NCBI RefSeq assembly: GCF_003003235.1
Contig: NZ_PVUE01000001.1
Span: 496,001 to 560,000, forward strand
From: Antricoccus suffuscus
Lineage (GTDB): Bacteria; Actinomycetota; Actinomycetes; Mycobacteriales; Antricoccaceae
DNA length: 64,000 nucleotides
Direction: 5' to 3'
Part shown: piece by piece, positions 1-64,000 of the stretch
How positions within the stretch are numbered: position 1 is the stretch's first letter
How the letters are laid out: every line of letters starts with the position of its first letter
Program-made: the position numbers and the translations under genes
Notes under the pieces: generated by a model
Database searches by the model: none
What the model saw: only the letters and a program-made list of their open reading frames with translations
What the model was told of the DNA's origin: nothing

Positions 1-1224
1 GACGGCGAGCGCGAGCCACCCCGCTTGTCGGTCAAACTCGGCTTTGCCGATCGGCAGCCGCGACGCGATGTGCCGCAATAGCGCGCCCGGCTGTGCGCGG
101 CACCGCCGGGCGACCGCGGTCGGCGCCAACGTGCCCTTGCGGACGCTCACCAGCCCGAGCGCACGAGCGCTGTCGCGAAGGATCGCGATGGGCGGAGTGA
201 GATCCTCACGGTTTGCCTTGCCGATCCACCAGTCGGTAATACCGGTTCGTTGGGCTACCTCCTCGACCATTCTGGGCGGCAGGTAGCCGGCGTTGGTCAG
301 CCGTGCTCCGTCGTCGATGACGTCGAGGAGCGCCATGTACGGTGCGGTCAGGCGGGCGGCGTCAGTTGCCTCGACCTCGTCGGTGGTTACGTCGCGTGCC
401 AGTAGTTGTGTGAGTCTGCGGTCGCCGCCGCGGATGAGTCGTTCGCGCAGCGCGGCCAACTCCTCGGCCACCGGGACTGGCGGCGCGAACGTTGTTGCGA
501 GTGCTGCGTTGGCCTCGTCGACGTCGAACTGGTCGGGGTCCCAGTCGGCGGGGAGCCAGTCGTGGGCATGGCCGGCGTCCTCAAAAGTAGGAGGGAGTGC
601 CGACGGGTCGTATCCGCTGCGCACCCACGCTGCCAACTCCGCGTAGCCCCAGGTACCGCCGCAGTCCTCGGGTGGGCATGCCAGCCGTCCGGCCACGCAG
701 CGCACCTCGACTGGCGGCTCGTCGGTGACTTCCTCGACGGCGAGCACGTGGTCCCAGCCGTCGCCGAAGTCGTACTCGTACCAAAGCCGGTCGCCCTTGG
801 CGCTGAGGACCTGATCGAGCCGGACGCGGTCTTCGAGTACGCCGTCCTCGCCGTCGTCGATGTCGAAGGGCGTGACGAAGTACGGCGAGCGCCGGTCGCT
901 TCCCGTTCGGAAGCGGTGCAGGTGACTGTCGAACCATCCCATCGCGGCTTGGATCGCGAGGTGCAACTGGTCGAGGGTCAGGTCGCCGGGTAGCTCAAGC
1001 CGCCGCCACACTGGCGGCTTGGTGTCGACCAGGTCTAACCGGACCTTAAAGCCACGAACGTCGGCAGGCGCATCGCCGAGCGCTGGTTCCGGTGTGACCA
1101 GCGCAGCATCGATCGACGCCTTCGCGCGGTCGGCGAGGATACGCAAGAGTGCCTGTTGCTGCTCCGGGGTCGACTCCGCGGCGAGCTGCTCGGCGAGTCG
1201 TCGTACGTCCTCAGTATTCGACAT
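1..1224 (-). CDS. pRiA4b ORF-3-like protein (partial, runs off left edge)
   Basis: Reading back from ATG at 1224 the frame is open for 408 codons to base 1, so the C-terminus is missing. Residues about 35-170 match the plasmid pRiA4b ORF-3 / IS1096 passenger (TnpR-like) fold: a KVRLDLVDTKPPVWRRLELP strand-turn, LDQLHLAIQAAMGW, then WYEYDFGDGWDH and a Cys-containing segment with CPPEDCGG (seen directly). The family occurs in plasmids and chromosomes of actinobacteria and rhizobia; its biochemical role is unknown. The later part (about 230-408) is helical and not recognised. No transposase or plasmid gene is visible next to it. It lies on the same strand as the downstream-facing thioesterase and dehydrogenase but is separated by 130 bp. 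Family call is firm, function unknown. Confidence 0.8.
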   Translation of the reverse strand, partial: MSNTEDVRRLAEQLAAESTPEQQQALLRILADRAKASIDAALVTPEPALGDAPADVRGFKVRLDLVDTKPPVWRRLELPGDLTLDQLHLAIQAAMGWFDSHLHRFRTGSDRRSPYFVTPFDIDDGEDGVLEDRVRLDQVLSAKGDRLWYEYDFGDGWDHVLAVEEVTDEPPVEVRCVAGRLACPPEDCGGTWGYAELAAWVRSGYDPSALPPTFEDAGHAHDWLPADWDPDQFDVDEANAALATTFAPPVPVAEELAALRERLIRGGDRRLTQLLARDVTTDEVEATDAARLTAPYMALLDVIDDGARLTNAGYLPPRMVEEVAQRTGITDWWIGKANREDLTPPIAILRDSARALGLVSVRKGTLAPTAVARRCRAQPGALLRHIASRLPIGKAEFDRQAGWLALAV

Positions 1225-1356
1225 GGTCGCCAGTCAACCATTGCTCATTACGAACACCGCGACTTGGGGAGGGCTGTAGTACGTCGTACTCGTGGAGTCC
1301 GAAACCGCTGTCGGTAACTCGGAGGGCTGGTGTGCCGCCGACAGTTATCGGGCAGG

Positions 1357-1749
1357 TCAGGCCGGCAGATGAGTGCTCGACACCTCGACAAGCAGCTTGT
1401 CGTCGTTCCCCAAAATCTGTGTCTGGACGACCGTGAGTCGACGTCCCGCCCGCACAATAGTTGACTCCACTCTGAGCTCACCACCACGTTGGTTTCCCAA
1501 CATCGAGGCGTTGAGCCCGAGGGTGATCATCCGTGGCCCATTCCCGGATTCATCGCAGTTTGCGAGGTTCGCGGCATGCGTGGCCGTGCTGTCGGCGAGC
1601 GTGAGCAGTACGCCGCCGTGGACCATTCCTCCCGAGTTGGTGTGCTCGTCCCGGACGGCAAAAGTGGCCACCACCCGGCCGTCAACAAACTCCGGCTCGG
1701 TAAGCCCAAGCAGCTTCGACAGAGGATTGTCGACGACGGACCGTTGCAT
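1357..1749 (-). CDS. PaaI-family hotdog thioesterase
   Basis: A 130-residue single hotdog domain. The segment NSGGMVHGGVLLTLADS (residues about 38-54) is the PaaI-type motif, in which the HGG turn and the following Asp sit at the acyl-CoA thioester. The C-terminal strands (GRRLTVVQTQILGNDDKLLV) complete the fold. Proteins of this family hydrolyse acyl-CoA or aryl-CoA thioesters in the cytosol; the substrate cannot be read from sequence. It lies about 100 bp downstream of the methylmalonate-semialdehyde dehydrogenase gene on the same strand, so a role in the same acyl-CoA catabolism is possible but inferred only from position. Length is normal for the family. Confidence 0.85.
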   Translation of the reverse strand: MQRSVVDNPLSKLLGLTEPEFVDGRVVATFAVRDEHTNSGGMVHGGVLLTLADSTATHAANLANCDESGNGPRMITLGLNASMLGNQRGGELRVESTIVRAGRRLTVVQTQILGNDDKLLVEVSSTHLPA

Positions 1750-1851
1750 TCGTTTGCTCCCGAGTTTGCCGTGGTGGCGCTTGCGCCATGCTAGCTGTTC
1801 GGGACTAGGACCTGACTGTGCCTACATCGAGAAGGCCGCGACGTACTTCGG

Positions 1852-3348
1852 TTAGTTCTGTGGGAAGCCGAGGTTGATGCCGCCGTGACTCGGGTCGAGC
1901 CACCGGCTGGTGACGACCTTGCCGCGGGTGAAGAAGTGCACGCCCTCGGTGCCGTGCGCGTGAGTGTCTCCGAACAGCGAGTCCTTCCAGCCGCCGAAGG
2001 AGTAATAGGAGACCGGCACCGGGATCGGCACGTTGATGCCGATCATCCCGACCGTGACGTCGTTTTGGAACCGCCGCGCGGCGCCGCCGTCATTGGTGAA
2101 GATCGCGGTGCCGTTGCCGTACGGGTTGTCGTTGATCAGCGCCAGGCCTTCGTCGTACGACGCCACCCGGATCACTGAGAGGACCGGCCCGAAGATCTCG
2201 TCTTTATAGATGTCCATCTCCGGCGTCACACGATCGAAGAGCGTCGGGGACAGCCAGAAACCGCCGTCCGCGCCGTCCACCTTGCCGCCGCGCCCGTCGA
2301 CGACGAGGTCGGCGCCGGACTCGATCCCGGAGTCGACGTACGACGCCACCTTGTCGCGGTGTGCACCGGTGACCAGCGGCCCCATGTCCGTGCCTTTGGT
2401 TCCGTCGCCGGTGGTGAGCGCGCTCATCCGCTCCTTGATCTTGATGATGAGCTCGTCGGCGACCGGCTCGACGGCGACCAGTGCCGAGATCGCCATGCAG
2501 CGCTCGCCGGCCGAGCCGAACCCGGCGTTGATCGCGGCATCCGCGGCGAGGTCGAGGTCTGCGTCCGGCAGGACCAGCATGTGGTTCTTGGCGCCGCCGA
2601 GAGCTTGCACGCGTTTGCCCTGCGCCGTACCGGTTTCGTAGACGTAGCGGGCGATCGGGGTCGAGCCGACGAACGAGACGGACGCGACGTCCGGGTGGGT
2701 CAGTAGCGCGTCGACGGCTTCTTTGTCGCCGTGTACGACGTTGAACACGCCGTCGGGCAGGCCCGCGTCGCGCCACGCCTCGGCGATCAGGTTGGCGGCA
2801 GACGGGTCCTTTTCGGACGGTTTGAGTACGACGGCGTTGCCGCAGCCGATCGCGATCGGTACGAACCACAGCGGGACCATCGCCGGGAAGTTGAACGGGG
2901 AGATGATCGCGCTGACGCCGAGGGGCTGGCGTAGTGAATAGACGTCGATGCCGGTCGATACGCCGGAAGAGTAGCCGCCTTTGAGGAGGTTCGGTATGCC
3001 GCACGCGAACTCGGCGACCTCGAGCCCGCGGATCACTTCGCCGCGCGCGTCGGAGAGCACTTTGCCGTGTTCAGAGGTGATGACCGCGGCGATGTCGTCG
3101 GCGCGGGCATTGAGGATCTCGCGGAATTTGAACAGCACCGCTGTGCGGTTGGTGATCGACGTCGCCGCCCACTTCTTCCCGGCCTCGGCGGCCTGGGCGA
3201 CGACTTCGCCGACTTCGTCGGTCGAGGCGAACGCGACATGCTTGGTCACCTCGCCGGTCGCCGGATTGAAGACCTCGCCGGTCCGCTCGGGCGACTCCGT
3301 GCCCCATTCGGATCCGCCCACGAAATGCCGCACGATTGGTGTATTCAC
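1852..3348 (-). CDS. mmsA: CoA-acylating methylmalonate-semialdehyde dehydrogenase
   Basis: A 498-residue aldehyde dehydrogenase superfamily enzyme. It should convert methylmalonate or malonate semialdehyde, NAD and CoA to propionyl- or acetyl-CoA, CO2 and NADH, in valine and pyrimidine/inositol catabolism. Seen: ISPFNFPAMVPLWF (about 149-162), the GGAKNHM segment (251-257), where this subfamily lacks the usual catalytic Glu, and the nucleophile Cys284 in GSAGERCMAIS. The start is GTG 3348, preceded by GAGGAGT, giving VNTPIVRHFVGG; a longer open frame to 3468 adds a non-conserved 40-residue leader and is rejected. Length matches the family (about 500). No mmsB or valine genes are adjacent in the window. 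Confidence 0.93.
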   Translation of the reverse strand: MNTPIVRHFVGGSEWGTESPERTGEVFNPATGEVTKHVAFASTDEVGEVVAQAAEAGKKWAATSITNRTAVLFKFREILNARADDIAAVITSEHGKVLSDARGEVIRGLEVAEFACGIPNLLKGGYSSGVSTGIDVYSLRQPLGVSAIISPFNFPAMVPLWFVPIAIGCGNAVVLKPSEKDPSAANLIAEAWRDAGLPDGVFNVVHGDKEAVDALLTHPDVASVSFVGSTPIARYVYETGTAQGKRVQALGGAKNHMLVLPDADLDLAADAAINAGFGSAGERCMAISALVAVEPVADELIIKIKERMSALTTGDGTKGTDMGPLVTGAHRDKVASYVDSGIESGADLVVDGRGGKVDGADGGFWLSPTLFDRVTPEMDIYKDEIFGPVLSVIRVASYDEGLALINDNPYGNGTAIFTNDGGAARRFQNDVTVGMIGINVPIPVPVSYYSFGGWKDSLFGDTHAHGTEGVHFFTRGKVVTSRWLDPSHGGINLGFPQN

Positions 3349-3434
3349 TGTGACTCCTCGACGCTCGAAACTCCCTCCCGACACACTATGTGCCGAGAGG
3401 GAGTCAACGTACGACGGAGTGCCGGCACGAGCCG

Positions 3435-4303
3435 CTAGTGGTCGAGGCGCCGCCGGCGGCCAACCCATACGAGCCCGAGTCCCGATGCTAAGAGCAGCCC
3501 CGCGTAGGGCAGTAGCGACACGGTATCCGTGCCGGTGTTGGCGAGGCTGCGAGTAGCCGCAGCAGGATCCGTCGCGCCAGCGAGAGATGTAGTGCCGTCA
3601 CTATCGTGTACGAGATCGAAGTCCAATGACTGGTACGAAGCCGATTGTCCGTCGACATTGCAGACTGCCTCCACGTGATAATGCCCGGGTTCCGCGGGAT
3701 AGCCGGCCGTCCAGTGTCCGGTGGCATCCGTACCACTATCGGCCGGTCGTGTGAAGGTCTTCGGGAGTTGTGCCGTGACAGTTACTGTTCCGGGGGAACC
3801 GCCAATCGCGCAGCCATTGCCGCTAATTTGAACGAATTGTCCATTGGCATCGACGCCCAGTTTTACAGCAAGTGTGTTGTCGCCGGCGAGGAGGTCTGCC
3901 GCCGGGCCGGCTGGTTGCGAACTCGCCGGTACCGTCAGCATCGGGTACTCAATGGTGGTGTTGTAGATGTCGCAGACCGCGTGCGCGGTGTAATCGCCGC
4001 CGGAACGATCGAGTGTTGCGACGACATACCAATCCCCGCTTCCGGTGACGTTCACCGTGATCGTGGTGCCGGCCAGCACGCCGTTCTTGTCGGCGAATCC
4101 CACGATCACCTCCCCGGGTGTCCCGTCCGTGCCGATGCAACCGCCGCCAGCGATTCCCCATACGTCTGGTGTGCTCGCAGATGCTGGCGAGGCCCAAGGG
4201 GCGGAAGAGTAGTCGGCGCATCAGCGACTGCGGCTGGGATGGCGGACATCGTTAGCAGCGCTGCCGCCGTGATGATCTGACAGATACGTGAGCGAGCGGT
4301 CAT
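3435..4303 (-). pseudogene. LPxTG-like wall-anchored surface protein, frameshifted
   Basis: The 5' part (4303 down to about 4215) encodes a signal peptide, MTARSRICQIITAAALLTMS followed by AIPAAVADA. The mature protein continues in another frame: translated from the stop at 4221-4223 it reads DYSSAPWASPASASTPDVWG and runs open to 3435. The C-terminus is SLANTG (a LAxTG-type sortase motif), a hydrophobic helix and GRRRRLDH, a standard cell-wall sorting signal. Joining the frames needs loss of one base (or gain of two) near 4212-4222. No slippery heptamer is present there, so mutation or sequencing error is likelier than programmed frameshifting. Cys pairs suggest two beta-sandwich repeats. No sortase gene is in the window. 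Ligand unknown. Confidence 0.7.
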
Positions 4304-4685
4304 TTGGGTCCCCGTCTGAGGAAGTCTGTGGATTACCTATACCTCTCGCACACATTTCGCGAGGTCATAATAGGTGTGACGTAAGCGTTATCTCAAACGG
4401 GCGGCTGTTCACCCGATTGTTATCCATCGATGTGCTCGCCTGGTGAACAGGTGGTTCAGAGGGCTCGACATACGGGGGCGAGAGGCTGCCCGGTTGATTT
4501 GAAATCACCATCGAATGATCACGAGGCGATAACAATCGGTTGAGATTGAGCGTGAGGTGCGTCCCGCTGACTTGTCCCCATGTGCCCCACCAGTCACAGT
4601 AGTGACGGCTTATTAAAACTGAATATCTGCGCGCCCATAGTGTGAGCGCAGTCGCTTCCTCCCCCCGTGAACAAAAGGTCTCGCA
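4304..4685. other. Divergent promoter region upstream of the surface-protein genes
   Basis: 382 bp between the frameshifted surface-protein gene and the amidase operon. No coding frame is convincing. It is AT-richer than its flanks and carries a 12-bp perfect inverted repeat (CCGATTGTTATC at 4413-4424, GATAACAATCGG at 4528-4539), a short GTCAC/GTGAC dyad near 4594, and a poly-C run just before the amidase start. I saw no confident riboswitch; a c-di-AMP (ydaO) element, common before actinobacterial wall hydrolases, was looked for and not recognised. Confidence 0.5.
4413..4539. repeat. Spaced 12-bp inverted repeat, candidate regulator sites
   Basis: CCGATTGTTATC at 4413-4424 and its exact reverse complement GATAACAATCGG at 4528-4539, 103 nt apart, in a divergent promoter region. 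Two oppositely oriented binding sites for one regulator would give this pattern; this is inference. Confidence 0.4.
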
Positions 4686-7094
4686 ATGCGTGCTGCCAAT
4701 GCACCCAGTCGTACATCGACCGTCTCTCGAGTACTTACGATCGCCGTCTCGGCATTAGTGCTCAGCGGTGCCCTGATCGGCATCCCCATCATCCGCGGTA
4801 TCGCCGAGGACCCGAAGCCGGTCTCGCCCGCTGTACAGGACATTGCTCTCGGTGCGCCCGCCGCACCGGCTGCAAAAGTCAAGGTGCTGGACTCCGGAGA
4901 CAATCCGGCACCTGCTCCTAGTGCTCCTTCCGCGCCGAGCGCGAGCGGTACCGCCGCGCCGACGCCGGAGGCAAGCCCACCCTCTAGCGAGTCCCAGTCA
5001 CCCACGTCGCCCGGTGCTGCGCCTGATTCGAGCGCGGCCCCAGCCGCTCCCAGCACGTCGCCTGCGCCTGGTTCTCCGAGCACAGCCCCGGCATCGCCAA
5101 GCACAGCGCCTGCGCCGTCGGCGCCGGGCGCTCCTGCGCCCCCCGCTACGGGCATGCCTGAAGGCAGCAAGACGATGGTGCTTGCCCAGCCGAACACTAA
5201 AGGCTTCTCGATGGCCGGTGTGACCTGGGCGGGCGACAACCCGACGACTGGCCTGGCTGTGCAAATTCGCGTGAAGGACACAGAAAAGGGCACGTGGTCC
5301 GGGTGGACCGATCTGAGCCTCAATCAAGACGGCGGCCCGAATCCCAACGCCGCGGGCGAACGGAATGGCACCGATCCGTACTGGTTCGGGACCTCGGACG
5401 GCATCGAAATATCGGTCACGATTGCGCCTGGCGTCAACATCACGGATGCCAAACTAACGCTGATTGATCCTAAGAAGATCTCGCAAGATGGAAATCCTGG
5501 CGCCCCGCAACCGGCAGCGCAGGCGCACGGTGCACCCGGCGATCAGCCACTTGTATATACGCGAGCTCAATGGGGCGCGGACGAGAGTAAGCGGACCTGG
5601 GATCCGCAATACGCCTCGACCATCAAAGCAGCGACCCTCCACCACAGCGCTGACGGGAACAACTACTCCGAGGCCGATGTGCCTGGCATCATGCGGTCGA
5701 TCTACCAGTACCAAGCCGTGACCCAAGGCTGGGGCGACATCGGCTACAACGTCGTCGTCGATAAATTCGGTCGTGCCTGGGAGGGTCGCTACGGCGGACT
5801 TGCCTCGACCGTGATCGGTGCACATGCTGGCGGGTTCAATACATACACGTTCGGTGTATCGATGCTTGGCAACTACGACCTGGTAGACGTTCCGGCGGCG
5901 ACCAAGGAGACGGTGGCACAGCTCATCGCGTGGAAGTTCGGGCTCTATGGCGTCAATCCCACTGGGACGACGCAACTTACACAGATGAATGGCGGTTTCA
6001 CTACGGCAAAGTTCAACGACGGACAGACAGTGACTCTGAACACGATATTCGGGCATAGGGACACTGGCAATACAGTCTGCCCAGGTCGCTACGGATACGC
6101 AGCGCTCCCCTCTATACGTGCCAGAGTCGCGCAGATTATGTCGTCGTATCCAGCGTTTGATCCTCAAGGTGCAATGTCGACCGGAGCGGGGACCAATGGC
6201 GAGATCGCGATCAATGGTTGGGCATTCGATGGGAGCGCTCCGTACGGTTCGGCCACGGTCATGTTCACCTTGAACGGGCAGGTTGCGGGATACGCTAGTG
6301 CGTCTGGTCCACGCCCAGAGCTTGGGAATTATGGAATTCCGGGCAACCATGGATTTACAACAACGCTGAAACCATCGTCGACCGGTAGTGACACCGTCTG
6401 CATGTTTATTTTCAACCTAGGTAATGGAAAAGATGTCTTGGCCCAATGCTCCAAGGTGGTAATTCCTAAGATCAATCCGCAGGCTGCCTTCACCGCGACG
6501 AAGGACGCAGCCGGATTGATTCACGCTGATGGCTGGGCGATTGATATGAGCGCACCGATGGAGCCAACTGTGGTGATGCTGACGCTGGACGGTGCTGCGG
6601 TCTCGTTCTCCTACGCCAATGGTCCCCGCCCAGAACTTGCGAACTACGGAATTCCAGGCAACCACGGACTGAACACCGTAGTACAGGGAAGTCGAACTTC
6701 GAGCAACCTGTTGTGTATGTACGTGTTCAACATCGGCGCCGGTAGCGACATTCTTGCCGGTTGCTTGACTCTGGCACCCCCCCCAATAGACCCACAGGGC
6801 GCGATGCAGGCTGGAGTCGATAAGAGCGGCAATATTGTGGTCGACGGCTGGGCGTTCGATCTTAGCGATCCAACAGCGGCGGCGACGGTCATGTTGACGT
6901 CAAACGGGCAGGCTTTTGCCTTCCTGTACGCCGATCAACCGAGGCCGGAGTTGGCCAATTATGGGGTGCCGGGCAATCACGGTTTCGTCTACGCGACGAA
7001 GCCGTCCAAGGGTTCGAGCCAGGTGTGTATGTACGTCTTTAATATCGGCGGGGGCGCTGATCGACTCGTCGGCTGTGCCACGGTCAAGGTCTAG
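4686..7094 (+). CDS. Secreted PGRP-type N-acetylmuramoyl-L-alanine amidase with three GW-type repeats
   Basis: An 802-residue exported wall enzyme. Order: N-terminal signal/anchor helix (about 15-36), Ala/Pro/Ser-rich linker (about 75-155), a beta-rich region with WxxW (about 160-270), and an amidase_2/PGRP domain (about 285-485) that cleaves the lactyl-Ala bond of peptidoglycan. ATLHHS (His319/320) and the GHRD / VCPG segment (His457 and the nearby Cys) are the zinc-site motifs. Three copies of a ~104-residue repeat follow (about 492, 596 and 701 onward), each with GWAxD, RPELxNYGIPGNHG and a final Cys pair (VCMxxFN...GC). The start ATG 4686 is preferred over an out-of-frame GTG at 4667. It is first in a three-gene operon, with 8 bp to the next gene. 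The repeats probably bind wall polymer (inference). Confidence 0.9.
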   Translation: MRAANAPSRTSTVSRVLTIAVSALVLSGALIGIPIIRGIAEDPKPVSPAVQDIALGAPAAPAAKVKVLDSGDNPAPAPSAPSAPSASGTAAPTPEASPPSSESQSPTSPGAAPDSSAAPAAPSTSPAPGSPSTAPASPSTAPAPSAPGAPAPPATGMPEGSKTMVLAQPNTKGFSMAGVTWAGDNPTTGLAVQIRVKDTEKGTWSGWTDLSLNQDGGPNPNAAGERNGTDPYWFGTSDGIEISVTIAPGVNITDAKLTLIDPKKISQDGNPGAPQPAAQAHGAPGDQPLVYTRAQWGADESKRTWDPQYASTIKAATLHHSADGNNYSEADVPGIMRSIYQYQAVTQGWGDIGYNVVVDKFGRAWEGRYGGLASTVIGAHAGGFNTYTFGVSMLGNYDLVDVPAATKETVAQLIAWKFGLYGVNPTGTTQLTQMNGGFTTAKFNDGQTVTLNTIFGHRDTGNTVCPGRYGYAALPSIRARVAQIMSSYPAFDPQGAMSTGAGTNGEIAINGWAFDGSAPYGSATVMFTLNGQVAGYASASGPRPELGNYGIPGNHGFTTTLKPSSTGSDTVCMFIFNLGNGKDVLAQCSKVVIPKINPQAAFTATKDAAGLIHADGWAIDMSAPMEPTVVMLTLDGAAVSFSYANGPRPELANYGIPGNHGLNTVVQGSRTSSNLLCMYVFNIGAGSDILAGCLTLAPPPIDPQGAMQAGVDKSGNIVVDGWAFDLSDPTAAATVMLTSNGQAFAFLYADQPRPELANYGVPGNHGFVYATKPSKGSSQVCMYVFNIGGGADRLVGCATVKV

Positions 7095-7102
7095 GTCGTT
7101 TG

Positions 7103-7780
7103 ATGCCTTCCGATGAGATGCAGTCCGATACCGATCCGAAAAAGGGAGTTCCAGGAGCCGGGCGGTACATTGTGATCGCTGCCAGCGTTGGGATCGTTGC
7201 TGTGCTTGCCGTGATCTTGGTCGCGGTGTTGGGATCGAACGGCAGGACCGACAACGCTGCCGATGGGGGGACCAAGGCCGCGTCGTCCGTCCCGCCGGAT
7301 AGCTCCTCGCCTTCAGCGCCGGACTCGACGCTGACCAGTACGTCGGCCGGGTCGCCGGGCACAGATAGTTCGTCCGCCACGAAGCCGTCGACATCGGTCT
7401 CGACGCCGCCTTCAGCCAGCAAAACTGCGCCGCCGCCGTCGGCTGGTGATGTGTCTGGGCAGCCTGCGCTCCCTCCGATCTCGGGGGCCGAAGTCGTTAT
7501 CACCAGCGTTACTTCGGCGCCCGGCACGCATTCTATCGATGTCTCAGCCGCAGTAAACGGGATCACTACGCTTGACGGCACCTGTACGGCCACTGCAACA
7601 ATGGGCAGCGAAAGCGCCAAGGCGTCGGTAAAGGCGCTCTTTGACGGTCGGGGCATGTCGTGCGGTTCCATCACCATTCCCATGCAAGGTAAACCCGGTG
7701 GCAAATGGAAGGTGACCGTCGTCTTCACTGCCGCCGTAGGTACCACGGAATCAGCCGCCGCGACTGTGGAGATCAAATAG
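7103..7780 (+). CDS. Membrane-anchored Ser/Pro/Thr-rich extracytoplasmic protein, unknown function
   Basis: 225 residues. A short cytosolic N-terminus (about 20 residues) is followed by one hydrophobic helix (YIVIAASVGIVAVLAVILVA), a Ser/Thr/Pro-rich stalk of about 80 residues, and a C-terminal ~95-residue domain of alternating beta strands with two Cys (TLDGTCTAT and GMSCGSITIP), which could form one disulphide. The architecture is that of a wall-spanning anchored protein. No enzyme motif is seen. It sits between two secreted wall enzymes: 8 bp after the amidase, and its TAG directly abuts the ATG of the next gene. A structural or adaptor role at the surface is inferred from that. ATG 7103 is preferred over TTG 7100. 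Confidence 0.75.
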   Translation: MPSDEMQSDTDPKKGVPGAGRYIVIAASVGIVAVLAVILVAVLGSNGRTDNAADGGTKAASSVPPDSSSPSAPDSTLTSTSAGSPGTDSSSATKPSTSVSTPPSASKTAPPPSAGDVSGQPALPPISGAEVVITSVTSAPGTHSIDVSAAVNGITTLDGTCTATATMGSESAKASVKALFDGRGMSCGSITIPMQGKPGGKWKVTVVFTAAVGTTESAAATVEIK

Positions 7781-9880
7781 ATGGCTGGTATGACGCAGGC
7801 GACCGCTACGACCGCTCGACGTGCCGTTCTAGTCGCGATTGTCATCGCGTTGATGGGTGCGTTCTTCACGTCTACTGCGCAGGAGGCCAGGGCAGTCTCG
7901 GCTGGCGATTGGAAGGCCGGGATGATCATCTCGGACGCGAAGTTCTTCGACGGCAATGCTATGTCGGCAAATGATGTGCAGGGATTTTTGAATTCGCAGG
8001 GAGCCAATTGCGTCGCCGGTGAGATGCCATGTCTCAAGAACTACTCGATGCCCACACCTCCGATCCCTGCGGAGCCCGGCCTGTGCAGTGCCGTCGGCGC
8101 GACCGGCGGACTGTCGGCTGCCCAGATCATCGACGTCGTTGCCCGCGCTTGCGGCATCAGCCAGAAGGTCATCCTGGTCACGCTCCAAAAGGAGTCCGCG
8201 CTGATCACCAAGACGCGACCAAGCGCGATCAACTATCGAAGTGCGACCGGTTTTGGTTGCCCGGACACCGCGCCGTGCGATGCACAGTACTACGGGTTCT
8301 TCAACCAAGTCTACCGAATGGCTCGACAGTTCAAGGTCTACACCAATAACCCCACCCGTTACGGCTATCAAAAAGGTCGCAACAACAACATCCAGTACAA
8401 CCCGAACGCCGGGTGCGGATCATCAAATGTCTACATCGAAAACCAGGCGACTGCAAACCTGTATATCTACACGCCGTACCAACCAAATACGGCGGCGCTC
8501 AACAACATGTACGGCACGGGCGACTCGTGTTCAGCATACGGCAACCGCAACTTCTGGCGGATGTATACCGACTGGTTCGGCTCGACCACAGATCAAAACG
8601 CGATTAACCCACAAGGCGATCTGCAGAGTGTGACCGTAAGCGGTGCATCTATCCTGACATTGACCGGTTGGGCGGTCGACATGAACATTCCGTTGGCCAG
8701 CGTTTCGGTGGCCATATCCGTGAATGGCAAGGAATTTGGGTCCGCATTAGCTACAGTTCCCAGACCAGAACTTGCCTCATACGGGATACCTGGTAATCAT
8801 GGCTTCTCGGTTCAACTCCAGGCGCCCTTCGATGGACCGAACGAAGTATGCGCCACAGCTAAAGACATCGGCGGAGGACAGGACACGTCGCTTGGGTGTA
8901 AATCCGTCACAGTGGCGTATCCAAAGATTAATCCGCAAGGCGCCTTGCAATCTTCAAGTCACGATTCGAATGGCAACATCACCGTAGGCGGTTGGGCCGT
9001 TGACATGAGCACGCCCGTTGACCCCGTAACACTGATGATCACGGTCAACGGTCAGGCGGTCGCATTTCTCTACGCCAACCAGCCCAAGCCCGAATTGGCC
9101 TACTACGGTATCCCAGGAGACCACGGCTTCTCAGTAACAGTCAAAGGAGTCGTTAACGGGCCCAATACCGTATGCGCCTACGCGTTTAACACACTCGGAG
9201 GCAGTGACATTCTAACTGGCTGCGCCACAGAGTCTGTCCAACTTCCGGGGAGTCCACAGGGATCGCTGGACTCGCTCACTGCTGACAATGCGGGAAACGT
9301 TGCTGTCAAAGGCTGGGTCTGGGACGTGAGTTCACCGACAGCGCCGGTGACTGTGATGCTGACCGTAGACGGTAATGTTTCCGCGTACTTCTATGCGTCG
9401 GATCCGAAACCTGAGCTGGCACATTACGGAATCCCGGGAGATCACGGTGCGAATTACACCCTCCGGCCCGGCACCCAAGGTGCAACACAGGTGTGTATGT
9501 ACGCGTTCAATATAGGGGCCGGCGGCGACATTCTTGTCGGATGTAAAAGCGTCTGGGTGGTGCCGCCTGGCAGCCCGATCGGTAGCGTGCAGTCAATCAC
9601 TACGGGCAGCGCGGGTTCAATCACGGTTCAGGGGTGGGCGTGGGACAGCGACGTGCCAATCAACCCGGTCGCACTCATGATCACGACGGATGGCATCCCG
9701 ACAGCCTTCTTGTATGCCGACCAATCTCTGCCGAATCTGACGGCGTACGGGATTCCTGGCCGACACGGATTTGCATATACGTTTGCGCCCAAGAAACTGG
9801 GGGCCAATCAAGTATGCGTCTACGCAGTCAACCAGGGCGCCGGCGCCGACGTGTTGCTCGGGTGTAAAACGACAAGCTAG
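7781..9880 (+). CDS. Secreted lysozyme-like (hemagglutinin-type) protein with four GW-type repeats
   Basis: 699 residues. Signal peptide about 1-38 (ends near AQEARA). Residues about 45-265 form a domain widespread in actinobacterial surface proteins, often labelled hemagglutinin: ISDAKFFDGNAMS, LVTLQKESALIT, GFGCPDTAPCDAQYYGFFNQ, and a C-terminal FWRMYTDWFGS. The Glu in QKES is the natural candidate for a muramidase catalytic acid, but that is inference. Four copies of the ~104-residue repeat seen in the upstream amidase follow (about 275, 383, 489 and 596 onward), each with GWAxD, PELxxYGIPGxHG and a conserved Cys pair. Its ATG directly follows the previous stop, so it is in the same operon. 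Its stop overlaps the convergent FkbM stop in a shared CTAG. Confidence 0.85.
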   Translation: MAGMTQATATTARRAVLVAIVIALMGAFFTSTAQEARAVSAGDWKAGMIISDAKFFDGNAMSANDVQGFLNSQGANCVAGEMPCLKNYSMPTPPIPAEPGLCSAVGATGGLSAAQIIDVVARACGISQKVILVTLQKESALITKTRPSAINYRSATGFGCPDTAPCDAQYYGFFNQVYRMARQFKVYTNNPTRYGYQKGRNNNIQYNPNAGCGSSNVYIENQATANLYIYTPYQPNTAALNNMYGTGDSCSAYGNRNFWRMYTDWFGSTTDQNAINPQGDLQSVTVSGASILTLTGWAVDMNIPLASVSVAISVNGKEFGSALATVPRPELASYGIPGNHGFSVQLQAPFDGPNEVCATAKDIGGGQDTSLGCKSVTVAYPKINPQGALQSSSHDSNGNITVGGWAVDMSTPVDPVTLMITVNGQAVAFLYANQPKPELAYYGIPGDHGFSVTVKGVVNGPNTVCAYAFNTLGGSDILTGCATESVQLPGSPQGSLDSLTADNAGNVAVKGWVWDVSSPTAPVTVMLTVDGNVSAYFYASDPKPELAHYGIPGDHGANYTLRPGTQGATQVCMYAFNIGAGGDILVGCKSVWVVPPGSPIGSVQSITTGSAGSITVQGWAWDSDVPINPVALMITTDGIPTAFLYADQSLPNLTAYGIPGRHGFAYTFAPKKLGANQVCVYAVNQGAGADVLLGCKTTS

Positions 9881-10857
9881 CGTGGTCTAGCTCGACGGAC
9901 GAGTTGGGTTCGTACACTCGCGAGCAGGGACCGCGCAGCGGTCAGCGGTCTCCCCGCTCCTATGTCGCTGATCGATCCGCCGTCGTCCGACCGCGGGGGC
10001 GGTTCGTCTGATTGCTCCGCCTGGTCGAGGCGATCGCTTGCGAGGTGATGCGCCATATAGTTCCCGTGGTATTCGGTGGCGGCCAGTACCTCGGGTCGTC
10101 GACCGAACTCGTTCTCGACAAATACGATATTGAACTGATTCTCATACTCGATGTCCCGGGCGATCGGGACGAATCCTTCGGCCAGCATGAACGCGATCAC
10201 ATCCAATGAGAGCCACTGATCGGCCCACATCATGCGTTCCTCAACCTCGATCTTGATCACCTGGCATGAGGACAGAAAGTGACGAGCGCCTTTCAGAACC
10301 TGCTTCGAGGCGCCCTCTACGTCAATCCAGATGCACGAACGCTCAACCTCGGGGAAGTAGCTATCCAGCGAGACTGCGTCGACGGTAAATTTCTCGTAGG
10401 TTGTCGACTCGTCCGATCGAACTAACAGCGAACTGTTTCCGGTGACCTGACGCATGTCCTGACCGTCGGCCTGCCTGCGGAGATGAAAAGTCTCCTCACC
10501 GGGCTGGTCGGTCACGGCGCAATTGAGGTATTCGACACCCGGGGCAGACTCTTTGAGCAGCCCACTGTAGGCAATGAAGTTGTACTTGTTCGCTTCGAAC
10601 GCTACGACACGGCATTGAGGCAGCATTCGCTTGATCTGGCGTGACGCCTCAGCTTTGTAGGCGCCGGCTTCGGCGAACACGGTCGGCTCCGACAGTTCGA
10701 CGAGTCTGAAGAACAAGTCGTCGAGATGTCGAGCCGAGTTCGAACGACCCTGATGCATGTTTGAGAATGTGGACACATGATCCCGCAATTGCTGGTCGTA
10801 CAGCCTCGCCAACATGCGGTTCAACTGCTGGGCATTGGTCAGGTCCACTTGCGGCAC
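9877..10857 (-). CDS. FkbM-family methyltransferase
   Basis: 326 residues. The core shows an SAM-binding beginning TVFAEAGAYKAEASRQIKRM, then CRVVAFEANKYNF, NCAVTDQPGEE, the FkbM-type acidic strand CIWIDVEGASKQVLKGA, and IKIEVEERMMW. FkbM proteins O-methylate sugars or polyketides; beside a polysaccharide exporter, methylation of a glycan is the natural reading (inference). Start chosen as GTG 10857 because GGAGGG lies 8 nt upstream (plus-strand 10866-10871); an open frame to 11016 adds an unconserved leader. It ends with its stop codon overlapping the convergent wall-protein stop (9877-9880). It is divergent from wzm. The C-terminal tail (about 285-326) is hydrophilic and unconserved. Confidence 0.8.
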   Translation of the reverse strand: MPQVDLTNAQQLNRMLARLYDQQLRDHVSTFSNMHQGRSNSARHLDDLFFRLVELSEPTVFAEAGAYKAEASRQIKRMLPQCRVVAFEANKYNFIAYSGLLKESAPGVEYLNCAVTDQPGEETFHLRRQADGQDMRQVTGNSSLLVRSDESTTYEKFTVDAVSLDSYFPEVERSCIWIDVEGASKQVLKGARHFLSSCQVIKIEVEERMMWADQWLSLDVIAFMLAEGFVPIARDIEYENQFNIVFVENEFGRRPEVLAATEYHGNYMAHHLASDRLDQAEQSDEPPPRSDDGGSISDIGAGRPLTAARSLLASVRTQLVRRARPR

Positions 10858-11163
10858 AGGAAGAGCCCTCCAGCTCGTATTTGGTGTACATGATGGCGGC
10901 GGCCCCGGGAAGCTGCGCACGTTCGCTTGTCCGTCAACTATGCCATGCGCTAGCCGCCGACATCGTGAGCGATCCCTCGTAACCGCGGCGTGCGCACATC
11001 CGGCGCCCGTAGCCACTACAATCGACCGAGCGATCTAACGTAGCGATGCCGATCTGGGCCCGTCCATGTCGACCACTAGGCGACCGTTGTGTGTAGGTGA
11101 AGTCGAACCGTTTTGGCGCATCGGCGTAAGTAGAGTAGTTCAGAGCAGAGACAAGGTAGGCGA

Positions 11164-11982
11164 GTGGCAACACGTAATCCGATAAAGGAGATATGGCATT
11201 ACAGAGGGCTAATCGGCAATTTCGCCAGTCGCGAAATCAAGGGCAAGTACCGGGGGAGCTTACTGGGGTCTGTTTGGTCCTTGCTTAATCCACTCTCCAC
11301 CCTCGCGATTTACAGCATTGTCTTTGGCTTCTTCTTGAGGTTTCCCAACAGGGTCGCGGGAAACGGCACTCTATCTAGTTTTCCGGTGTATCTATTTACT
11401 GCCCTCGTGCTCTGGAATTTTTTTAATGCCCTAGTTACGGGCAGCATTGGTGCGCTAGTTGGTGCCGGACCGCTATTGCGAAAGATCTACTTCCCTCCCT
11501 TTACGGCAGTTTTTGGTTCAATGCTTGCTGTCCTAAACCAGCTAATGATCGAAATCGGCATTCTAGTCGTCGTATTTTTGATTGCCTGGAACATCAGTTG
11601 GACGATTCTGCTCCTACCGATACTCCTCGCACTTTTCGCGGCGTTTGGTCTCGGCGTTGGAATGTTTTTTGCGATGCTGAATGCGCGCTTTCGCGATGTC
11701 AATTATATCATCACAGTACTGCTAAACCTCCTGTTTTATAGTGCGCCCATTATTTACCCTATTGAGCTAGTTCAGGCCAAGTACGGCGAGTATCCTTGGT
11801 TGAAACTATATGAATATAATCCCCTGACTGTATTCATAGAATCATTTCGGAACATTCTGTGGGACCTCAAATTTCCCGGATGGCCCAGCATGGCGTATAT
11901 GGTGATCGTGAGCCTGCTCGTCCTCGCAGGTGGATGGTTCTTCTTCCAACGACGCGCTCACGACGTTAGCGAGGAACTTTAA
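11164..11982 (+). CDS. wzm: ABC-2 polysaccharide exporter permease
   Basis: 272 residues with about six hydrophobic segments. The N-terminus reads YRGLIGNFASREIKGKYRGS, then LLGSVWSLLNPL, typical of the TagG/Wzm branch of ABC-2 permeases that export undecaprenol-linked O-antigen or teichoic acid-type glycans. GTG start at 11164, with AAGGTAGG just upstream. One base separates its TAA from the wzt ATG, so the two are coupled. The coding region is clearly less GC-rich than the flanks (11401-11460 has 30 of 60 G/C), suggesting a transferred segment. Family function is well established; the exported polymer is unknown. Confidence 0.93.
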   Translation: MATRNPIKEIWHYRGLIGNFASREIKGKYRGSLLGSVWSLLNPLSTLAIYSIVFGFFLRFPNRVAGNGTLSSFPVYLFTALVLWNFFNALVTGSIGALVGAGPLLRKIYFPPFTAVFGSMLAVLNQLMIEIGILVVVFLIAWNISWTILLLPILLALFAAFGLGVGMFFAMLNARFRDVNYIITVLLNLLFYSAPIIYPIELVQAKYGEYPWLKLYEYNPLTVFIESFRNILWDLKFPGWPSMAYMVIVSLLVLAGGWFFFQRRAHDVSEEL

Positions 11983-11983
11983 G

Positions 11984-13279
11984 ATGTCTGGTCTATTTGC
12001 GACGAATCAAACGTCGGAGGATATAGATCGCATTAGCGCGGCCCGTGAGTCGGCGATCGAGATCCGCGATGTGTCGAAGCGATTTAAACTCTTCGCGGAC
12101 CGACGCACCAATCTGAAAGAAATGGTAACGGATCGTCGCCGGAAAGATCGGAGTGATGAGTTTTGGGCGTTACGTGACATATCGCTCGACATACCCAGGG
12201 GTAAGACGTTCGGTCTGATCGGGCACAACGGGTCCGGCAAGTCAACTCTCCTGAAGCTGATTGCCGGCATCCATCGTCCGACCAAAGGGAGCGTGGTTGC
12301 GCACGGACGGGTGTCAGCCATGCTCGAGCTCGGTGCAGGTTTTCATCCGGAGTTGTCCGGGCGTGAAAATGTGTATCTTAACGGGTCGATCCTCGGAATG
12401 ACTCGCAAGCAGATCGACCGCGCGATGGAGCGGATAGTCGACTTCAGTGGCTTGAGCGAGTTTATAGACACGCCCGTGAAGATCTATTCGTCGGGGATGT
12501 ACGTGCGTCTTGGTTTTGCGATCGCGGTCAACCTTGATCCGGAAATCCTCATTGTGGACGAGGTCATCGCTGTCGGCGATGAGGAGTTCCAGCGCAAATG
12601 TTTTGATCATTTGTATGATTTGCGCAGACGCGGGACGACCATAGTCATGGTCTCCCATAGCCTCGGCCTGATGGCGGAGATCTGCGACGAGGTCGCCTGG
12701 ATTGATAGCGGTAGGCTGCGAGGAGTGGGGCCCGCGAGAAAATTGACGGACGAATACCTCGCTTCGGTTAACATAAGGGAAGCCGAGAGCGCCCAAGGCA
12801 TAAGCCATGAGTCGCCAGCGTATGGTTCTACGGAAGTCGACCCGAGTCGTCATGGATCTGGGGAGGTCCAGGTGACTGATATTGAGTACCTTGACGCTGA
12901 AGGTAGTTCGGTGGCGTTTCTGACCAGCGGTCAATCGTGTACGCTGCGGGTTCACTACTCTGCGTCGGCAGAAATTTCGAGCGTGGCATTAGGCCTTAGT
13001 TTCGATCATGAGTCAGGCGCACATATCGCTGATACGAATAGCGGTTACGACAACGGATCTTCCTCACTGCAGGCTGGCCGCGGCCACTTTGACTATCGAA
13101 TGGATAGACTCCCATTGCTTCCAGGAGCCTTTACGCTATCCACTCTGTTGTCGGACAAAGGTCATACGTACGATTCTCGAGAGCGAGCCTTCATAATGAA
13201 GGTCCGGGCCGCAGAGTCGAATCTTGGTTCGGGTTTGGTTCGTTTTGAGGGTCTGTGGACCGGACCCGGATCCTCTTAG
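11984..13279 (+). CDS. wzt: Polysaccharide exporter ATP-binding subunit with C-terminal carbohydrate-binding domain
   Basis: 431 residues. The ABC domain (about 25-245) shows Walker A GHNGSGKST, signature YSSGMYVRLGFA (the Wzt/TagH form), Walker B ILIVDEVIAVGD and the switch His in VMVSHS. Residues about 270-431 form a Wzt_C-like beta-sandwich, which in characterised systems binds the terminally modified glycan and couples chain completion to export. Start is ATG 11984, directly after the wzm stop; an upstream in-frame ATG inside wzm (11930) is rejected. With Wzm it should export a lipid-linked glycan made by the surrounding transferases. The adjacent FkbM methyltransferase could provide a cap, as in capped O-antigens; this is inference. 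Confidence 0.93.
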   Translation: MSGLFATNQTSEDIDRISAARESAIEIRDVSKRFKLFADRRTNLKEMVTDRRRKDRSDEFWALRDISLDIPRGKTFGLIGHNGSGKSTLLKLIAGIHRPTKGSVVAHGRVSAMLELGAGFHPELSGRENVYLNGSILGMTRKQIDRAMERIVDFSGLSEFIDTPVKIYSSGMYVRLGFAIAVNLDPEILIVDEVIAVGDEEFQRKCFDHLYDLRRRGTTIVMVSHSLGLMAEICDEVAWIDSGRLRGVGPARKLTDEYLASVNIREAESAQGISHESPAYGSTEVDPSRHGSGEVQVTDIEYLDAEGSSVAFLTSGQSCTLRVHYSASAEISSVALGLSFDHESGAHIADTNSGYDNGSSSLQAGRGHFDYRMDRLPLLPGAFTLSTLLSDKGHTYDSRERAFIMKVRAAESNLGSGLVRFEGLWTGPGSS

Positions 13280-13312
13280 CCCGCGGTGGGACTATCTGCG
13301 CCCGATCGAATC

Positions 13313-14464
13313 CTAGCGCCAGCTTTTTGGCGCGTTGAGTATTCGCCTCGCGCGTGCTCGCAGTGACTGGGCATTGATCAAGTTCTGTATATGATCGATT
13401 CTGCCGTTCAGAATCCCAAACTGGGCGATGAGACGATTCGTCGCGCTGATGTTGGCAGAGTTGATGTTCTCGATAGCTTTTTCAATCCGCGCTAACTCTG
13501 CATGCAAATCCTGGCCGAGGATGTGGAGTTTTTGATCGGTATGGCCGGCCAGGTCCGATAACGCGTTGATCAAGCTATTTGTGTGGTCCGTTCGTTCGTG
13601 TGCACCCTGGTTGGTTCGGTTAACAAGTTCGGCGACAAAGAGATAATGCCCCAGACCGTTGGCTTGCGCGGTGCCTCTTATATACCGGTCTCGTATCGCT
13701 ATGTCGTAATGGGAGTGATCGGCGCTGGCGACAACGACACTGTTGCCCAGGTCGCCCTCGGCGTCGCGACGGTGGTGCCATTTGGCAAGTGGTTGTCCGT
13801 CAAGAAATCCCACCGTGTGGCGCTGGAGAACTCGTAGGTTGAAATCCCAATCCGCGAGAACTGGAAGCGAGTTGTCGTAGAAGCCCACCTCGTCGTGAAG
13901 GGAGCGGCGGTAGAGGAACGAGATTGGCGGCGCATAGTTGCGCACTAGCATGTCCAGTAGGGTAATCTCGTGCTTGTCGGCGGCGAGGATCTCGCTTGAC
14001 TCCGTGACGACGCTTCCCGCTTCTATCCGTTCGTAGATTACTTCCGTGCGTGCCATGACGCCCGCGTCGTGTGAGCCCTCGAGATGAGCTACGGTCTTCT
14101 CGAGAAACTCTGGGTGCCAGCTGTCGTCGTCGTCGTGAATGGAAATGTATTTCGATGAAGATCCGCGTACTCCGTCGTTCATGGCGCCTTCACGGCCGCT
14201 AGACACGACGTTATGTATCACACGAATTCGTCCTTTGGAGCGCTCTAGATGGCGTCCAACGACTTCATTCACTGGTCCTGGGTCGCCCGCATCGTTCACG
14301 ATGACGATGCTGAAATCCTGGTAAGTCTGGGCAAGCACGCTTTCAATTGCCCGGTCTAGTAAGATTGGGCGATTCTTGGTTCGGGTGACAACGGCGACGG
14401 TTGCGTCGACCTGGTCATTCGACACGCGACTTAGCTTCTCTCGCCAGTATCGATCCAGTGGCAC
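13313..14464 (-). CDS. GT2 glycosyltransferase with C-terminal coiled coil
   Basis: 383 residues. GT-A fold at the N-terminus: VAVVTRTKNRPILLDRAIES, VNDAGDPGP, and the metal-binding DxD region in YISIHDDDDSWHPEF (about 108-123). This is a family-2 inverting transferase using a nucleotide sugar. Residues about 290-375 carry heptad-like hydrophobics (LHILGQDLHAELARIEKAIE) consistent with a coiled coil, reminiscent of chain-length or complex-forming transferases. GTG start at 14464, overlapping the end of the epimerase gene by 34 bp, so the pair is co-transcribed. Convergent with wzt. Sugar specificity cannot be read. Confidence 0.87.
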   Translation of the reverse strand: MPLDRYWREKLSRVSNDQVDATVAVVTRTKNRPILLDRAIESVLAQTYQDFSIVIVNDAGDPGPVNEVVGRHLERSKGRIRVIHNVVSSGREGAMNDGVRGSSSKYISIHDDDDSWHPEFLEKTVAHLEGSHDAGVMARTEVIYERIEAGSVVTESSEILAADKHEITLLDMLVRNYAPPISFLYRRSLHDEVGFYDNSLPVLADWDFNLRVLQRHTVGFLDGQPLAKWHHRRDAEGDLGNSVVVASADHSHYDIAIRDRYIRGTAQANGLGHYLFVAELVNRTNQGAHERTDHTNSLINALSDLAGHTDQKLHILGQDLHAELARIEKAIENINSANISATNRLIAQFGILNGRIDHIQNLINAQSLRARARRILNAPKSWR

Positions 14465-15501
14465 AACCTTGCGACGCCATCAGTTACTGAGACCTTTGGA
14501 CTCCAGTCGAGTGCTGATTGCGAGTCCGTGATTGTGCACGATGCGGCGCGCACGTCGCCGTCACGGAACATGCCATTGATAGTTGGCCTCGGCGCGTCAT
14601 AAATGGAGGCGATTATCTCTGCGACTTGCAGAATCGTGGTCCCGCTGCCACTTCCGATGTCATACGCGAACTTATTGCCGCCGGAGTTGAGTGCACCGGA
14701 GACTATTGCCGACGCAACATCATTAATATATACGAAGTCCCGAACAATATCGCCATCTTCGTAGACCGGTATGCTGTCGCCGGATCGAGCCTTCTGTGCG
14801 AAGAACGGCAGGATTCCTGTGTACGGATTTGTCAGCGATTGACCTGGTCCGTACACATTTTGAAGTCGGAAGATGACTGGCGTGACTTTCATCGCAAGTG
14901 ACCAGGCCCGAATAATGTGTTCCTGAGCGAGCTTTGTTGATCCGTAGACGCTCGTGGGATCGGCGACCACAGTGCTCGAGTTGAACGGCAAGACCGTAAG
15001 GCCAGGAAAGTCCCACTGTGCGCGGTCCAGCATGTCCCGTGTTCGTTGCCCAGGGTAGACGATCTTGCCGTTCGCGTCCTGCCAGGCTCCCTCGCCATAC
15101 ACCGCCCGGCTGGAGGTAAGCACAATTCGTTCTGGCAACTTGCCATTTCGGGTAAATGCATCAAGCATCTGAGTCGTACCAACGACGTTGACTTCTGCAT
15201 GTCTGGATGCCTCCGTGAGCGATTGCCCCGTGCCTGTCTCAGCTGCGAGGTGGATCACTGTCGAAGGTGCTACATCCGCCAAAATCCGATCCCAGTCATC
15301 ACCTGAGGTCACATCTCCAACGAGTAGTTCAACGCGTTCGTCTAGGTCGCCTGGTCTTGTCGCGTTCGCGTGCACTTGCGGGTGCATATTATCCATGGCG
15401 ACGACGCGATCGAAATGCTTGGGCAACTCGGTCGACAACGCGCAGCCGATGAACCCGGCGCCGCCGGTAACGAGGCAGGTTTTGGCCATTTCGCTGATCA
15501 T
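14431..15501 (-). CDS. NAD-dependent sugar-nucleotide epimerase/dehydratase
   Basis: About 356 residues, extended SDR fold. The Rossmann motif CLVTGGAGFIG is at the N-terminus; the catalytic triad region shows LTSSRAVYGEG and, later, YGSTKLAQEH (Tyr and Lys of YxxxK). FRLQNVYGPGQ and FVYINDVASAI are typical of UDP-glucose 4-epimerase/dTDP-sugar epimerase relatives. It should supply a modified nucleotide sugar to the locus. Start is ATG 15501 or ATG 15489 (MAKTCLVTGG); GGAGAC lies just before 15501, and neither choice alters the domain. A longer open frame to 15735 lacks conserved sequence. It is upstream of the GT2 gene with a 34-bp overlap. Confidence 0.88.
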   Translation of the reverse strand: MISEMAKTCLVTGGAGFIGCALSTELPKHFDRVVAMDNMHPQVHANATRPGDLDERVELLVGDVTSGDDWDRILADVAPSTVIHLAAETGTGQSLTEASRHAEVNVVGTTQMLDAFTRNGKLPERIVLTSSRAVYGEGAWQDANGKIVYPGQRTRDMLDRAQWDFPGLTVLPFNSSTVVADPTSVYGSTKLAQEHIIRAWSLAMKVTPVIFRLQNVYGPGQSLTNPYTGILPFFAQKARSGDSIPVYEDGDIVRDFVYINDVASAIVSGALNSGGNKFAYDIGSGSGTTILQVAEIIASIYDAPRPTINGMFRDGDVRAASCTITDSQSALDWSPKVSVTDGVARLCHWIDTGERS

Positions 15502-15883
15502 GTCTCCAGTTCGTATTAGCTTGCTAGTGCAATTGCGACGTCGTCCACTATAGGGGTTCCGACTTGACGAGTGCGGGACGCCGATCGCCTGCAGTTGGTT
15601 GTCGGCCGGGTTCGTGGACGCCGAGCCGCTGCCGCTCGAGGCGGCGCTAACACGGAGGAAACCACACTTGGCTTCGGCGATTGAGCTCGAGCACGGCGCT
15701 TCGGTCCTGCTCGCCGAGAACCGGTAATCTGACACGCTGCAGCCATACTGTCTCTAGACAATGCACCGATTACGCTTGCGAGGCGCAGCGAATGGATGGA
15801 TAAGCCTTGGATCACGCGCGGTGAAGATCACGCGCTGTCGCGTCGACATTGGTCACGCTAGTAAGAAGGGCCGATGTAACGGC

Positions 15884-17977
15884 ATGGTGAAACGTTCGTC
15901 AACGGTGTCCGGAGCCGATGCCCTAACGACGCATAACAAGCGTGCGCGGAAGGACATCCAAGCGCTTCGCGCTGTAGCCGTCGTTGCGGTCGTGCTCTAC
16001 CACCTCTGGCCGAGCAGGCTTACCGGCGGATTCGTTGGGGTCGACGTCTTCTTTGTCGTTTCTGGATTCCTCATCACGTCGCACCTCGTCGCGAAACCAC
16101 CTGCGCGGATTGTTGACCTTGCGACCTTCTGGGGTCGGCGAATTCGACGATTGCTGGCTCCGGCATTCGTGGTGATCGTCGTAACGCTGGTCCTTGTGAG
16201 GGTATTTCTTCCTAGCACTCTCTGGCGCGGGAATGCGCACGACGCGACAGCATCTATGCTGTACTACCAGAACTGGCATTTGATTGGTGATGCGGTCGAC
16301 TATCTCGGCGGAGAGACTGCGCGTTCACCGTTCCAGCACTTCTGGTCGTTGTCAGTCGAAGAGCAGTACTACATCGCCTGGCCGGTGTTAATCGGCCTCG
16401 CGATCGTGTTCTGCAGGCGCCGCGGCTCGACACGGCAAATCGTCGGTGTACTGGCAGTCGGCTTCGTCGTGGCGTCTTTTGTTTACGGACTCACCGCCAG
16501 TTATACCAGCCCGGCCGTCGCGTACTTCTCGACATTCGCGCGCGCTTGGGAACTTGGCATCGGGAGTGTTCTTGCGTGTGTCGCCCCCATTGCATCGAAG
16601 TGGTTGCGGCCACACGAGCGAGGGCGAAGTTTCGCCCTATGGGTAAGTCTTGGCGCTCTAGCCGCTTCGTTCGTATTAATAGACTCCGACGACGTCTTTC
16701 CAGGTTGGGTAGCGACGGTTCCGACAGTCGCTACTGCGCTAATAATCTTGGTCGAGGCGCCCGAGAAGGCGCGGCTGACGGGGCTATTCTCAGCTCGGCC
16801 GGTGCAGTTCATAGGCGACGTCTCATACGCGCTCTATCTTTGGCATTGGCCACTAATTGTCGTCACGCCGTTTGTGTTGTCACATGGGCCGTCCTGGTGG
16901 GAAAAATGCGGGGTGATTGCCGTCTCCGTGGCTCTCGCTTGGGTGAGCACTACTTTCATAGAGGCACCGCTGCGGCGCAATCGACTGCTTGAGCGGCGGA
17001 CGCGGTACAGTTTCGTGCTCGCGGCCGGGCTGTCGTTAGTGGTCGTTGCGGCGTCGGTGATCGTCGTGCTCCAGACAGACCAGATGGAGCGTAAGACTGC
17101 GACGGATGTAGTCGCGCAGATAGCGAAATCCCCGGATTGTTTTGGGGCGGCGGCGATGGACCCAGGGAATAAGTGTCCGGCGCACCAACCCCTTGTCACC
17201 TCACCGGTGTACGCAAAATCGGATATGTCACCGGTCATAACGGACTGCCTCAACTGGCCACCCTTTGAATCGTTCCAGTCTTGTACGTATGGGACTCAGT
17301 CACGTCCGATTAAGCGGATTGCTCTCTTCGGCAATTCACACGCTGGGCACTGGCTTCCAGCGTTTGAGGCGCTGGCAACCGCACGAGGCTGGCAAATACA
17401 GACGTTCGTCATCGGTGTTTGCCAACCTGTCGACGATGTAGTGAAGTTCGCGGATGGAATGGCAGGCATGTCAGCTGGGGAGCTTGCCAACAAGTGTAAG
17501 AAGGTCGTCGACAACGCATTAAATGAAATCGAGAAGGGTCATTTTGATCTAGTCGTAATGTCCGATCTCGATCGCAAGCCGCAGGCCTCTGTGGAGGATT
17601 ACGCTAAAACTATGGCTGCCCTTGCGACACCGTCGCGAAGGCTGATGGTAATCCGAGACACGCCCGCACCGTTAGACCCAAAGAACGAGCCTCCTGATTG
17701 CGTCGCGACCAATCCGGACAACTACGACGATGCATGCGCCGGTACTAGATCGGCGTGGATCGGCTACGACCCGCTGGCCGACGCCGCAAAAAAGCTGGAC
17801 TCTCCAAATGTCACGACAGTCGATCTGAACCAGTATCTCTGCGGTCCGGTCCGATGCCCGGCGGTCATCGGCGGGGTCATCGTTTACGCCGATTACAACC
17901 ACATGTCGACAACGTTCGCGAGGACGCTCGCGCCCTATCTACTTCCGTATGTCGAGCCACTCTTGATTCGCAAATGA
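15884..17977 (+). CDS. Acyltransferase-3 / SGNH fusion (OafA-like O-acetyltransferase)
   Basis: 697 residues. The N-terminal acyltransferase-3 membrane domain (about 25-400, ten or so helices) begins with DIQALRAVAVVAVVLYHLWP, then GGFVGVDVFFVVSGFLI and SLSVEEQYYIAWPVL, the classic OafA/YrhL motifs that carry acyl groups across the membrane. The C-terminal extracytoplasmic SGNH-like domain (about 450-697) has IALFGNSHAGHWLPAFEAL and a terminal DYNHMS (His) motif. Such proteins O-acetylate glycans outside the membrane. Start is ATG 15884 with AAGAAGGG upstream; the open frame from 15761 has an unconserved leader. A hairpin at 18062-18080 follows the stop. Confidence 0.92.
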   Translation: MVKRSSTVSGADALTTHNKRARKDIQALRAVAVVAVVLYHLWPSRLTGGFVGVDVFFVVSGFLITSHLVAKPPARIVDLATFWGRRIRRLLAPAFVVIVVTLVLVRVFLPSTLWRGNAHDATASMLYYQNWHLIGDAVDYLGGETARSPFQHFWSLSVEEQYYIAWPVLIGLAIVFCRRRGSTRQIVGVLAVGFVVASFVYGLTASYTSPAVAYFSTFARAWELGIGSVLACVAPIASKWLRPHERGRSFALWVSLGALAASFVLIDSDDVFPGWVATVPTVATALIILVEAPEKARLTGLFSARPVQFIGDVSYALYLWHWPLIVVTPFVLSHGPSWWEKCGVIAVSVALAWVSTTFIEAPLRRNRLLERRTRYSFVLAAGLSLVVVAASVIVVLQTDQMERKTATDVVAQIAKSPDCFGAAAMDPGNKCPAHQPLVTSPVYAKSDMSPVITDCLNWPPFESFQSCTYGTQSRPIKRIALFGNSHAGHWLPAFEALATARGWQIQTFVIGVCQPVDDVVKFADGMAGMSAGELANKCKKVVDNALNEIEKGHFDLVVMSDLDRKPQASVEDYAKTMAALATPSRRLMVIRDTPAPLDPKNEPPDCVATNPDNYDDACAGTRSAWIGYDPLADAAKKLDSPNVTTVDLNQYLCGPVRCPAVIGGVIVYADYNHMSTTFARTLAPYLLPYVEPLLIRK

Positions 17978-18044
17978 CAATCGAAGGACGATCCTGGTCG
18001 GCTGGCGTCATGTCTTTTGCGTGTTGGGCTCCTGGCTTTGCAGA

Positions 18045-19346
18045 TCAGGCCCTATCCGTTGACCCGGCGCTTCGCCGGGTTTGATTCGGCTGAGAGTCGC
18101 CAGAGATAGCACTGGGAGCCTGACCGACCGACGTGGTCAGCTGATTATCGATATCGCGTAGTTTCTGCGCATACCGAGACGACGAGAAGTTCGGATTTAC
18201 CAACGACCGCTTGATCTTGTCATTGAGCGGGCCAGCCTTTTTCTGTGCCGCCGCGAGCAATGAGGGTGTCCAGCTCTTAAGACTCATCGCGCGCTTTTCG
18301 ATAAGGTGCCAACTCGCGAACGCAACTAGATGGATGGCTGCGACAATGCAAATGTGGTAAACCCACCAGCCGGCCTTCTGGAGGCCGAAGTATGCTGAAA
18401 ACTGCATTATTGGCCACGCAAATATGTATATACCGTACGAAAGATCCGCGTGTACATCCCAGCGTGTTAGTGGAATTCGAATCGCGCACCACATCAGTAC
18501 GTACACAAAACCAAACTGCCCATAAAGCAGCCATCCCGCACCCGAGAAATAGGTAAACGCCGCGAGGGCCAGGGCTGCAACGGCGATGCGATCGTCGATA
18601 CGGATCACATCGTCAAATAGCGCAAATACCATACCTACCGCAAACGGCATTAGAACCATAATGTTCTTATAGTCGTTAAGGAATGGCGCGAACTTGGTGA
18701 AATCGCCGAAGCCGGCCCATGTCATCGTGTTAAGTACAACCATGAAGCCCGCAAAAGTGGCCACTAGCCAGCGAAATTTCAGAATACCAAGAAGGCCGAA
18801 GATCCCAATAATGGCGTAACCCTTGAACTCATAAATAAGGGTCCAAGCGGAACCATTCCAGTTGAACCCGCCCGCGTGACCCAACGGAATAGTCGAACCC
18901 ATTCCGGCTATATTCGGCTGATTCATGCGCAGAAACATGTTATCGGTAAAATAACGGAACGGTGAATCGACGGTAGGCGACCAGTAGTTTGTGGCTGAAC
19001 CATAGGTGTGTATATATGCGATCGGGCCGAGCACGAATGCCGTTACAAGCAGGGCCGCCCAGAACGCAGGAAAAATGCGTAGTATGCGCCTCCAGAAGTA
19101 GCGAAATATCGTCGATGACCCTTGGCGACTCTTGGTGATAAGAAAGCCGCTCAGAAAGAAGAATCCACAAACGGCCACGCCGCCCAACGACTGCTCGGTC
19201 GTGAACTGGAGCCCGAGGTCATGTCCTCCGTAAAAGCCTGCCAACGGACCTGCGTGTGAGAAAATCACGGCGAACGCCATCAGCCATCGAAGGAAACCGA
19301 TGCTATTGGATTTCGGGTTAAACGCCTGGCGAATAGTTAAAGGCAT
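18045..19346 (-). CDS. Acyltransferase-3 membrane protein
   Basis: 433 residues, about ten hydrophobic helices. Motifs: IGFLRWLMAFAVIFSHAGPL (with the conserved His), GGVAVCGFFFLSGFLITKS and YFWRRILRIFPAFW. It lacks a C-terminal SGNH domain, unlike the neighbour at 15884-17977, and ends in a hydrophilic tail of about 60 residues. Likely O-acylates a surface glycan precursor or lipid-linked intermediate. It lies 17 bp downstream of the RgpF-like gene on the same strand, so probably one operon. AT-rich relative to the genome (18421-18480 has 26 of 60 G/C). Confidence 0.9.
   Translation of the reverse strand: MPLTIRQAFNPKSNSIGFLRWLMAFAVIFSHAGPLAGFYGGHDLGLQFTTEQSLGGVAVCGFFFLSGFLITKSRQGSSTIFRYFWRRILRIFPAFWAALLVTAFVLGPIAYIHTYGSATNYWSPTVDSPFRYFTDNMFLRMNQPNIAGMGSTIPLGHAGGFNWNGSAWTLIYEFKGYAIIGIFGLLGILKFRWLVATFAGFMVVLNTMTWAGFGDFTKFAPFLNDYKNIMVLMPFAVGMVFALFDDVIRIDDRIAVAALALAAFTYFSGAGWLLYGQFGFVYVLMWCAIRIPLTRWDVHADLSYGIYIFAWPIMQFSAYFGLQKAGWWVYHICIVAAIHLVAFASWHLIEKRAMSLKSWTPSLLAAAQKKAGPLNDKIKRSLVNPNFSSSRYAQKLRDIDNQLTTSVGQAPSAISGDSQPNQTRRSAGSTDRA
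18062..18080 (+). terminator. Hairpin terminator after the OafA-like gene
   Basis: ACCCGGCG (18062-18069), three-base loop, CGCCGGGT (18073-18080): a perfect 8-bp stem followed by TTGATT. It lies 84 bp after the plus-strand stop and inside the 3' end of the convergent minus-strand gene. Confidence 0.6.
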
Positions 19347-19363
19347 AATGGCTTGCGCTATCT

Positions 19364-21229
19364 CTATAGTCTGTCTTGGGCCTGGTGTGGAGACCTTCCC
19401 GCTCTGTACGCCCGACGAGTTAGGCGGTATAGCGGTCGGAGACCGTGTCCCACTCTAGGAAATCGCCTATCGACGGCGTCTTTTACTGCCGACAGCAATG
19501 GGTGTCCAGCCTGAATCCGATCTAAGTAATCCATCTGATCCTGCGTAAAATGGGGGAGCCGCGACGCAACCCGCTGCAGCTTATATTCCAGGAATGCGTA
19601 GTTAATGCTGGCCCAGTCTCGATTTATGATCGACCGCAAATGGTATCCCTCATTCATTGCGGCATATCCGAGCAGCCGTTCCTGGACGTGAGCTAACCCG
19701 CCATCGTTATGACCTGGCTCCGCCGGATAGTCATCCCAGGTCCAATTGTGCTCCGCTAGAGTTCGGAGCGAATCCGGGCGAAACCAAAACATCGTCCCAT
19801 ATGGGGCAACAGGTGTGGAGCGATCGAACTTGGTCGTGATTCCCAACTTCTCAGCGATGTCCTCAGCCTGTTCGCGGTTGGTGAACCAGGAGTGCCCAAG
19901 GGTTGGGTAACCAACGTTCACTATTGGCGGAAATGCCATGCCGAGCGTGGGCTGGTCCTCAAAAAGCCTTAGTATGCTCGCGACGTAGCCTGGCGTATAG
20001 AGCAAATTATCAAACATGTGTTCTTTAAACAATACGGCCGTGTTGTAGTCGTTCTGAGGAGATTTTTTCGAGTGTACTCGACATATAAGATCGTATTTGT
20101 CGGACAGTAGGACATCTTTGCAAGTGATAAGGAGTGCGCTCATATCTCGCCCGCGGTTTTGCTCCATGACGCGGACTTCGACGTTTGCCGCGTCATACGG
20201 CTTGAGGTCTCGCTCGATATGCCGCTTCTTGTCCTCGGATACAGTCGTCACAATTAGGTCGTAGGGAACGGGGATGTTTTTAACGTAGGACATGGTCTCA
20301 TCGACCATATCTTCGTAGTAGATGTGTGCGAGCACAGCTATGCGCGGCTGAGGTTCCGGTCGGTAGCCAGAATCGAACTCTGGAAGGACCTCGAGCAGAG
20401 ATAGATTCGTATAGAGGGTTCGGGGTTCTGCTGAGCGAACCACATTGCGCCAGATCAGATCGGTCGGATAGTCGGTTGCCTCGATGGCTTCCATAACTCG
20501 TCGGCCAAGGATTGCGTTGCGCTCTAAGTAGGTAGGTTCATGGAAGAAGAGCCGACGTTTGACTATCGGGCAACGGTCTTTTAGTAAAAGATTGGCGTTT
20601 TCGAATATAGGGTGTGTCGACGGATAGTTCTCTGGGGGGAATGTCACGCTATACGAAAATCCGCGCTCCGAGAAGTGCTTCGTGAATCGTGATTCGTGTC
20701 TCAGTATCGAATCTTCATAGGAGTGAATCATAGGCATGGAATCCCAATAGTCCTGAAATTCAAGCGAGGTAAACATCCGCTTACGGACAGCGATCCAATG
20801 GGACTGGATGTGCATTGGCAGTTCATCGTTCGCGCCTGGGAAGGGGTTCGGATTCATCGACTTATGCGCCGTTATCCCCCAGAAGTCTACGTCCTGTCGA
20901 TTCATGGTCTCGAACGTTTCAGAGAACGGAAACACCGGTCCAAAAAATGTGTAATTCATGAGGACAAGTTCGTCATATTTCGCGAGACGATCTCGGCCAA
21001 ACGCTTCCATTGCTTGCTTGTATCCCCAGACGTCGAACCCGACGTTTTCCCGTACGTATACGGTGTCGGCAACCGACTCGAGTTTCGAACGCCCGTCCGT
21101 TGTCAGAGCCGAATTGGAGACCACGAAGATGGTTTCGGCGTGCTCGCGCAGTCTCGCTAACTTATGGACGATATAGTCGTCCACAATTCCGTGCGGATCG
21201 AAAAATAGGTAGAATATTACGCGGCGCAC
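19364..21229 (-). CDS. RgpF-like rhamnan synthesis protein (glycosyltransferase)
   Basis: 621 residues. The N-terminus has FYLFFDPHGIVDDYIVHKL, then VYVRENVGFDVWGYKQAMEA and LVLMNYTFFGPVFPF, matching rhamnan synthesis F proteins. A second half repeats the theme (IAVLAHIYYEDMVDETMSYV, EVRVMEQNRGRDMSALLI, YDLICRVHSKKSPQNDY). In streptococci RgpF participates in rhamnose-glucose wall polysaccharide synthesis; related proteins are found in many capsule/O-antigen loci. The start is GTG 21229 with AAGGGA 6 nt upstream. The downstream acyltransferase gene follows after 17 bp. AT-rich codons suggest transfer with the locus. Exact linkage unknown. Confidence 0.88.
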   Translation of the reverse strand: MRRVIFYLFFDPHGIVDDYIVHKLARLREHAETIFVVSNSALTTDGRSKLESVADTVYVRENVGFDVWGYKQAMEAFGRDRLAKYDELVLMNYTFFGPVFPFSETFETMNRQDVDFWGITAHKSMNPNPFPGANDELPMHIQSHWIAVRKRMFTSLEFQDYWDSMPMIHSYEDSILRHESRFTKHFSERGFSYSVTFPPENYPSTHPIFENANLLLKDRCPIVKRRLFFHEPTYLERNAILGRRVMEAIEATDYPTDLIWRNVVRSAEPRTLYTNLSLLEVLPEFDSGYRPEPQPRIAVLAHIYYEDMVDETMSYVKNIPVPYDLIVTTVSEDKKRHIERDLKPYDAANVEVRVMEQNRGRDMSALLITCKDVLLSDKYDLICRVHSKKSPQNDYNTAVLFKEHMFDNLLYTPGYVASILRLFEDQPTLGMAFPPIVNVGYPTLGHSWFTNREQAEDIAEKLGITTKFDRSTPVAPYGTMFWFRPDSLRTLAEHNWTWDDYPAEPGHNDGGLAHVQERLLGYAAMNEGYHLRSIINRDWASINYAFLEYKLQRVASRLPHFTQDQMDYLDRIQAGHPLLSAVKDAVDRRFPRVGHGLRPLYRLTRRAYRAGRSPHQAQDRL

Positions 21230-21645
21230 CCGTGTCCCTTCAGATGTGATTGTTTGGTTGTGAAGCGTCTAGATGCTCGGGGATTGCAGCAATGGACTCT
21301 CTAGCCCCGACAGCTGCCGGGTGTGGCAACCTAATCGCGACGTTGCTACGATACAGGCACTCTTCGTCAAGTTCGCGGATCTCGCGGATCGACGTTCAGG
21401 CGCTTGCCTGTTGAGTGTCTGATTCCTCACAGATGGCACCGTGGCCGGCTGCCCGGTATGCCCCAATACCGAGAGGTTTTGCCGGAACCCGCCGGCGCAA
21501 CGGTCGGGTGGGCTTGCCGCGGGTGTAAGTTCTCGTTGTTCTTGCGCCGGCGGTTACTCTAATGCGCGGCACAGCTGTCAAGCGCTCGTATTGGCGCATG
21601 TCAGGGGTCGTTTTATCGAGCCGAAGTGAGGACTCTGAGTTTCAG
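21230..21645. other. Intergenic region between divergent glycan genes
   Basis: About 415 bp (330 bp if the downstream gene starts at 21562). No RNA or convincing small gene seen. It contains a 12-bp perfect inverted repeat, CCGCCGGCGCAA at 21489-21500 and TTGCGCCGGCGG at 21542-21553, with 41 nt between, a possible regulator pair or long hairpin. Confidence 0.4.
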
Positions 21646-23679
21646 ATGGGTGTTGACAGGGCGTATGACAATTCTGACTTTGCCATTGCCGAGGAGTGCG
21701 ATGATGGCGCTCCCCAGACCGCCGGCGGCACCGTCGCGGCTCGCATCTGTAGATCGGTGGTGTCTAGAACCTCAGTAGTCGTCCGGAGACTTGGAGTCGG
21801 ACGTGCGTCTTCACTCGTAATCTATGCGCTATTGGTTGTGTTCGGTACTACGACCTCGTCGCTTGCCTACTCCATGATGAGCCAGGGTTCTGGATTTGCT
21901 CCCGGCGTTATTAGCGGGGAGCCACGGCTGATACGCGGCGATGAGTTTTTGACGTCTACCCCGATCCTGCTGGGATACATTGCGGCCCACGGAACGTCGG
22001 CCTTGACGCCTTTAGCGCAGACGCCAGACGTCGTTCATCAGATCCCGTCATCAGGGGTTTTCGAGTCGGTCGTGTTTTTCGATGGGTCCTTACTGCGCTT
22101 GCTGTCCTTTGTGCCTGATCAGATGTTGTTCGCCGCGTTTTGGTGGTTGCCTTCCCTGCTCCTAATGCTGTGTCTACCTCCGTGGATGCAGCGACTCGGC
22201 GCGAGTCGAATCGGCAGCTGGCTTGCCACGGGTTTGGTATTTGTCGCGCCGTCGGTTGCGTGGTGGTCGATGACGCCGATTCGAGTTATGGCTTTCACGC
22301 TCGCCGGATGTCTGCTCTTGATTCGTGGATATGATACTTGGGTAAGGCGACCCTGGCTTGGGTTTTCCTTGTGCGTGTTAGCCGGCATTCTCTGGTCGAG
22401 AGTTGTGTCCAATTACGTACCCTGGGCGATCGTGCTGTCGATTCCGATCGTGTTAGCGACAGTATCGTGGTTGCTTTTTCATCGCCGTGGCCGAAAGTTT
22501 GCTGTGAAGGCAGCTGTCACGACGTGCTTAAGCGCATTGGTTATGTTGGCTGGCCTAGTTTTCGACAACTGGGCGGCCCTGGTAGCGCAGTCAGACACCG
22601 TGTATCCAGGAGCTCGGCGCGTGACGGGTGCGATCCTTCCGGCCGCGAACATGTTCGCCGGACCGTTTCTTCGTAGCCTTCAAGACAACTCGGCGGCCAC
22701 TGGCATCGGTCAGAGTGATATGTCGCAGGCCTTCACCGTGTGCGCCGTGTGGGCCCTGGTGCTGTGGGTCGGGCTTCCTCAGCGGAAATGGTCAAGGCGC
22801 TCAATTCCAATCGCGATGCTTGGCGTATCGACGGCGTTCTGGCTTAGCTGGTGTCTGCTTGATTGGGGTGGTCTTGGCGCGCACCTGCCGATTGTTAACA
22901 GAGTCGTGCCGATTCGTGCCGCGCAGACCGTGGGAATCTTGGCGACAATCCTGCTCGGGTTCGTGATCTCGCGAGTTCCTCGCGCGCCTTCCGCCAGGAT
23001 TCCGCTTACGGCGGCCGTGAGTTGTGGTGCAGCGACTGCCATCGGTGGGTCGTCCCTCTCTGCGGTGTTCATGCCGAGCGTTGGGCCGAAAGAGATATTT
23101 CTGTGCACCGTTATCGTCGGGATATTGGTTGGGCTTCTGACGGCATTTCCACGTAGTGGGTGGCTGGCGGCGCTTGGTGTAGGTTGCGCAGCGCTCGTAG
23201 TCGTTGGTGCGAATCCAATCCAAGTCGGTTTGGGGGACCTACGAAACAGCAGCACCGCTCAGAAATTCATGGCGATAGGTGTCGACGCGCGCCGAGGACA
23301 CGAGCTCTGGGCCACCGATTCAAAGTTGACGGCTGCACTCTTGACAGCAACAGGTGTCCCGCAACTGGGCGGCAATCAGGTCACGGGACCGGTCGCGAAA
23401 AAGTGGCAGCAACTAGATCCATCAAGCCAGTACAAGGAGATCTGGAATAGGGGTGTGAGCGCGATCATAATGCGGTGGACGACGGATTCGAACGCAACGA
23501 TTTCGCTCGGTGCGGCTCGTGACCAGATAATCGTAAGTGTCGACCCGTGCGCGCTGCCCGCTAAGGGCTTCAACTTGACCCACATCGTTTCCGAGGGCCC
23601 CTTGCCGAACGGTTGCCTGATCTCGAACGGTACGTTCGAATGGAACGGCGCGGAGAAGTATATTTACGCGATCAACTAG
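21646..23679 (+). CDS. Large polytopic membrane protein of glycan loci, function unknown
   Basis: About 677 residues with roughly a dozen hydrophobic helices from residue about 45 to 530, then a C-terminal extracytoplasmic region. After the first helix comes FAPGVISGEPRLIRGDEFLT, a pattern I associate with large DUF7657-like membrane proteins of actinobacterial and other polysaccharide loci (memory-based, moderate). It may be a GT-C-like transferase or polymerase; the acidic Asp/Glu in that loop would fit, but this is inference. Start uncertain: ATG 21646 (GTGAGGA 13 nt upstream), 21598 or 21562 are all in frame. Convergent with the GT2 gene ending at 23726. A Wzy-type role is possible since no other polymerase is seen. 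Confidence 0.65.
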   Translation: MGVDRAYDNSDFAIAEECDDGAPQTAGGTVAARICRSVVSRTSVVVRRLGVGRASSLVIYALLVVFGTTTSSLAYSMMSQGSGFAPGVISGEPRLIRGDEFLTSTPILLGYIAAHGTSALTPLAQTPDVVHQIPSSGVFESVVFFDGSLLRLLSFVPDQMLFAAFWWLPSLLLMLCLPPWMQRLGASRIGSWLATGLVFVAPSVAWWSMTPIRVMAFTLAGCLLLIRGYDTWVRRPWLGFSLCVLAGILWSRVVSNYVPWAIVLSIPIVLATVSWLLFHRRGRKFAVKAAVTTCLSALVMLAGLVFDNWAALVAQSDTVYPGARRVTGAILPAANMFAGPFLRSLQDNSAATGIGQSDMSQAFTVCAVWALVLWVGLPQRKWSRRSIPIAMLGVSTAFWLSWCLLDWGGLGAHLPIVNRVVPIRAAQTVGILATILLGFVISRVPRAPSARIPLTAAVSCGAATAIGGSSLSAVFMPSVGPKEIFLCTVIVGILVGLLTAFPRSGWLAALGVGCAALVVVGANPIQVGLGDLRNSSTAQKFMAIGVDARRGHELWATDSKLTAALLTATGVPQLGGNQVTGPVAKKWQQLDPSSQYKEIWNRGVSAIIMRWTTDSNATISLGAARDQIIVSVDPCALPAKGFNLTHIVSEGPLPNGCLISNGTFEWNGAEKYIYAIN

Positions 23680-23725
23680 CTCCGGTTAACGATTTGACCC
23701 GGTGGTCGGTGCGTTTAGGACGAGG

Positions 23726-24766
23726 TCAGCGTTGAATTATCGTGCGGGCAAACGACCAGTAGATCGCTAATGCGGAGTTCAGCACTCCCATTCCTGGGGG
23801 TTGGGTAATCATCGGGGGTTCGATCTTGGACTCGAGCAGTGACGCAAACGCACGTGGGCTCATCTGGTTCGTCGACTGGATCCGCCGTCGGGCTTGGACG
23901 ATGAAACGTCGGTTGCGTGCCAGCCACATCCAGCCACTTACCTTCTGGCGTGTCCAGCCTTGGAGGATTGCCATGACGAGGAACGCGGGCTCCGTGAGAA
24001 GCACCATCGGCAAGACCACGCGCAGCACTGGAGTGGGGAAGTCCGTGAGTACGACGATCAACCGGTTGCGTTCGACGAGATGCATCTTGCGCGGGTTGCG
24101 CGAGAATTCGTAGAAGTGGTCCGCGATCGCGTCCGGCACGTAGTCGATCTGATAGCCGCGGAACTGGACGCGCAGGCTCAAGTCGGTGTCTTCGTGATAG
24201 GCGAAGTAGCGCTCCTCGAAACCGCCTACCTCATCCCAGACTTTGCGCCGCATTGCGAAGAATCCGCCCGTAGCGCACGCGACCGCCCGGCGCAGAGAGT
24301 GGTCGGCGGCCGGCTCGCCGCAGGACCCCGCCCAGGTCACGCCGAGGTAGTGGATCGGATTGCCGACTGAGTTGACCTTGTCCGGCTCGTCCGCCAGATG
24401 TAGTGAGCCGCTAGCGATTCCAATCTGCGGCTCATGCGCCACGGCTACGAGGGCATCGAGCGCCCCGTCCCGCACGATCGCATCTGAGTTGACGAAGATG
24501 AGCATCGAGCCGGTTGCTTCGTGTGCACCGTAGTTGCACCCTCCGGCGAAGCCGAGGTTGTTGCCGTTACCGATGACGCGAATTCGCGGGTCGATCCCAA
24601 GATCACGTGTCGTGCCGTCGATGATGCCGTTGTCGACGAGCACAACCTCGTCGCTTGGGCCGAGTTCTGCGCAGATCGCTGCCAGACATCGTTCAAGATG
24701 CTTTTCCTCGCCGTAGCCGAGTACGACAACCGACCGCCTGACCGCACCCTGCTCCAACATCTTCAT
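23726..24766 (-). CDS. GT2 glycosyltransferase (rhamnosyltransferase-like)
   Basis: 346 residues. VVLGYGEEKHLERCLAAI, VVLVDNGIIDGT, GNNLGFAGGCNYGAHEATG, FVNSDAIV (DxD-like NSD), ATGGFFAMRRKVWDEVGGFE and YFAYHEDTDLSLR are the motif set of WbbL/rhamnosyltransferase-type family 2 enzymes (seen directly). It transfers a sugar from a nucleotide donor to a lipid-linked acceptor at the inner face. A C-terminal helix pair (VLRVVLPMVLLTEPAFLVMA) probably associates with the membrane. Its ATG overlaps the flippase TGA (24763-24766), so the two are translationally coupled. Acceptor unknown. Confidence 0.9.
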   Translation of the reverse strand: MKMLEQGAVRRSVVVLGYGEEKHLERCLAAICAELGPSDEVVLVDNGIIDGTTRDLGIDPRIRVIGNGNNLGFAGGCNYGAHEATGSMLIFVNSDAIVRDGALDALVAVAHEPQIGIASGSLHLADEPDKVNSVGNPIHYLGVTWAGSCGEPAADHSLRRAVACATGGFFAMRRKVWDEVGGFEERYFAYHEDTDLSLRVQFRGYQIDYVPDAIADHFYEFSRNPRKMHLVERNRLIVVLTDFPTPVLRVVLPMVLLTEPAFLVMAILQGWTRQKVSGWMWLARNRRFIVQARRRIQSTNQMSPRAFASLLESKIEPPMITQPPGMGVLNSALAIYWSFARTIIQR

Positions 24767-26109
24767 GCCTCCGGTTCTGTCGCAGGGACGGCTGTTGTTT
24801 GAGTCGCCGGTGCGCTTGCAAGCAACCGCTCCAATTGCGTCCAGCGGTAAGCGAACAGCAGCAGGCCGCCGAACGACGAGAGCAACAAGCAGAGACTAAC
24901 CCGGGTGGTCAGCTCGATCGGGAGCGCGAGGAACGCCAGGAACAGGACCACGGAGATGACCCAAATGATCCCGGCATCTTTCGCCCGCTGGGCTGCGATC
25001 AGTACCTGCGCGAGCGCCGAGGCCACCATGAATACGAGGCAGCCGAGGGATAGGAGACCGAGCGTCCAGCGGGAAATGTCGAAACGTGGACCGAAGACGA
25101 AGACCAGGAGTTCGGGACCGAACGCGATAAGCAGAACAGTGGCAAGCGCGCCGAGTGCGGTGAGCGCCACGCATACGCGCCGCACCAGTGACCGAACAGC
25201 GATGAGTTCCCGGCGCGCGATCAGTGCCGCGATGTTGGGCAAGAGTGACGCTTGGAGGGCCGCAAACAGGAACAACGGGATCCGCGCGATCACAAGGGCC
25301 GACAGGAAGACTCCCGCGGTCGGATCAGTAGGGCTGGCGATAGCCTTGGCGGCGAAGGTCCCACCGTTCGCAAGCAGTTGGCTCATCAGTACGGCGACCA
25401 GCATCCAGCCGATCACCTTGCGAATCGACGCCCAGCTGTCCTCGTGAGCTCGGCCGTTACTTGCGCCGTCGACGTACCGGAAGTGCGCGCCGATAACCGA
25501 GACGCCAGTGGCGACTAGCTGCGAGACGACGAAGACCGCCGCGTAATGCCACGCGGTACTCGAACCACCGAGCGCCAGCGCCGCAGCGCCGACGACGCGC
25601 AGGACGCCGTCCACGCAGAGGCCGACACCGTACCGACCGAAATGGCCGCTGCCGGCGAGCATGCCGCGCGAGGTGTGGACCGGCCATAGGCAGGCCGTCG
25701 CGGCGAGCGTCGTGATGAATAGAGGCAGGTCACCGTTGAAGATCCGAGTCCCGATGAGCGGCCACGCGGCCGCCGACAATACGACGACCGCGGCCAGGAG
25801 CAAGCCGCCAAGTGTGATGATTCGGCGAAGCGCGGGGCGGGCGATCGACCCGTCGTGAGCCGACGAGATCCTGCGGGCGCACTCTTGCTCCAAGGGCAGA
25901 AACAATCCAGGGCCAATGGTGAATAGCACCGTCCAAACGACGGTGATTTCGGCGTACCCGACCGGGTGCAGAGCGCGAGCGGCGATCAGCAGGAAACCGT
26001 ACGACGTGAGGCCCATTACTCCGAGGCCGGCACCTACGGCGACCGTCCCTTTGGGTAGCTTGGCGAGGAACGCGCCGAGTTTGCTGCCGCTGGGAGTACG
26101 CCGGGTCAT
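24763..26109 (-). CDS. Wzx-like polysaccharide flippase (MATE/MVF-type)
   Basis: 448 residues with 12-14 hydrophobic helices and no soluble domain. The N-terminus (GTVAVGAGLGVMGLTSYGFL, ARALHPVGYAEITVVWTVLF) is characteristic of the polysaccharide biosynthesis/export (PST/MOP) flippases that turn lipid-linked oligosaccharides across the membrane. It is the first gene of a two-gene unit coupled to the rhamnosyltransferase-like GT2. The locus thus holds both a flippase and a Wzm/Wzt exporter, implying two glycans or a two-step pathway. Divergent from the GT2/DUF2304 pair with 140 bp between. Confidence 0.87.
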   Translation of the reverse strand: MTRRTPSGSKLGAFLAKLPKGTVAVGAGLGVMGLTSYGFLLIAARALHPVGYAEITVVWTVLFTIGPGLFLPLEQECARRISSAHDGSIARPALRRIITLGGLLLAAVVVLSAAAWPLIGTRIFNGDLPLFITTLAATACLWPVHTSRGMLAGSGHFGRYGVGLCVDGVLRVVGAAALALGGSSTAWHYAAVFVVSQLVATGVSVIGAHFRYVDGASNGRAHEDSWASIRKVIGWMLVAVLMSQLLANGGTFAAKAIASPTDPTAGVFLSALVIARIPLFLFAALQASLLPNIAALIARRELIAVRSLVRRVCVALTALGALATVLLIAFGPELLVFVFGPRFDISRWTLGLLSLGCLVFMVASALAQVLIAAQRAKDAGIIWVISVVLFLAFLALPIELTTRVSLCLLLSSFGGLLLFAYRWTQLERLLASAPATQTTAVPATEPEA

Positions 26110-26249
26110 GTATCAGTAGCTTCCGAAGTGGGAGTGTCGCGGGGTTTCCCCCTGCGACAGTGGGGTAGAACGGTATGGTGGGGCGCCAGCCGGATCGGCA
26201 GAAGGCGTAGGGACCAGCATAGCGAGACAGATGCGGACAACGGCGGACA

Positions 26250-26957
26250 ATGACGAGCGTGGCTAATCTCGATACGTGGATAATGGTGCCCGCATATAAC
26301 GAGGCGACCGTGGTTCGCAAAGTGATCGAGGACCTACTCCGGACCTTCCCAAAAGTCGTCGTCGTCGATGACGGAAGTGCCGACGCTACCGTAGACGAGG
26401 TGCGGGCGACTGATGCCCGGGTTGTCTGTCATCCGATGAACCTCGGCGCTGGCGCCGCGCGACAAACCGCGATTGAGTTCGCGTTGCGAGATCGGCGCGC
26501 GCAGTACTTTGTCACGTTCGACGCCGACGGCCAGCATCGCGCCGACGATGCGAGCGAGATGGTTCAGTTCATGCGGGAGAACCCCGTCGATATCCTCCTG
26601 GGGTCGCGCTTTCTAGGCGCCGAGGCGATCGGGATGTCGAAGTCCAAGAAGCTGCTCCTTTCTGCGGGGCGAGTGTTCGAACGCTTCCAGTCCGGGATCG
26701 CACTGACCGATGCCCACAACGGTCTTCGCGCATTTCGTCGAAACTTCGCGCAGACCGTGAAGCTCAGCATGGCTGACATGGCGTACGCCAGCGAGCTACT
26801 GTCGCTGATCGCTAACAGCGGATTGCCGTACGGCGAGTTTCCGGTCACGATTGACTATTCGGACTACTCGAAGGCCAAGGGTCAACGCTCGATCAACTCG
26901 GTCAATATCGCTACCGACGTATTGCTGCACCGGATGCTGAAGGGGCCGCGCAAATGA
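26250..26957 (+). CDS. DPM-type GT2 glycosyltransferase
   Basis: 235 residues. WIMVPAYNEATVVRKVIEDL, VVVVDDGSADAT, HPMNLGAGAARQTAIEF, FVTFDADGQHRADD and GSRFLG form the polyprenyl-phosphate mannose/glucose synthase signature, with DAD as the metal-binding triad. The enzyme should make a polyprenyl-phosphate sugar used by periplasmic-facing GT-C transferases. No C-terminal membrane helices are present; instead the gene overlaps (ATGA, 26954-26957) a DUF2304 gene whose product supplies two or three helices, a common pairing. Starts with ATG 26250. Confidence 0.92.
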   Translation: MTSVANLDTWIMVPAYNEATVVRKVIEDLLRTFPKVVVVDDGSADATVDEVRATDARVVCHPMNLGAGAARQTAIEFALRDRRAQYFVTFDADGQHRADDASEMVQFMRENPVDILLGSRFLGAEAIGMSKSKKLLLSAGRVFERFQSGIALTDAHNGLRAFRRNFAQTVKLSMADMAYASELLSLIANSGLPYGEFPVTIDYSDYSKAKGQRSINSVNIATDVLLHRMLKGPRK

Positions 26958-27340
26958 TCATCAAAGTGCTCTTGATCGCGGCGACCGTGGCGGTCCTGTT
27001 CTTCTTGCTCCGGCATCGCCAGCGGGTCAGCCTGAAGGCCGGGATACGGGTGACAGGCATTTTGCTCGTGATCGCGGCGATCGTGTGCATTGTGTGGCCG
27101 GATATTCCTCAGGCAGTCGCCGACGCAGTAGGCGTCACCCGCGGTACGGACCTCATGCTCTATGTGCTGATTGTCGTTTTTTTCTTCAGCGCCGTTGGGA
27201 TGTACCTACGGTTGCGTGAACTCGATCGAAGGGTGGTTGAGTTGTCCCGGTCCATAGCGATCGAGACAGCAGTCAGCCGCGATGGTGTCCCGGGCGCGAC
27301 GGAATCAGACCCGGGCAGCGACGAGTTCTCGGGCGCTTAG
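26954..27340 (+). CDS. DUF2304 small membrane protein
   Basis: 128 residues with three hydrophobic helices (IIKVLLIAATVAVLFFLL; GILLVIAAIVCIVW; MLYVLIVVFFFSAVGMYL) followed by a basic LRELDRRVVELSRSIAIE helix. This is the DUF2304 pattern, typically encoded directly after a DPM-type GT2; here the genes overlap by 4 bp. It probably anchors the transferase at the membrane (inference from co-occurrence). Its stop overlaps the convergent methyltransferase stop at 27337-27340. Confidence 0.88.
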   Translation: MIIKVLLIAATVAVLFFLLRHRQRVSLKAGIRVTGILLVIAAIVCIVWPDIPQAVADAVGVTRGTDLMLYVLIVVFFFSAVGMYLRLRELDRRVVELSRSIAIETAVSRDGVPGATESDPGSDEFSGA

Positions 27341-27972
27341 CCTTTTCGAGATACAACGACGAACTCGTTGTAGGGAAAGACCTTTCCGACCACACGCGGG
27401 AACGGGAACGAGTACTCGTACTCGAATTTCAGACCGAGACGCCCACACACCTCTTGGAGCACCGCGAAATCGGCGAACAGGACATGGGTGTCGTCGGTCT
27501 TATAGCCCATCTCCTGCGGACAGATGAAGACGCACCGGGCTCCGTCCTTGAGGAACGGTAGGTACGACTCCATGATCTCGACTGTCTGGTCGAGCGGCAT
27601 ATGCTCGACGAGATGGGCCGCCAGCAACGCGTCGTATCCGCCCTTGACGGCCACCTGAGGATTGTCGAAGAACTCGTCTGTGGTGTAGGCGTCAAGACCC
27701 CGATCGCGCGCGACCTGAATCGAGTGCGGGTTGTGATCTACGCCGACGGATTCCTTGCTGAGGTATGCCAAGTTTCGCCCGATGCCGCAACCGACGTCGA
27801 GGGTCTTGCCGAGGGTCAGCCGCTGGATATTGCGGCGGTACGGCGCCTGCACGTCAAGGGCTTGTTTCCATCGCTGACCCGATAGCCGGGTGAGTCGGTC
27901 GGCGTACTTCGTGCCGGCAGTCGACGGCTCCGTCGCATCTGTTTTGTCTACAGGTTCGTTAGTCATAGTCAT
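27337..27972 (-). CDS. Class I SAM-dependent methyltransferase
   Basis: 211 residues. Motif I is TLDVGCGIGRNLAYL, followed by VGVDHNPHSIQVARDRGLDA (motif II) and YDALLAAHLVEHMP, which is the HxxEH form of UbiE/Methyltransf_11-like enzymes. PFPRVVGKVFPYNEFVVV closes the fold. Substrate unknown; position at the end of the glycan locus suggests a sugar or lipid-linked intermediate. ATG 27972 or ATG 27966 could start it. Convergent 4-bp overlap with the DUF2304 gene. Confidence 0.85.
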   Translation of the reverse strand: MTMTNEPVDKTDATEPSTAGTKYADRLTRLSGQRWKQALDVQAPYRRNIQRLTLGKTLDVGCGIGRNLAYLSKESVGVDHNPHSIQVARDRGLDAYTTDEFFDNPQVAVKGGYDALLAAHLVEHMPLDQTVEIMESYLPFLKDGARCVFICPQEMGYKTDDTHVLFADFAVLQEVCGRLGLKFEYEYSFPFPRVVGKVFPYNEFVVVSRKG

Positions 27973-28147
27973 GTCTTTGATCGGCAGATAGGTGGGCTAC
28001 TAGACCGTACGTGATCTCCGGATGCTCGCCCACCATTTCCCTTGCGGAAACACCGAGTTGAGGCTGACTTGGTCGAAATCGAGCGCCTTAGTGGCTAGCC
28101 TCGGGGTGTGCTCACAACGGCGTGGACACGAACTCGGGAGGTCTGGA

Positions 28148-31100
28148 GTGAGCCAAGGCATGCTCGGTGTACAGGTCACTGAGGCCGAAGCCAATGCGGC
28201 ATCGGCCATGATCAGGGACACAGCGAGTGCGCTCGCAGCGCTGATGGGCGACAGTTCGCCGATGTCGGCGAAGGCGTCCCGCCAGTTAGTCACGGCCTAC
28301 TTTGCGCAGACACCGTTACAGGATGTTGGCCGGCGCACAGCTGAAGATCTAGCTGCGACCATCGCGGCGCATTTGCAGACGGGACGGCGTCGCGTCGAGG
28401 GTGAGATCGCGATCCAAGTACGTCGCACCGGCAACCGGCGGGTGGTCATCGACATCGTCGTCGACGACCGGCCGTTTCTCCTTGACTCGGTCCTTGACCA
28501 GCTGCAGACGCACAACGCGCACACCCGATTCGTCGTACACCCCGTGTTGCACGTCGTGCGTGACCCGGTCGGACAGTTCGAGGCGATCGCGAGCAACGAC
28601 GCCGAGCGATCGGCGGCGATCGCGGAGTCCTGGATGCACCTGGAGCTCGGCGGCATCGATGTCGACGACGAGCTCGGTGCGCTCGAGGGTGAATTGCAGC
28701 AGGTGCTCCGGGACGTGTTCGAAGCGGTCGAGGACTGGCCCGCGATGCGCAAACTCGCCGACGACATCGCCACCGAGTTGCGTACGTCGCCGCCCGTGGG
28801 GATACCCACCGCCGAAGTCGACGAGACCGCCGAACTGCTCGAATGGCTTGCCGATAACCACTTCACCTTTATCGGCTACCGCGAATACGTGTTGAAGAGG
28901 CGCAGGGGAGCCGACTACCTCGACGACGTGCCCGGCACGGGACGGGGGATCCTGCGCGCCGACCGCGACCAGACCCGGCCGCGCAAGCCACTCCCGCCGC
29001 CCTCGCAGAAGATCGCCCGCGAAAAGAAGCTGCTGACGATGACCAAGGCGGCGTCGCGATCAACGGTGCACCGTGCGGCGTACCTCGACTACATCGGGAT
29101 CAAGCAGTTCGACGCCAAGGGTGAGGTCGTGGGGGAGCGCCGGTTCATCGGCCTGCTGACCTCCGCGGCGTACCGGCAACGCGTCCAGCACGTGCCGATC
29201 ATCGGCCACAAGCTCGCACGAATCATGGACGAGTCCGGTCTCGACCCGATGTCGCACACCGGCAAGGACCTGCGTGACATCATCGAGTCCTTCCCCCGCG
29301 ATGAGCTGTTCCAGGCCAGTGTCGAGCAGATTCTGGCGGTCGCGGTGGCCGTAATGCAACTGGGAAAGCATCGCCAGACCCGGCTGTTCCTGCGACGGGA
29401 CGACTTCGGCCGGTTCTTCTCGGCGCTCGTCTTCCTCCCACGGGATCGCTACAACACCGAGGTCCGCCTTCGGATGAACGCGATCCTGATGGAGGAGCTT
29501 GCCGGAACCCACATCGAGTTCTCCGCACAGATCAACGACGACTCCCAGATCGCCCGGCTGGAGTTCGTGATCCGGGTGCCCGCGGGCAGCGCGGACACTG
29601 ACCTGACGCGCGCTCAGTTCGACAAGATTCAACGCCGGGTCGTGGAGGCATCACGGTCGTGGGACGACGACCTCAACGACCTACTCGACGACGTCGACCC
29701 GGACGAGGCGTCCGCGATCCAACTTCTCGCGCGCAGCCTCCCCGGCGGTTACCGCGCGCATTTCGACGCGACCGCAGGTATCGAAGACGTCCGCGAACTG
29801 CAACTACTGATGCGGGCCGACGCGAAGAGCGCATCGCCGACCGACCTGCCCATGGTCGCCGCAGGAATTTCTCTTCGACTGTTCCTGGACGATGAACCCG
29901 ACGGCAGCATCGTAGACAGCCAGGCGGACCTGCAAGACAAGGTCAAGACGCGACTGAAGATCTACACCCTCGGCCACCACATGCAGATCTCGACGGTCAT
30001 ACCGCTGCTTCAACACCTCGGGCTTCAGGTGCTCGACGTACGCACCTATGACTTCGACGTACCCACCGATGACGGGCCGACGCCCGTGTGGATATATCAA
30101 TTCGGGCTGCGTCCGTCGATCGAACTGGTCAAGGGACGTGAGGGGCTTGCCGCGAAATTCAACGACGCGTTCGCCGCGGCGTGGAGCGGCGTAAGTGAGA
30201 GCGACCGGCTCAACCGGCTCGTGCTCGGCGCCGGCATGACGTGGCGCGAAGTCGCGCTGCTCCGTGCGCTCGGCCGCTACGTGCGAATGGGTGCGCTGTC
30301 CTTCAGCAAGGAGCTCGTCGATTCTGCGATCGCGGCCAATCCGCACATCGCGCAGATGCTCATTGACCTGTTCTATGCGCTGTTCGACCCGGCCACGGAC
30401 GAATCTAACGAGGCGCGAACGCGCAAGGCCGAACGAATCCGCAAGAAGGTGCGTGCGGCGCTCGTGGATGTCGCCAGCCTCGATGAGGACCGCGCGCTGT
30501 CCGCCGTGTTCCGGGTCATCATGGCGACGCTGCGGACCAACTACTTCCAGAAGGACCAGGACAACAACACCCAGCCCTACATCTCCATCAAGCTCGACCC
30601 GAACGCGATCCCCGAGTTGCCTGCGCCCAAGCCCTACCGGGAAATCTGGGTGCATTCGCCCCGGTTCGAGGGGGTACATCTGCGTTTTGGCGAGGTTGCT
30701 CGCGGCGGGCTGCGCTGGTCGGATCGACGCGACGATATGCGCACCGAGATCCTCGGGTTGGTGAAGGCGCAGATGGTCAAGAACACCGTCATCGTGCCGA
30801 CCGGCGCGAAGGGCGGCTTCCTCCCCAAGCGACTGCCCGATGCAGACATCGACCGGGACGCGTGGCTGGCCGAGGGTGTCGCCTGCTACCGCGCATTCAT
30901 CCGGTCGATGCTCGAGATCACCGACAACCGCGACGGTGACGCGATCATTTCGCCGGCGAACGTCGTACGACGAGACGACGACGATCCCTACTTGGTCGTC
31001 GCGGCGGACAAGGGTACGGCGGCGTTCTCGGACTACGCCAACGAAGAGTCGGTCAACGCCGGCTACTGGCTCGGGGACGCATTCGCATCCGGCGGGTCGG

Positions 31101-33133
31101 TCGGCTACGACCACAAGGACATGGGGATCACCGCGCGCGGCGCCTGGGAGTCGGTCAAGCGGCACTTCCGCGAGCTCGGCACCGATACCCAGGCGGAGGA
31201 GTTCACCGCCGTCGGGATCGGCGATATGTCCGGCGACGTCTTCGGCAACGGCATGCTCTGCTCGGAGCAGCTTCGGCTGGTCGCGGCCTTCGACCACCGG
31301 CATATCTTCATCGACCCCAATCCCGACGCCGCGGCGACCTACCCTGAACGGCAGCGACTTTTCGACCTGCCGCGCTCCTCGTGGGATGACTACAACCGCG
31401 ATCTGATCTCGCGTGGCGGCGGGATCTGGCCGCGTACGGCGAAGTCGATACCGATCTCCGACGCCGCCCGCACCGCTCTTGGCATCACCGGCAAGGCAGC
31501 CGAGTTGCCGCCCAATGAGCTCATCAAGGCGATCCTGTTGGCGCCGGTGGACCTCCTCTGGAACGGCGGAATTGGTACCTATATAAAGGCTTCCGACGAA
31601 TCCAACGGAGAAGTCGGAGACCGCAGCAACGACACGATCCGGGTCAACGGCGCGCAGGTCCGGGCCAACGTCGTGGGCGAAGGCGGCAACCTGGGCGTCA
31701 CCCAGCGCGGCAGGATCGAATATGCGCTCGTGGGTGCGGGAGGAGATGGCGGGAAGATCAACACCGATGCCATCGACAACTCTGCCGGCGTCGACACTTC
31801 CGACCACGAAGTAAACATCAAGATCCTGCTGCAACAGGCGATCGCGGACGGCGTACTCAAGGCCGACGCGCGGCCCAAGCTACTGCACTCGATGACCGAC
31901 GAGATCGGGCGCCTCGTGCTGATCGACAACTACGACCAGAACGTCGCACTGGCCTGCGAGGAATACAACAAGATGTCCCTCAACGACGCGCATCGGCGGT
32001 TGATGCGTTCGCTGGAAGCCTCGGGGCTGCTGGACCGCGACATTGAGTATTTGCCCACGGACGACGAATTGCGTGAGCGGTTTCGCAACGGCGACGGTCT
32101 GACCTCGCCGGAGCTCGCGGTGCTCCTTGCCTATTCCAAGATCCAGATGAAACAGCAGCTGCTGCAGTCGAGTTTGCCTGATGCGTCGGCATTTCACAGT
32201 CTGCTGGTCGACTACTTCCCGACCCCGCTGCGCAAGAAATATGAAGGGCAGATGGGTGCCCATCCGCTGCACCGCGAGATCGTCGCCACGCTCATTTCCA
32301 ACCAGCTCGTCAACACCGGCGGTACGACGAGTGCACTGCGGATGGTCGAGGAGACCGGGGCGACACCCGAGGCGGTCTTCCGTGCCCAAACTGCCGCGAC
32401 CCGGATCTTCGATATGCATGGAGTCTTCGCGAAGATTTCGGGTCTGGACAACAAGGTCCCGAGCAACATCCAAACGTCGATGCGAGTTGAGATCCAGCGT
32501 CTTGTCGAGCGCGGCACTCGGTGGCTGGTGCGCAACGTTCCGTTGCCGATCGATGTCGCGGCAACGGTCGAGCGCTACACCGGCGGAGCAGCCGAGGTAA
32601 TCCGCAACCTGCCGCGCTCGCTAACAGGGATGGACCGGGACACCTTCGAGGGGCGCACCAGGGAGCTCGAGTTTGCCGGCGTACCAGCGGTTTTCGCAAA
32701 ACTGGTCGCCTCGATGCCCAAGGCGATCGCGGCGCTGGACATCGTCGACCTCGCCGCCACCACGCAAGGCAAACTGTCGGAGATCACTGCGGCGTACCAG
32801 ACGGTCGCCGACAAGTTCGAGATCTCGGCCTTGCTCGAGCGGATCATTTCGATGCCGCGCGACAGCCGGTGGCGGTCGATGGCCCGCGGCACGCTGCGCG
32901 ACGACCTCAACTGGTCGCACGCCCAGCTCACGTCGCAGATCATGAACGTCACCGGCGCGACCAAACCCGAAGCTAAGTGCGAGGTGTGGCGCGACCAGCT
33001 GTCCGAAAACGGTGAGCAGTCGCTGGAGATGCTGGCCGAGATCATGTCCACCGACACCAACGATCTTGCATCGATTGTGGTCGCCGTACAGCTCATCCGG
33101 GACGTGGTGACCGGTACGACGACGACTCACTGA
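28148..33133 (+). CDS. gdh: Large NAD-specific glutamate dehydrogenase
   Basis: 1,661 residues, the L_180-class enzyme interconverting glutamate + NAD and 2-oxoglutarate + ammonia + NADH, chiefly catabolic. The N-terminal ~700 residues are regulatory (ACT-like) segments, e.g. VVIDIVVDDRPFLLDSVLDQ. The catalytic part (about 750-1250) shows RFGEVARGGLRWSDRRDDMR, the PTGAKGGF Lys loop, DMSGDVFGNGMLCSE, and VVGEGGNLGVTQRGRIEYAL for NAD. The C-terminal ~350 residues are helical. The start is GTG 28148 with GGGAGG at 28136-28141 (6-nt spacer); a frame open from 28022 adds a leader with no RBS. Followed 16 bp later by palindrome 33150-33189. Confidence 0.95.
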   Translation: MSQGMLGVQVTEAEANAASAMIRDTASALAALMGDSSPMSAKASRQLVTAYFAQTPLQDVGRRTAEDLAATIAAHLQTGRRRVEGEIAIQVRRTGNRRVVIDIVVDDRPFLLDSVLDQLQTHNAHTRFVVHPVLHVVRDPVGQFEAIASNDAERSAAIAESWMHLELGGIDVDDELGALEGELQQVLRDVFEAVEDWPAMRKLADDIATELRTSPPVGIPTAEVDETAELLEWLADNHFTFIGYREYVLKRRRGADYLDDVPGTGRGILRADRDQTRPRKPLPPPSQKIAREKKLLTMTKAASRSTVHRAAYLDYIGIKQFDAKGEVVGERRFIGLLTSAAYRQRVQHVPIIGHKLARIMDESGLDPMSHTGKDLRDIIESFPRDELFQASVEQILAVAVAVMQLGKHRQTRLFLRRDDFGRFFSALVFLPRDRYNTEVRLRMNAILMEELAGTHIEFSAQINDDSQIARLEFVIRVPAGSADTDLTRAQFDKIQRRVVEASRSWDDDLNDLLDDVDPDEASAIQLLARSLPGGYRAHFDATAGIEDVRELQLLMRADAKSASPTDLPMVAAGISLRLFLDDEPDGSIVDSQADLQDKVKTRLKIYTLGHHMQISTVIPLLQHLGLQVLDVRTYDFDVPTDDGPTPVWIYQFGLRPSIELVKGREGLAAKFNDAFAAAWSGVSESDRLNRLVLGAGMTWREVALLRALGRYVRMGALSFSKELVDSAIAANPHIAQMLIDLFYALFDPATDESNEARTRKAERIRKKVRAALVDVASLDEDRALSAVFRVIMATLRTNYFQKDQDNNTQPYISIKLDPNAIPELPAPKPYREIWVHSPRFEGVHLRFGEVARGGLRWSDRRDDMRTEILGLVKAQMVKNTVIVPTGAKGGFLPKRLPDADIDRDAWLAEGVACYRAFIRSMLEITDNRDGDAIISPANVVRRDDDDPYLVVAADKGTAAFSDYANEESVNAGYWLGDAFASGGSVGYDHKDMGITARGAWESVKRHFRELGTDTQAEEFTAVGIGDMSGDVFGNGMLCSEQLRLVAAFDHRHIFIDPNPDAAATYPERQRLFDLPRSSWDDYNRDLISRGGGIWPRTAKSIPISDAARTALGITGKAAELPPNELIKAILLAPVDLLWNGGIGTYIKASDESNGEVGDRSNDTIRVNGAQVRANVVGEGGNLGVTQRGRIEYALVGAGGDGGKINTDAIDNSAGVDTSDHEVNIKILLQQAIADGVLKADARPKLLHSMTDEIGRLVLIDNYDQNVALACEEYNKMSLNDAHRRLMRSLEASGLLDRDIEYLPTDDELRERFRNGDGLTSPELAVLLAYSKIQMKQQLLQSSLPDASAFHSLLVDYFPTPLRKKYEGQMGAHPLHREIVATLISNQLVNTGGTTSALRMVEETGATPEAVFRAQTAATRIFDMHGVFAKISGLDNKVPSNIQTSMRVEIQRLVERGTRWLVRNVPLPIDVAATVERYTGGAAEVIRNLPRSLTGMDRDTFEGRTRELEFAGVPAVFAKLVASMPKAIAALDIVDLAATTQGKLSEITAAYQTVADKFEISALLERIISMPRDSRWRSMARGTLRDDLNWSHAQLTSQIMNVTGATKPEAKCEVWRDQLSENGEQSLEMLAEIMSTDTNDLASIVVAVQLIRDVVTGTTTTH

Positions 33134-33149
33134 CCCGCTCTGTCGTTAC

Positions 33150-33189
33150 GTCCGGCAAGGTGGTCGTCAGGGCGACCACTTTGCCGGAC
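33150..33189 (+). repeat. Family-2 palindrome (GTCCGGCAAGGTGGTCG type), copy 1
   Basis: GTCCGGCAAGGTGGTCG (33150-33166), loop TCAGGG, then CGACCACTTTGCCGGAC (33173-33189): 17-bp arms with a single mismatch. It lies 16 bp after the glutamate dehydrogenase stop and could terminate transcription, though no U-tract follows. The same 40-bp element recurs at 61082-61121. Confidence 0.85.
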
Positions 33190-33257
33190 CTAACAGTGCG
33201 GATGCGGGCACGTGTCATGATGTGGTCCAGATCGCTTCCGGACTGAAGGGCGCCCGC

Positions 33258-34199
33258 ATGCTCGACCCACAGGCTCAGAATCTGCTCGACCTCATCGCGG
33301 CAAGGAACTTGCCCCCGGTTCATGAGCTCCCTCCGGTCGAGGCGCGGGCGGCGTACCGCTTGTCCTGCGAGGCGACGGGCCCGGCCGTGCCGGATGTCGC
33401 CTCGACGCGTGATTTCGAGGTACCGGGCCCGGACACACCGATCCCGATCCGCGAATATCGACCCCTTGGCAACGCGGCCGGCGAAATACTTGGTGCCCTG
33501 GTCTACATCCACGGCGGCGGGTACGTCATCGGCGATCTTGAAACGCACGACACGCTGTGCCGGCTGCTGTCCAACCAGTCCGGCTGCGCGATCTACGCCG
33601 TGGACTACCGGCTGGCGCCCGAGTCACCGTTTCCCGCGGCGGTCGACGACTCGCTCGCCGCTGTGCGCTGGGTATTCGACAACGCCACGACACTCGCGAT
33701 CGACCCCTCGCGGATCGGGATCGGTGGCGACAGCGCGGGTGGCAACTTGACCGCCGTCTCCTGCCTAGCGCTGCGCGACTCCGGTGGGCCGCGTCCGGCG
33801 TTCCAGATGCTCGTCTACCCCGGAATCGACATGCACTGCACTATGCCGTCGCACAAGGAAAACGCCGAAGGCTACATCCTCACTGCCGAGACAATCGACT
33901 ACTTCGTCGGCCACTACGTGGATTCGTCAGAGTACGACGACTGGCGTGCCTCGCCGCTGCTCGCGGCCAATCACGCCGACCTGCCGCCGGCCCTCGTGAT
34001 CACGGCCGGGTTCGATCCGTTGCGCGACGAGGGTGCGGCGTACGCCGACAAACTGTCCGCGTCCGGCAACTCCGTGCAGTACGTCCACTTCCCGCGAATG
34101 GTGCACGGCTTCCTCACGATGAGTGGCGTACTTGACGAAGCAACGACCGCGATCACCCTGTGCGCGGCGATCATGCGGGAGCGTCTCGGCTCCGCCTGA
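33258..34199 (+). CDS. HSL-family alpha/beta-hydrolase (esterase/lipase)
   Basis: 313 residues. The oxyanion motif LVYIHGGGYVIGD, the nucleophile elbow GIGGDSAGGNLTA (Ser), the acid in ITAGFDPLRDEG and the His in RMVHGFLT form the hormone-sensitive-lipase-type triad. These cytosolic enzymes hydrolyse short acyl esters. The start is ATG 33258 (MLDPQAQNLLDL), with AAGGG 7 nt upstream, rather than the open GTG at 33222. The N-terminal LLDLIAARNLPPVHELPPVE cap is usual. Flanked by conserved palindromes on both sides (33150-33189 and 34208-34273), so it is probably a single-gene unit. Substrate unknown. Confidence 0.92.
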   Translation: MLDPQAQNLLDLIAARNLPPVHELPPVEARAAYRLSCEATGPAVPDVASTRDFEVPGPDTPIPIREYRPLGNAAGEILGALVYIHGGGYVIGDLETHDTLCRLLSNQSGCAIYAVDYRLAPESPFPAAVDDSLAAVRWVFDNATTLAIDPSRIGIGGDSAGGNLTAVSCLALRDSGGPRPAFQMLVYPGIDMHCTMPSHKENAEGYILTAETIDYFVGHYVDSSEYDDWRASPLLAANHADLPPALVITAGFDPLRDEGAAYADKLSASGNSVQYVHFPRMVHGFLTMSGVLDEATTAITLCAAIMRERLGSA

Positions 34200-34506
34200 C
34201 TCCTCGCTTGTGTCATCACTTGTGCCCTTGTGTCACCGACCTCGGTGACACAAGGGCATCGTTCGTGACACAAGCGCCGTTTGAGCAGCGGAAAGATTGA
34301 CACGGCCCGGCCGGACCGGTTAACTAACACGAATTTCATGTGTTGAGCCTTGTCGTTAGACACGCCAAGGTCTACGTCTGCGTCGTCGGCGTTACCACGT
34401 CGGGTCGCTTAGCGAGTGTCGCCGCGATCGCGGGCGTGCACCGAATTGCCATCAGGACAAGTAGCGAACATTCCGAGTTTCTCGTACCGGTTGATTGGAT
34501 TCGCAT
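34200..34506. other. Intergenic region with quadruple-box element
   Basis: 307 bp. The first third is the TTGTGTCA element (34208-34273). The remainder (34280-34506) holds the likely promoter of the solute-binding protein gene; no coding frame or RNA recognised. Confidence 0.5.
34208..34273. repeat. Family-1 quadruple TTGTGTCA element, copy 1
   Basis: Octamers TTGTGTCA at 34208-34215 and 34228-34235, then TGACACAA at 34246-34253 and 34266-34273: two nested inverted repeats with start spacing 20/18/20. The inner pair sits in a perfect 16-bp stem (34223-34238 with 34243-34258) and a 4-base loop. Starts 8 bp after the esterase stop. The same four-box layout is at 56810-56875. Confidence 0.9.
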
Positions 34507-36087
34507 ATGCGCAGGAGTTCCACGTTAATTGTCGGCGTACTGGCCGCGGCTATGGTGGCGGCCGGTTGTGGCGCACCCTCGCAGAAGACCCAGGCAAGCG
34601 ACGTATCGCTTGAGAGCGGAATCCCGCTCGACAAGAACTTCGATCCCGAGGCCGAATTCAACTGGTCGTTCCCGGTCGGGACCACAAGCTGGGACCCGAT
34701 CCTCGGATCGACCGGATTCGACCTGCCGTTCTTGTTGCCGGCGTACGACCGGCTCGTCTACCTTGCGCCAGATGGAAAGTTCGAGCCCATGCTCGCCGAG
34801 AGTTGGGATGCGTCCGCCGACGGCAAGGTGCTGACCTTCAAGCTCCGCGCTGACGTCACGTTTTCTGACGGAGAGCCGTTCAACGCCACCGCGGTCAAGA
34901 CCAACCTGGATCGCGCCGCCGGGCCGGGGAGCATGATCAAGTCCCAGTTGCACAACGTGGCCAGCGTCGATGTGGTCGACGACCTGACGGTCAAGGTCCA
35001 GCTGGACGGCGGGATGGGAGCCTTCCTCGCTGCGATGTCCGAGCGCCCGGGGATGATGGCCTCGCCCAAGGCGATCGCCGCCGGAAACCTTGCCGCAGCG
35101 CCCGTCGGGGTCGGCCCCTACATCGCCTCCGAAATCGTTCCAGGCAACAGCGTGACCTTTACCAAGACCGAAGGCTACTGGGATCCGGATGCGCAGCGCG
35201 TCGCGGTGATGCACTACAAGGCGATACCCGATGACCAGACGCGACTCAACGCGTTGCAGTCGGGCGAGCTCAACGGTGCCTACATCGCGCAGAAACACGT
35301 CACACCGGCGAAGGACGCCGGTCTGGACGTCATCGGCGACGTCAGCCCGGTCCTGAACTACCTCGCGGTGAACACGAGCGTGAAACCCTTCGACGACCCG
35401 AAGGTGCGGTTGGCGATGAACTACGCGATCGACCGCGTCGGCATCGGCGAAGGCTTGTTTGAAGGCCTCTGCACGCCCCAGATCCAGCCCTTCCCGTCGA
35501 CGAGTTTCGCCTACAACAAGGACATCGGTGACGGCCTCGACATCTGGCCACACGATCCGGAGAAGGCGAAGAAACTGCTGAAAGAGGCCGGCTATCGGGA
35601 CGGCTTCACCTTCGCAACGGTAGTTACCACGGTCACCGCCTATGTTGCCGAGGCCGAAGCGATCCAAGACCAGCTCAAAGAGGTCGGGATCAACATGGAG
35701 ATCAAGCCATTGCCGACCGTGCAGCTCGTCGACGAATTCGGGATCTCCAAGGTGACGCCCGCCGTCGTCACGCCGACGTCCTCAACGGTAGATCCGCATA
35801 CCTTCATGGAAGGGACGATGCATCCCGACGCTCGCTTCAATCCCGGCGCCCAGCTGTCTCCGAAGATGGTCGAGCTAATCGAAAAGGGAGCCGCTCCACT
35901 GGATTCGAAAGATCGGGCACCCTTCTATAGCGATTTCATGGACCTGTGGATCGACGAGGTGCCGCATGTGATGCCGATCTGCGTCCAGCACATCACGCAG
36001 GCGTACGACGACACGGTCTCCAACGTGCAGATCTATCACAGCGGCGTCGTCGACCTTCGCGGTGTCGCGGTCAGCAAGAAGGACTAG
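34507..36087 (+). CDS. ABC transporter family-5 solute-binding lipoprotein
   Basis: 526 residues. The signal peptide ends in a lipobox (VGVLAAAMVAAGC), so the mature protein is a lipid-anchored surface receptor. PMLAESWDASADGKVLTFKLR followed by DVTFSDGEPFNATAVKTNLD, VGVGPYIASEIVPGN, and RLAMNYAIDR are the DppA/OppA/NikA (SBP_bac_5) motifs. Such proteins deliver peptides, nickel or other small solutes to an ABC permease. No permease or ATPase gene lies nearby; the next gene is a convergent cupin, so the partner must be encoded elsewhere. Start is ATG 34507, giving the normal MRRSSTL n-region; TTG 34495 is less likely. Confidence 0.9.
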   Translation: MRRSSTLIVGVLAAAMVAAGCGAPSQKTQASDVSLESGIPLDKNFDPEAEFNWSFPVGTTSWDPILGSTGFDLPFLLPAYDRLVYLAPDGKFEPMLAESWDASADGKVLTFKLRADVTFSDGEPFNATAVKTNLDRAAGPGSMIKSQLHNVASVDVVDDLTVKVQLDGGMGAFLAAMSERPGMMASPKAIAAGNLAAAPVGVGPYIASEIVPGNSVTFTKTEGYWDPDAQRVAVMHYKAIPDDQTRLNALQSGELNGAYIAQKHVTPAKDAGLDVIGDVSPVLNYLAVNTSVKPFDDPKVRLAMNYAIDRVGIGEGLFEGLCTPQIQPFPSTSFAYNKDIGDGLDIWPHDPEKAKKLLKEAGYRDGFTFATVVTTVTAYVAEAEAIQDQLKEVGINMEIKPLPTVQLVDEFGISKVTPAVVTPTSSTVDPHTFMEGTMHPDARFNPGAQLSPKMVELIEKGAAPLDSKDRAPFYSDFMDLWIDEVPHVMPICVQHITQAYDDTVSNVQIYHSGVVDLRGVAVSKKD

Positions 36088-36099
36088 GTTCGGGGTTTG

Positions 36100-36141
36100 T
36101 GTGGAAGTTCTATGTACGCCGGCGTACATAGAACTTCCACA
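36100..36141. repeat. Family-3 palindrome (TGTGGAAG type), copy A
   Basis: A perfect 42-bp palindrome with two 21-bp arms and no loop; it begins TGTGGAAGTTC and ends GAACTTCCACA around a central GTACGCCGGCGTAC. It lies 12 bp after the solute-binding protein stop and 19 bp before the convergent cupin stop, and so could terminate both. Relatives are at 39132 and 42075. Confidence 0.9.
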
Positions 36142-36160
36142 TAAACAAGGCGGCGTGGGT

Positions 36161-36580
36161 TTAGGCGAGCTCGAAGTCGGCGAAGTCGAAGCCTGGCGTC
36201 ACGACACAGCCCACGATGACGGTCTCGTCGCCCGCCGGACGCGCGGCCTGCCAGACGTTGGCCGGCACCAGCAGTTGGCCGCCGAGCCCGAGGGTGTACG
36301 TCGTCGCGTCGCCGGGCCGGGCGCCGTCGCCACCGAGATCGAGTTCGAGAGGGCCGCCGCCTTGCCAGAACCACAGTTCGTCGGAGCGCACCCGGTGCCA
36401 CGCGGATTCTTGCCCGGGTTGCAGTAGAAACGAGATCGCGGTCGCGAGACCGCGCGGACCGTTGGGCGTGGCGACGTCCTGCGGGTTGCGATAGTGCTCG
36501 ACGTACCAGCCGCCCTCCGGGTGTGGTTGCATGCCGAGGGCGGCGGGATCGGTCAGGTCGTCGGCGTTGAACTGGTACAT
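36161..36580 (-). CDS. Cupin-5 (DUF985) protein
   Basis: 139 residues. HPEGGWYVEHYR near the N-terminus, FLLQPGQESAWHRVRSDELW with the cupin His/Glu residues, and LLVPANVWQAAR then GCVVTPGFDF at the C-terminus are the DUF985 cupin pattern. These small beta-barrel proteins are thought to bind metal or sugar ligands; function is not established. It is a single gene divergent from the SLT transglycosylase and convergent with the solute-binding protein across the palindrome at 36100-36141. Length normal. Confidence 0.88.
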   Translation of the reverse strand: MYQFNADDLTDPAALGMQPHPEGGWYVEHYRNPQDVATPNGPRGLATAISFLLQPGQESAWHRVRSDELWFWQGGGPLELDLGGDGARPGDATTYTLGLGGQLLVPANVWQAARPAGDETVIVGCVVTPGFDFADFELA

Positions 36581-36771
36581 GCCACCGAGCCTACGGAGCG
36601 TGAGCCGCGACTTACACGGACTTGGCCTACGACACCCGAATGAGTAACGCCGCCGGTGACCTCGGACTAGATGTGCTCGCGCCCGGCGCCAATTAGTCCG
36701 GCGCGCGGGAGGCCCGTTCCGTGAGTGCAGTGCTCGCTAAAGGTGCGCGTTGCGGTCGCTAGGATTTCGGC

Positions 36772-37473
36772 GTGCCTCCTGCTCAGCGCCGTACGGCGTC
36801 GTCGCCTCGAAAGGTGGTGTCGACGCGTACGCCGAAACGGACGACCGCTGCCAAACGGAAGACTGCCTCGCAGCGGGCGATGGAGAAGCGGATCGCGCAC
36901 CGAAATCTCTTGGCGCGTAGGGCATTGGTGATTGGTGCCGCGATCCTGATAGTGGCGGGCATCGTGTTTGCCGTGGTCAAGGAAGAGCCGCCGGCGTACG
37001 CCGATGAACTCGGCTGCGCGGCCACCGCCCCACTCAAACAGGGGAGCGTCCCGGGCGGGTGGTACGACGATGTCGTGGCCGCCGCGAAGAGTTCGGGGCT
37101 GCCGGCGCCGATCCTCGCCGCGCAGCTCGACCAGGAGTCCCGATGGGATCCACAAGCGGTCAGCCATGCCGGTGCACAGGGTCTCGCTCAGTTCCGGCCC
37201 GACACGTGGGACGAGTACGGCGCGGGCGACCCGTTCGATCCGCAGGACGCGATCAAAGCGCAGGGCAATTTCATGGCGCACCTCATCGAGTCGGTCACGT
37301 CGCTGGCCACCCAGAGCGGCGAGCACCCCGTCGTACTCGCGCTCGCGGCCTACAACGCCGGTCCCACCGCGGTCGCGAAGTACGGTGGTGTGCCGCCGTT
37401 CGCGGAGACCGAGCACTACGTCAAGGTGATACCGCAGATGGCGAACTCGACGTACGCCGAGGGCTGCGACTAA
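36772..37473 (+). CDS. Membrane-anchored SLT-type lytic transglycosylase
   Basis: 233 residues. A very basic N-terminus (about 1-45, KRKTASQRAMEKRIAHR) precedes one transmembrane helix (ALVIGAAILIVAGIVFAVV); the catalytic part is extracytoplasmic (about 90-233). QLDQESRWDPQAVSHAGAQG holds the catalytic Glu, followed by LAQFRPDTW and AAYNAGPTAVAKYGG, the classical goose-lysozyme/SLT motifs. It should cleave the MurNAc-GlcNAc bond of peptidoglycan. GTG start at 36772. Only 16 bp separate it from the PanE-like gene, so they are probably co-transcribed, though no functional link is evident. Confidence 0.92.
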   Translation: MPPAQRRTASSPRKVVSTRTPKRTTAAKRKTASQRAMEKRIAHRNLLARRALVIGAAILIVAGIVFAVVKEEPPAYADELGCAATAPLKQGSVPGGWYDDVVAAAKSSGLPAPILAAQLDQESRWDPQAVSHAGAQGLAQFRPDTWDEYGAGDPFDPQDAIKAQGNFMAHLIESVTSLATQSGEHPVVLALAAYNAGPTAVAKYGGVPPFAETEHYVKVIPQMANSTYAEGCD

Positions 37474-37489
37474 GGCAATTGGAGGACTC

Positions 37490-38413
37490 GTGAAGATAGC
37501 CGTTGTCGGCACCGGGGCGATGGGCTCGACGTACGCCGGACTGCTCAGCGCGGCCGGGCACGAGGTCTGGGCCATCGACACGTGGGTCGAGCACATCGAT
37601 GCGATCAACCGTGATGGTCTGCGGGTCGAAGGTGCCAGCGGTGATCGGGTGGCGCGGCTCTCGGCGAGTACGTCGACGGGGGACCCTGGCGTCTGCGACC
37701 TGGTCATCATCGCGACCAAGGCCGACGGGGTGACCGCGGCCGCGCGCAGCATCGACCCGCTGCTCGGCCCGGAGTCCGTCGTACTCACCATCCAAAACGG
37801 CCTCGGCAGCGCCGAACGCATCGTCGAAGCAATCGGCCCGGAGCGGGTGCTGGTCGGGATCGCGGGCGGTTTCGGTGCGTCGATCCGTACGCCGGGGCAC
37901 GCGCACCACACCGGCTGGGAGACCGTCCGGATCGGCGAGCTGGCCGGTGCCGTCTCGCCCCGGCTGCGGGCCGTCGTCGACGTGTGGCGCAACGCCGGAT
38001 TCCCTGCTGAGGTCGCGGAAAACGTGCACCGGATGATCTGGGAGAAGTTCATCTGCAACGTCGGCTTCTCCGGGATCTGCACGCTGACCGGACTCAAAAT
38101 GGGCGAGGTCACCGACAACCCGGATGCGTGGGAAGTCGGCGCCGGCTGCGCCCGCGAGGCGTGGGAGGTCGCGCGGGCGCTCGAGGTCGGGGTGCGGTTC
38201 GACGATCCGGTGGCGCACGTGCGCGAATACGGCCGCGCGATCGCGGAGGCGCGGCCGTCGATGGCGCTTGATCATTTGGCGGGCAAGCGCTCCGAGGTCG
38301 ACGTACTGAACGGCGCGGTGCCCGTCCAAGCACGCAAGGTCGGCCTGCGTGCGCCGTACAACGAGGTGGTCAGCGCCCTGGTGCGGCAGCGGGAGACCCA
38401 GTTCGCGACCTGA
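37490..38413 (+). CDS. 2-dehydropantoate 2-reductase family protein
   Basis: 307 residues. N-terminal Rossmann motif VVGTGAMGSTYAGLLSAAGH for NADP; central LTIQNGLGSAERI; C-terminal helical domain with WEKFICNVGFSGICTLTGLK (catalytic Lys region) and GKRSEVDVLNGAV (substrate-binding). This matches ApbA/PanE ketopantoate reductases, but no pantothenate genes are adjacent, and many actinobacterial paralogues act on other 2-oxo acids, so I give no symbol. GTG start with GGAGG 4 nt before. Probably in operon with the SLT gene. Confidence 0.87.
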   Translation: MKIAVVGTGAMGSTYAGLLSAAGHEVWAIDTWVEHIDAINRDGLRVEGASGDRVARLSASTSTGDPGVCDLVIIATKADGVTAAARSIDPLLGPESVVLTIQNGLGSAERIVEAIGPERVLVGIAGGFGASIRTPGHAHHTGWETVRIGELAGAVSPRLRAVVDVWRNAGFPAEVAENVHRMIWEKFICNVGFSGICTLTGLKMGEVTDNPDAWEVGAGCAREAWEVARALEVGVRFDDPVAHVREYGRAIAEARPSMALDHLAGKRSEVDVLNGAVPVQARKVGLRAPYNEVVSALVRQRETQFAT

Positions 38414-38448
38414 GCCGTCGACGATTTTGGCGGGCGTTGGCCACAAAA

Positions 38449-38463
38449 CCGAATCGGATTCGG
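38449..38463. promoter_or_regulatory. Candidate TetR operator
   Basis: CCGAATCGGATTCGG, a 15-bp palindrome (7-bp arms, one central base), 23 bp before the TetR start, flanked by AAAA and TTT that extend its symmetry. A typical autoregulatory operator; no data support it beyond position. Confidence 0.55.
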
Positions 38464-38485
38464 CTTTGGTCGATACACTCGGCGA

Positions 38486-39109
38486 ATGGAACGTGAGAGC
38501 ACCGGTGTGACCGAACCGATCGCAGCCGGCGGCAAGGTTCTCTCGCGCGCCGAGGCCACCCGCGCCGCCATCCTCGACGCGGCTCGGGTCGTGTTCGTCC
38601 GTGACGGGTACGCCGAATCGTCGATCGCCGTGATTTGCGAGTCGGCCGGCGCCAGCGTCGGCAGTCTTTATCACCACTTCGGTGGCAAGGCCGACGTCTT
38701 CATCGCGCTGTTTCGTCGGCACGCCCAAGTGCTCAGCTCGGCCGCGACGAATGCCGTCGTCCTCGCCCGCGCCTCCGGCGAGCTCGACCCGGTCGAACTG
38801 TTCGTCGCCGGTGCGCGTGGATATCTGCAGCAGTGCCGCGCGGAGAAGGACCTGACCGTGCTGTTCTTGTACGGCGACGGCCCGCCCGGATTCAATGCGC
38901 TTCGTCGGGCGGAGGACTCGTCATGGGTCGGTCAGAATTCGCGACTGATCCGGGCGGAAGAACGCCGTAACGGTCGGGCTTTGGTGCATGTGCTGACGAC
39001 CGTGTGCGGCTCGGCCGGGCGCGAGGTGGCGAAGGCGCAGACCGCCAAGGACACCGACGTACTCATCGACGACTTCTGCGACCTGCTCCGCCGCGTCGCC
39101 CAGCCTTAA
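38486..39109 (+). CDS. TetR/AcrR-family transcriptional regulator
   Basis: 207 residues. The N-terminal HTH (about 20-70) shows TRAAILDAARVVFVRDGYAE, AVICESAGASVGSLYHHFGG and KADVFIALFRRHA, the canonical TetR pattern. The C-terminal ligand-binding domain is unlabelled. A CCGAATC-G-GATTCGG palindrome at 38449-38463 overlaps its probable promoter, so it is likely autoregulated. The downstream FAD monooxygenase (183 bp away, with palindrome copy B between) could be a target but is not obviously in the same transcript. Ligand unknown. Confidence 0.92.
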   Translation: MERESTGVTEPIAAGGKVLSRAEATRAAILDAARVVFVRDGYAESSIAVICESAGASVGSLYHHFGGKADVFIALFRRHAQVLSSAATNAVVLARASGELDPVELFVAGARGYLQQCRAEKDLTVLFLYGDGPPGFNALRRAEDSSWVGQNSRLIRAEERRNGRALVHVLTTVCGSAGREVAKAQTAKDTDVLIDDFCDLLRRVAQP

Positions 39110-39131
39110 CCTCGGCCGCGAGACGCGGACT

Positions 39132-39173
39132 GTGTGGAAATTCGACGTACGCGGGTGTACGCCGATCTTCCAC
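39132..39173. repeat. Family-3 palindrome, copy B (diverged)
   Basis: GTGGAAATTCGACGTAC and GTACGCCGATCTTCCAC arms, which pair with three mismatches around GCGGGT. Begins 22 bp after the TetR stop. It shares the GTGGAA ends and central GTACG with copies at 36100 and 42075. Confidence 0.75.
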
Positions 39174-39292
39174 GTTATCGACGGAGTGCGTGGATCTACC
39201 CATTCCGGCGATCGAGAATGGGTAACTCGCCCGATGCGTTGACGTACGACGCGCTTCTAGCGTTGGAGACCTCCCAACCAATGGAGGAAGTC

Positions 39293-40381
39293 ATGTCGAG
39301 TGAGTACGTCGAAACGGTGGTTATCGGGGCCGGCCAGGCTGGTCTCGCGGTGGGGTACCACCTTCGGCAAATTGACAGGAAGTTCTTGATTCTCGACGGC
39401 AATGTGCGGGTGGGAGATGGCTGGCGGCGGCAGTGGGACTCGCTGAGACTCTTCAGCCCCGCCAGCCACGACGCGCTGCCCGGGATGCGGTTTCCCGCCC
39501 CGAAGTGGTCTTATCCCGGCAAGGACGAGGTCGCGGACTATCTGGAGCAGTACGCCGCGGCGTTCGACCTTCCGATCCGACTTGAGAGCACTGTCGACTC
39601 CTTGGTCGCCAGCGCGGACGGGTATGTCGTGACCGTCGGCGCGCACCAGATCGAGACCAGCAACGTGGTGATCGCGACCGGCGGACTGGGGCGTACGCCG
39701 TACATCCCGGCTTTCGCAGACCGGCTCGATCCGGGAATTCTGCAGCTGCATTCGAGTGAATACCGCCGTCCCGCGCAGCTGCGGCCCGGTCCGGTGCTGG
39801 TCGTCGGTGCCTCGCACTCCGGCTGCGATCTGGCCTACGAGCTTGCGCCTCATCATCCGACAACGCTGTGCGGGCGCGACCCTGGCCAGATCCCCGTCCA
39901 TCTCGATTCGCCGATGACCCGCGTGATCTTCCCTGTCGTGGCATTCGTGGAGGGCCACGTGCTCACCCGTCGTACGCCGATGGGACGGCGTGCCAAGACA
40001 CATGTGCGCGACCATGGCGCGCCGATGCTGCGGGTGAAGCGGCGTGACCTGCTCGCCCGCGGGGTCAAGCGAGTCACCGAACGGGTCACCGACGCGCGAG
40101 GCGGCCTGCCGCTGCTGGCGGACGGCACCGTCGTGCAAGTCGCGAATGTACTGTGGTGCACCGGATTCCGTCAGTCATTCGATTGGGTTGATGTGCCGGT
40201 CTTCGACGACGACGGCTGGCCGGTGGAGAATCGCGGAGTCACCGAGTCGCCGGGCCTGTACTTCAGTGGGCTGTCGTTCCAGTACGCCTTCTCGTCGATG
40301 CTGATTGACGGCGCCGGACGCGACGCGGCGTACGTCGTACGGCATATCGGGCAACGCGAGCGCGCGTACGTCGACGCCTAA
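39293..40381 (+). CDS. FAD-dependent monooxygenase / flavoprotein (CzcO-like)
   Basis: 362 residues. Two dinucleotide folds: VVIGAGQAGLAVGYHLRQI for FAD at the N-terminus and VLVVGASHSGCDLAYELA for NADPH near residue 170. GDGWRRQWDSLRLFSPA and VVIATGGLGRTPYIP (the ATG strand) fit group-B flavin monooxygenases and the CzcO-like relatives common in actinobacteria. GLYFSGLSFQYAFSSMLIDG closes the FAD site. It probably oxygenates a small organic substrate in the cytosol. Start is ATG 39293 with GGAGG 5 nt upstream; a longer frame from 39134 runs through the palindrome and is rejected. Confidence 0.9.
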   Translation: MSSEYVETVVIGAGQAGLAVGYHLRQIDRKFLILDGNVRVGDGWRRQWDSLRLFSPASHDALPGMRFPAPKWSYPGKDEVADYLEQYAAAFDLPIRLESTVDSLVASADGYVVTVGAHQIETSNVVIATGGLGRTPYIPAFADRLDPGILQLHSSEYRRPAQLRPGPVLVVGASHSGCDLAYELAPHHPTTLCGRDPGQIPVHLDSPMTRVIFPVVAFVEGHVLTRRTPMGRRAKTHVRDHGAPMLRVKRRDLLARGVKRVTERVTDARGGLPLLADGTVVQVANVLWCTGFRQSFDWVDVPVFDDDGWPVENRGVTESPGLYFSGLSFQYAFSSMLIDGAGRDAAYVVRHIGQRERAYVDA

Positions 40382-40427
40382 CCGGATTGGGCCCGTCGCG
40401 GGTATTCTCCGACCAGGAGGATCCGCG

Positions 40428-42056
40428 ATGGGCGTGGTCGCCGAACTCGTTTATGGGCGAGAGGCATTCGAACGCCGGGCCTGGGCCACGGCCTACGAGG
40501 CGCTGTCCGCCGTACCGCCGGAATCGCTGGGCGAAGCTGACCTGGCGGCCCTCGCTACGTCTGCTTATCTCGCCGGCGACCATGAGAGTGCGATCCGCGC
40601 GTGGCATCGCGCATTCGAGTCTCACATCGATTCCGGAGACAGCCTGAGCGCCGTTCGTGACGCTCATTGGCTGGCTTTCGCCAGCGCGGTCGGCGGTAAT
40701 TTCGCGGCCGCGGAGGGGTGGGTCGCCCGCGCCGAACGACTGCTGCAGACTCAATCGGCTGATGTTGTCGAACGTGGCTATATCTGTATTGCGCACTTCC
40801 AGAGCTGCATCGCGGCAGGTGACTTCGCGGCAGCCGAAGAGCTCGCTACCCAGATCCGCGAGATCGGCGAACGGCACGGAGATGCGGATCTCGCGGCGCA
40901 GGGGCTGTGCGGTCAGGGTCGGATGATGATGTACGCCGGGCGCGTGCGCGACGGACTAGCGATGCTTGACGAGGCGATGCTGAGGATCGCCGGCGGCGAC
41001 GTGTCGCCAATCTTCGCCGGCATGCTCTACTGCGCAATGATCGACGGCTGCCAGGAGGTCGGCGACTACCGGCGAATGTCCGAATGGACCTCCTCGCTGA
41101 GCCGGTGGTGCACCGCCCAGCCCGACATGGTGCCCTTCACCGGTCAGTGCGCCGTGCACCGCGCCCAGATCATGCGCCACCACAGCGGTTTCAACGAGGC
41201 GCTGAATGAACTCGCCTTAGCCATCGACCGCTACCGCGCGGCCGGCACCGAGCCCGCCGCCGGGATGGCATTTCACGAGCGCGGTGAAATTTTTCGAGTC
41301 CTGGGCGATTTTGAGGGCGCAGAGGAAGCGTTCAACGAGGCAGCCGCGCTCGGCTACGAACCGCAGCCGGGACTTGCGTTGTTATGGATGGCGCAAGGGC
41401 GAATTTCTGCGGCAGCCGCAGCCATCAAGCGGGTCCTCGCCGAGACCCCGAACCCGATCCAGCGGGCCCGGCAACTTCCGGCAGCCGTGCAGATATTGCT
41501 GTCCGCGGGCGCCGTCGTGGATGCCACTGCGCCCTCCGACGAGCTCGACTCGGTGGCGCGGCTGTTCGGGACGGACTCGATCGATGCGATCGCGTCGTAC
41601 GCCGCCGGCCTGGTGCGCCTGGCAAACGATGATCCCGCCGGAGCACTGCCGCCGCTGCGACGAGCGTGGACCGCCTGGATCGACGCCGGGTCCCGCTACG
41701 ACGCGGCGCGGGCGCGGGTGCAGATTGCGTTGGCGTTTCGTGCGCTCGGGGACGAAGACTCCGCGATCGCCGAGCTGTCGGTTGCGGGTCGTACGTTTGC
41801 CGAGCTCGGCGCGACCCCGGACGAAGAACTGGTCGCGAGGTTGGTACGGCGTACCGCTCCGGGTGGCTTGTCTGAGCGGGAGATCGAGGTGTTGCGTCTG
41901 GTCGCGGCGGGCAACAGTAACCCGCAGATCGCCGTTGCTTTGGTCCTCAGTGAGAAGACCGTGGCGCGTCATCTGAGCAACATCTTCGCCAAGCTCGCAG
42001 TCCGCTCGCGCACGGCGGCCGCGGCGTACGCCTTCGAGCATGGTCTCGTCCGTTAG
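40428..42056 (+). CDS. LuxR-type regulator with TPR-like sensor region
   Basis: 542 residues. Residues about 1-470 are helical repeats of the TPR kind (AAEGWVARAERLL, AAEELATQIREIGERHGDAD, FNEALNELALAIDRYRAAG, GDFEGAEEAFNEAAALG). The C-terminal ~60 residues form a LuxR/GerE HTH: LSEREIEVLRLVAAGNSNPQ then IAVALVLSEKTVARHLSNIF. No NTPase domain is seen, unlike MalT/LAL proteins. AGGAGG stands 7 nt before ATG 40428. Such regulators respond to protein partners or small ligands; targets are unknown. Stands alone, with palindrome copy C after the stop. Confidence 0.9.
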   Translation: MGVVAELVYGREAFERRAWATAYEALSAVPPESLGEADLAALATSAYLAGDHESAIRAWHRAFESHIDSGDSLSAVRDAHWLAFASAVGGNFAAAEGWVARAERLLQTQSADVVERGYICIAHFQSCIAAGDFAAAEELATQIREIGERHGDADLAAQGLCGQGRMMMYAGRVRDGLAMLDEAMLRIAGGDVSPIFAGMLYCAMIDGCQEVGDYRRMSEWTSSLSRWCTAQPDMVPFTGQCAVHRAQIMRHHSGFNEALNELALAIDRYRAAGTEPAAGMAFHERGEIFRVLGDFEGAEEAFNEAAALGYEPQPGLALLWMAQGRISAAAAAIKRVLAETPNPIQRARQLPAAVQILLSAGAVVDATAPSDELDSVARLFGTDSIDAIASYAAGLVRLANDDPAGALPPLRRAWTAWIDAGSRYDAARARVQIALAFRALGDEDSAIAELSVAGRTFAELGATPDEELVARLVRRTAPGGLSEREIEVLRLVAAGNSNPQIAVALVLSEKTVARHLSNIFAKLAVRSRTAAAAYAFEHGLVR

Positions 42057-42074
42057 TTCCGGGCGATTGCGACA

Positions 42075-42118
42075 GTGTGGAAGATCGGCGTACGCCGGCG
42101 TACACCGATCTTCCACAC
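42075..42118. repeat. Family-3 palindrome, copy C
   Basis: 44 bp, two 22-bp arms beginning GTGTGGAAGATCGG, with one mismatch and no loop, around the same GTACGCCGGCGTAC core as copy A. It starts 18 bp after the LuxR stop and ends 19 bp before the convergent nitroreductase stop; it could terminate both. Confidence 0.9.
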
Positions 42119-42137
42119 AATCGGCGATTGAGGCCTC

Positions 42138-42746
42138 TTAGGCGGTGCGGACGACCTCGTCGTACGCCAGCCGCGGCAGCCGGTCCATCCATGCATTGTC
42201 GGCGGGCTTGCCGACGTTGATGACGGCGAGCGTCTTGGCGGTGCCCTCGGGGAAGAAGTCGGCGTCGACCTGGGCGAAGTCGCCACCAGTCATCGGGCCG
42301 GCGGCGAGGCCCTCGGCGCGGATGCCAAGGATCAGGTAGCCGACTTGCAGGGTGGCGTTCATCTTCGCGATCTGATCCCGCTCGGGATTGTCGGCAAAGA
42401 GGTCCTTCGCGCCGGGGAAGTGCGGGAACTGGGTCGGCAGGTTCTCGTGGAACTCGGTGTCGGCGGCGACTACTAGCGTGAGCGGCGCGGCGAGCGTCTT
42501 GGCTTTGTTGCCGTCGGACAGCGCATCGACGAGCGTCTGGCGGGCCTGCGGCGTGCGGACCGCGACGATGCGCAGCGGCTGGATGTTCATCGACGTCGGG
42601 GCCCACTTGACCAGGTCGTAGATCGCCTGGAGCTGCTCGTCGGTCACGGGCTCATCGGTGAACGAGTTGGCGGTGCGCGCGTTGTGGAAAAGAAGATCGC
42701 GGGACTCGTCGGTGAGGATATCGTCGCGGAAGGTCTGGGTTGACAT
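42138..42746 (-). CDS. Malonic-semialdehyde-reductase-like nitroreductase (RutE/HadB type)
   Basis: 202 residues. A nitroreductase-fold FMN protein: LLFHNARTANSFTDEPVTDE, WAPTSMNIQPLRIVAVRTPQ and LGIRAEGLAAGPMTGGDFAQ, with VINVGKP at the end, are typical of RutE/YdfG-replacing malonic semialdehyde reductases. In uracil degradation RutE reduces malonic semialdehyde to 3-hydroxypropionate, but no other rut genes are here, so the actual substrate is uncertain. ATG 42746 with AAGGAG upstream is chosen; a frame from 42809 has an unconserved leader. Divergent from the lipase-like gene. Confidence 0.86.
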   Translation of the reverse strand: MSTQTFRDDILTDESRDLLFHNARTANSFTDEPVTDEQLQAIYDLVKWAPTSMNIQPLRIVAVRTPQARQTLVDALSDGNKAKTLAAPLTLVVAADTEFHENLPTQFPHFPGAKDLFADNPERDQIAKMNATLQVGYLILGIRAEGLAAGPMTGGDFAQVDADFFPEGTAKTLAVINVGKPADNAWMDRLPRLAYDEVVRTA

Positions 42747-42905
42747 ATTGAAAAGTGCTCCTTGATTGACGCGGAAGATCGAACCTCTCCACACTAGATG
42801 AAAATTCAACCAATGCTTCTAAGTTGAACCGTGAACTAACCCACACGGGTTCGCCAAGCGCTAGGTAGCCTGAGCAAAAGGTTTAGCCCGGCGAGAGGTG
42901 TTGTG

Positions 42906-43709
42906 ATGGCGAAAAGCACGGAGTTCGACTACGAAGGTCACGGCGGCAAGCTGGTCGCGCGGCGCTGGGACAACGACGAACCGCGATATGTCGCGCTGAT
43001 CAGCCATGGGTACGGCGAACACATCGGTCGCTACGAATATCTCGCCGATCGTCTCGTTGCAGACGGTGCGGCAGTGTACGGCGTGGACCATCTCGGCCAC
43101 GGCAAGAGTGAGGGCGAGCGGGTCCTGATTCCCGACTTCGAGAAGGTCGTGCATGACCTTCGGGAGCTCGAGACCACGGCCCGATCCGAGCATCCGCAGT
43201 TGCCGGTTGTCCTGATCGGGCATTCGATGGGCGGAATGATCGCGGCCCGCTACGCACAGCATTACGGCGCCGATCTCGAGTCCGTCGTACTGTCCGGGCC
43301 CGTGATCGGCGCGTGGGACACCGCCAAGGTGCTCCTGGCGATGGACGAAATTCCGGACGTACCGCTCGACCCCTCGGTCCTGTCGCGGGACCCGAGTGTC
43401 GGTACGGCGTACGCCGAGGATCCGCTCGTGTGGCACGGCGCCTTCAAGAAGCCGACGCTCGAGGCGTTTGACAAGACGGTGCGCGACATCAACGCCGCCG
43501 GGCCGATCGAAGGTGCACCGGTGCTTTGGCTGCACGGCACCGACGATCAGCTCGTGCCGTACGAGAAGGCCGCCGAAGGCTGGAAGCTGATCGCGCCGGA
43601 GCAGAGTGCGCAGAAGGCGTACGACGGGGCGCAGCACGAGATCTTCAACGAGACCAACAAGGACGAGGTCGTCGACGACGCGCTCGCGTTCATCAACAAA
43701 TACCGTTAA
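42906..43709 (+). CDS. Monoacylglycerol-lipase-like alpha/beta-hydrolase
   Basis: 267 residues. VALISHGYGEHIGRYEYLAD (oxyanion region), VYGVDHLGHGKSEG, the nucleophile elbow VLIGHSMGGMIAARYA (Ser), the acid in LWLHGTDDQLVPYEKAAEGW, and a terminal His in GAQHEIFNE form the serine_aminopeptid_S33/monoglyceride lipase triad. Length and order match the bacterial monoacylglycerol lipase family; a wax- or lysophospholipid role is equally possible. ATG 42906 (a GTG in frame at 42903). A hairpin 43722-43762 follows, between convergent genes. Confidence 0.9.
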   Translation: MAKSTEFDYEGHGGKLVARRWDNDEPRYVALISHGYGEHIGRYEYLADRLVADGAAVYGVDHLGHGKSEGERVLIPDFEKVVHDLRELETTARSEHPQLPVVLIGHSMGGMIAARYAQHYGADLESVVLSGPVIGAWDTAKVLLAMDEIPDVPLDPSVLSRDPSVGTAYAEDPLVWHGAFKKPTLEAFDKTVRDINAAGPIEGAPVLWLHGTDDQLVPYEKAAEGWKLIAPEQSAQKAYDGAQHEIFNETNKDEVVDDALAFINKYR

Positions 43710-43721
43710 ACGCTCTTCCTT

Positions 43722-43762
43722 GTCGCGGCAGATGAGGTGTGACCAGGGGAGTCTGCCGCGAC
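43722..43762. terminator. Bidirectional hairpin between the lipase-like gene and ndh
   Basis: GTCGCGGCAGA (43722-43732) and TCTGCCGCGAC (43752-43762): perfect 11-bp arms with 19-nt loop, 12 bp after the plus-strand stop and 40 bp before the minus-strand stop. Its placement suits a shared terminator; the loop is long and no U-tract is seen. Confidence 0.5.
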
Positions 43763-43802
43763 TGGGGGCGGAGGCGGCCGACGTACGCCGCCAGCAAAAG
43801 CG

Positions 43803-45095
43803 TCAGGCCGCTGATGTCCCGTCGTCGCGAAACTTCACCGGAGTGTCGCCGACGATGGCGTTGTGGTTGCGGTGCCAGAAGATGTACTTCGAGCCGAGAT
43901 TGACCATGGCAGCTAGCCGGTTGCGACCGCCTAATAGGTAGAACAAGTGGACCGCCATCCAGATGATCCATGCCGGGAAACCCTTGACCGGTGGTAGCCC
44001 TTTTGTCTGCAGTACGGCGGAACTGCGGCCGATCGTGGCCAGTGAGCCCTTGTCCCAGTAGCGAAATGCCGGGACCTGCTCGCCGGCGATTTTTGCGGCA
44101 ATGAGGCGGGCGACGTACTTGCCGCCTTGCATCGCCGGCTGCGCCAACTGCGGAAGCGCGCGGTCACCGTCCTCGACCGCGACATCGCCGACGGCGAACA
44201 CGTTGTCGAACCCTTGGACGCGCAGATGGTCGTCGATCTTGATCCGGTCGCCGCGGCCCTGCGGGACACCCCACGACTTGATCGACTCGTGCGTGGTTAC
44301 GCCGGATGCCCAGACCACGATTCCGGCCGGGATGAAGTTGCCGTCGCCATCGACGACCCCGTCCTTGCGCACTTCCTTGACCGAGGTGCCGAGGCGCAGG
44401 TCCACGCCGCGCTTCTCCAGCGAGCGTTTTGTGTATTTCTGCAGGCTCGGCACGAACGGTCCGAGCAGCGCGTCCTGCATCTCGATCAACGTCAGATGGG
44501 TTCGTTGCGGGTCGAGCTCGGGGTAGGTGACAGGCATGTCGTTATTGCGCAGTTCGGCGAGCGCGCCGGCCATCTCGACTCCCGTCGCTCCGCCGCCGAC
44601 GACGATGACTCGTAGGTCATCCTTCTGACCCCGGACGACCGCTTCCTCAAGCGTCGCGACGATCACGTCGCGCAGGGCGAGTGCCTGGGTGCGTGTGTAG
44701 AGGGGCATCGCGTGCTCGGCGGCGCCGGGTATTCCGAAGAAGTTGGCGGTGACCCCGGTCGCGAGGATGAGGTAGTCGTAGCGCTCGACATTGCCGTTGG
44801 TCAGGGTGATCGACTTCGTGTCGTGATCGATACCGGTAACCGTGCCGTTGACGAACCGCACGTTCTTCTGCCGCGAACGGATCGATCGCAAAAACCAGGT
44901 GATGTCGCCGGGGTTGAGCGCCATCGTCGCCACCTGGTAAAGCAGCGGCTGGAACGTCGAATACGTACGTCGGTCGATCAACGTCACGTCGACGTCGGCG
45001 CGTCGTAATGCGCGTACGGCGCTCAGCCCGCCGAACCCGCCGCCGATGACAACAACGTGCGGACGCTTGCTCGGAATCGTTTCGCGCTCAGCCAT
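43803..45095 (-). CDS. ndh: Type II NADH dehydrogenase
   Basis: 430 residues. FAD motif VVVIGGGFGGLSAVRALRRA, then TYSTFQPLLYQVATMALNPG (a typical NDH-2 quinone/FAD segment), NADH motif VIVVGGGATGVEMAGALAEL, VFAVGDVA, and the AQPAMQGGKYVARLI helix. The C-terminus has a hydrophobic amphipathic anchor, AWIIWMAVHLFYLLGGRNR. It oxidises NADH and reduces menaquinone at the inner face without proton pumping. Single gene, divergent from the methyltransferase at 45153. Length and domain order normal. Confidence 0.94.
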   Translation of the reverse strand: MAERETIPSKRPHVVVIGGGFGGLSAVRALRRADVDVTLIDRRTYSTFQPLLYQVATMALNPGDITWFLRSIRSRQKNVRFVNGTVTGIDHDTKSITLTNGNVERYDYLILATGVTANFFGIPGAAEHAMPLYTRTQALALRDVIVATLEEAVVRGQKDDLRVIVVGGGATGVEMAGALAELRNNDMPVTYPELDPQRTHLTLIEMQDALLGPFVPSLQKYTKRSLEKRGVDLRLGTSVKEVRKDGVVDGDGNFIPAGIVVWASGVTTHESIKSWGVPQGRGDRIKIDDHLRVQGFDNVFAVGDVAVEDGDRALPQLAQPAMQGGKYVARLIAAKIAGEQVPAFRYWDKGSLATIGRSSAVLQTKGLPPVKGFPAWIIWMAVHLFYLLGGRNRLAAMVNLGSKYIFWHRNHNAIVGDTPVKFRDDGTSAA

Positions 45096-45152
45096 GCACC
45101 CTGCTTACCATCATCGGCCCCCGGAGCGCGATAGTAGGAGAGAATCGGGGGC

Positions 45153-45758
45153 ATGGACGACGCGACGCCGAAGACCAGATTCGAAATCAGCCGCACCGGG
45201 GACAGCCTCGAGGACTACGCACAGCGGTTCATCGGCGGCTACGAATCGGGCGAGGACCTGTACGGCGAAGCCCGGTTTGTCGACGCGATGGCGAAGCGTG
45301 GCTCGCGGGTCCTCGACGCGGGTTGCGGCACCGGGCGGATGGCCGGTCAGCTCTCGAAGCTCGGTCATGATGCGATAGGGGTGGACCGCAGCGCCCGGCT
45401 TCTGGAGGTTGCGCGGAAGTACTTCGCGGACACGACGTACGTCGAAGCGGACCTGCTGACCGTCAGCGGCCAGGAACTCGGCGGCGGGAAGTTTGACATC
45501 ATCGCGGCCGCCGGCAACGTCGTACCGTGCCTGGCACCGGACACCGAACGCGACGTGCTCGCCAACCTCGTCTCGCTGTTGGTCCCGGACGGCCGGCTCG
45601 TGCTCGGTTTCAAGACCGATCGCGAATACTCATTGGCTCAGCTCGATGCGGACAGCCACGCGCTCAGTCTGACGGAGGTGGCGCGATTCAGCGATTGGCA
45701 ACTGGGCAAGTGGTACGACGAGTCCGGCTGGATCAGCGTCATTCTGCAAGCAGGCTAG
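45153..45758 (+). CDS. Class I SAM-dependent methyltransferase
   Basis: 201 residues. RVLDAGCGTGRMAGQLSKLG (motif I), IGVDRSARLLEVARKYF (motif II) and a LVPDGRLVLGFKTDRE strand (motif IV/V region). N-terminal segment DYAQRFIGGYESGEDLYGEA is common in small actinobacterial methyltransferases of unknown target. It lies 24 bp before the Ecm4/YqjG-type gene and is probably co-transcribed with it; the functional link is unknown. ATG 45153. Confidence 0.87.
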   Translation: MDDATPKTRFEISRTGDSLEDYAQRFIGGYESGEDLYGEARFVDAMAKRGSRVLDAGCGTGRMAGQLSKLGHDAIGVDRSARLLEVARKYFADTTYVEADLLTVSGQELGGGKFDIIAAAGNVVPCLAPDTERDVLANLVSLLVPDGRLVLGFKTDREYSLAQLDADSHALSLTEVARFSDWQLGKWYDESGWISVILQAG

Positions 45759-45782
45759 GCGTTGGAACATGGAGGGAACACC

Positions 45783-46862
45783 ATGAGCGACACCAAAGAG
45801 TTCAAGCGGGACAGCAACTACATCAGCGACCGGATTACGGTCGACGGTCGGGACGGATGGCCGGTCGAGCCAGGTCGCTACCGGCTGGTCGTCGCGCGCG
45901 CCTGCCCCTGGGCCAATCGCGCGGTGATGGTACGTCGACTGCTCGGGCTCGAAAACGTGATCAGCATGGGCATGTGCGGGCCGACCCACGACGAGCGGAG
46001 CTGGACGTTCGACCTCGACCCAGGCGGCAAAGACCCGGTCCTCGGCATCGAACGGTTGCAGCAGGCGTTCTTCGCCCGCGACCCTGACTACCCGCGTGGG
46101 ATCACGGTCCCGGCCATGGTCGACGTACCCACCGGCAAGGTCGTGACCAACGACTTCGCGCAGATGACGCTCGACTTCGGCTCGGAATGGCGTGAGTTCC
46201 AGCGGAAGGGGGCGCCCGACCTCTATCCCGAGGCGCTGCGCGCCGAGATGGACGAGGTGATGCAGCGGGTCTTCACCGAGGTCAACAACGGCGTCTACCG
46301 CTGCGGTTTCGCTGGCTCGCAGGACGCGTACGAAGCGGCGTACGACCGGCTGTTCGACACGCTGGAGTGGCTCGAAAAGCGCCTCGCGACCCGGCGCTAC
46401 CTGATGGGCGAGTCGATCACCGAGGCCGACGTACGGCTATGGTCGACGCTCGCCCGGTTCGATGCGGTCTATCACGGGCACTTCAAGTGCAACCGCCAGA
46501 AACTCACCGAGATGCCGGTCCTCTGGGCCTACGCCCGCGACTTGTTCCAGACGCCCGGCTTCGGCGACACGATCGACTTCCCGCAGATCAAAGAGCACTA
46601 CTACGTCGTACACACCAACGTGAACCCGACGCAGATCATCCCGAAAGGCCCCGACCTCGCCGGCTGGATCACGCCACATGGGCGCGAGTCGCTTGGCGGG
46701 CGACCGTTCGGGGACGGTACGCCGCCCGGCCCGGTCCCCGAGGGCGAGCGAGTTCCCGCCGACCACACCCCGCTGACCAACGGATCGGCGGCGAACGCGC
46801 AGCCGGTCGCCTCCTTCGTCACCAATCCGGACGGTTCCACTCGGCCGTGGGACGGCAGCTGA
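45783..46862 (+). CDS. Glutathionyl-/mycothiolyl-hydroquinone-reductase-like protein (YqjG/Ecm4 family)
   Basis: 359 residues. N-terminal thioredoxin-like domain with the active Cys41 in ARACPWANRAVM, ITVPAMVDVPTGKVVTNDFA, and an omega-class GST-like helical domain ending ITEADVRLWSTLARFDAVYH. In E. coli and fungi this family reduces glutathionyl-hydroquinones; actinobacteria lack glutathione and use mycothiol, so the thiol is probably mycothiol (inference). Residues about 290-359 are a Pro/Gly-rich tail. The start is ATG 45783 with GGAGGG just upstream. Likely in operon with the methyltransferase 24 bp earlier. Short tandem repeats follow the stop. Confidence 0.88.
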   Translation: MSDTKEFKRDSNYISDRITVDGRDGWPVEPGRYRLVVARACPWANRAVMVRRLLGLENVISMGMCGPTHDERSWTFDLDPGGKDPVLGIERLQQAFFARDPDYPRGITVPAMVDVPTGKVVTNDFAQMTLDFGSEWREFQRKGAPDLYPEALRAEMDEVMQRVFTEVNNGVYRCGFAGSQDAYEAAYDRLFDTLEWLEKRLATRRYLMGESITEADVRLWSTLARFDAVYHGHFKCNRQKLTEMPVLWAYARDLFQTPGFGDTIDFPQIKEHYYVVHTNVNPTQIIPKGPDLAGWITPHGRESLGGRPFGDGTPPGPVPEGERVPADHTPLTNGSAANAQPVASFVTNPDGSTRPWDGS

Positions 46863-46871
46863 CCGGCGTGG

Positions 46872-46923
46872 CGCCGTACCTAAACACCGCCGTACTTAAA
46901 TAAACACCGCCGTACCTAAATAA
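46872..46923 (+). repeat. Three tandem CGCCGTAC-TAAA units
   Basis: CGCCGTACCTAAA at 46872, then CGCCGTACTTAAATAAACAC about 20 bp later and CGCCGTACCTAAATAA ending near 46923. It starts 10 bp after the reductase stop and lies upstream of drrA. The ACCGCCGTACC core is shared with the 17-bp repeats at 52114-52181. Confidence 0.75.
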
Positions 46924-47032
46924 GGTCGTCCGAATCGGCGACTATCGCGACCACTACGTATGGCCTCCCGCCGAAATCGCGTGAAACCGGCGCGAGGGTG
47001 CGGTGAAACCGGCGGCGGGCACTCTCAGTGTC

Positions 47033-48103
47033 ATGACTACAGACACCATGACCCCGCTGCCCGCCGTGACCCGGCCGGGGACCGAGACCGCCGTTCTCAC
47101 TGAGGGCCTCGTCAAGACTTTCGGCGACAACCGCGCGGTCGACCACATCGACCTGCAGGTAAATGCCGGCGAGATCTTCGGCGTCCTCGGACCCAACGGC
47201 GCAGGCAAGACCACCGTGCTGAGCATGCTCGCGACCCTGCTCAAGATTGACAGCGGCAAGGCCGAGATCTTCGGCGTCGACGTACGCCGCCAGCCCCATG
47301 TCGTGCGTCAGCTCGTCGGAGTGACCGGGCAGTATGCCTCGGTCGACGAAAACCTCACCGCGATCGAGAACCTCTGGATGTTCGGGCGGCTGCAAGGCCT
47401 CAGCTCGGCAGCGTCGCGTCGTACGGCGAACGAGCTGCTCGGCCAGTTCGGACTCGAAGAGGCGGCCAAGCGGCCGATCTCGCAGTTCTCCGGTGGCATG
47501 CGCCGCCGTCTCGACCTCGCGGCCAGCCTCATCACCCGGCCACCGCTGATCTTCCTCGACGAGCCGACAACCGGACTCGACCCTCGCACCCGCGGGCAGA
47601 TGTGGGTCACCATCCGTGAGCTCGTGAAAGGCGGCTCCACGGTCCTGCTGACGACGCAGTACCTCGACGAGGCCGACCAGCTCGCCGGGCGGATCGCGGT
47701 GATCGACAAGGGTAAGAAGGTCGCCGAGGGCACCCCCGACGAACTCAAGACCTCGGTCGGCTCCTCGACGTTGCAGGTGGTGCTCTCTAACCCTGACGAG
47801 ATCGCCGCCGCGATGGACCTCGTACGTCGGCTACTTAGCGAAGACCCCGTACTTAGTCCCGAAAACGCGCGCATCAACGTCGCTCTCGACAACGCCGACC
47901 AAGCGGCCGACGTACTCATCGGGCTGCGCAGCTCCAACATTTCGATCGCGTCGGTCAACGTGCAGAAACCCAGCCTCGACGAGGTGTTCCTTGCGCTGAC
48001 CGGTCACGACACCGCCGAGCCCACAGACGCCGGCAGCACCGTCGCCGATAACACCGGCTCCCATAACGCCGGCTCCCATAACACCCAGGAGGTGAACCGA
48101 TGA
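47033..48103 (+). CDS. drrA: Daunorubicin-resistance-type ABC exporter, ATP-binding subunit
   Basis: 356 residues. ABC core: Walker A GVLGPNGAGKTTV, Q-loop region, signature FSGGMRRRLDLA, Walker B LIFLDEPTTGLD, and TTQYLDEADQLAGRIAVIDK. The C-terminal ~90 residues (about 250-330) are the DrrA-type regulatory domain, ending with VQKPSLDEVFLALTGH; a Thr/Asn/His-rich tail follows. DrrA proteins power drug or lipid export with DrrB. Start taken as ATG 47033 (MTTDTMTPL); no strong RBS. Overlaps drrB by 4 bp (ATGA). Confidence 0.9.
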   Translation: MTTDTMTPLPAVTRPGTETAVLTEGLVKTFGDNRAVDHIDLQVNAGEIFGVLGPNGAGKTTVLSMLATLLKIDSGKAEIFGVDVRRQPHVVRQLVGVTGQYASVDENLTAIENLWMFGRLQGLSSAASRRTANELLGQFGLEEAAKRPISQFSGGMRRRLDLAASLITRPPLIFLDEPTTGLDPRTRGQMWVTIRELVKGGSTVLLTTQYLDEADQLAGRIAVIDKGKKVAEGTPDELKTSVGSSTLQVVLSNPDEIAAAMDLVRRLLSEDPVLSPENARINVALDNADQAADVLIGLRSSNISIASVNVQKPSLDEVFLALTGHDTAEPTDAGSTVADNTGSHNAGSHNTQEVNR

Positions 48104-48933
48104 CTACCCTCATCGCCGAACCAACCGCGACGGTCGCGATCGACCGCGTCGCCCAAACCAAACCCCATGTCACACTGCGCGAGACGTTCAGCCAAATAAT
48201 GACCATGGCCTGGCGGGCCACGAAGAAGATGCGCCGCAACCCGGAGCAGTTCTTCGACGTCACCGTCCAGCCGCTGCTGTTTACCGCGATGTTCGCCTAC
48301 ATCTTCGGTGGCGCGATCAGTGGTGACGTGCAGAGCTACCTGCCGCTGATCATCCCGGGCATCCTCGCGCAGACCGCGCTCACCTCGTCCATGGCCACCG
48401 GCGTACAACTACGCGAGGACATGGACAAGGGAGTCTTCGACCGGTTCAAGTCACTGCCGATCGCGCGGATAGCGCCGCTGGCCGGGCCGATGGTCGCGGA
48501 CCTGCTGCGCTACGCGCTCGCGACCACGCTCACTTTCGTGATGGGCTTCATCATGGGTTATCGCCCCGGCGGCGGCGTGCTCGGCGTCCTCGCCGGCGGT
48601 CTGCTGGTCGTCATCACCGGCTGGTCGCTCGCCTGGGTCTTCACCTGGGTCGGCACGATCGCCCGCTCCGCCCAAAGCGTCCAGGGCATCTCGATGATGA
48701 TCATGTTCCCGCTGACGTTCCTGTCCAACGCGTTCGTGCCAGTGAGCTCGCTGCCTGGTTGGCTGGCCGCCTTCGTCAAGGTCAACCCCGTCTCGCACGT
48801 CGTAACTGCCGTGCGCGACTTGGCCAACACCGGCACCGTGACCGGTCAGGTTGGGTGGGCATTGGTGGGATGCGCTGCGATGGTGGCGATCTTCGCGCCG
48901 CTGTCCTTGCGTAGCTATCAGCGCAAGATGTAG
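48100..48933 (+). CDS. drrB: Daunorubicin-resistance-type ABC exporter, membrane subunit
   Basis: 277 residues, six hydrophobic helices. RETFSQIMTMAWRATKKMRR followed by NPEQFFDVTVQPLLFTAMFA, YLPLIIPGILAQTALTSSMA and a mid-chain VFDRFKSLPIARIAPLAG are the DrrB/ABC-2 motifs. The C-terminus has FVPVSSLPGWLAAFVKVNPV and SHVVTAVRDL. Together with DrrA it should export a hydrophobic compound. Overlaps drrA by 4 bp and ends one base before the convergent SARP regulator stop, so there is no room for a terminator between them. Confidence 0.93.
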   Translation: MTTLIAEPTATVAIDRVAQTKPHVTLRETFSQIMTMAWRATKKMRRNPEQFFDVTVQPLLFTAMFAYIFGGAISGDVQSYLPLIIPGILAQTALTSSMATGVQLREDMDKGVFDRFKSLPIARIAPLAGPMVADLLRYALATTLTFVMGFIMGYRPGGGVLGVLAGGLLVVITGWSLAWVFTWVGTIARSAQSVQGISMMIMFPLTFLSNAFVPVSSLPGWLAAFVKVNPVSHVVTAVRDLANTGTVTGQVGWALVGCAAMVAIFAPLSLRSYQRKM

Positions 48934-48934
48934 C

Positions 48935-51900
48935 TCAGCCGAGCAGTTTCGTGAGGAACTGCTGCGCCTCCCCGCGCAGGTCGGCGCCGCGGCGATCGCC
49001 GTACTCCTCCTGCAACTTATCCAGCAACCCCGGTGCGATTCTTTCGGCCGGGGTTGCGGCGTTGTCCCATGCCATCGTGGGGGTCAGCCTGCTGTAACCG
49101 AAGCGGTCGGCGAGCACGATCAGGCGGATCGCGTCGGGTGCCGGCAGCGCGTCGCGCAAGAGTCCCCACAGACCGATCGCGAACAGCACCAGTCCCGTGA
49201 CCGGGTAGTCAAGGAAGTTGCGTGGCGGATCCAGTTCGCTGTTTATGGCGAGGGGTGCCTTTGATCGCAATAGGTTCCAAAGGTCGGCGCCATCTTCGCC
49301 GGTGCCGTACAGCGCGTACGCCGCAAGACCGGCCGACTCCGCGAACAGCAGCCACGGCTCCTGGCCGCTGGGCTCCTCCAGCCCGGGAAACCGCAGTTGG
49401 CGGGACTGCGCGATGTTGGCACGGTGCAGCTCGAGCCCGGCCTCAGAGTTGCCGCGAAGCAGCGCGAGCTCGGCCTGGCCGATAGTGACCGGAAGGTTGC
49501 CGCCGAAACCGACCTTCGACCAATCGATGCGGGTCACCTCGTCGTACATCCGCTCGGCCTCGTCGTACTCGCCGTTTAGCATGGCCGCGACGGCGAGTAT
49601 GGAGCGGCATTGAACCGCATCGTCCATGCTGCCCAGCCGATCGAGCACCGGAACGGCGAGTCGCGCGTGGCTCGCGGCCTCATCAAATTGCCCGAGCTGC
49701 GAGTGCCACTGCGCGAGCTGGGTACGCAAGATCGCCCGCCCCCATGGCCCGTCCTCGTCGCGGCGCAGCGCCAGCGCGCGCGTCGCCGCGTCAACAGCGC
49801 CTCGCGCGTCGCCGGCGTTCTCGAGAGTGTGTCCCAGGTAGAGCAGGGCCTGGATCGCGACGTGCCGGTCCGGGTCGTCGCACATCCGGACGATCTGGGC
49901 GAGAGACTCCGCGTGATCACCGGCGGCGGTTAGGGCGAGCACGACCTTGACTACGCCGGCGATCATCGGTGTCGAACCGGGGCCGATCCTTTCCAGTGCC
50001 ATGCGGGTGATATCAGCGGGCCGCGGATGCCCGATGAACGAGTTGGTCAGGACCAGGCTCATCGCGACTCGTGCATGGTCGGCGAGCTCCGGCGGCGGCA
50101 TCCAGCCATCCACGGCGGCCTCGACGGCATCGATCAGCGCGATCACCCTGCTGTGCTCGCCGCCGATCGACCAGAATCCGCCGAGCGCCGCAAGCAGCAC
50201 GATCATCGTGTCGGTGCCGGCCTCGGCCAGGGTACGTCGCAGCACGTCCGCGAGGTTGGTCTCCTCGGCCCGGATGGCGTCCATCGCGGCGAGCTGATGC
50301 GGACCGTGCACCTTGAGAGCCCAGCGGCCGGCGTACTCGCGGGCCCACGCCTGCAGCGCCAGCGCGGCGGCGGCGTCCTCACCCGCGTCGATGAGCTGCA
50401 TGCGGCCGAATTCGCGCACCGTCTCGAGCATCCGGTAGCGCACACTGGCCCCCGCGTCGCTGACGGTAAGCAGTGATTGGTCGACGAGGTTCTGCACCGC
50501 ATCGAACGCGTCGGTACCGAACACCGTCTCGGCGGACTCGAGGGTGAACCCGTCATGGAAGATCGCGAGCCAGCGTAAGGCGCGGCGCTCGTGCTCGGCC
50601 AGTAGATTCCACGACCAGTCGATGACGGCGATGAGCGTCTGGTGTCGGTCCGGCGCCGTACGGTCCCCGCCGCGCAGCAACGCGAACCTGTTTTCTAGGC
50701 GCCGATTGATGTCGCGCACCGACATGACGCGCACCTTCGCGGCGGCCAGCTCGATGGCGAGCGGAAGACCGTCGAGTCGGCTGACGATATCGGCGGCCGC
50801 CACCTCGTCGATCTCGACGTTGGGGCGGGCCGAGGTCGCGCGCTGGGTGAACAGGTCGATCCCGTCGGAGACACTCAACTGACTGAGCGTGTAGATCCGC
50901 TCGGCGGCGATGTTGAGCGGCGCGCGGGTGGTGGTCACGACCCGTAGCCCGCGTGCGTTGGCGACGAGGAACGCGACGAGGTCGGCGACCGCGCTGACGA
51001 CGTGCTCGCAGTTGTCGAGGATGAGCAGTGTCGGCGCGGCGTCGAGGTGTTGCGCGATCCGGGCTCGTACGTCGGCGCGCTGCTCTGCGGTAAGCACCCG
51101 CCGACCGCTGACGGAGTCGCGCACTCCGAGGGCCGAGCCCACCTCGCCGACGACGTCCTCCGGCGCCGAAACGCCGACAAGCTCGACGAAATGCACGATC
51201 GACTGCTCGGAATCGCGTCCGACGACGTGCGCCAGTCGGGTCTTGCCGAGTCCGCCGGCACCCACGATGGAGACGACCCTGGACGTGTGAAGCATGGCGC
51301 GTATCGCCCGTACGTCGTCATCGCGACCGATCAGCGAGTTGATGTCGTACTGAAGGCCATCGCGGACAGGGCGGTCGGCGGCCAGCAATTCGCCGTACAG
51401 ACGCTGGAGCGCGACGCTCGGGTCGGTGCCGAGCCGTTCGGCGAGCGCGACCCGGTACGTTTCGTAGCGGTCGAGTGCCGAAGATGGCCCGCGTACGGCG
51501 GATTCGCTGCGCAGCAGGCATTCGAGGAGCGCCTCGTCTTGAGGGTGATCGAGTACGGCGCTTTCGAGCACGCCTATCGCGGCCGGGTGATCACCGCTTC
51601 GGCTCAGCGCCATCCCGAGCAGAACCTTCGCTTCCGCGGCGCGGGCGCTCGCGCCGCTGCGCAGGTCGGCGAGATGCCCCGAACCGATCGGGTGCCCGTC
51701 GACGAGACGGATTGCTTCCTGTGCCGCATCCCGGGCCTTGTTGGGGTCGCCGTCCGAGAGGCGTTTGCGGGCATCAGAAACGAGATCGTTGAGGAGGAAC
51801 ACGTCGACCTGGTCGCGGGGGAGCGCCAATCGGTAGCCATTCGACGTACGCGAGATGATTTCGTGAGCGGTGGCGCCTCTGGTCCGCGAGACGACGACCT

Positions 51901-52081
51901 GCAGTGCCTTCGTCGGGTTAGCCGGCCGCGCTTCCGGCCACAGCGTGTTGATCAGGTAGTCGTCAGTGGCGCCGTCGTGCGGATGCATGGCAAGGATGGC
52001 GAGCAGCGACTGCGGACGTTCGCCGACCAGAGGGGCGCCGCGCCAGGTGACGCCATCGAGGAGGGTGAGGGTGATCGGCAC
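48935..52081 (-). CDS. AfsR/SARP-family transcriptional regulator with NB-ARC and TPR domains
   Basis: 1,048 residues. Winged-helix DNA-binding domain (about 1-90, with LLAILAMHPHDGATDDYLIN and LWPE), bacterial activator domain (about 95-240, with ALDRYETYRVALAERLGTDP), then a STAND NTPase (about 245-560): P-loop GAGGLGKT at 274-281, Walker B LLILDNCEHV, GLPLAIELAA. The C-terminal ~450 residues are TPR-like. SARP regulators activate secondary-metabolite or export genes by binding direct repeats; the convergent drrAB pair is the obvious neighbour, though no biosynthetic genes are here. ATG 52081; 17-bp tandem repeats and a GCACATTTGT pair lie upstream and may be its control region. Confidence 0.93.
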   Translation of the reverse strand: MPITLTLLDGVTWRGAPLVGERPQSLLAILAMHPHDGATDDYLINTLWPEARPANPTKALQVVVSRTRGATAHEIISRTSNGYRLALPRDQVDVFLLNDLVSDARKRLSDGDPNKARDAAQEAIRLVDGHPIGSGHLADLRSGASARAAEAKVLLGMALSRSGDHPAAIGVLESAVLDHPQDEALLECLLRSESAVRGPSSALDRYETYRVALAERLGTDPSVALQRLYGELLAADRPVRDGLQYDINSLIGRDDDVRAIRAMLHTSRVVSIVGAGGLGKTRLAHVVGRDSEQSIVHFVELVGVSAPEDVVGEVGSALGVRDSVSGRRVLTAEQRADVRARIAQHLDAAPTLLILDNCEHVVSAVADLVAFLVANARGLRVVTTTRAPLNIAAERIYTLSQLSVSDGIDLFTQRATSARPNVEIDEVAAADIVSRLDGLPLAIELAAAKVRVMSVRDINRRLENRFALLRGGDRTAPDRHQTLIAVIDWSWNLLAEHERRALRWLAIFHDGFTLESAETVFGTDAFDAVQNLVDQSLLTVSDAGASVRYRMLETVREFGRMQLIDAGEDAAAALALQAWAREYAGRWALKVHGPHQLAAMDAIRAEETNLADVLRRTLAEAGTDTMIVLLAALGGFWSIGGEHSRVIALIDAVEAAVDGWMPPPELADHARVAMSLVLTNSFIGHPRPADITRMALERIGPGSTPMIAGVVKVVLALTAAGDHAESLAQIVRMCDDPDRHVAIQALLYLGHTLENAGDARGAVDAATRALALRRDEDGPWGRAILRTQLAQWHSQLGQFDEAASHARLAVPVLDRLGSMDDAVQCRSILAVAAMLNGEYDEAERMYDEVTRIDWSKVGFGGNLPVTIGQAELALLRGNSEAGLELHRANIAQSRQLRFPGLEEPSGQEPWLLFAESAGLAAYALYGTGEDGADLWNLLRSKAPLAINSELDPPRNFLDYPVTGLVLFAIGLWGLLRDALPAPDAIRLIVLADRFGYSRLTPTMAWDNAATPAERIAPGLLDKLQEEYGDRRGADLRGEAQQFLTKLLG

Positions 52082-52113
52082 CGGTCCAGAGTACGGCGTA
52101 TTCGCCGATCAAC

Positions 52114-52181
52114 CCGCCGTACCGACGACACCGCCGTACCGACGACACCGTCGTACCGACGACACCGCCGTACCGACGACA
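52114..52181 (-). repeat. Four tandem 17-bp repeats upstream of the SARP gene
   Basis: CCGCCGTACCGACGACA repeated four times (52114, 52131, 52148, 52165); the third copy has one change (CCGTCG). The unit is not a multiple of three and sits 33-100 bp before the SARP start, so within its probable promoter/leader. Could bind a regulator or vary in copy number. Confidence 0.9.
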
Positions 52182-52186
52182 CCCTC

Positions 52187-52250
52187 GCACATTTGTGCCA
52201 TTTCGCAGCAGTGCCAGCCGCGTGGTGCTGCAGATCGGCACATTTGTACC
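52187..52250. promoter_or_regulatory. Direct repeat GCACATTTGTNCC
   Basis: GCACATTTGTGCC at 52187-52199 and GCACATTTGTACC at 52238-52250, 51 bp apart start-to-start (about five helical turns). They lie upstream of the SARP gene and downstream of the GlsB-like gene. Direct repeats on one face suit SARP-like binding, which is inference. Confidence 0.4.
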
Positions 52251-52271
52251 GGAATGTCGCGGAGCCGAACG

Positions 52272-52307
52272 CAGCGCGGCCCCGGACCGAAGTCCGGGGC
52301 CGCGCTG
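52272..52307 (-). terminator. Strong hairpin terminator of the GlsB-like gene
   Basis: CAGCGCGGCCCCGGAC (52272-52287), loop CGAA, GTCCGGGGCCGCGCTG (52292-52307): a perfect 16-bp G+C-rich stem, 20 bp past the minus-strand stop. On the minus strand the loop is TTCG, an especially stable tetraloop. Confidence 0.85.
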
Positions 52308-52326
52308 TCTTGGTTGCTTGGTGTCT

Positions 52327-52593
52327 CTACTTGGCGACGGACTTCTTGTTGGTCACGCCGAGGTAGATGCTGATCCCGATGATCGCAAGGACAACGCTGA
52401 TGATCCAGCGAATCCAGTCGAACCCGTTGGTGTCGGCGACGCCGAACGCCTGCGCGATGTAGTAGCCGACGACCGCTGCGACGATACCGATGATGATCGT
52501 CCAGAGGATGCCGATAGGCTGCTTACCCTTCATGAAGAGTCGGGCGAGGGCGCCGATGATGGCACCGGTGATGATGGCCGCAAAGATTCCCAT
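52327..52593 (-). CDS. GlsB/YeaQ/YmgE-type stress-response membrane protein
   Basis: 88 residues, three hydrophobic helices with Gly-rich packing: GIFAAIITGAIIGALARLF, GILWTIIIGIVAAVVGYYIA and WIRWIISVVLAIIGISIYLG. KGKQPIG between helices 1 and 2 is the usual loop of transglycosylase-associated/GlsB proteins, linked to general or acid stress in other bacteria. Start is ATG 52593 with GGGAG 8 nt upstream; a longer frame from 52668 adds an unconserved leader. Single gene ended by a strong hairpin (52272-52307). Divergent from purU. Confidence 0.9.
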   Translation of the reverse strand: MGIFAAIITGAIIGALARLFMKGKQPIGILWTIIIGIVAAVVGYYIAQAFGVADTNGFDWIRWIISVVLAIIGISIYLGVTNKKSVAK

Positions 52594-52753
52594 GTCGAGG
52601 ACTCCCTTTTGCTGAAACCGAGTGGTGCTAGCGCGCTCAGTGTATATGTGAGTTAACAGGAGTAACACTTGTTTACTGACGTTTCACCGTATTGAGATAA
52701 TCGATAGTGCGGGCCATATCGGGCCCCGAACATAAAACTGGGGTATCTGCACA

Positions 52754-53623
52754 ATGACCGATAGGCCGCTACGTCCCGAATTCGTCATGACGCTGTCCTG
52801 CCCCGACGCGCCGGGACTCGTCTTCGCGATCACCGGCTTTCTTCGCGAGTACGGCGCCAACATCCTGGACCTGCAACAGCACTCGGACCGCTCCAGCGGC
52901 CGCTTCTTTATCCGGGTGCAGATCGAGTTCCTCGACGCGGCCCCCGAGCTTGCGTCAATGCGCGCGGCGTTCGCATCGGTCGCGGCGTCGTACGACATGG
53001 ACTACTCGATCACCGACGCGGCCACGCCAGCGCGCACGCTGATTTTGGTGAGCAAGTTCGGGCACTGTCTCAACGACCTGCTCTTCCGGCACCGCAACGG
53101 GACACTCAACATCGACGTGCCGGTAGTGGTCTCCAATCACGAGGACATGCGCGCGATGGTGGAGTCGTATGGGATCGCCTTCGAGCACATCCCTGTCACG
53201 AAGGATACGAAGGCGCAGGCCGAGGCGGCGATGTTCGCGCTGGTGGAGAAGTACGACGTCGAGCTCGTCGTACTCGCCCGCTATATGCAGATCCTGTCCG
53301 CGGAGGCCTCGGCGCGCCTGGCGGGTCGAGCGATCAACATCCATCACTCGTTCCTACCCAGTTTTAAAGGCGCGAAGCCATATCACCAGGCGCACGACCG
53401 CGGCGTGAAGATCATCGGTGCGACCGCCCACTATGTGTCCGACGTACTGGACGAGGGGCCGATCATCGAACAGGATGTCGCGCGCGCCGATCACGGGATG
53501 ACCCCAGAGGACCTGGTTGCCGTAGGCCGAGACGTCGAGACTCAGGTGCTCGCGCGTGCGGTCAAGTGGCATTGCGAGCACCGGATCTTCGTCAACGGCC
53601 ACCGCACTGTTGTGTTCCGCTGA
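52754..53623 (+). CDS. purU: Formyltetrahydrofolate deformylase
   Basis: 289 residues. N-terminal ACT domain (about 8-85: VMTLSCPDAPGLVFAITGFL) binds regulatory Met/Gly in the E. coli enzyme; the C-terminal formyltransferase-fold domain contains IHHSFLPSFKGAKPYHQAHD, ATAHYVSDVLDEGPIIEQDV and the hydrolase-type residues. It hydrolyses 10-formyl-THF to formate and THF, balancing one-carbon pools and supplying formate for PurT where present. ATG 52754. The convergent soxR gene ends 21 bp away. Length and domain order are normal. Confidence 0.95.
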   Translation: MTDRPLRPEFVMTLSCPDAPGLVFAITGFLREYGANILDLQQHSDRSSGRFFIRVQIEFLDAAPELASMRAAFASVAASYDMDYSITDAATPARTLILVSKFGHCLNDLLFRHRNGTLNIDVPVVVSNHEDMRAMVESYGIAFEHIPVTKDTKAQAEAAMFALVEKYDVELVVLARYMQILSAEASARLAGRAINIHHSFLPSFKGAKPYHQAHDRGVKIIGATAHYVSDVLDEGPIIEQDVARADHGMTPEDLVAVGRDVETQVLARAVKWHCEHRIFVNGHRTVVFR

Positions 53624-53644
53624 TTTTCGTTGGGTGAGCGAGAT

Positions 53645-54118
53645 TTAGTCCGCGATACCCATCGGATGTCGAATCATCCGGGCGCCGGCGCCGTACTGGC
53701 TGATCTGGTCGCCGGCGTTGTAGATCGTGCACTTCTTGAGGCTGAGGCAACCGCAGCCGATGCACCCGTCGAGGTTGTTGCGCAGTGTGGTGAGCTCCTC
53801 GATGCGCGCGTCGAGGTCGGCGCGCCACTTGCCGGAGAGTTGGCGCCACTGTGCGGCGGTGGGCGCGCGGTCGATCGGCAACGTGGCGGCCATATCGGCG
53901 ATGATGTCGGCCAGCGGTACGCCGAGCTTGCTGGCTGCGCGGATCACCGCGAGCCGGCGCAGAGTGGATCGGGCGAAGCGGCGCTGCCCGGCGGAGTTGC
54001 GCTCACTGTGGATCAGGCCGAGTGACTCGTAGTAGCGGATCGCCGAGGTTGCGAGGCCGCTGCGGTTGGCGACCTGCCCGATCGGCATCAGGTCTGTCGT
54101 GCGCAGGTGAGCAGACAT
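53645..54118 (-). CDS. soxR: Redox-sensitive MerR-type activator SoxR
   Basis: 157 residues. The MerR HTH begins LMPIGQVANRSGLATSAIRY (about 10-30), with YESLGLI and RRFARSTLRRLAVI. The dimer helix leads to a CIGCGCLSLKKC cluster (about 119-130), the CX2CXCX5C iron-sulphur site that defines SoxR. In actinomycetes SoxR responds to redox-active compounds and controls exporters and oxidoreductases rather than a superoxide regulon; targets here are unknown. Start is ATG 54118; an upstream in-frame start (54181) adds a basic unconserved leader. It follows the acyl-CoA dehydrogenase gene at 95 bp, with a hairpin between. Confidence 0.94.
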   Translation of the reverse strand: MSAHLRTTDLMPIGQVANRSGLATSAIRYYESLGLIHSERNSAGQRRFARSTLRRLAVIRAASKLGVPLADIIADMAATLPIDRAPTAAQWRQLSGKWRADLDARIEELTTLRNNLDGCIGCGCLSLKKCTIYNAGDQISQYGAGARMIRHPMGIAD

Positions 54119-54152
54119 GCGCCCCACTCTAATAAGGACCTGGCAAACGCCG

Positions 54153-54192
54153 CGTCCGCGCGGGCGAGCCCTGGGGCCCACCGGCGCGGACG
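54153..54192 (-). terminator. Hairpin after the acyl-CoA dehydrogenase gene
   Basis: CGTCCGCGC (54153-54161) and GCGCGGACG (54184-54192): a perfect 9-bp stem with a 22-nt G/C-rich loop that can pair internally. It starts 22 bp past the minus-strand stop. A plausible terminator without U-tract. Confidence 0.45.
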
Positions 54193-54213
54193 TGGTGTTG
54201 AGTGTGCGTGATG

Positions 54214-55416
54214 TTAGTCCTTGTACTTAGCGACTTCCTGGCGAGCGACGGTGCGGATGTGCACCTCGTCGGGGCCGTCGGCCAGGCGCAGCGTGCGTGC
54301 GTGCGCGTACATGTTGGCGAGCGGGAACTCGTCGGAGACGCCGCCGCCACCGTGGATCTGGATCGCGCGGTCGATGATGTTGGCAACGATGCGAGGCGTC
54401 GCGACCTTGATCGCGGCGATCTCGATGCGGGCGCCCTTGGCGCCGACGTTGTCGATCAGCCAGGCGGACTTCTGCACGAGCAGGCGGATCTGCTCGAGTT
54501 CGATGCGGGAGTTGGCGATCTGGTCGCGTACGACGCCCTGCTCGATGATCGGGCCGCCGAACGCGTGTCGTGAGGATGCGCGGTCGACCATGGCCTTGAT
54601 CGCGCGCTCGCCCATGCCGATGAGGCGCATGCAGTGGTGGATGCGGCCGGGGCCGAGGCGGCCCTGGGCAATCATGAAGCCGTCGCCCTCGCCGGACAGG
54701 ATATTGGCCTTCGGGACGCGGACGTCCTTGAAGTCGACCTCGCAGTGTCCGTGCTGGTCCTGGTAGCCGAAGACCGGCAGGTTGCGCAGAATCTCGATGC
54801 CCGGGGTGTCACGCGGGACGAGAATCATCGACTGCTGCTTGTGCGCCGAGGCGTTGGGGTCGGTTTTGCCCATCAGGATGAAGATCTTGCAGCGTGGGTC
54901 GGCGGCGCCCGAGGTCCACCATTTCCGACCGTTGATGACGTAGTCGTCGCCGTCGGCCTCGATGCGGGTCTCGATGTTGGAGGCATCCGAGGATGCGACA
55001 CGCGGCTCGGTCATCGCGAATGCCGAGCGGATCTCGCCGTCGAGCAGTGGCTGCAGCCACTGCTGCTTCTGCTCGTCGTTGCCGAACAGGTGGATCGTCT
55101 CCATGTTGCCGGTGTCCGGTGCGGCGCAGTTGATCGCCTCGGGTGCGATGGTCGAGGACCAGCCGGTGATTTCTGCTATCGATGCGTACTCGAGGTTGGA
55201 CATGCCTGAGACGTCCTTGAGGAAGAGGTTCCATAGCCCGCGGCCGCGCGCTTCCTTCTTCAGCTCTTCGACAATCGGCGGCACTTCGTGGTTGTCGTGG
55301 CCTGCCTTGGCCCGCCAGTCGTCGTACTCCTTCTCGGCGGGGAAGACGTGGGAGTGCATGAAGTCCCACATCCTCTCCTGGTAATCCTTGGCTTTTGCGC
55401 TGGGTTCGAAGTCCAT
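54214..55416 (-). CDS. Acyl-CoA dehydrogenase
   Basis: 400 residues, the usual three-domain FAD enzyme. [20 protein letters not shown] (FAD-binding), [40 protein letters not shown] and the C-terminal [19 protein letters not shown] helix are conserved in ACAD10/11-like FadE proteins; the [16 protein letters not shown] end is also typical. It should introduce a 2,3-double bond into an acyl-CoA, passing electrons to ETF. The start is ATG 55416 with AAGGAGGAA upstream. A palindrome at 55519-55536 in the divergent region may be its operator. No thiolase or hydratase is adjacent. Confidence 0.92.
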
Positions 55417-55518
55417 GGTTCCTCCTTGACCGGGCAAACCGGTATCCGCCATCACTGGCTGCATCGATTCGATTTGATAGTTCGTACCTTCACGTTGTTA
55501 CTACACGACGAATCGGCG

Positions 55519-55536
55519 ACCGAGCAAGCGCTCGGT
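55519..55536. promoter_or_regulatory. Palindromic operator candidate in divergent promoter
   Basis: ACCGAGC-AAGC-GCTCGGT: 7-bp arms, 4-bp spacer, between the acyl-CoA dehydrogenase and the PIG-V-like gene. Palindromes of this form are typical of TetR-family regulators of fatty-acid genes in actinobacteria (general knowledge; match not verified). Confidence 0.5.
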
Positions 55537-55576
55537 CGGTAACCTCACATATTCAACGTGCCATAAACTCAGGCCG

Positions 55577-56803
55577 ATGACGTCCGAGGTGCACGAGACC
55601 CCGCAGCGGACGCCGCCGTATCGCTGGTACGCCGATCCGCGGCTTCGGGCCGGGCTCATCGGGTCGGTCGTTTTGTACGCCGGAATCCGGCTGGTCGGGA
55701 TGATCGTGCTCGCGCTCGGTGTCGATCATGCCGGGCGCAGTCTCGCCGAGCGACTGCTGTCCTGGGACGGTCGGTGGTTCGCGCAGATCGCCGAGCACGG
55801 CTATCCGGGCTATATCAACCTGACCGATGTACATGACGAAACGAGCGGTGCCTACGCGTTTCTGCCGGGCTATCCGCTGCTCGTCCGGCTGGTCGCGCTC
55901 GTCACCGGCAACATCGACCACGCAGGACTAGCCGTAACTGGCGTGGCGGGGGTGGTCGCCGCGGCCGGGATCTACTGCTACGTGACGCGGTTATCCGGCC
56001 GGATCAGGGTCGGCGTACTGGCAGTCGGGCTGTGGGCCGCGCTGCCGATGTCGGTCGTGCTGTCGATGATGTACTCAGAGGCGCTGTTCGTCGCGCTCGC
56101 TGTCTGGGCGCTGTATGCCGTGCTCGCCGATCGATGGCTCACCGCAGGAGTGCTGTCGCTGTGCGCGGGGCTGGTGCGACCGTCCGGCATCGCGCTCGGT
56201 GTAGCGGTCATCGGCGCCGCGGTGATCTATTTCGTGCGCCGCCGGTACGACGCAACTGGGCCCAGACCGGTGCGGGTGGTCATGTCTGCGGTGCTGGCGG
56301 TGATCGGCGTACCGCTGTGGTGGGTGTACGTCGCGATCGACACCGGCCGCGTGGACGGATGGTTCGCCGTACAGGACTTTTTCTGGGGATCCCACCTGGA
56401 CTTCGGGGTGAGTTTCGCGGATGGGTTCTGGGACGCAGTCACCTTTGTGGGCATCGGGCACGGCTCGAGCGCAGTCGGGTACATCGTCAACTTCGCCGCC
56501 GTGGCGGGCCTGTTGATGGCGCTGATTCCGTTGGTGAGCCTGGTGGTGCGTGCGGTCGGCGACGCGCGCTGGGCGGCGCCGATGCTGTATGCGCTGGTGC
56601 TGCTGGGCATGGCGATCGGCTCTGCCGGATACCTACACTCCAAGCTCAGATTCCTGGTGCCGATCTTCCCGATCGTGATTCCGGTGGCGATCGTGCTGAT
56701 GCGCACTCGCCGGGTCACAGCGACGCTCGTCCTGATCAGCGCCGTACTGCTTAGCGCGTGGTGGGGCGCGTTCATGCTGCTTGTCTGGCCGTACGCCATT
56801 TAG
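55577..56803 (+). CDS. PIG-V-like GT-C mannosyltransferase membrane protein
   Basis: 408 residues with about nine to ten hydrophobic helices. LLSWDGRWFAQIAEHGYPGY in the first loop carries the acidic residue and WDGxW pattern typical of GPI mannosyltransferase-2 (PIG-V)-like GT-C enzymes; GAYAFLPGYPLLVRLVALVT follows, and ALPMSVVLSMMYSEALFVAL is the second conserved loop. Bacterial members use polyprenyl-phosphate mannose to mannosylate lipids or proteins outside the membrane; the DPM-type synthase at 26250 could supply donor (inference). It is a single gene, ended by the TTGTGTCA element at 56810-56875. Confidence 0.87.
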   Translation: MTSEVHETPQRTPPYRWYADPRLRAGLIGSVVLYAGIRLVGMIVLALGVDHAGRSLAERLLSWDGRWFAQIAEHGYPGYINLTDVHDETSGAYAFLPGYPLLVRLVALVTGNIDHAGLAVTGVAGVVAAAGIYCYVTRLSGRIRVGVLAVGLWAALPMSVVLSMMYSEALFVALAVWALYAVLADRWLTAGVLSLCAGLVRPSGIALGVAVIGAAVIYFVRRRYDATGPRPVRVVMSAVLAVIGVPLWWVYVAIDTGRVDGWFAVQDFFWGSHLDFGVSFADGFWDAVTFVGIGHGSSAVGYIVNFAAVAGLLMALIPLVSLVVRAVGDARWAAPMLYALVLLGMAIGSAGYLHSKLRFLVPIFPIVIPVAIVLMRTRRVTATLVLISAVLLSAWWGAFMLLVWPYAI

Positions 56804-56809
56804 CCGTGC

Positions 56810-56875
56810 TTGTGTCACCAACCGTGCACTTGTGTCACGGAGGTCGGTGACACAAGTGCACAAGCGCTGACACAA
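56810..56875. repeat. Family-1 quadruple TTGTGTCA element, copy 2
   Basis: TTGTGTCA at 56810-56817 and 56830-56837; TGACACAA at 56848-56855 and 56868-56875. Start spacing 20/18/20, identical to copy 1. The inner arms form a 15-bp stem (56824-56838 with 56847-56861). The core GTGTCAC..GTGACAC matches the reverse complement of copy 1 at 21 of 22 positions. Starts 6 bp after the PIG-V-like gene. Confidence 0.9.
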
Positions 56876-56925
56876 GCGGCCTGTGACGTAAATCCGCATT
56901 GCGCGCGGCGATAGTCCGCGCGTAG

Positions 56926-56941
56926 TATTCCATGCGGAATA
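56926..56941. promoter_or_regulatory. Candidate PadR operator
   Basis: TATTCC-ATGC-GGAATA inverted repeat, 21 bp before the PadR start, beside a second dyad CGCGCGG..CCGCGCG (about 56901-56921). PadR repressors usually bind such dyads over their own promoter; inference from position. Confidence 0.5.
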
Positions 56942-56962
56942 GTCGACGCGGAGGTTTAAGTG

Positions 56963-57601
56963 ATGGGGACGAAGCCGACGACCCTGGGGATCGCGGTGCT
57001 TGCGCTACTGCTGGAGCGTCCGATGCATCCCTACGAGATGTATCAGCTGTTACTCGATCGTCGCGAAGACTTCCTGATCAAGGTCCGCCCCGGCTCGCTC
57101 TACCACACTGTCGACCGGCTTACCGAGCTAGAACTGGTCAAAATTGTCGGTACCGAGCGAGATGGTGGACGTCCAGAACGTACGACGTACTGCATCACGC
57201 CCGAGGGCACCGAGAGGCTGTCCGCGGGCGTCCGCGAGATGTTGCGTACGCCGGTCAACGAATATCCGCAGTTCCCGGTCGCGCTGGCGGAGGCGCACAA
57301 CTTGCCGCGTGAGGAGGTCATCGAGTTGCTCAGTGATCGAGTAGCGCTGATCGAAACGGACATCTCTGGAATCACGCACGCGCTCGAAGGCCCTCGAGCG
57401 CGGGGTGTGCCTGAGGCATTTTGGCTGGAAGGCGACTACGTCGTTGAGCTGCGGAAGACGGAGGTCCGGCTACTTCGGCGCCTCATCAAACGACTCGAAA
57501 ACAACGAACTTCCCTGGCCGTACGACGATCCGGCGGCATGCGCCGCTTCGCCCACTGCTGCGGCCTCTACATCAACGAACGGAAAAGAAGTAGATCAATG
57601 A
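56963..57601 (+). CDS. PadR-family transcriptional regulator
   Basis: 212 residues. Winged-helix domain (about 5-80): AVLALLLERPMHPYEMYQLL, FLIKVRPGSLYHTVDRLTEL and ERDGGRPERTTYCITPEG, the PadR/Vtr_A pattern. A C-terminal helical dimerisation domain is of the PadR subfamily-2 sort. It should repress its own operon; the coupled efflux pump at 57598 strongly suggests a drug- or phenolic-responsive regulator. Start is ATG 56963 (GGAGG 8 nt upstream; GTG at 56960 also possible). Overlaps the MFS gene (ATGA, 57598-57601). Confidence 0.93.
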   Translation: MGTKPTTLGIAVLALLLERPMHPYEMYQLLLDRREDFLIKVRPGSLYHTVDRLTELELVKIVGTERDGGRPERTTYCITPEGTERLSAGVREMLRTPVNEYPQFPVALAEAHNLPREEVIELLSDRVALIETDISGITHALEGPRARGVPEAFWLEGDYVVELRKTEVRLLRRLIKRLENNELPWPYDDPAACAASPTAAASTSTNGKEVDQ

Positions 57602-59109
57602 CCTCGCAAGTAGAAGCGACACCACCTGAGGTCAAGGCGCCCAGCGCCTGGCCCGCACTATGGGCGCTCGTCATCGGATTCTTCATGATCCTGGTGGACA
57701 CGACCATCGTCTCGGTGGCCACTCCCGCGATCATGGACGGGCTGCACAGTGACGTCAACGCCGTGATCTGGGTGACCAGCGCCTACCTCCTGGCGTACGC
57801 CGTGCCGCTACTGATCACCGGGCGACTCGGTGACCGGTTCGGGCCCAAGCGGGTTTATCTAATCGGGCTCACCCTGTTTACGCTCTCGTCGTTGTGGTGC
57901 GGACTGACCGGGTCGATCGAGATGCTTATCATCGCGCGGGTCTTCCAGGGCCTCGGCGCGGCGATGATGACACCGCAGACGATGGCAGTCATCACCCGGA
58001 CCTTCCCGGCCGACCAGCGCGGCCGGGCCATGAGCCTGTGGGGCGCCACGGCCGGCGTCGCGACGCTCGTCGGGCCGATCCTCGGCGGCGTACTCATCGA
58101 CTCGCTCGGCTGGGAGTGGATCTTCTTCATCAACGTGCCGATCGGCGTGATCGCCTTTGTGCTGGCGATGCGGCTGGTGCCCAACCTGCCGACGCACGTG
58201 CATCGATTCGATTGGCTCGGCGTCGCGCTCAGTGCGGTCGGACTCTTCATGGTCGTGTTCGGCATCCAGGAAGGCCAGAAGTACGACTGGAACGTATGGG
58301 TGTGGTCGTTGATCATTGCGGGCGTCGTCGTGCTCGTGCTGTTTGTGGTGTGGCAGGCGCGCAACCGCAAGGAGCCGCTGATGCCGCTGAAGCTCTTCTC
58401 GGACCGCAATTTCTCGTTGGCCAACGTCGCCATCACCGCAGTGGGTTTCTCGATCACGGCGATGGCTTTTCCGCTGATGCTCTTCGCGCAGGGCGTACTC
58501 GGGCTCAGCCCGACCCGTGCGGCCTTGTTGATGGTGCCGATGGCGGTCATCTCGGGCGGGCTTTCGCCGTACGTCGGCAAGCTCACCGATCGTGCGCATC
58601 CGCGCTACGTGGCCGGTTTCGGGCTGCTGTGCTTCCCGGTCGCGTTGGTGTGGCTGGCAATGGTGATGACTCCCGGAGTCGCGATCTGGAAGTTGCTACT
58701 GCCGATCGCCTTGATCGGTGTGGCGAACGGCTTCATGTGGGCGCCGCTGAGCAGTACGGCGACGCGCAACCTGCCCATGCATCAGGCCGGTGCGGGCGCG
58801 GGCATTTACAACACGACGCGGCAGTTCGGCGCGGTGCTCGGCAGTGCTGGCATCGCCGTACTCATGGATGCGCAGATCTCGGCTAACCTGCCCGCTTCGC
58901 CGGGTGGCGTGCGTGGCGAGGGGGGCGTCGCGAAGCTTCCCGCGTTCCTGCACGAAGGGTTCAGTACGGCAATGGCGCACTCGATCCTGCTTCCGGCGGG
59001 AGTTCTGGTGATCGGGTTGATCGCCGTTCTGTGCTTCACGGCGCCGGGTCATCTGTCCCGCAAGCCGGCGGCGTCCGGATCGACCGCCGAACCCGCGCCG
59101 GTCGGCTAA
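57598..59109 (+). CDS. DHA2-family (14-TM) MFS drug exporter
   Basis: 503 residues, 14 hydrophobic helices. LVIGFFMILVDTTIVSVATP (motif D1), GRLGDRFGPKRVYLIGLTLF (motif A), and the helix-5 antiporter motif GPILGGVLIDSLGWEWIFFI are seen directly. This is the EmrB/QacA-type proton-driven multidrug antiporter family. The 4-bp overlap with the upstream PadR gene implies translational coupling and PadR control. Stop overlaps the convergent AAA-ATPase stop at 59106-59109. Substrate unknown. Confidence 0.94.
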   Translation: MTSQVEATPPEVKAPSAWPALWALVIGFFMILVDTTIVSVATPAIMDGLHSDVNAVIWVTSAYLLAYAVPLLITGRLGDRFGPKRVYLIGLTLFTLSSLWCGLTGSIEMLIIARVFQGLGAAMMTPQTMAVITRTFPADQRGRAMSLWGATAGVATLVGPILGGVLIDSLGWEWIFFINVPIGVIAFVLAMRLVPNLPTHVHRFDWLGVALSAVGLFMVVFGIQEGQKYDWNVWVWSLIIAGVVVLVLFVVWQARNRKEPLMPLKLFSDRNFSLANVAITAVGFSITAMAFPLMLFAQGVLGLSPTRAALLMVPMAVISGGLSPYVGKLTDRAHPRYVAGFGLLCFPVALVWLAMVMTPGVAIWKLLLPIALIGVANGFMWAPLSSTATRNLPMHQAGAGAGIYNTTRQFGAVLGSAGIAVLMDAQISANLPASPGGVRGEGGVAKLPAFLHEGFSTAMAHSILLPAGVLVIGLIAVLCFTAPGHLSRKPAASGSTAEPAPVG

Positions 59110-59639
59110 CTGCCCGGGAGCCCCACCGCGTCACAGATGACGTCGGCGCGGTAGGGCAGTGGCCCGGCCGGCACGTCGATTAGCCGATATCCGCACTCGC
59201 GGTAGGTCTGCTCATGGAGTCGTTCGAAGGCGAGCGAATCGGCGTAACTGATCTGCCGGGCTGCGGTGTTCTCGATAGTCCCTTGATTGCGGACGAAAAG
59301 CACGGTCCGGTCGTAGATGTCGGTGCGACGGGTCTCGTCCGTGAGCTCCGGCGGCGCCGGTACGTCGAGGAAACGCGCCAGCGCGAGGGTGCATACCGGA
59401 GAACGATCGAAGAACGTCGTCGCGCCGGCCGGCGCCCGTTGCTGGCGGGCGTGCTGCAGCGCGAGCACTTTGTCGACGAATCTCGGCGCGGCCCACGGTT
59501 CGGACGCGCCCAGAGACTGCTCGAGCGCGATGACATCCGTGGCCGACTCTTCGACGACGGCGTACCCGCGTTGCTCCAATAGCCGGAGTATGGCGGTCTT
59601 TCCGGCTCCCGGCGTACCGGTCAGGATGTAGTTGGGCAT
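59106..59639 (-). CDS. Small AAA_28-type P-loop NTPase/kinase-like protein
   Basis: 177 residues. NYILTGTPGAGKTAILRLLE gives Walker A GTPGAGKT at 7-14. YAVVEESATDVI and FFDRSPVCTLALARFLDVPA resemble the substrate and lid regions of the AAA_28 (nicotinamide-ribose-kinase-like) family; RNQGTIENTAARQISYADSL is the Arg-rich tail helix. It probably binds ATP and phosphorylates or activates a small molecule, but none is known for this family. ATG 59639 with AAGGAG upstream. It is convergent with the MFS gene with a 4-bp stop overlap. Confidence 0.85.
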   Translation of the reverse strand: MPNYILTGTPGAGKTAILRLLEQRGYAVVEESATDVIALEQSLGASEPWAAPRFVDKVLALQHARQQRAPAGATTFFDRSPVCTLALARFLDVPAPPELTDETRRTDIYDRTVLFVRNQGTIENTAARQISYADSLAFERLHEQTYRECGYRLIDVPAGPLPYRADVICDAVGLPGS

Positions 59640-59935
59640 GCAGGTCTGGCTCCTTTTCGATGGTGGTGGAGTGCGGGCGTGCTGCGGCGGGCAGCGAGCG
59701 GGTTTGAATGAGCAGGTCGGCGGCGCATAATCTCGGGAATGACCGGATTATGGCCAACTTCGAGAGTGTTGAGGTGTGCGGTGGCAGACGCGGACGAGCG
59801 CGACTGGCGAGCCGGACCAACGCATGTTGATGCTAGCGGTTATCGCGCGACTAGGGTGACCAGTATGAATCTCGCAAGCTCGCGACGCGCAGGTGGCTGG
59901 GATGCGTTCGTCGTCGTGTCACTAAGGTGTCGGGT
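59640..59935. other. Gene-poor region upstream of the MoCo genes
   Basis: About 300 bp between the divergent AAA-ATPase gene and the MocA-MoaE leader. A 66-codon open frame is present (59739-59939) but shows no domain, RBS or codon bias and is not called. No molybdenum-cofactor riboswitch was recognised, though a structure search would be needed to exclude one. Confidence 0.4.
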
Positions 59936-60038
59936 ATGACGTACGCGAGTCAACTGTTGGCCGGTGGTTGCCGTGAATCGACCGGTGGCTCTGTGAGGTG
60001 GCGGGTATGACATACGCGGGTCTGCTGTTGGCTGGTGG
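59926..60038 (+). repeat. Imperfect 42-bp direct repeat of the MocA-MoaE start region
   Basis: 59926-59967 and 59997-60038 match at 36 of 42 positions with a 71-bp offset. Both copies begin GGTG-CGGGTATGAC and encode MTYA-x-x-LLAGG; the second is the real gene start. A duplicated translation-initiation region, see findings. Confidence 0.85.
59936..60010 (+). CDS. 24-residue leader peptide coupled to MocA-MoaE (tentative)
   Basis: ATG 59936 opens a 24-codon frame beginning MTYASQLLAGGC whose TGA overlaps the MocA-MoaE ATG (ATGA at 60007-60010). The first eleven codons mirror the real gene (MTYAGLLLAGG), so it is a product of a duplication. It could be a translationally coupled leader or simply a remnant. 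No regulatory data; too short for family assignment. Confidence 0.35.
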   Translation: MTYASQLLAGGCRESTGGSVRWRV

Positions 60039-61056
60039 AATGGGCAAGCGGATGGGGCTGCCCAAGGCGCTTATTCGACTTCCTAATGGTCATTCGATGC
60101 TGACCAACTCGATGCGCATCCTGCGCGAGGGCGGCTGCGAGGACGTCGTACTGGTCGTCGGCGCCGGCGAGTCCTATGTCCGCAAGTCGCTCGACGCCGC
60201 GCGCGCGGAGGTCCGCGAGATCATCGGCGATGGCCGGCTTTTCATCGTGAGCAACCCCGATTTCGAGGAGGGCATGTCGTCTTCTGTGCGCGCCGGGATG
60301 CGTGCGCTGGCTCAACTCGACAGCAAACCGGACTCGGCAGTGGTACAACTCGTCGATACACCGGACATCAGCCCGGACGCAATCGACAAGATCGCCCGCT
60401 ACAGCGCCCCGGACGCTCTGGTGGTGGCGACGTACGACGGTCAGATCGGGCACCCGACCCTCATCGGTCGTAACCACTGGGAGCCGATCGCATCAACGGT
60501 CACCGGCGACGTCGGTGCGCGGCAATACTTCAATGGTCGTAGCGATGTGCAGCGGGTCGCGTGCGATGGTCTCGGTTCGCCTGTCGACCTCGATACGCCG
60601 GAGCAACTCGCCGCCCGGCAGCGCACCTTCATCCCCGCCGACGTCGTACGCGCCGAGGTCACCAACGACACGGTCAGCGTGTCGTATCTCGAGATCCTGG
60701 TGCGCGACCGGCGAGCCGGCGCGGTGGTGTCGTTCTCGGGCACCGTGCGCGATCACGACGAGGGCCGCACGGTCACTAACCTCAACTACCTGACTCACCC
60801 GACCGCAGACGAGACGATCAAGAAGATCGCGCACGAGGTCGCCGCCACGGCAGGAGTCCGCGCGCTCGCCGTACAGCACCGAGTGGGGCCGCTCGAGATT
60901 GGCGATGTCGCGCTCGGCTGCGTCGTGTCCGCCGACCATCGCAAGGAAGCATTCGAGGTGTGTGCCGAACTCGTGGAACGGGTGAAGTCGGAGTTGCCGA
61001 TCTGGAAGCGGCAGATCTTTGAAGACGGCACCGACGAGTGGGTCAACGCCCCTTAA
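60007..61056 (+). CDS. MocA/MobA-like nucleotidyltransferase fused to MoaE
   Basis: 349 residues with two enzymes in one chain. Residues 1-210 are a MobA/MocA-like NTP transferase: LLLAGGMGKRMGLPKAL (nucleotide loop), VVQLVDTPDIS, GQIGHPTLIG and VDLDTPEQLA. Residues about 215-349 are MoaE, the molybdopterin synthase large subunit: AGAVVSFSGTVRDHDEGRTV, LNYLTHPTAD, and ELPIWKRQIFEDGTDEWV with the active Lys. MoaE works with MoaD (61970) to insert dithiolene sulphur; the N-domain would attach CMP or GMP after molybdenum insertion. Start is ATG 60007, where the leader TGA overlaps. Upstream initiation region is duplicated. Confidence 0.9.
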   Translation: MTYAGLLLAGGMGKRMGLPKALIRLPNGHSMLTNSMRILREGGCEDVVLVVGAGESYVRKSLDAARAEVREIIGDGRLFIVSNPDFEEGMSSSVRAGMRALAQLDSKPDSAVVQLVDTPDISPDAIDKIARYSAPDALVVATYDGQIGHPTLIGRNHWEPIASTVTGDVGARQYFNGRSDVQRVACDGLGSPVDLDTPEQLAARQRTFIPADVVRAEVTNDTVSVSYLEILVRDRRAGAVVSFSGTVRDHDEGRTVTNLNYLTHPTADETIKKIAHEVAATAGVRALAVQHRVGPLEIGDVALGCVVSADHRKEAFEVCAELVERVKSELPIWKRQIFEDGTDEWVNAP

Positions 61057-61081
61057 CCGCGGGACTCCCGGCAGTTGTTGC

Positions 61082-61121
61082 GTCCGCCAAAGTGGTCGCA
61101 ATAACGACCACTTTGCCGGAC
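61082..61121 (+). repeat. Family-2 palindrome, copy 2
   Basis: GTCCGCCAAAGTGGTCG (61082-61098), loop CAATAA, CGACCACTTTGCCGGAC (61105-61121): 17-bp arms with one mismatch. The right arm is identical to that of copy 1 at 33173-33189. It starts 25 bp after the MocA-MoaE stop. Confidence 0.85.
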
Positions 61122-61175
61122 GCTACGCCGCTCAATCGCACGTGCACTGCTCACGGATTCGCTTAAGGGGTTTGT

Positions 61176-61943
61176 ATGACGACTGATTTGACAATTGACA
61201 TTGCCGACTTCATCGCGACCGTCGAGGTGCACCGCCCGCCCGCGAACTTCTTCGATGTTGAGCTGATCAGTGATCTCGCCGATACGTTCGAGAAGCTTGA
61301 CAAGGATCCAGAGTGTCGCGCGATCGTCCTGTGTTCGGAGGGTAAGCACTTCTGTGCTGGCAATGATTTCTCGCGATCGTCGAACGGGGCGCCTCGTAGT
61401 TCCGGAGGAGGCGAACTATACAAGGAAGCCGTTCGGCTGTTCTCCGCCGAAACTCCGGTCGTTGCCGCCGTGCAGGGGGCGGCCGTTGGGGGCGGTCTGG
61501 GGCTCGCACTGTCGGCAGATTTCCGGGTGGCGTCTCCGTCGTCGCGCTTCGCGGCCAACTTCACGCAACTAGGATTCCATCAGGGGTTTGGTCTTACTGT
61601 GACCCTTCCACGTCTCGTCGGCCAGCAGGCGGCCCTCGACATGATCCTGACGGGGCGCCGGGTAAAGGGCGACGAAGCCTTTGCGATGGGCTTGTGTGAT
61701 GAGTTGGTGCCGGAAGAAGGATTGCGGGCCGCCGCGCGAGCCAGGGCGCTTCAGCTCGCAGCCTCGGCCCCGCTTGCGGTCGTGAGCGCGCGCAAGAGCC
61801 TCCGCGGTGATCTGGCAGACCAAGTGCGTATCGCTACCGACATAGAACTGCGTGAGCAGACACGGCTTCGCACGACAGAAGACTTCCGCGAAGGTATCGC
61901 GGCTTCGGCCGCCCGCCGTGAACCGAAGTTCAAAGGTCGGTAG
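61176..61943 (+). CDS. Enoyl-CoA hydratase/isomerase family protein
   Basis: 255 residues, crotonase fold. AIVLCSEGKHFCAGNDFSRS (oxyanion hole and active loop) and QGAAVGGGLGLALSADFRVA (second oxyanion half, conserved GGG) are the family motifs; LVGQQAALDMILTGRRVKGD follows. The reaction is probably hydration of an unsaturated acyl-CoA, but the catalytic Glu pattern is not clear enough to exclude isomerases. It stands between MoCo genes on the plus strand; a role in MoCo is unlikely. AAGGGG precedes ATG 61176. Confidence 0.88.
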   Translation: MTTDLTIDIADFIATVEVHRPPANFFDVELISDLADTFEKLDKDPECRAIVLCSEGKHFCAGNDFSRSSNGAPRSSGGGELYKEAVRLFSAETPVVAAVQGAAVGGGLGLALSADFRVASPSSRFAANFTQLGFHQGFGLTVTLPRLVGQQAALDMILTGRRVKGDEAFAMGLCDELVPEEGLRAAARARALQLAASAPLAVVSARKSLRGDLADQVRIATDIELREQTRLRTTEDFREGIAASAARREPKFKGR

Positions 61944-61969
61944 GCACACGGCCCGGCGTCGAGTGAGAC

Positions 61970-62224
61970 TTAGCCGCCGGCGAATGGTGGCAGTACGTCG
62001 AGGGTGCTGCCAGCCGGTAGGTCGGCCGCGCGGTCGTTCATCGCGACGCCATTGAGAAGGAAGCTGCAAGACGGCATTAACTTGGCCATGGGCTCGCCGT
62101 ACTTGTCGAGTGCCGTGTCGATGAACTCCTGCAGGGTGCTGGCCGGGTACTGGGCTTCTTCGGTCCCCGCGGCGGCGCTGGCCGCCGCGAAGAACCGCAC
62201 GGTGATCGTCACGGAACTAGCCAC
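61970..62224 (-). CDS. moaD: MoaD/ThiS-family sulphur carrier (molybdopterin synthase small subunit)
   Basis: 84 residues. Beta-grasp sequence with VRFFAAASAAAGTEEAQYPA at the start and SFLLNGVAMNDRAADLPAGS before the C-terminal tail LDVLPPFAGG, whose terminal Gly-Gly is adenylated and thiocarboxylated. It donates sulphur to the MoaE domain encoded at 60007. GTG 62224. The gene begins inside the 3' end of moaA (8-bp overlap), so it is translated with it; the convergent enoyl-CoA hydratase ends 26 bp past its stop. Confidence 0.92.
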   Translation of the reverse strand: MASSVTITVRFFAAASAAAGTEEAQYPASTLQEFIDTALDKYGEPMAKLMPSCSFLLNGVAMNDRAADLPAGSTLDVLPPFAGG

Positions 62225-63257
62225 CGATCGCCGACATCGGGCGCGCTGGCTGCAGGAACGATGGGTCGTCGATCCCGTGCCCCGCGCGCTTGCCCCACAT
62301 GGCCTTGCGCCATTGTTCGGCGAGTTCTTCGTCGGTCGCGCCGGACCGCAGCGGCGTACGCAGGTCTGACTCTTCGCGAGCGAACAGACAGTTGCGGATG
62401 TCGCCGTCGGCGGTCAGCCGAGTGCGGTCGCAGTCACCGCAGAAGGGCCGGGTTACCGAACCGATGATCCCGACCTTGGCCGGCCCGCCGTTGACCAGCC
62501 AGGTTTCGGCCGGCGCCGCGCCACGGTGGGCGGGGTCCGGAGTCAGGTCGAACAACGGTTGAAGCTGGGCGAGGATCTCCTCGGCGGTGATCATGGTGTG
62601 CCGGTCCCATACGTGTCCGCCGTCGATCGGCATCTGCTCGATGAACCGCAGCTCGTAGCCGTGGTCGAGCGCCCACTGCAGCAGCGCGGCGGGCTCGGTG
62701 TCGTTGATTCCGCGCATCAGAACCGAGTTGACCTTGACGGGGGTGAGGCCTGCAGCGGCCGCAGCCTCGATGCCGGCGATGGTGTCAGCGAAGCGGTTGC
62801 GCCTGGTCAGCGACGTAAAGGTGACGTCATTGAGGGTATCGAGCGAGACGTTGACTCGATTGAGCCCGGCATCGGCGAGGGCCTGCGCGTTTTTCGACAG
62901 GCCGAGCGCGTTGGTCGTCAGACTCATATCTGGGCGCGGGGTCATCTTGGCGACCTGGTCGACGATGCTGACCAGCCCCGGTCGCAGCAGCGGTTCGCCG
63001 CCGGTAAATCGAATCTCTTCGATACCAAGTCGCTCAACCGCGATACGCGCTAGCCGGACGATCTCGTCGTCGGTGAGCAGCGTGTCTTTCGGCAGCCACG
63101 GCAGCCCCTCGGCGGGCATGCAGTAAGTGCAGCGAAGGTTGCATCGGTCGGTAAGGGAGATGCGCAGATCCTTGGCGACACGACCAAAAGTATCGACGAG
63201 CTTGCCCGCTTTACGGGCCTCGTCGATCGTCATCGGGGCATCCACTGAAATAGACAT
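62217..63257 (-). CDS. moaA: GTP 3',8-cyclase
   Basis: 346 residues, radical-SAM enzyme of the first MoCo step (GTP to 3',8-cyclo-GTP). N-terminal RISLTDRCNLRCTYCMPAEG holds the CX3CX2C [4Fe-4S] site; RFTGGEPLLRPGL follows; the second cluster is in FCGDCDRTRLTADGDIRNC; the C-terminal Gly-Gly (AIGG) is conserved and essential in MoaA. Start is ATG 63257; a longer frame to 63320 is unconserved. Transcribed divergently from the HelD-like gene, and upstream of moaD. Confidence 0.95.
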   Translation of the reverse strand: MSISVDAPMTIDEARKAGKLVDTFGRVAKDLRISLTDRCNLRCTYCMPAEGLPWLPKDTLLTDDEIVRLARIAVERLGIEEIRFTGGEPLLRPGLVSIVDQVAKMTPRPDMSLTTNALGLSKNAQALADAGLNRVNVSLDTLNDVTFTSLTRRNRFADTIAGIEAAAAAGLTPVKVNSVLMRGINDTEPAALLQWALDHGYELRFIEQMPIDGGHVWDRHTMITAEEILAQLQPLFDLTPDPAHRGAAPAETWLVNGGPAKVGIIGSVTRPFCGDCDRTRLTADGDIRNCLFAREESDLRTPLRSGATDEELAEQWRKAMWGKRAGHGIDDPSFLQPARPMSAIGG

Positions 63258-63452
63258 CACGCTCACTCTAGGTCGTTTGGCAACACTCCCGCCACACCGG
63301 TGCATCGGACGACTGGTCAAATCGCCCCGCGCAGTGTTCCGCGGGTAACAAGGGGCAGCGTCGGCGCCGTGAAACGAGATACGATGGTGAGCCGTTTGCC
63401 TTATTTATGTGCGCGCGGTTCACGACCGAACCACACGTACGACGTACCGAGC

Positions 63453-64000
63453 ATGGAGCAGCGTTCTTTGCCAGAGTCACCTGCCACGCCCGAGCACTCC
63501 GAGGTGCCGGCTGATGCGACTGATACGCCCGGCGTACCGACGTCCGAGCAGCGTGTCGACCCCGAGGCCATCGAGATCGCCCGTGAACAAGAGCACGTCG
63601 ACAAGGTCAACGTGCGCGTTGAGCAGCTGCTGCTCAACGCTGACGCGATCACCCGCGAGGGGCTCGCCCGCGGACGTTCAGGAAGTTTCGGCGGACTTGT
63701 TGAGCGCGACGCGTTCGTGCACGTGGCGTCTCGTCGCAAGCATCTGCTCAACCGCGAGCACGAGGGGCTGGTCTTCGGCCGGCTGGACTTCGATAACCGC
63801 GTCGTGCACCACGTGGGGCGGATCGGCGTACTGGACGAAACCTACGATCCGCTTGTCTTGGACTGGCGTGCCCCGGCGGCCGCGCCGTTTTATCAAGCGA
63901 CCGCCCACGACCGGCTTGGCGTCATCCGGCGCAGGGTCATCCGCTGCAGCGGGCCCAAAGTAATCTCGGTCGAAGACGACCTGCTCGATACCGAGGCCGA
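63453..64000 (+). CDS. HelD-like UvrD/Rep-family helicase (N-terminal part, runs off right edge)
   Basis: 182 complete codons from ATG 63453 remain in the window, open to the edge. After an acidic N-terminus (about 1-40) comes a HelD-type arm: EIAREQEHVDKVNVRVEQLL (coiled-coil antiparallel arm) then LVFGRLDFDNRVVHHVGRIG, VLDWRAPAAAPFYQATA and RLGVIRRRVIRC. These residues mark actinobacterial HelD/HelR proteins, which bind RNA polymerase, clear the core of DNA and recycle it; some confer rifampicin tolerance. The ATPase motifs lie beyond the window, so activity cannot be checked. No rifampicin-associated element was recognised in the 195-bp upstream region. Confidence 0.85.
   Translation, partial: MEQRSLPESPATPEHSEVPADATDTPGVPTSEQRVDPEAIEIAREQEHVDKVNVRVEQLLLNADAITREGLARGRSGSFGGLVERDAFVHVASRRKHLLNREHEGLVFGRLDFDNRVVHHVGRIGVLDETYDPLVLDWRAPAAAPFYQATAHDRLGVIRRRVIRCSGPKVISVEDDLLDTEA

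Follow-up and report, generated by a model that had tools for sequence, protein, structure and literature searches.

In the window analysed here, a stretch of 64,000 nucleotides from Antricoccus suffuscus, two nearby genes for putative wall hydrolases carry the same C-terminal repeat in seven tandem copies of ~100–108 residues each, three in protein A and four in protein B (Table 1). The repeats are old copies of one module, which is a member of a widespread family without a Pfam or NCBIfam model. We consider it probable that this module serves as a wall-polymer address tag for paired hydrolases, with the polymer of the neighbouring exporter as its most likely ligand. In relatives, the module type on such enzyme pairs matches the class of polysaccharide exporter nearby, suggesting a role for the module in guiding the enzymes to the exported polymer. 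Hydrolases with tandem C-terminal wall-binding repeats are of an already known kind. New, as far as tested, are the module family itself, its tie to a C-terminal domain, so far unclassified, in amidases of enterococcal phages, and the rule linking module to exporter, which makes the ligand of the repeat directly testable; within the limited coverage and wording of our literature search, we recognised no prior description of the repeat or the rule. If the rule is true, the wall-binding specificity of autolysins and lysins would be predictable from adjoining genes.

Table 1. Features of the two repeat-bearing genes and the neighbouring polysaccharide locus (window positions).
Feature	Position	Strand	Evidence
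Protein A, 802 aa	4686..7094	+	Amidase_2 PF01510 E 1.7e-11
Domain N-terminal to amidase, residues 161-270	5166..5495	+	blast matches in other paired amidases compared
Amidase_2 (PGRP-type) catalytic domain, residues 311-468	5616..6089	+	PF01510; PHROG endolysin families
Repeat A1	6162..6476	+	repeat alignment and profile match
Repeat A2	6477..6791	+	repeat alignment and profile match
Repeat A3	6792..7091	+	repeat alignment and profile match
Middle gene, 226 aa, hydrophobic N-terminal segment	7100..7780	+	ORF and relatives
Protein B, 699 aa, signal-like N-terminus, four C-terminal repeats	7781..9880	+	ORF; catalytic-type domain uncatalogued
Protein B catalytic-type domain (LLD)	7895..8590	+	invariant residues across 14 genomes
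Repeat B1, most divergent copy	8609..8932	+	repeat alignment and profile match
Repeat B2	8933..9253	+	repeat alignment and profile match
Repeat B3	9254..9574	+	repeat alignment and profile match; AlphaFold model
Repeat B4	9575..9877	+	repeat alignment and profile match
FkbM-type methyltransferase	9877..11016	-	PF05050 E 3.3e-18
Wzm-type polysaccharide export permease	11164..11982	+	PF01061 E 1e-14
Wzt-type export ATPase, C-terminal Wzt_C, start codon uncertain	11930..13279	+	PF00005; PF14524 E 2.6e-20
Family 2 glycosyltransferase	13313..14464	-	PF00535
Acyltransferase-3 fused to SGNH domain	15761..17977	+	PF01757, PF19040
Acyltransferase-3	18045..19346	-	PF01757
RgpF, rhamnan synthesis protein F	19364..21229	-	PF05045 E 4.4e-177

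When the 4.68-Mb genome was searched with a profile built from the seven repeats, exactly these seven matched, at E 5e-43 to 1e-49, and no further copies, which confirms the initial annotation on their number and their distribution over two adjacent proteins. The two arrays are not contiguous, as the middle gene and the catalytic domain of protein B lie between them. Residues P1, G19-W20, D23, P27, G39, A47, P52, L54, Y57-G58, P60-G61, H63-G64, C80, G89, D91 and C96 are invariant in all seven copies. The motifs by which the repeat was originally described (PQG, GWAxD, PELxxYGIPGxHG and VCxYxFN) mark a real family, but they are absent from some copies: PQG is replaced by PQA in A2 and by PIG in B4, the GWAxD position of B3 reads GWVWD, the core varies to YGVPG in A3 and to PNLxxYGIPGRHG in B4, and B1 has VCATAKD instead of VCxYxFN. 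The NYGIPGNHG core, thought to be unusually uniform, is simply the consensus of the module family; the impression comes from a short stretch, while overall the repeats share pairwise 36–57% identity in protein and 43–60% in DNA. The core YGIPGNHGF also occurs in one Clostridiaceae MAG and one Saccharibacteria MAG (L050, L051).

Protein A comprises an N-terminal hydrophobic segment, a Pro/Ala/Ser-rich linker, a conserved N-terminal domain (residues 161-270) with no Pfam match, the Amidase_2 domain and the three repeats. The Amidase_2 match passes the gathering score (45 bits against a cut-off of 26), and LHHSADG and GHRDTGNTVCPG contain what we take to be the His and Cys metal ligands; by sequence, protein A is probably an N-acetylmuramoyl-L-alanine amidase. 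The middle gene starts 5 bp past protein A and abuts protein B directly, and three other genomes (G001, G003 and G004) have relatives of it close to these enzymes. The enzyme domain of protein B found no match over cut-off in Pfam, NCBIfam or PHROG and none in a profile search of the PDB, and a phage search with protein B gave no matches. A Q-K-E set and several Cys residues of this domain are invariant over 14 genomes; its AlphaFold model (pLDDT 36, from a two-row alignment) is too poor for use. No known lysozyme-like family or structure matched in these searches, and the lysozyme-like label of the initial annotation is thus tentative. Protein B is probably a glycan-cutting enzyme of an unnamed family, and both neighbouring enzymes probably cut the cell wall.

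The repeat, referred to below as GWxxD type, had also been likened to the GW-type repeats of exported actinobacterial hydrolases. Repeats of this family do decorate many exported actinobacterial proteins, but they belong neither to Pfam GW nor to any other Pfam family. The GW domain of Listeria surface proteins is named for its Gly-Trp pair and has a wall-anchoring role; the window proteins show no match to the Pfam GW family at E up to 1, and the model of the repeat is an Ig/FnIII-like sandwich. The window proteins also lack matches to LGFP (PF08310), of which the same Pfam library finds 10 copies in locus L078, and to CW_binding_2 (PF04122), which it finds in L117. On the same catalytic domain in other genomes, LGFP or CW_binding_2 occupies the place of the repeat, as seen by Pfam in L078 and L117 only and by motif in further loci; the SH3-like, FG-GAP, NlpC and CW_binding_2 classes were assigned by motif, and LGFP by a custom-built profile. 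On this catalytic domain, the GWxxD repeat and established wall-binding modules are interchangeable. In relatives, LGFP likewise forms tandem C-terminal arrays at the equivalent place on this amidase and on its partner, but its unit, built around an LGFP core, has about 50 residues, compared with ~100–108 residues in the window. A scan of contigs with a narrow pattern gave two loci only, viral scans gave few matches, and a plasmid search gave partial matches in three Curtobacterium records. The broader repeat model covers repeats of 90 residues and more, and leaves out those of L027.

The address-tag reading takes the repeat to be a small secreted Ig/FnIII-like module that is present in two to five C-terminal copies on peptidoglycan hydrolases. 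Its arrays would bind a secondary wall polymer and so hold the enzyme on the wall, and the amidase and the second, probably glycan-cutting, enzyme would share the tag because both act at one part of the wall. Most likely, the ligand would be the polysaccharide that leaves the cell through the neighbouring Wzm/Wzt_C transporter, which lies here beside an RgpF-type rhamnan glycosyltransferase. Binding, ligand, the chemistry of protein B and the joint action of both enzymes are what we infer; a wall-binding role is probable from the position of the repeat, its replacement by known binders and the exporter match. The exporter ATPase of the window passes the Wzt_C model PF14524 (73.3 bits, 76.5 in the genome search; cut-off 30.4) and scores 198.8 bits (200.7 in the genome search) against the curated galactan exporter NF050108, under its cut-off of 400.

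Across relatives, module type and exporter class go together. In all 34 adjacent amidase/partner pairs, the two enzymes agree in module type (8 GWxxD, 26 LGFP), a count that leaves aside L166, whose amidase is 7.4 kb away on the other strand and has no C-terminus. The eight GWxxD pairs are all in genomes with Wzt_C and without the curated galactan exporter, and the 26 LGFP pairs are all in genomes with that exporter. The exporter and RgpF counts cover 67 genomes with the LLD domain from families f1 and f16, with the f44 and f35 loci outside; 66 enter the module tables, as G001 has SH3-like repeats. The galactan exporter is found in 0/12 GWxxD and 46/54 LGFP genomes, and Wzt_C in 12/12 and 14/54, respectively, with the GWxxD enzymes 4.6–13.4 kb from Wzt_C. 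Eight LGFP genomes have Wzt_C and no galactan exporter, so the link between LGFP and galactan has exceptions; the same eight show no adjacent amidase within the stretches examined. In the exporter tree of family f44, one locus of LGFP type, L110, groups with the GWxxD side; its branch is very long. RgpF-made rhamnan is ruled out as a general ligand, since RgpF occurs in 3/67 genomes, all of the window's family, and in none of the nine GWxxD genomes of f16. The early proposal that the repeats bind a common surface polymer, possibly that of the neighbouring genes, stands as probable, on indirect evidence from the co-occurrence of module and exporter. More tentatively, the polymer-address modules of actinobacterial wall-hydrolase pairs may be exchangeable and change in step with the polymer, with GWxxD for Wzt_C-exported polymers and LGFP for galactan, both tags changing with the exporter class and the GWxxD family joining actinobacterial autolysins to an enterococcal phage lysin domain.

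The same co-occurrence would arise if the module bound peptidoglycan or the wall surface generally, and enzyme, module and exporter were linked only as a travelling cassette. The GWxxD and LGFP types cluster on the catalytic-domain trees, where only 2–3 module-type changes are needed; one independent contrast is supported, so a sign test for correlated change has no power. Repeats likewise occur in genomes that lack the enzyme pair, and on exported proteins of other kinds. The ATPases of the two exporter classes are deeply different, as whole-locus replacement would give, but the split between GWxxD-type and LGFP-type catalytic domains is not a deep one. Moreover, the three genera that contain both module states all shift in the same direction (genus-stratified exact P 0.00055 for module against exporter class, from a genome table compiled by hand and uncorrected for within-genus kinship). 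We regard the cassette explanation as unlikely.

Tandem Ig/FnIII-like domains often act as stalks, and the repeats might be passive spacers pushing the catalytic domain through the wall or protein–protein contact modules without glycan binding. The AlphaFold model of B3 (9242-9574) is a confident beta sandwich (mean pLDDT 91.5), and its best VIA-align matches are FnIII and PKD modules (Z 8–9.5), as a spacer would predict; the repeat is accordingly predicted to fold as an Ig/FnIII-like sandwich. Such matches of the model are generic for small beta sandwiches, and Ig-like folds are common, so that function is not readable from the fold. Against a spacer, the repeats are C-terminal, in the place of known wall-binding modules, and their core (G-W, PxLxxYGxPGxHG) is kept through about 50–60% divergence, which makes this role quite improbable.

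The initial annotation took the uniform core as a sign of gene conversion or recent expansion. For recent events this is refuted, and we give it almost no credence: identical codons at shared amino acids are at chance level, with 133/424 inside the proteins where 153 would be expected, 181/520 across the two proteins where 195 would be, and 75/240 in the repeat core where 88.6 would be, and no local tract of codon sharing exceeds chance (P = 0.32). The A and B repeats of the window are as divergent from each other (mean identity 0.44, 12 pairs) as repeats that hold equal positions in two genera (mean 0.45 over 7 pairs), the outcome that the initial annotation had named as refuting its idea. 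In the comparison with G004, positional orthologues pair across genera (B1/b1 with support 0.92, B4/b4 with 0.94, and B2 with b2), and the A-side repeats pair with their own positions less cleanly than the B-side repeats. A2 and B3 do share a short DNA similarity (62 bp at 82%), but real conversion or duplication looks like the tract in the relative G019, where the two LGFP-type genes of the pair share 1,279 bp at 99.8%. The amidase C-terminus is nearest to that of its own partner in only 13/34 loci, so within-genome homogenisation is not general. Any conversion could only be ancient and erased.

Outside the actinobacteria, the repeat profile is similar to the C-terminal domain of EfAmi1, a prophage amidase of Enterococcus faecium (8C4D entry). 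The hhalign score is 39.8 (P 1.2e-6, probability 90.7), compared with maxima of 18.6 in 200 column-shuffled and 22.0 in reversed controls, and the match spans 69 columns, with G-W, (R)PD, YG and G among them. Both domains follow Amidase_2 and are without a Pfam model; however, the EfAmi1-type domain is single or double rather than in tandem arrays, has no conserved Cys pair and is about 22% identical. PMC10167349 describes it as an eight-stranded barrel with three helices in an AlphaFold model, unclassified and probably carbohydrate binding; this barrel is a prediction for a domain outside the crystal, and the model of the repeat is a beta sandwich. Its relatives occur in 57 phage records, and the matches include phages 9181 and 9184. 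In the accessible part of PMC10630273, the C-terminal domain of the 9184/9181-type enterococcal endolysins is an unknown wall-binding domain named by alignment only, with no link to actinobacteria. A precedent for a wall hydrolase targeted to the polymer of its own locus is EpaU of Enterococcus faecalis, an autolysin of the EPA rhamnan locus whose C-terminal domain binds that polymer, according to PMC13343894; EpaU is a GH25 enzyme with C-terminal repeats described there as OB-like.

Protein A, an Amidase_2 enzyme, and protein B, a neighbour with an enzyme-type domain of its own (LLD), flank a gene whose product begins with a hydrophobic segment. The intergenic gaps in this trio are 5 and 0 bp; thus, the three genes probably form one operon. 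Tandem repeats of 100–108 residues end protein A (A1–A3) and protein B (B1–B4), as the initial annotation had recognized, although several of the motifs it quoted have exceptions among the copies. A profile built from the repeats, as it proposed, recovered exactly these seven in the whole genome. No Pfam, NCBIfam or PHROG family scored above cut-off on protein B, and no Pfam or NCBIfam model did so on the repeat, here termed GWxxD. Relatives of the middle gene lie near LLD genes in three other genomes (G001, G003 and G004) despite differing gene order. The amidase domain is preceded by a conserved domain (GVTW...W..W..L) that has no Pfam model and is found again in paired amidases from another family. 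Upstream of the trio, an exported protein resembles a sortase substrate in its C-terminus, where LANTG is followed by a hydrophobic stretch and RRRR; the Pfam anchor model matches it at E 0.15 only.

Features of the window and of the loci and genomes compared with it
Feature	Position or genomes	Strand	Remarks
Exported protein	3435-4109		LANTG-type C-terminus
Amidase (protein A)	4686-7094	+	802 aa; Pfam Amidase_2 domain; three C-terminal repeats
Pre-amidase domain	5166-5495		conserved
Middle gene	7100-7780	+	226 aa; between amidase and 699-aa gene; hydrophobic N-terminal segment
Protein B	7781-9880	+	699 aa; four C-terminal repeats
LLD	7895-8590		enzyme-type domain of protein B
Region of lowered G+C	10001-24000		glycan locus
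Wzm/Wzt_C	11164-13279		export permease and ATPase
L078 (G019:C2:340001-360000), LGFP repeat regions of amidase and partner	7253-8872 and 10274-11893		1,279 bp shared, 99.8%
Module/exporter exceptions	G457, G462, G482, G486, G500, G504, G528, G531		LGFP-type LLD; enzyme and Wzt_C on one contig in five

The uniformity of the repeat core had been taken to suggest gene conversion or recent expansion, and we reject both. Pairwise protein identity among the seven is 36–57%. At shared residues, repeats of one protein have 133 identical codons out of 424, where random synonymous choice would give 153, and repeats of different proteins have 181 out of 520, where it would give 195, so the share of identical codons equals that of random choice, and the DNA comparison suggested earlier yields no conversion signal. 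The conserved core has 75 of 240 codons identical (88.6 expected), and scanning 20-codon windows in every repeat pair revealed none above chance (P 0.32). Moreover, G004, from another genus of the same family, carries an orthologous enzyme pair with the same arrangement of three and four repeats. In the repeat tree, B1 pairs with its G004 counterpart b1 (support 0.92), B4 with b4 (0.94) and B2 with b2. A and B repeats of the window average 0.44 identity, as low as the 0.45 of same-position repeats across the two genera (both hand-averaged from the matrix). The arrays, or at the least the protein B array, are therefore older than the divergence of the two genera. In contrast, the LGFP-type (PF08310) pair of G019 shows neighbouring genes that were recently converted or duplicated (L078 in the table). 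Comparably high identity between paired enzymes is seen at the protein level in L160, L183 and L162.

Of 61 genomes, comprising the window's own and 60 relatives, 21 contain the repeat; across the phylum it occurs in at least 18 of 396 sampled, own included, a lower bound given by a narrow profile. The ORFs bearing it are of many kinds, and two MAGs also contain the YGIPGNHGF core: one of Clostridiaceae, where it follows a CHAP domain, and one of Saccharibacteria. G004 holds 30 copies (contigs C3, C6, C14, C28, C31, C41, C64 and C106) compared with seven in the window's genome; three lie on an exported protein (L037) judged subtilase-like by eye. The confident AlphaFold model (pLDDT 91.5) is a seven-strand sandwich with one short helix, closest to FnIII and PKD-like modules; this predicted arrangement is common and is no evidence of function. 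The best match in a PDB profile search, weak alone (E 0.027), lies C-terminally in the EfAmi1 amidase chain (entry 8C4D). Profile–profile comparison of the repeat with the EfAmi1-type domain scores 39.8 (P 1.2e-6) and supports kinship; the controls reached 18.6 at most among 200 column shuffles, 22.0 with the reversed profile and 10.9 with an unrelated domain. Relatives of the EfAmi1 domain come from 57 phage records, and all four complete endolysins scanned among those phages are Amidase_2 proteins, with the domain following Amidase_2 as the repeats do in protein A. The authors of EfAmi1 describe its C-terminal domain as unclassified, probably carbohydrate binding, and the 8C4D crystal as containing the amidase domain only (PMC10167349); in a survey of enterococcal lysins, C-termini of this kind, that of phage 9181 included, appear as unknown wall-binding domains (PMC10630273).

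The LLD is found in 14 of the 61 genomes, in 28 of 394 of the class and in 64 of 96 of family f16. By locus, it is followed by GWxxD, LGFP, CW_binding_2, SH3-like, FG-GAP-like or NlpC/P60-like modules, or by nothing (Pfam confirmed LGFP and CW_binding_2 at one locus each), so the GWxxD repeats occupy the place of known wall-binding modules. Several genomes of family f44 have a second LLD protein whose C-terminal part is nearly absent (L115, L116, L118–L124). A Wzm or RgpF relative lies within the stretch examined at 25 of 51 LLD loci, a purely descriptive count. At 34 loci, an Amidase_2 gene and an LLD gene share a strand and are no more than 1.5 kb apart, and both proteins always carry the same module type, GWxxD in eight pairs and LGFP in 26; L166, whose amidase is distant and has no C-terminal part, was left out. 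Two to three changes of type suffice on the catalytic-domain trees of both enzymes, with one supported independent contrast; the association is thus strong but comes from few independent events.

Module type also follows exporter class in the paired hydrolases, which is the wider result and the part worth following. The galactan exporter (NF050108, cut-off 400 bits, genome-wide) is absent in all eight GWxxD pairs and present in all 26 LGFP pairs. By genome, the cut-off was reached in 0/12 with GWxxD compared with 46/54 with LGFP (on the enzyme's contig in 43 of the 46, within 10 kb in 31), whereas Wzt_C (PF14524) exceeds its cut-off in 12/12, at 4.6–13.4 kb from the enzyme, compared with 14/54. 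Three genera containing both types agree in direction, with galactan exporters in 0/4 GWxxD and 8/11 LGFP genomes (g27), 0/4 and 3/3 (g157), and 0/1 and 1/3 (g152); the exact product is 0.00055, relatedness being not fully corrected. The export ATPases beside the enzymes form two deeply separated groups, with all nine GWxxD loci of f1 (the window's family) and f16 on one side and all 31 f16 LGFP loci on the other. ATPases of the GWxxD type extend across the Wzt_C region (the edge of the stretch examined interrupts one of the nine), and those of the LGFP type end about 0–30 residues past the ATPase part. The ATPases of the two f44 loci, one GWxxD and one LGFP, both group on the GWxxD side, with a very long branch leading to that of the LGFP locus. 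Against the association stand eight LGFP genomes with Wzt_C and no galactan exporter (table), none of which has an adjacent amidase in the stretch examined.

We propose that the secreted hydrolases would dock on a secondary wall polymer via their repeat arrays, the same tag being placed on two enzymes that may act upon one wall region. The repeats are likely to have a wall-binding role; as to their ligand, we lean towards the polymer exported next door, for which the product of Wzm/Wzt_C is the candidate in the window's genome. The closest experimental precedent for a hydrolase binding the polymer of its own locus is EpaU of E. faecalis: its gene is described as part of the rhamnan-containing EPA locus, and its C-terminal domain as binding decorations of the EPA polymer (PMC13343894). 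A wall-anchoring role has been proposed for the LGFP repeat (PMC3314691), and a limited literature search found no paper testing galactan as its ligand. Near Wzm/Wzt_C, the genes include those for RgpF, glycosyltransferases, acyltransferases and an FkbM methyltransferase, which suggests that the polymer is decorated and perhaps contains rhamnose; RgpF occurs in three of 67 genomes, all of f1, and is not general to GWxxD genomes. Finally, G+C content is 53–58% over the glycan locus compared with about 65% at the left end of the window, and such a drop is frequent in exchanged polysaccharide clusters.

Follow-up and report, generated by a model that had tools for sequence, protein, structure and literature searches.

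Dispersed palindromic repeats associated with genes for predicted AbiEi-nuclease fusion proteins in Antricoccus suffuscus and other actinobacteria

Palindromes of the window

The window analyzed here is a 64,000-nucleotide stretch of the Antricoccus suffuscus genome (contig NZ_PVUE01000001.1, positions 496,001 to 560,000). It contains three TGTGGAAG...GTAC palindromes, here called family A (Table 1), where none would be expected by chance. Their core pattern gives 6 half-matches in the window, two per palindrome, and 0 in 100 dinucleotide-preserving shuffles, so that the three palindromes with a common core described in an earlier note on this DNA are real. The position given there stands for the perfect, loopless copy at 36100-36141; the copy with one mismatched pair is placed at 42076-42117, and the diverged copy lies one base further on, at 39133-39174 rather than 39132-39173. 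All three are found, as that note had it, shortly past the stop codons of mutually unrelated genes, which encode a family 5 solute-binding protein, a TetR regulator, and a LuxR/TPR regulator; the gaps are 12, 23, and 19 bp for the copies at 36100, 42076, and 39133, respectively. Strong hairpins are predicted for two of the three, the intact ones. A scan for rho-independent terminators called 0 of the 3 sites, at which a T-tract is absent, and an Rfam search of the window up to E=1 found no known RNA families.

The same window contains palindromes of two other families, B and C, which the earlier note did not mention. For each of these, the genome has a separate AbiEi-DUF559 gene outside the window. 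A separate part of the window, at ~3500-23700, has few ORFs with the third-position GC bias that was used for gene picking in the rest of the window and is possibly a stretch of different origin.

Table 1. Palindromes of the window and framed genes of families A, B, and C (window positions, unless a contig is named)
Feature	Position	Strand	Remarks
Family C palindrome, GTCCGGCAAAGTGGTCG type	33150..33189	.	
Family B palindrome, CTTGTGTCA type	34205..34276	.	5 bp past a stop
Family A palindrome, perfect, no loop	36100..36141	.	Convergent genes either side
Family A palindrome, diverged	39133..39174	.	Co-directional genes either side
Family A palindrome, one mismatched pair	42076..42117	.	Convergent genes either side
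Family B palindrome	56808..56878	.	4 bp past a stop
Family C palindrome	61082..61121	.	~25 bp past a stop
Family A framed gene	C1:172222-173149	minus	AbiEi_4 match and weak DUF559 match; outside the window
Family C framed gene	C1:477043-477984		AbiEi-DUF559 kind; outside the window
Family B framed gene	C5:18653-19618		AbiEi-DUF559 kind; outside the window

Palindrome families in the genome

Family A is a dispersed family. The genome-wide search for the GTGGAAG...GTAC palindrome that the earlier note had proposed returns 11 copies in the 4.68-Mb genome (22 half-matches; 0 in the reversed control). That note had taken the existence of only three copies, with the sequence in no relative, as the case against a spreading family; the copy number contradicts it, whereas the exact sequence is indeed found in no other species. 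The degenerate pattern GTGGAA...GTAC....GTAC...TTCCAC has 0 exact matches among 84,980 other species, and no two-armed family A copy was found in 60 relatives. The relatives carry their own versions of the palindrome, with the same gene-framing architecture.

The GTGGAA ends and the central GTAC, reported earlier for the window copies, are kept in all 11, except for one GCAC and one decayed arm. The six positions between these motifs are variable in sequence, yet their pairing tends to persist: the covariation score of the arms exceeds those of slid controls, and only 1 of 500 shuffles scores as high. The family ends in TTGTGTGG / CCACACAA, and its palindrome foot carries neither a GTAG nor a CGTC tag. 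One copy (C1:164028-164069; locus L064) is joined to ~130 bp of 3'-terminal sequence from the family A gene and is a decayed or partial cassette.

Families B and C comprise ~14 and ~22 genomic copies, respectively. With gene contexts taken from simple ORF picks, the 34 solitary copies of the three families are distributed between convergent (17) and co-directional (17) genes, with 0 between divergent genes and 0 inside genes. Most of them sit 5 to 55 bp past a stop.

Genes framed by the palindromes

Two family A copies located ~1 kb apart (C1:172169-172216 and C1:173230-173271) bracket a single gene. Besides those of families A to C, five palindromes (D to H) each frame a gene of the same AbiEi-DUF559 kind. 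Where both flanks could be read, each AbiEi-DUF559 gene (8 of 8) thus has a copy of its own palindrome on either side, and the eight palindromes differ in sequence from gene to gene. A ninth gene adjoins a contig end and is not part of this count. The weakest framing is that of gene G, with a direct-repeat score of 17.5, compared to 26.5 to 72 for the other framed genes. No flanking palindrome pair was found at the true Vsr gene of the genome. In this genome, the space between two palindromes is filled by a single gene of ~0.8 to 1 kb; an AbiEii toxin gene is absent there, and there is no room for a second gene.

The earlier note had suggested looking for a RAYT/TnpA-REP-like transposase or a palindrome-binding protein elsewhere in the genome. 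The former is not in evidence, as the search of the 97.8%-complete genome for Y1_Tnp (PF01797, RAYT) gave no match, whereas control genomes do match. A palindrome-associated gene does exist, namely, the AbiEi-DUF559 gene flanked by family A.

Related genes in other actinobacteria

Loci encoding relatives of the framed proteins were taken from 80 places in named genomes, nearly all of them actinobacterial, and 79 were usable. A matching repeat upstream and just downstream of the gene (score of at least 18) is found at 59% of the 79 loci and in 0.4% of 555 slid windows. The loci were picked for their resemblance to genes whose flanking repeats were already known, and the percentage across the entire protein family may be different. 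Palindromes on both sides (score of at least 20) are present at 41% of the loci and in 0.4% of the slid windows. At the threshold of 18, the remaining 41% of the 79 related genes have no recognizable flanking repeat. One palindrome stands ~70 to 180 bp upstream of the gene and another just past it. Among the genera are Jiangella, Phytoactinopolyspora, Microlunatus, Micropruina, Nakamurella, Gordonia, Nocardioides, Dactylosporangium, and Propionicicella; Nakamurella lactea belongs to the same order as the genome of the window. Protein similarity correlates with palindrome similarity (rho 0.58; 0 of 2000 permutations as high); outside the Jiangella group, the same correlation is weak (rho 0.17; 44 of 2000).

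A loop sequence, GTAGTC/GACTAC in either orientation, is common to several otherwise unlike palindromes (loci L090, L099, L129, L130, and L146 and family H). Locus L109 (JAGROY010000004.1) is filed under a Verrucomicrobiia MAG, and its flanks are 95% identical to Micropruina glycogenica (L095); on this sequence identity, the contig is probably misbinned. The gene at L131 has no palindrome beside it but an exact direct repeat of 192 bp on either side, which could be an assembly artifact.

Carriage on plasmids or phages was considered and rejected. A search for plasmid carriage found no plasmid-borne relative, and the one phage case is a full-length relative of the protein, 28% identical, on an unannotated scaffold of an uncultured phage from human stool (L320; MT835975.1). 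The AbiEi-DUF559 cassettes are apparently mainly chromosomal.

Predicted structure of the protein

The structure of the relative from Jiangella aurantiaca was predicted with AlphaFold2 from an alignment of 73 sequences (pLDDT 93.4). Residues 1 to 190 of the model, its N-terminal two thirds, match the AbiEi antitoxin 6y8q (Z 12.6), and residues 189 to 297 match the endonuclease-like protein 3hrl (Z 11.8), the homing endonuclease I-Bth0305I (Z 11.1), and Vsr (Z 9.4). A profile search weakly matches the same AbiEi and 3hrl proteins. Among the 73 relatives, E198 and D229 are invariant, and E240, D242, and H247 are almost invariant; the invariant acidic residues are of the type usual for such nucleases. 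PF13338 is found in 61 of the 73, and the PADLOC AbiEi models match 72. The cognate protein is predicted to consist of two fused parts, a DNA-binding winged-helix module of the AbiEi type and a nuclease similar to Vsr and the EDxHD homing endonucleases, and the model suggests that it would be active as a nuclease.

Dispersal and turnover in Jiangella and Phytoactinopolyspora

Seven genomes of Jiangella and Phytoactinopolyspora contain 38 to 91 palindromes with TGATCATC ends each, and the dispersed subfamilies correspond to the palindromes of framed genes. One orthologous site holds palindromes of different subfamilies in two species and none in five others; further sites have a palindrome in one or two species and are empty in others. 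At such filled and empty sites, the junctions are too diverged for a target duplication to be read. In J. endophytica, a palindrome pair frames a frameshifted AbiEi-DUF559 gene (L287; C6:47153-48133), and dispersed copies of the subfamily remain.

At a given site, the cassette of one species can be inverted relative to that of another, and the homology of the flanks reaches the palindromes. Clean inversion pairs are L105/L113 and L092/L102, and the framed genes at the inverted Jiangella sites share 76 to 85% DNA identity. The two palindromes of a cassette have a mean identity of 0.92; for orthologous cassettes that share a site, the value is 0.71 (n = 11 and 18; p = 4e-5, for pairs that are not independent). 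Higher identity within than between cassettes indicates concerted evolution, which requires copying between palindromes.

Two ideas on the origin of solitary copies were set aside. A solo-LTR-like origin, in which recombination removes the gene and leaves a solitary palindrome, is unsupported: the inserts of 0.7 to 1.3 kb at one Jiangella site are not DUF559 genes. At ~1501-1550 of L278, a Jiangella palindrome lies exactly in the center of CCCCCAGTTCCATGGAACTGGGGG, as though inserted in an existing hairpin; a single suggestive case is not enough to propose insertion into pre-existing hairpins.

Possible mechanism and alternative explanations

The best explanation of the whole, with a probability of roughly 0.7, is that an AbiEi-Vsr nuclease serves a dispersed palindromic repeat of REP-like type, of which the window palindromes are solitary copies. 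The association of the palindromes with AbiEi-DUF559 genes is strongly supported by the sequence comparisons. The same comparisons display the cognate pairing, the 3'-end dispersal, the covariation of the arms, the presence or absence of solitary copies, inversion, and concerted evolution. From these we infer that the copying of palindromes would be driven by cleavage. The AbiEi-like part might recognize its own palindrome, probably in an extruded state (hairpin or cruciform), and the Vsr-like part might then nick or cut the bound palindrome. Repair from another copy would allow the palindromes to spread, homogenize, and invert, much as in homing or gene conversion. Copies would persist mainly just past stop codons, where they should do little harm and may act as terminators or 3'-end hairpins. 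The Vsr-like nuclease fold is not known to have a joining activity, so this scheme does not account for the entry of a palindrome into a palindrome-less site. Host recombination alone could also be the source of inversion and concerted evolution. At about even odds, the AbiEi-Vsr (DUF559) proteins might represent a previously unrecognized class of palindrome-specific nucleases, which would cleave hairpins and, via repair, copy, homogenize, and invert the palindromes that belong to them. Such a class would parallel REP/RAYT in actinobacteria, with a homing-endonuclease fold in place of the HUH transposase.

The palindromes could instead be bidirectional terminators that were multiplied or kept for termination, with a nuclease gene only incidentally caught between two copies. 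The placement of the 34 solitary copies (convergent or co-directional, never divergent or intragenic, mostly 5 to 55 bp past a stop) and the strong hairpins of the two intact window copies fit such a role; the lack of a T-tract and the failure of the terminator scan at all three window sites do not. Termination also leaves unexplained why each of the eight palindromes, different as they are, brackets the same kind of gene, why flanking repeats are found at 59% of the loci in other genomes against 0.4% of the slid windows, and why an upstream copy stands before the gene. As a full account it is unlikely. A terminator role can nevertheless stand alongside the nuclease-served repeat as a partial truth: strong hairpins without a T-tract may still stop transcription, and a terminator-like benefit may be the reason for where copies persist.

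AbiEi antitoxins are DNA-binding autoregulators, and the palindromes might be operators bound by an AbiEi-like regulator whose copies spread as regulatory sites. This would agree with the PADLOC matches in 72 of the 73 relatives and with the palindrome ~70 to 180 bp upstream of the gene. It would not predict a second copy just past the gene, the dispersal of copies in this genome to 3' ends and never to divergent promoter regions, or their gain and loss between species. Moreover, arm positions without sequence conservation still covary, and an operator bound as a duplex would not need that pairing. This option is quite improbable. Presence or absence between species and intergenic dispersal would suit nonautonomous transposons (MITE or REP) that depend on an unrelated transposase, with the nuclease genes as passengers between two insertions. 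Passengers would be expected to be various, yet a single kind of gene is framed, by differing palindromes, palindrome similarity follows protein similarity, and the genome has no Y1_Tnp. We regard this origin as highly improbable.

Significance

REP-type palindromes have so far been tied to one enzyme class, the RAYTs. Here, a widespread and poorly characterized protein family, listed in databases only as AbiEi "antitoxin" and DUF559, is systematically paired with its own palindrome, whose sequence differs by clade, and this pairing makes the question of how such repeats spread directly testable. If the proteins do cut their palindromes, palindromic repeats would have a second way of colonizing genomes, one that evolved independently, the proteins would provide many natural protein-palindrome pairs for the study of hairpin recognition, and the reading of these genes as parts of toxin-antitoxin systems would need correcting.

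Comparison with known systems

REP/RAYT systems (REPtrons) consist of short dispersed intergenic palindromes and a flanked cognate gene (PMC3733652, PMC8266576). The system described here resembles them in three ways: its short palindromes are dispersed in intergenic spaces near 3' ends, where the neighboring genes are convergent or co-directional; a gene is flanked by its own palindromes; and one genome contains several families, with a separate gene for each. REPs show the same placement relative to genes as the solitary A, B, and C copies (PMC3733652). The differences are in the enzyme, which is here predicted to combine AbiEi and Vsr-like nuclease folds and is not an HUH/Y1 transposase, and in the foot of family A, which lacks the GTAG/CGTC tag. 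In addition, GTAG repeats were surveyed in Proteobacteria, Cyanobacteria, Chloroflexi, and PVC (PMC3733652), and the present repeats are found in Actinomycetota, outside those phyla. With no HUH transposase found in the genome and family A untagged, identity with a RAYT/REPtron was rejected. CGTC-tagged REPs have been described without a dedicated transposase, and no RAYT is known for them (PMC3733652). They are likewise dispersed 3'-end palindromes without a known RAYT but differ in the tag and in the phyla.

The EDxHD/Vsr-like homing endonuclease I-Bth0305I has a similar nuclease fold, according to the model, and its gene, like the framed genes, would lie inside its own possible target. Inversion and concerted evolution, as read from the cassette sequences, appear compatible with target cutting that drives gene copying. 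In contrast to the I-Bth0305I type, there is no intron or intein here, an AbiEi module is present at the N terminus, and the target exists in many dispersed copies without a gene. AbiE type IV toxin-antitoxin systems share the AbiEi fold and the matches to AbiEi models but have neither the fused nuclease domain nor this arrangement, in which the palindromes enclose no AbiEii toxin gene; an AbiE toxin-antitoxin pair is excluded because a second gene cannot fit between the palindromes.

In the open-access literature, no description was found of a palindrome paired with an AbiEi-DUF559/Vsr-like gene. Since the enzyme class is unlike that of every palindrome-repeat system found, the system would be of a new kind, although less so if any palindrome with a cognate enzyme is counted as one kind. 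The recurrence of this pairing across many actinobacteria, each with a different palindrome, points to an undescribed kind of spreading repeat.
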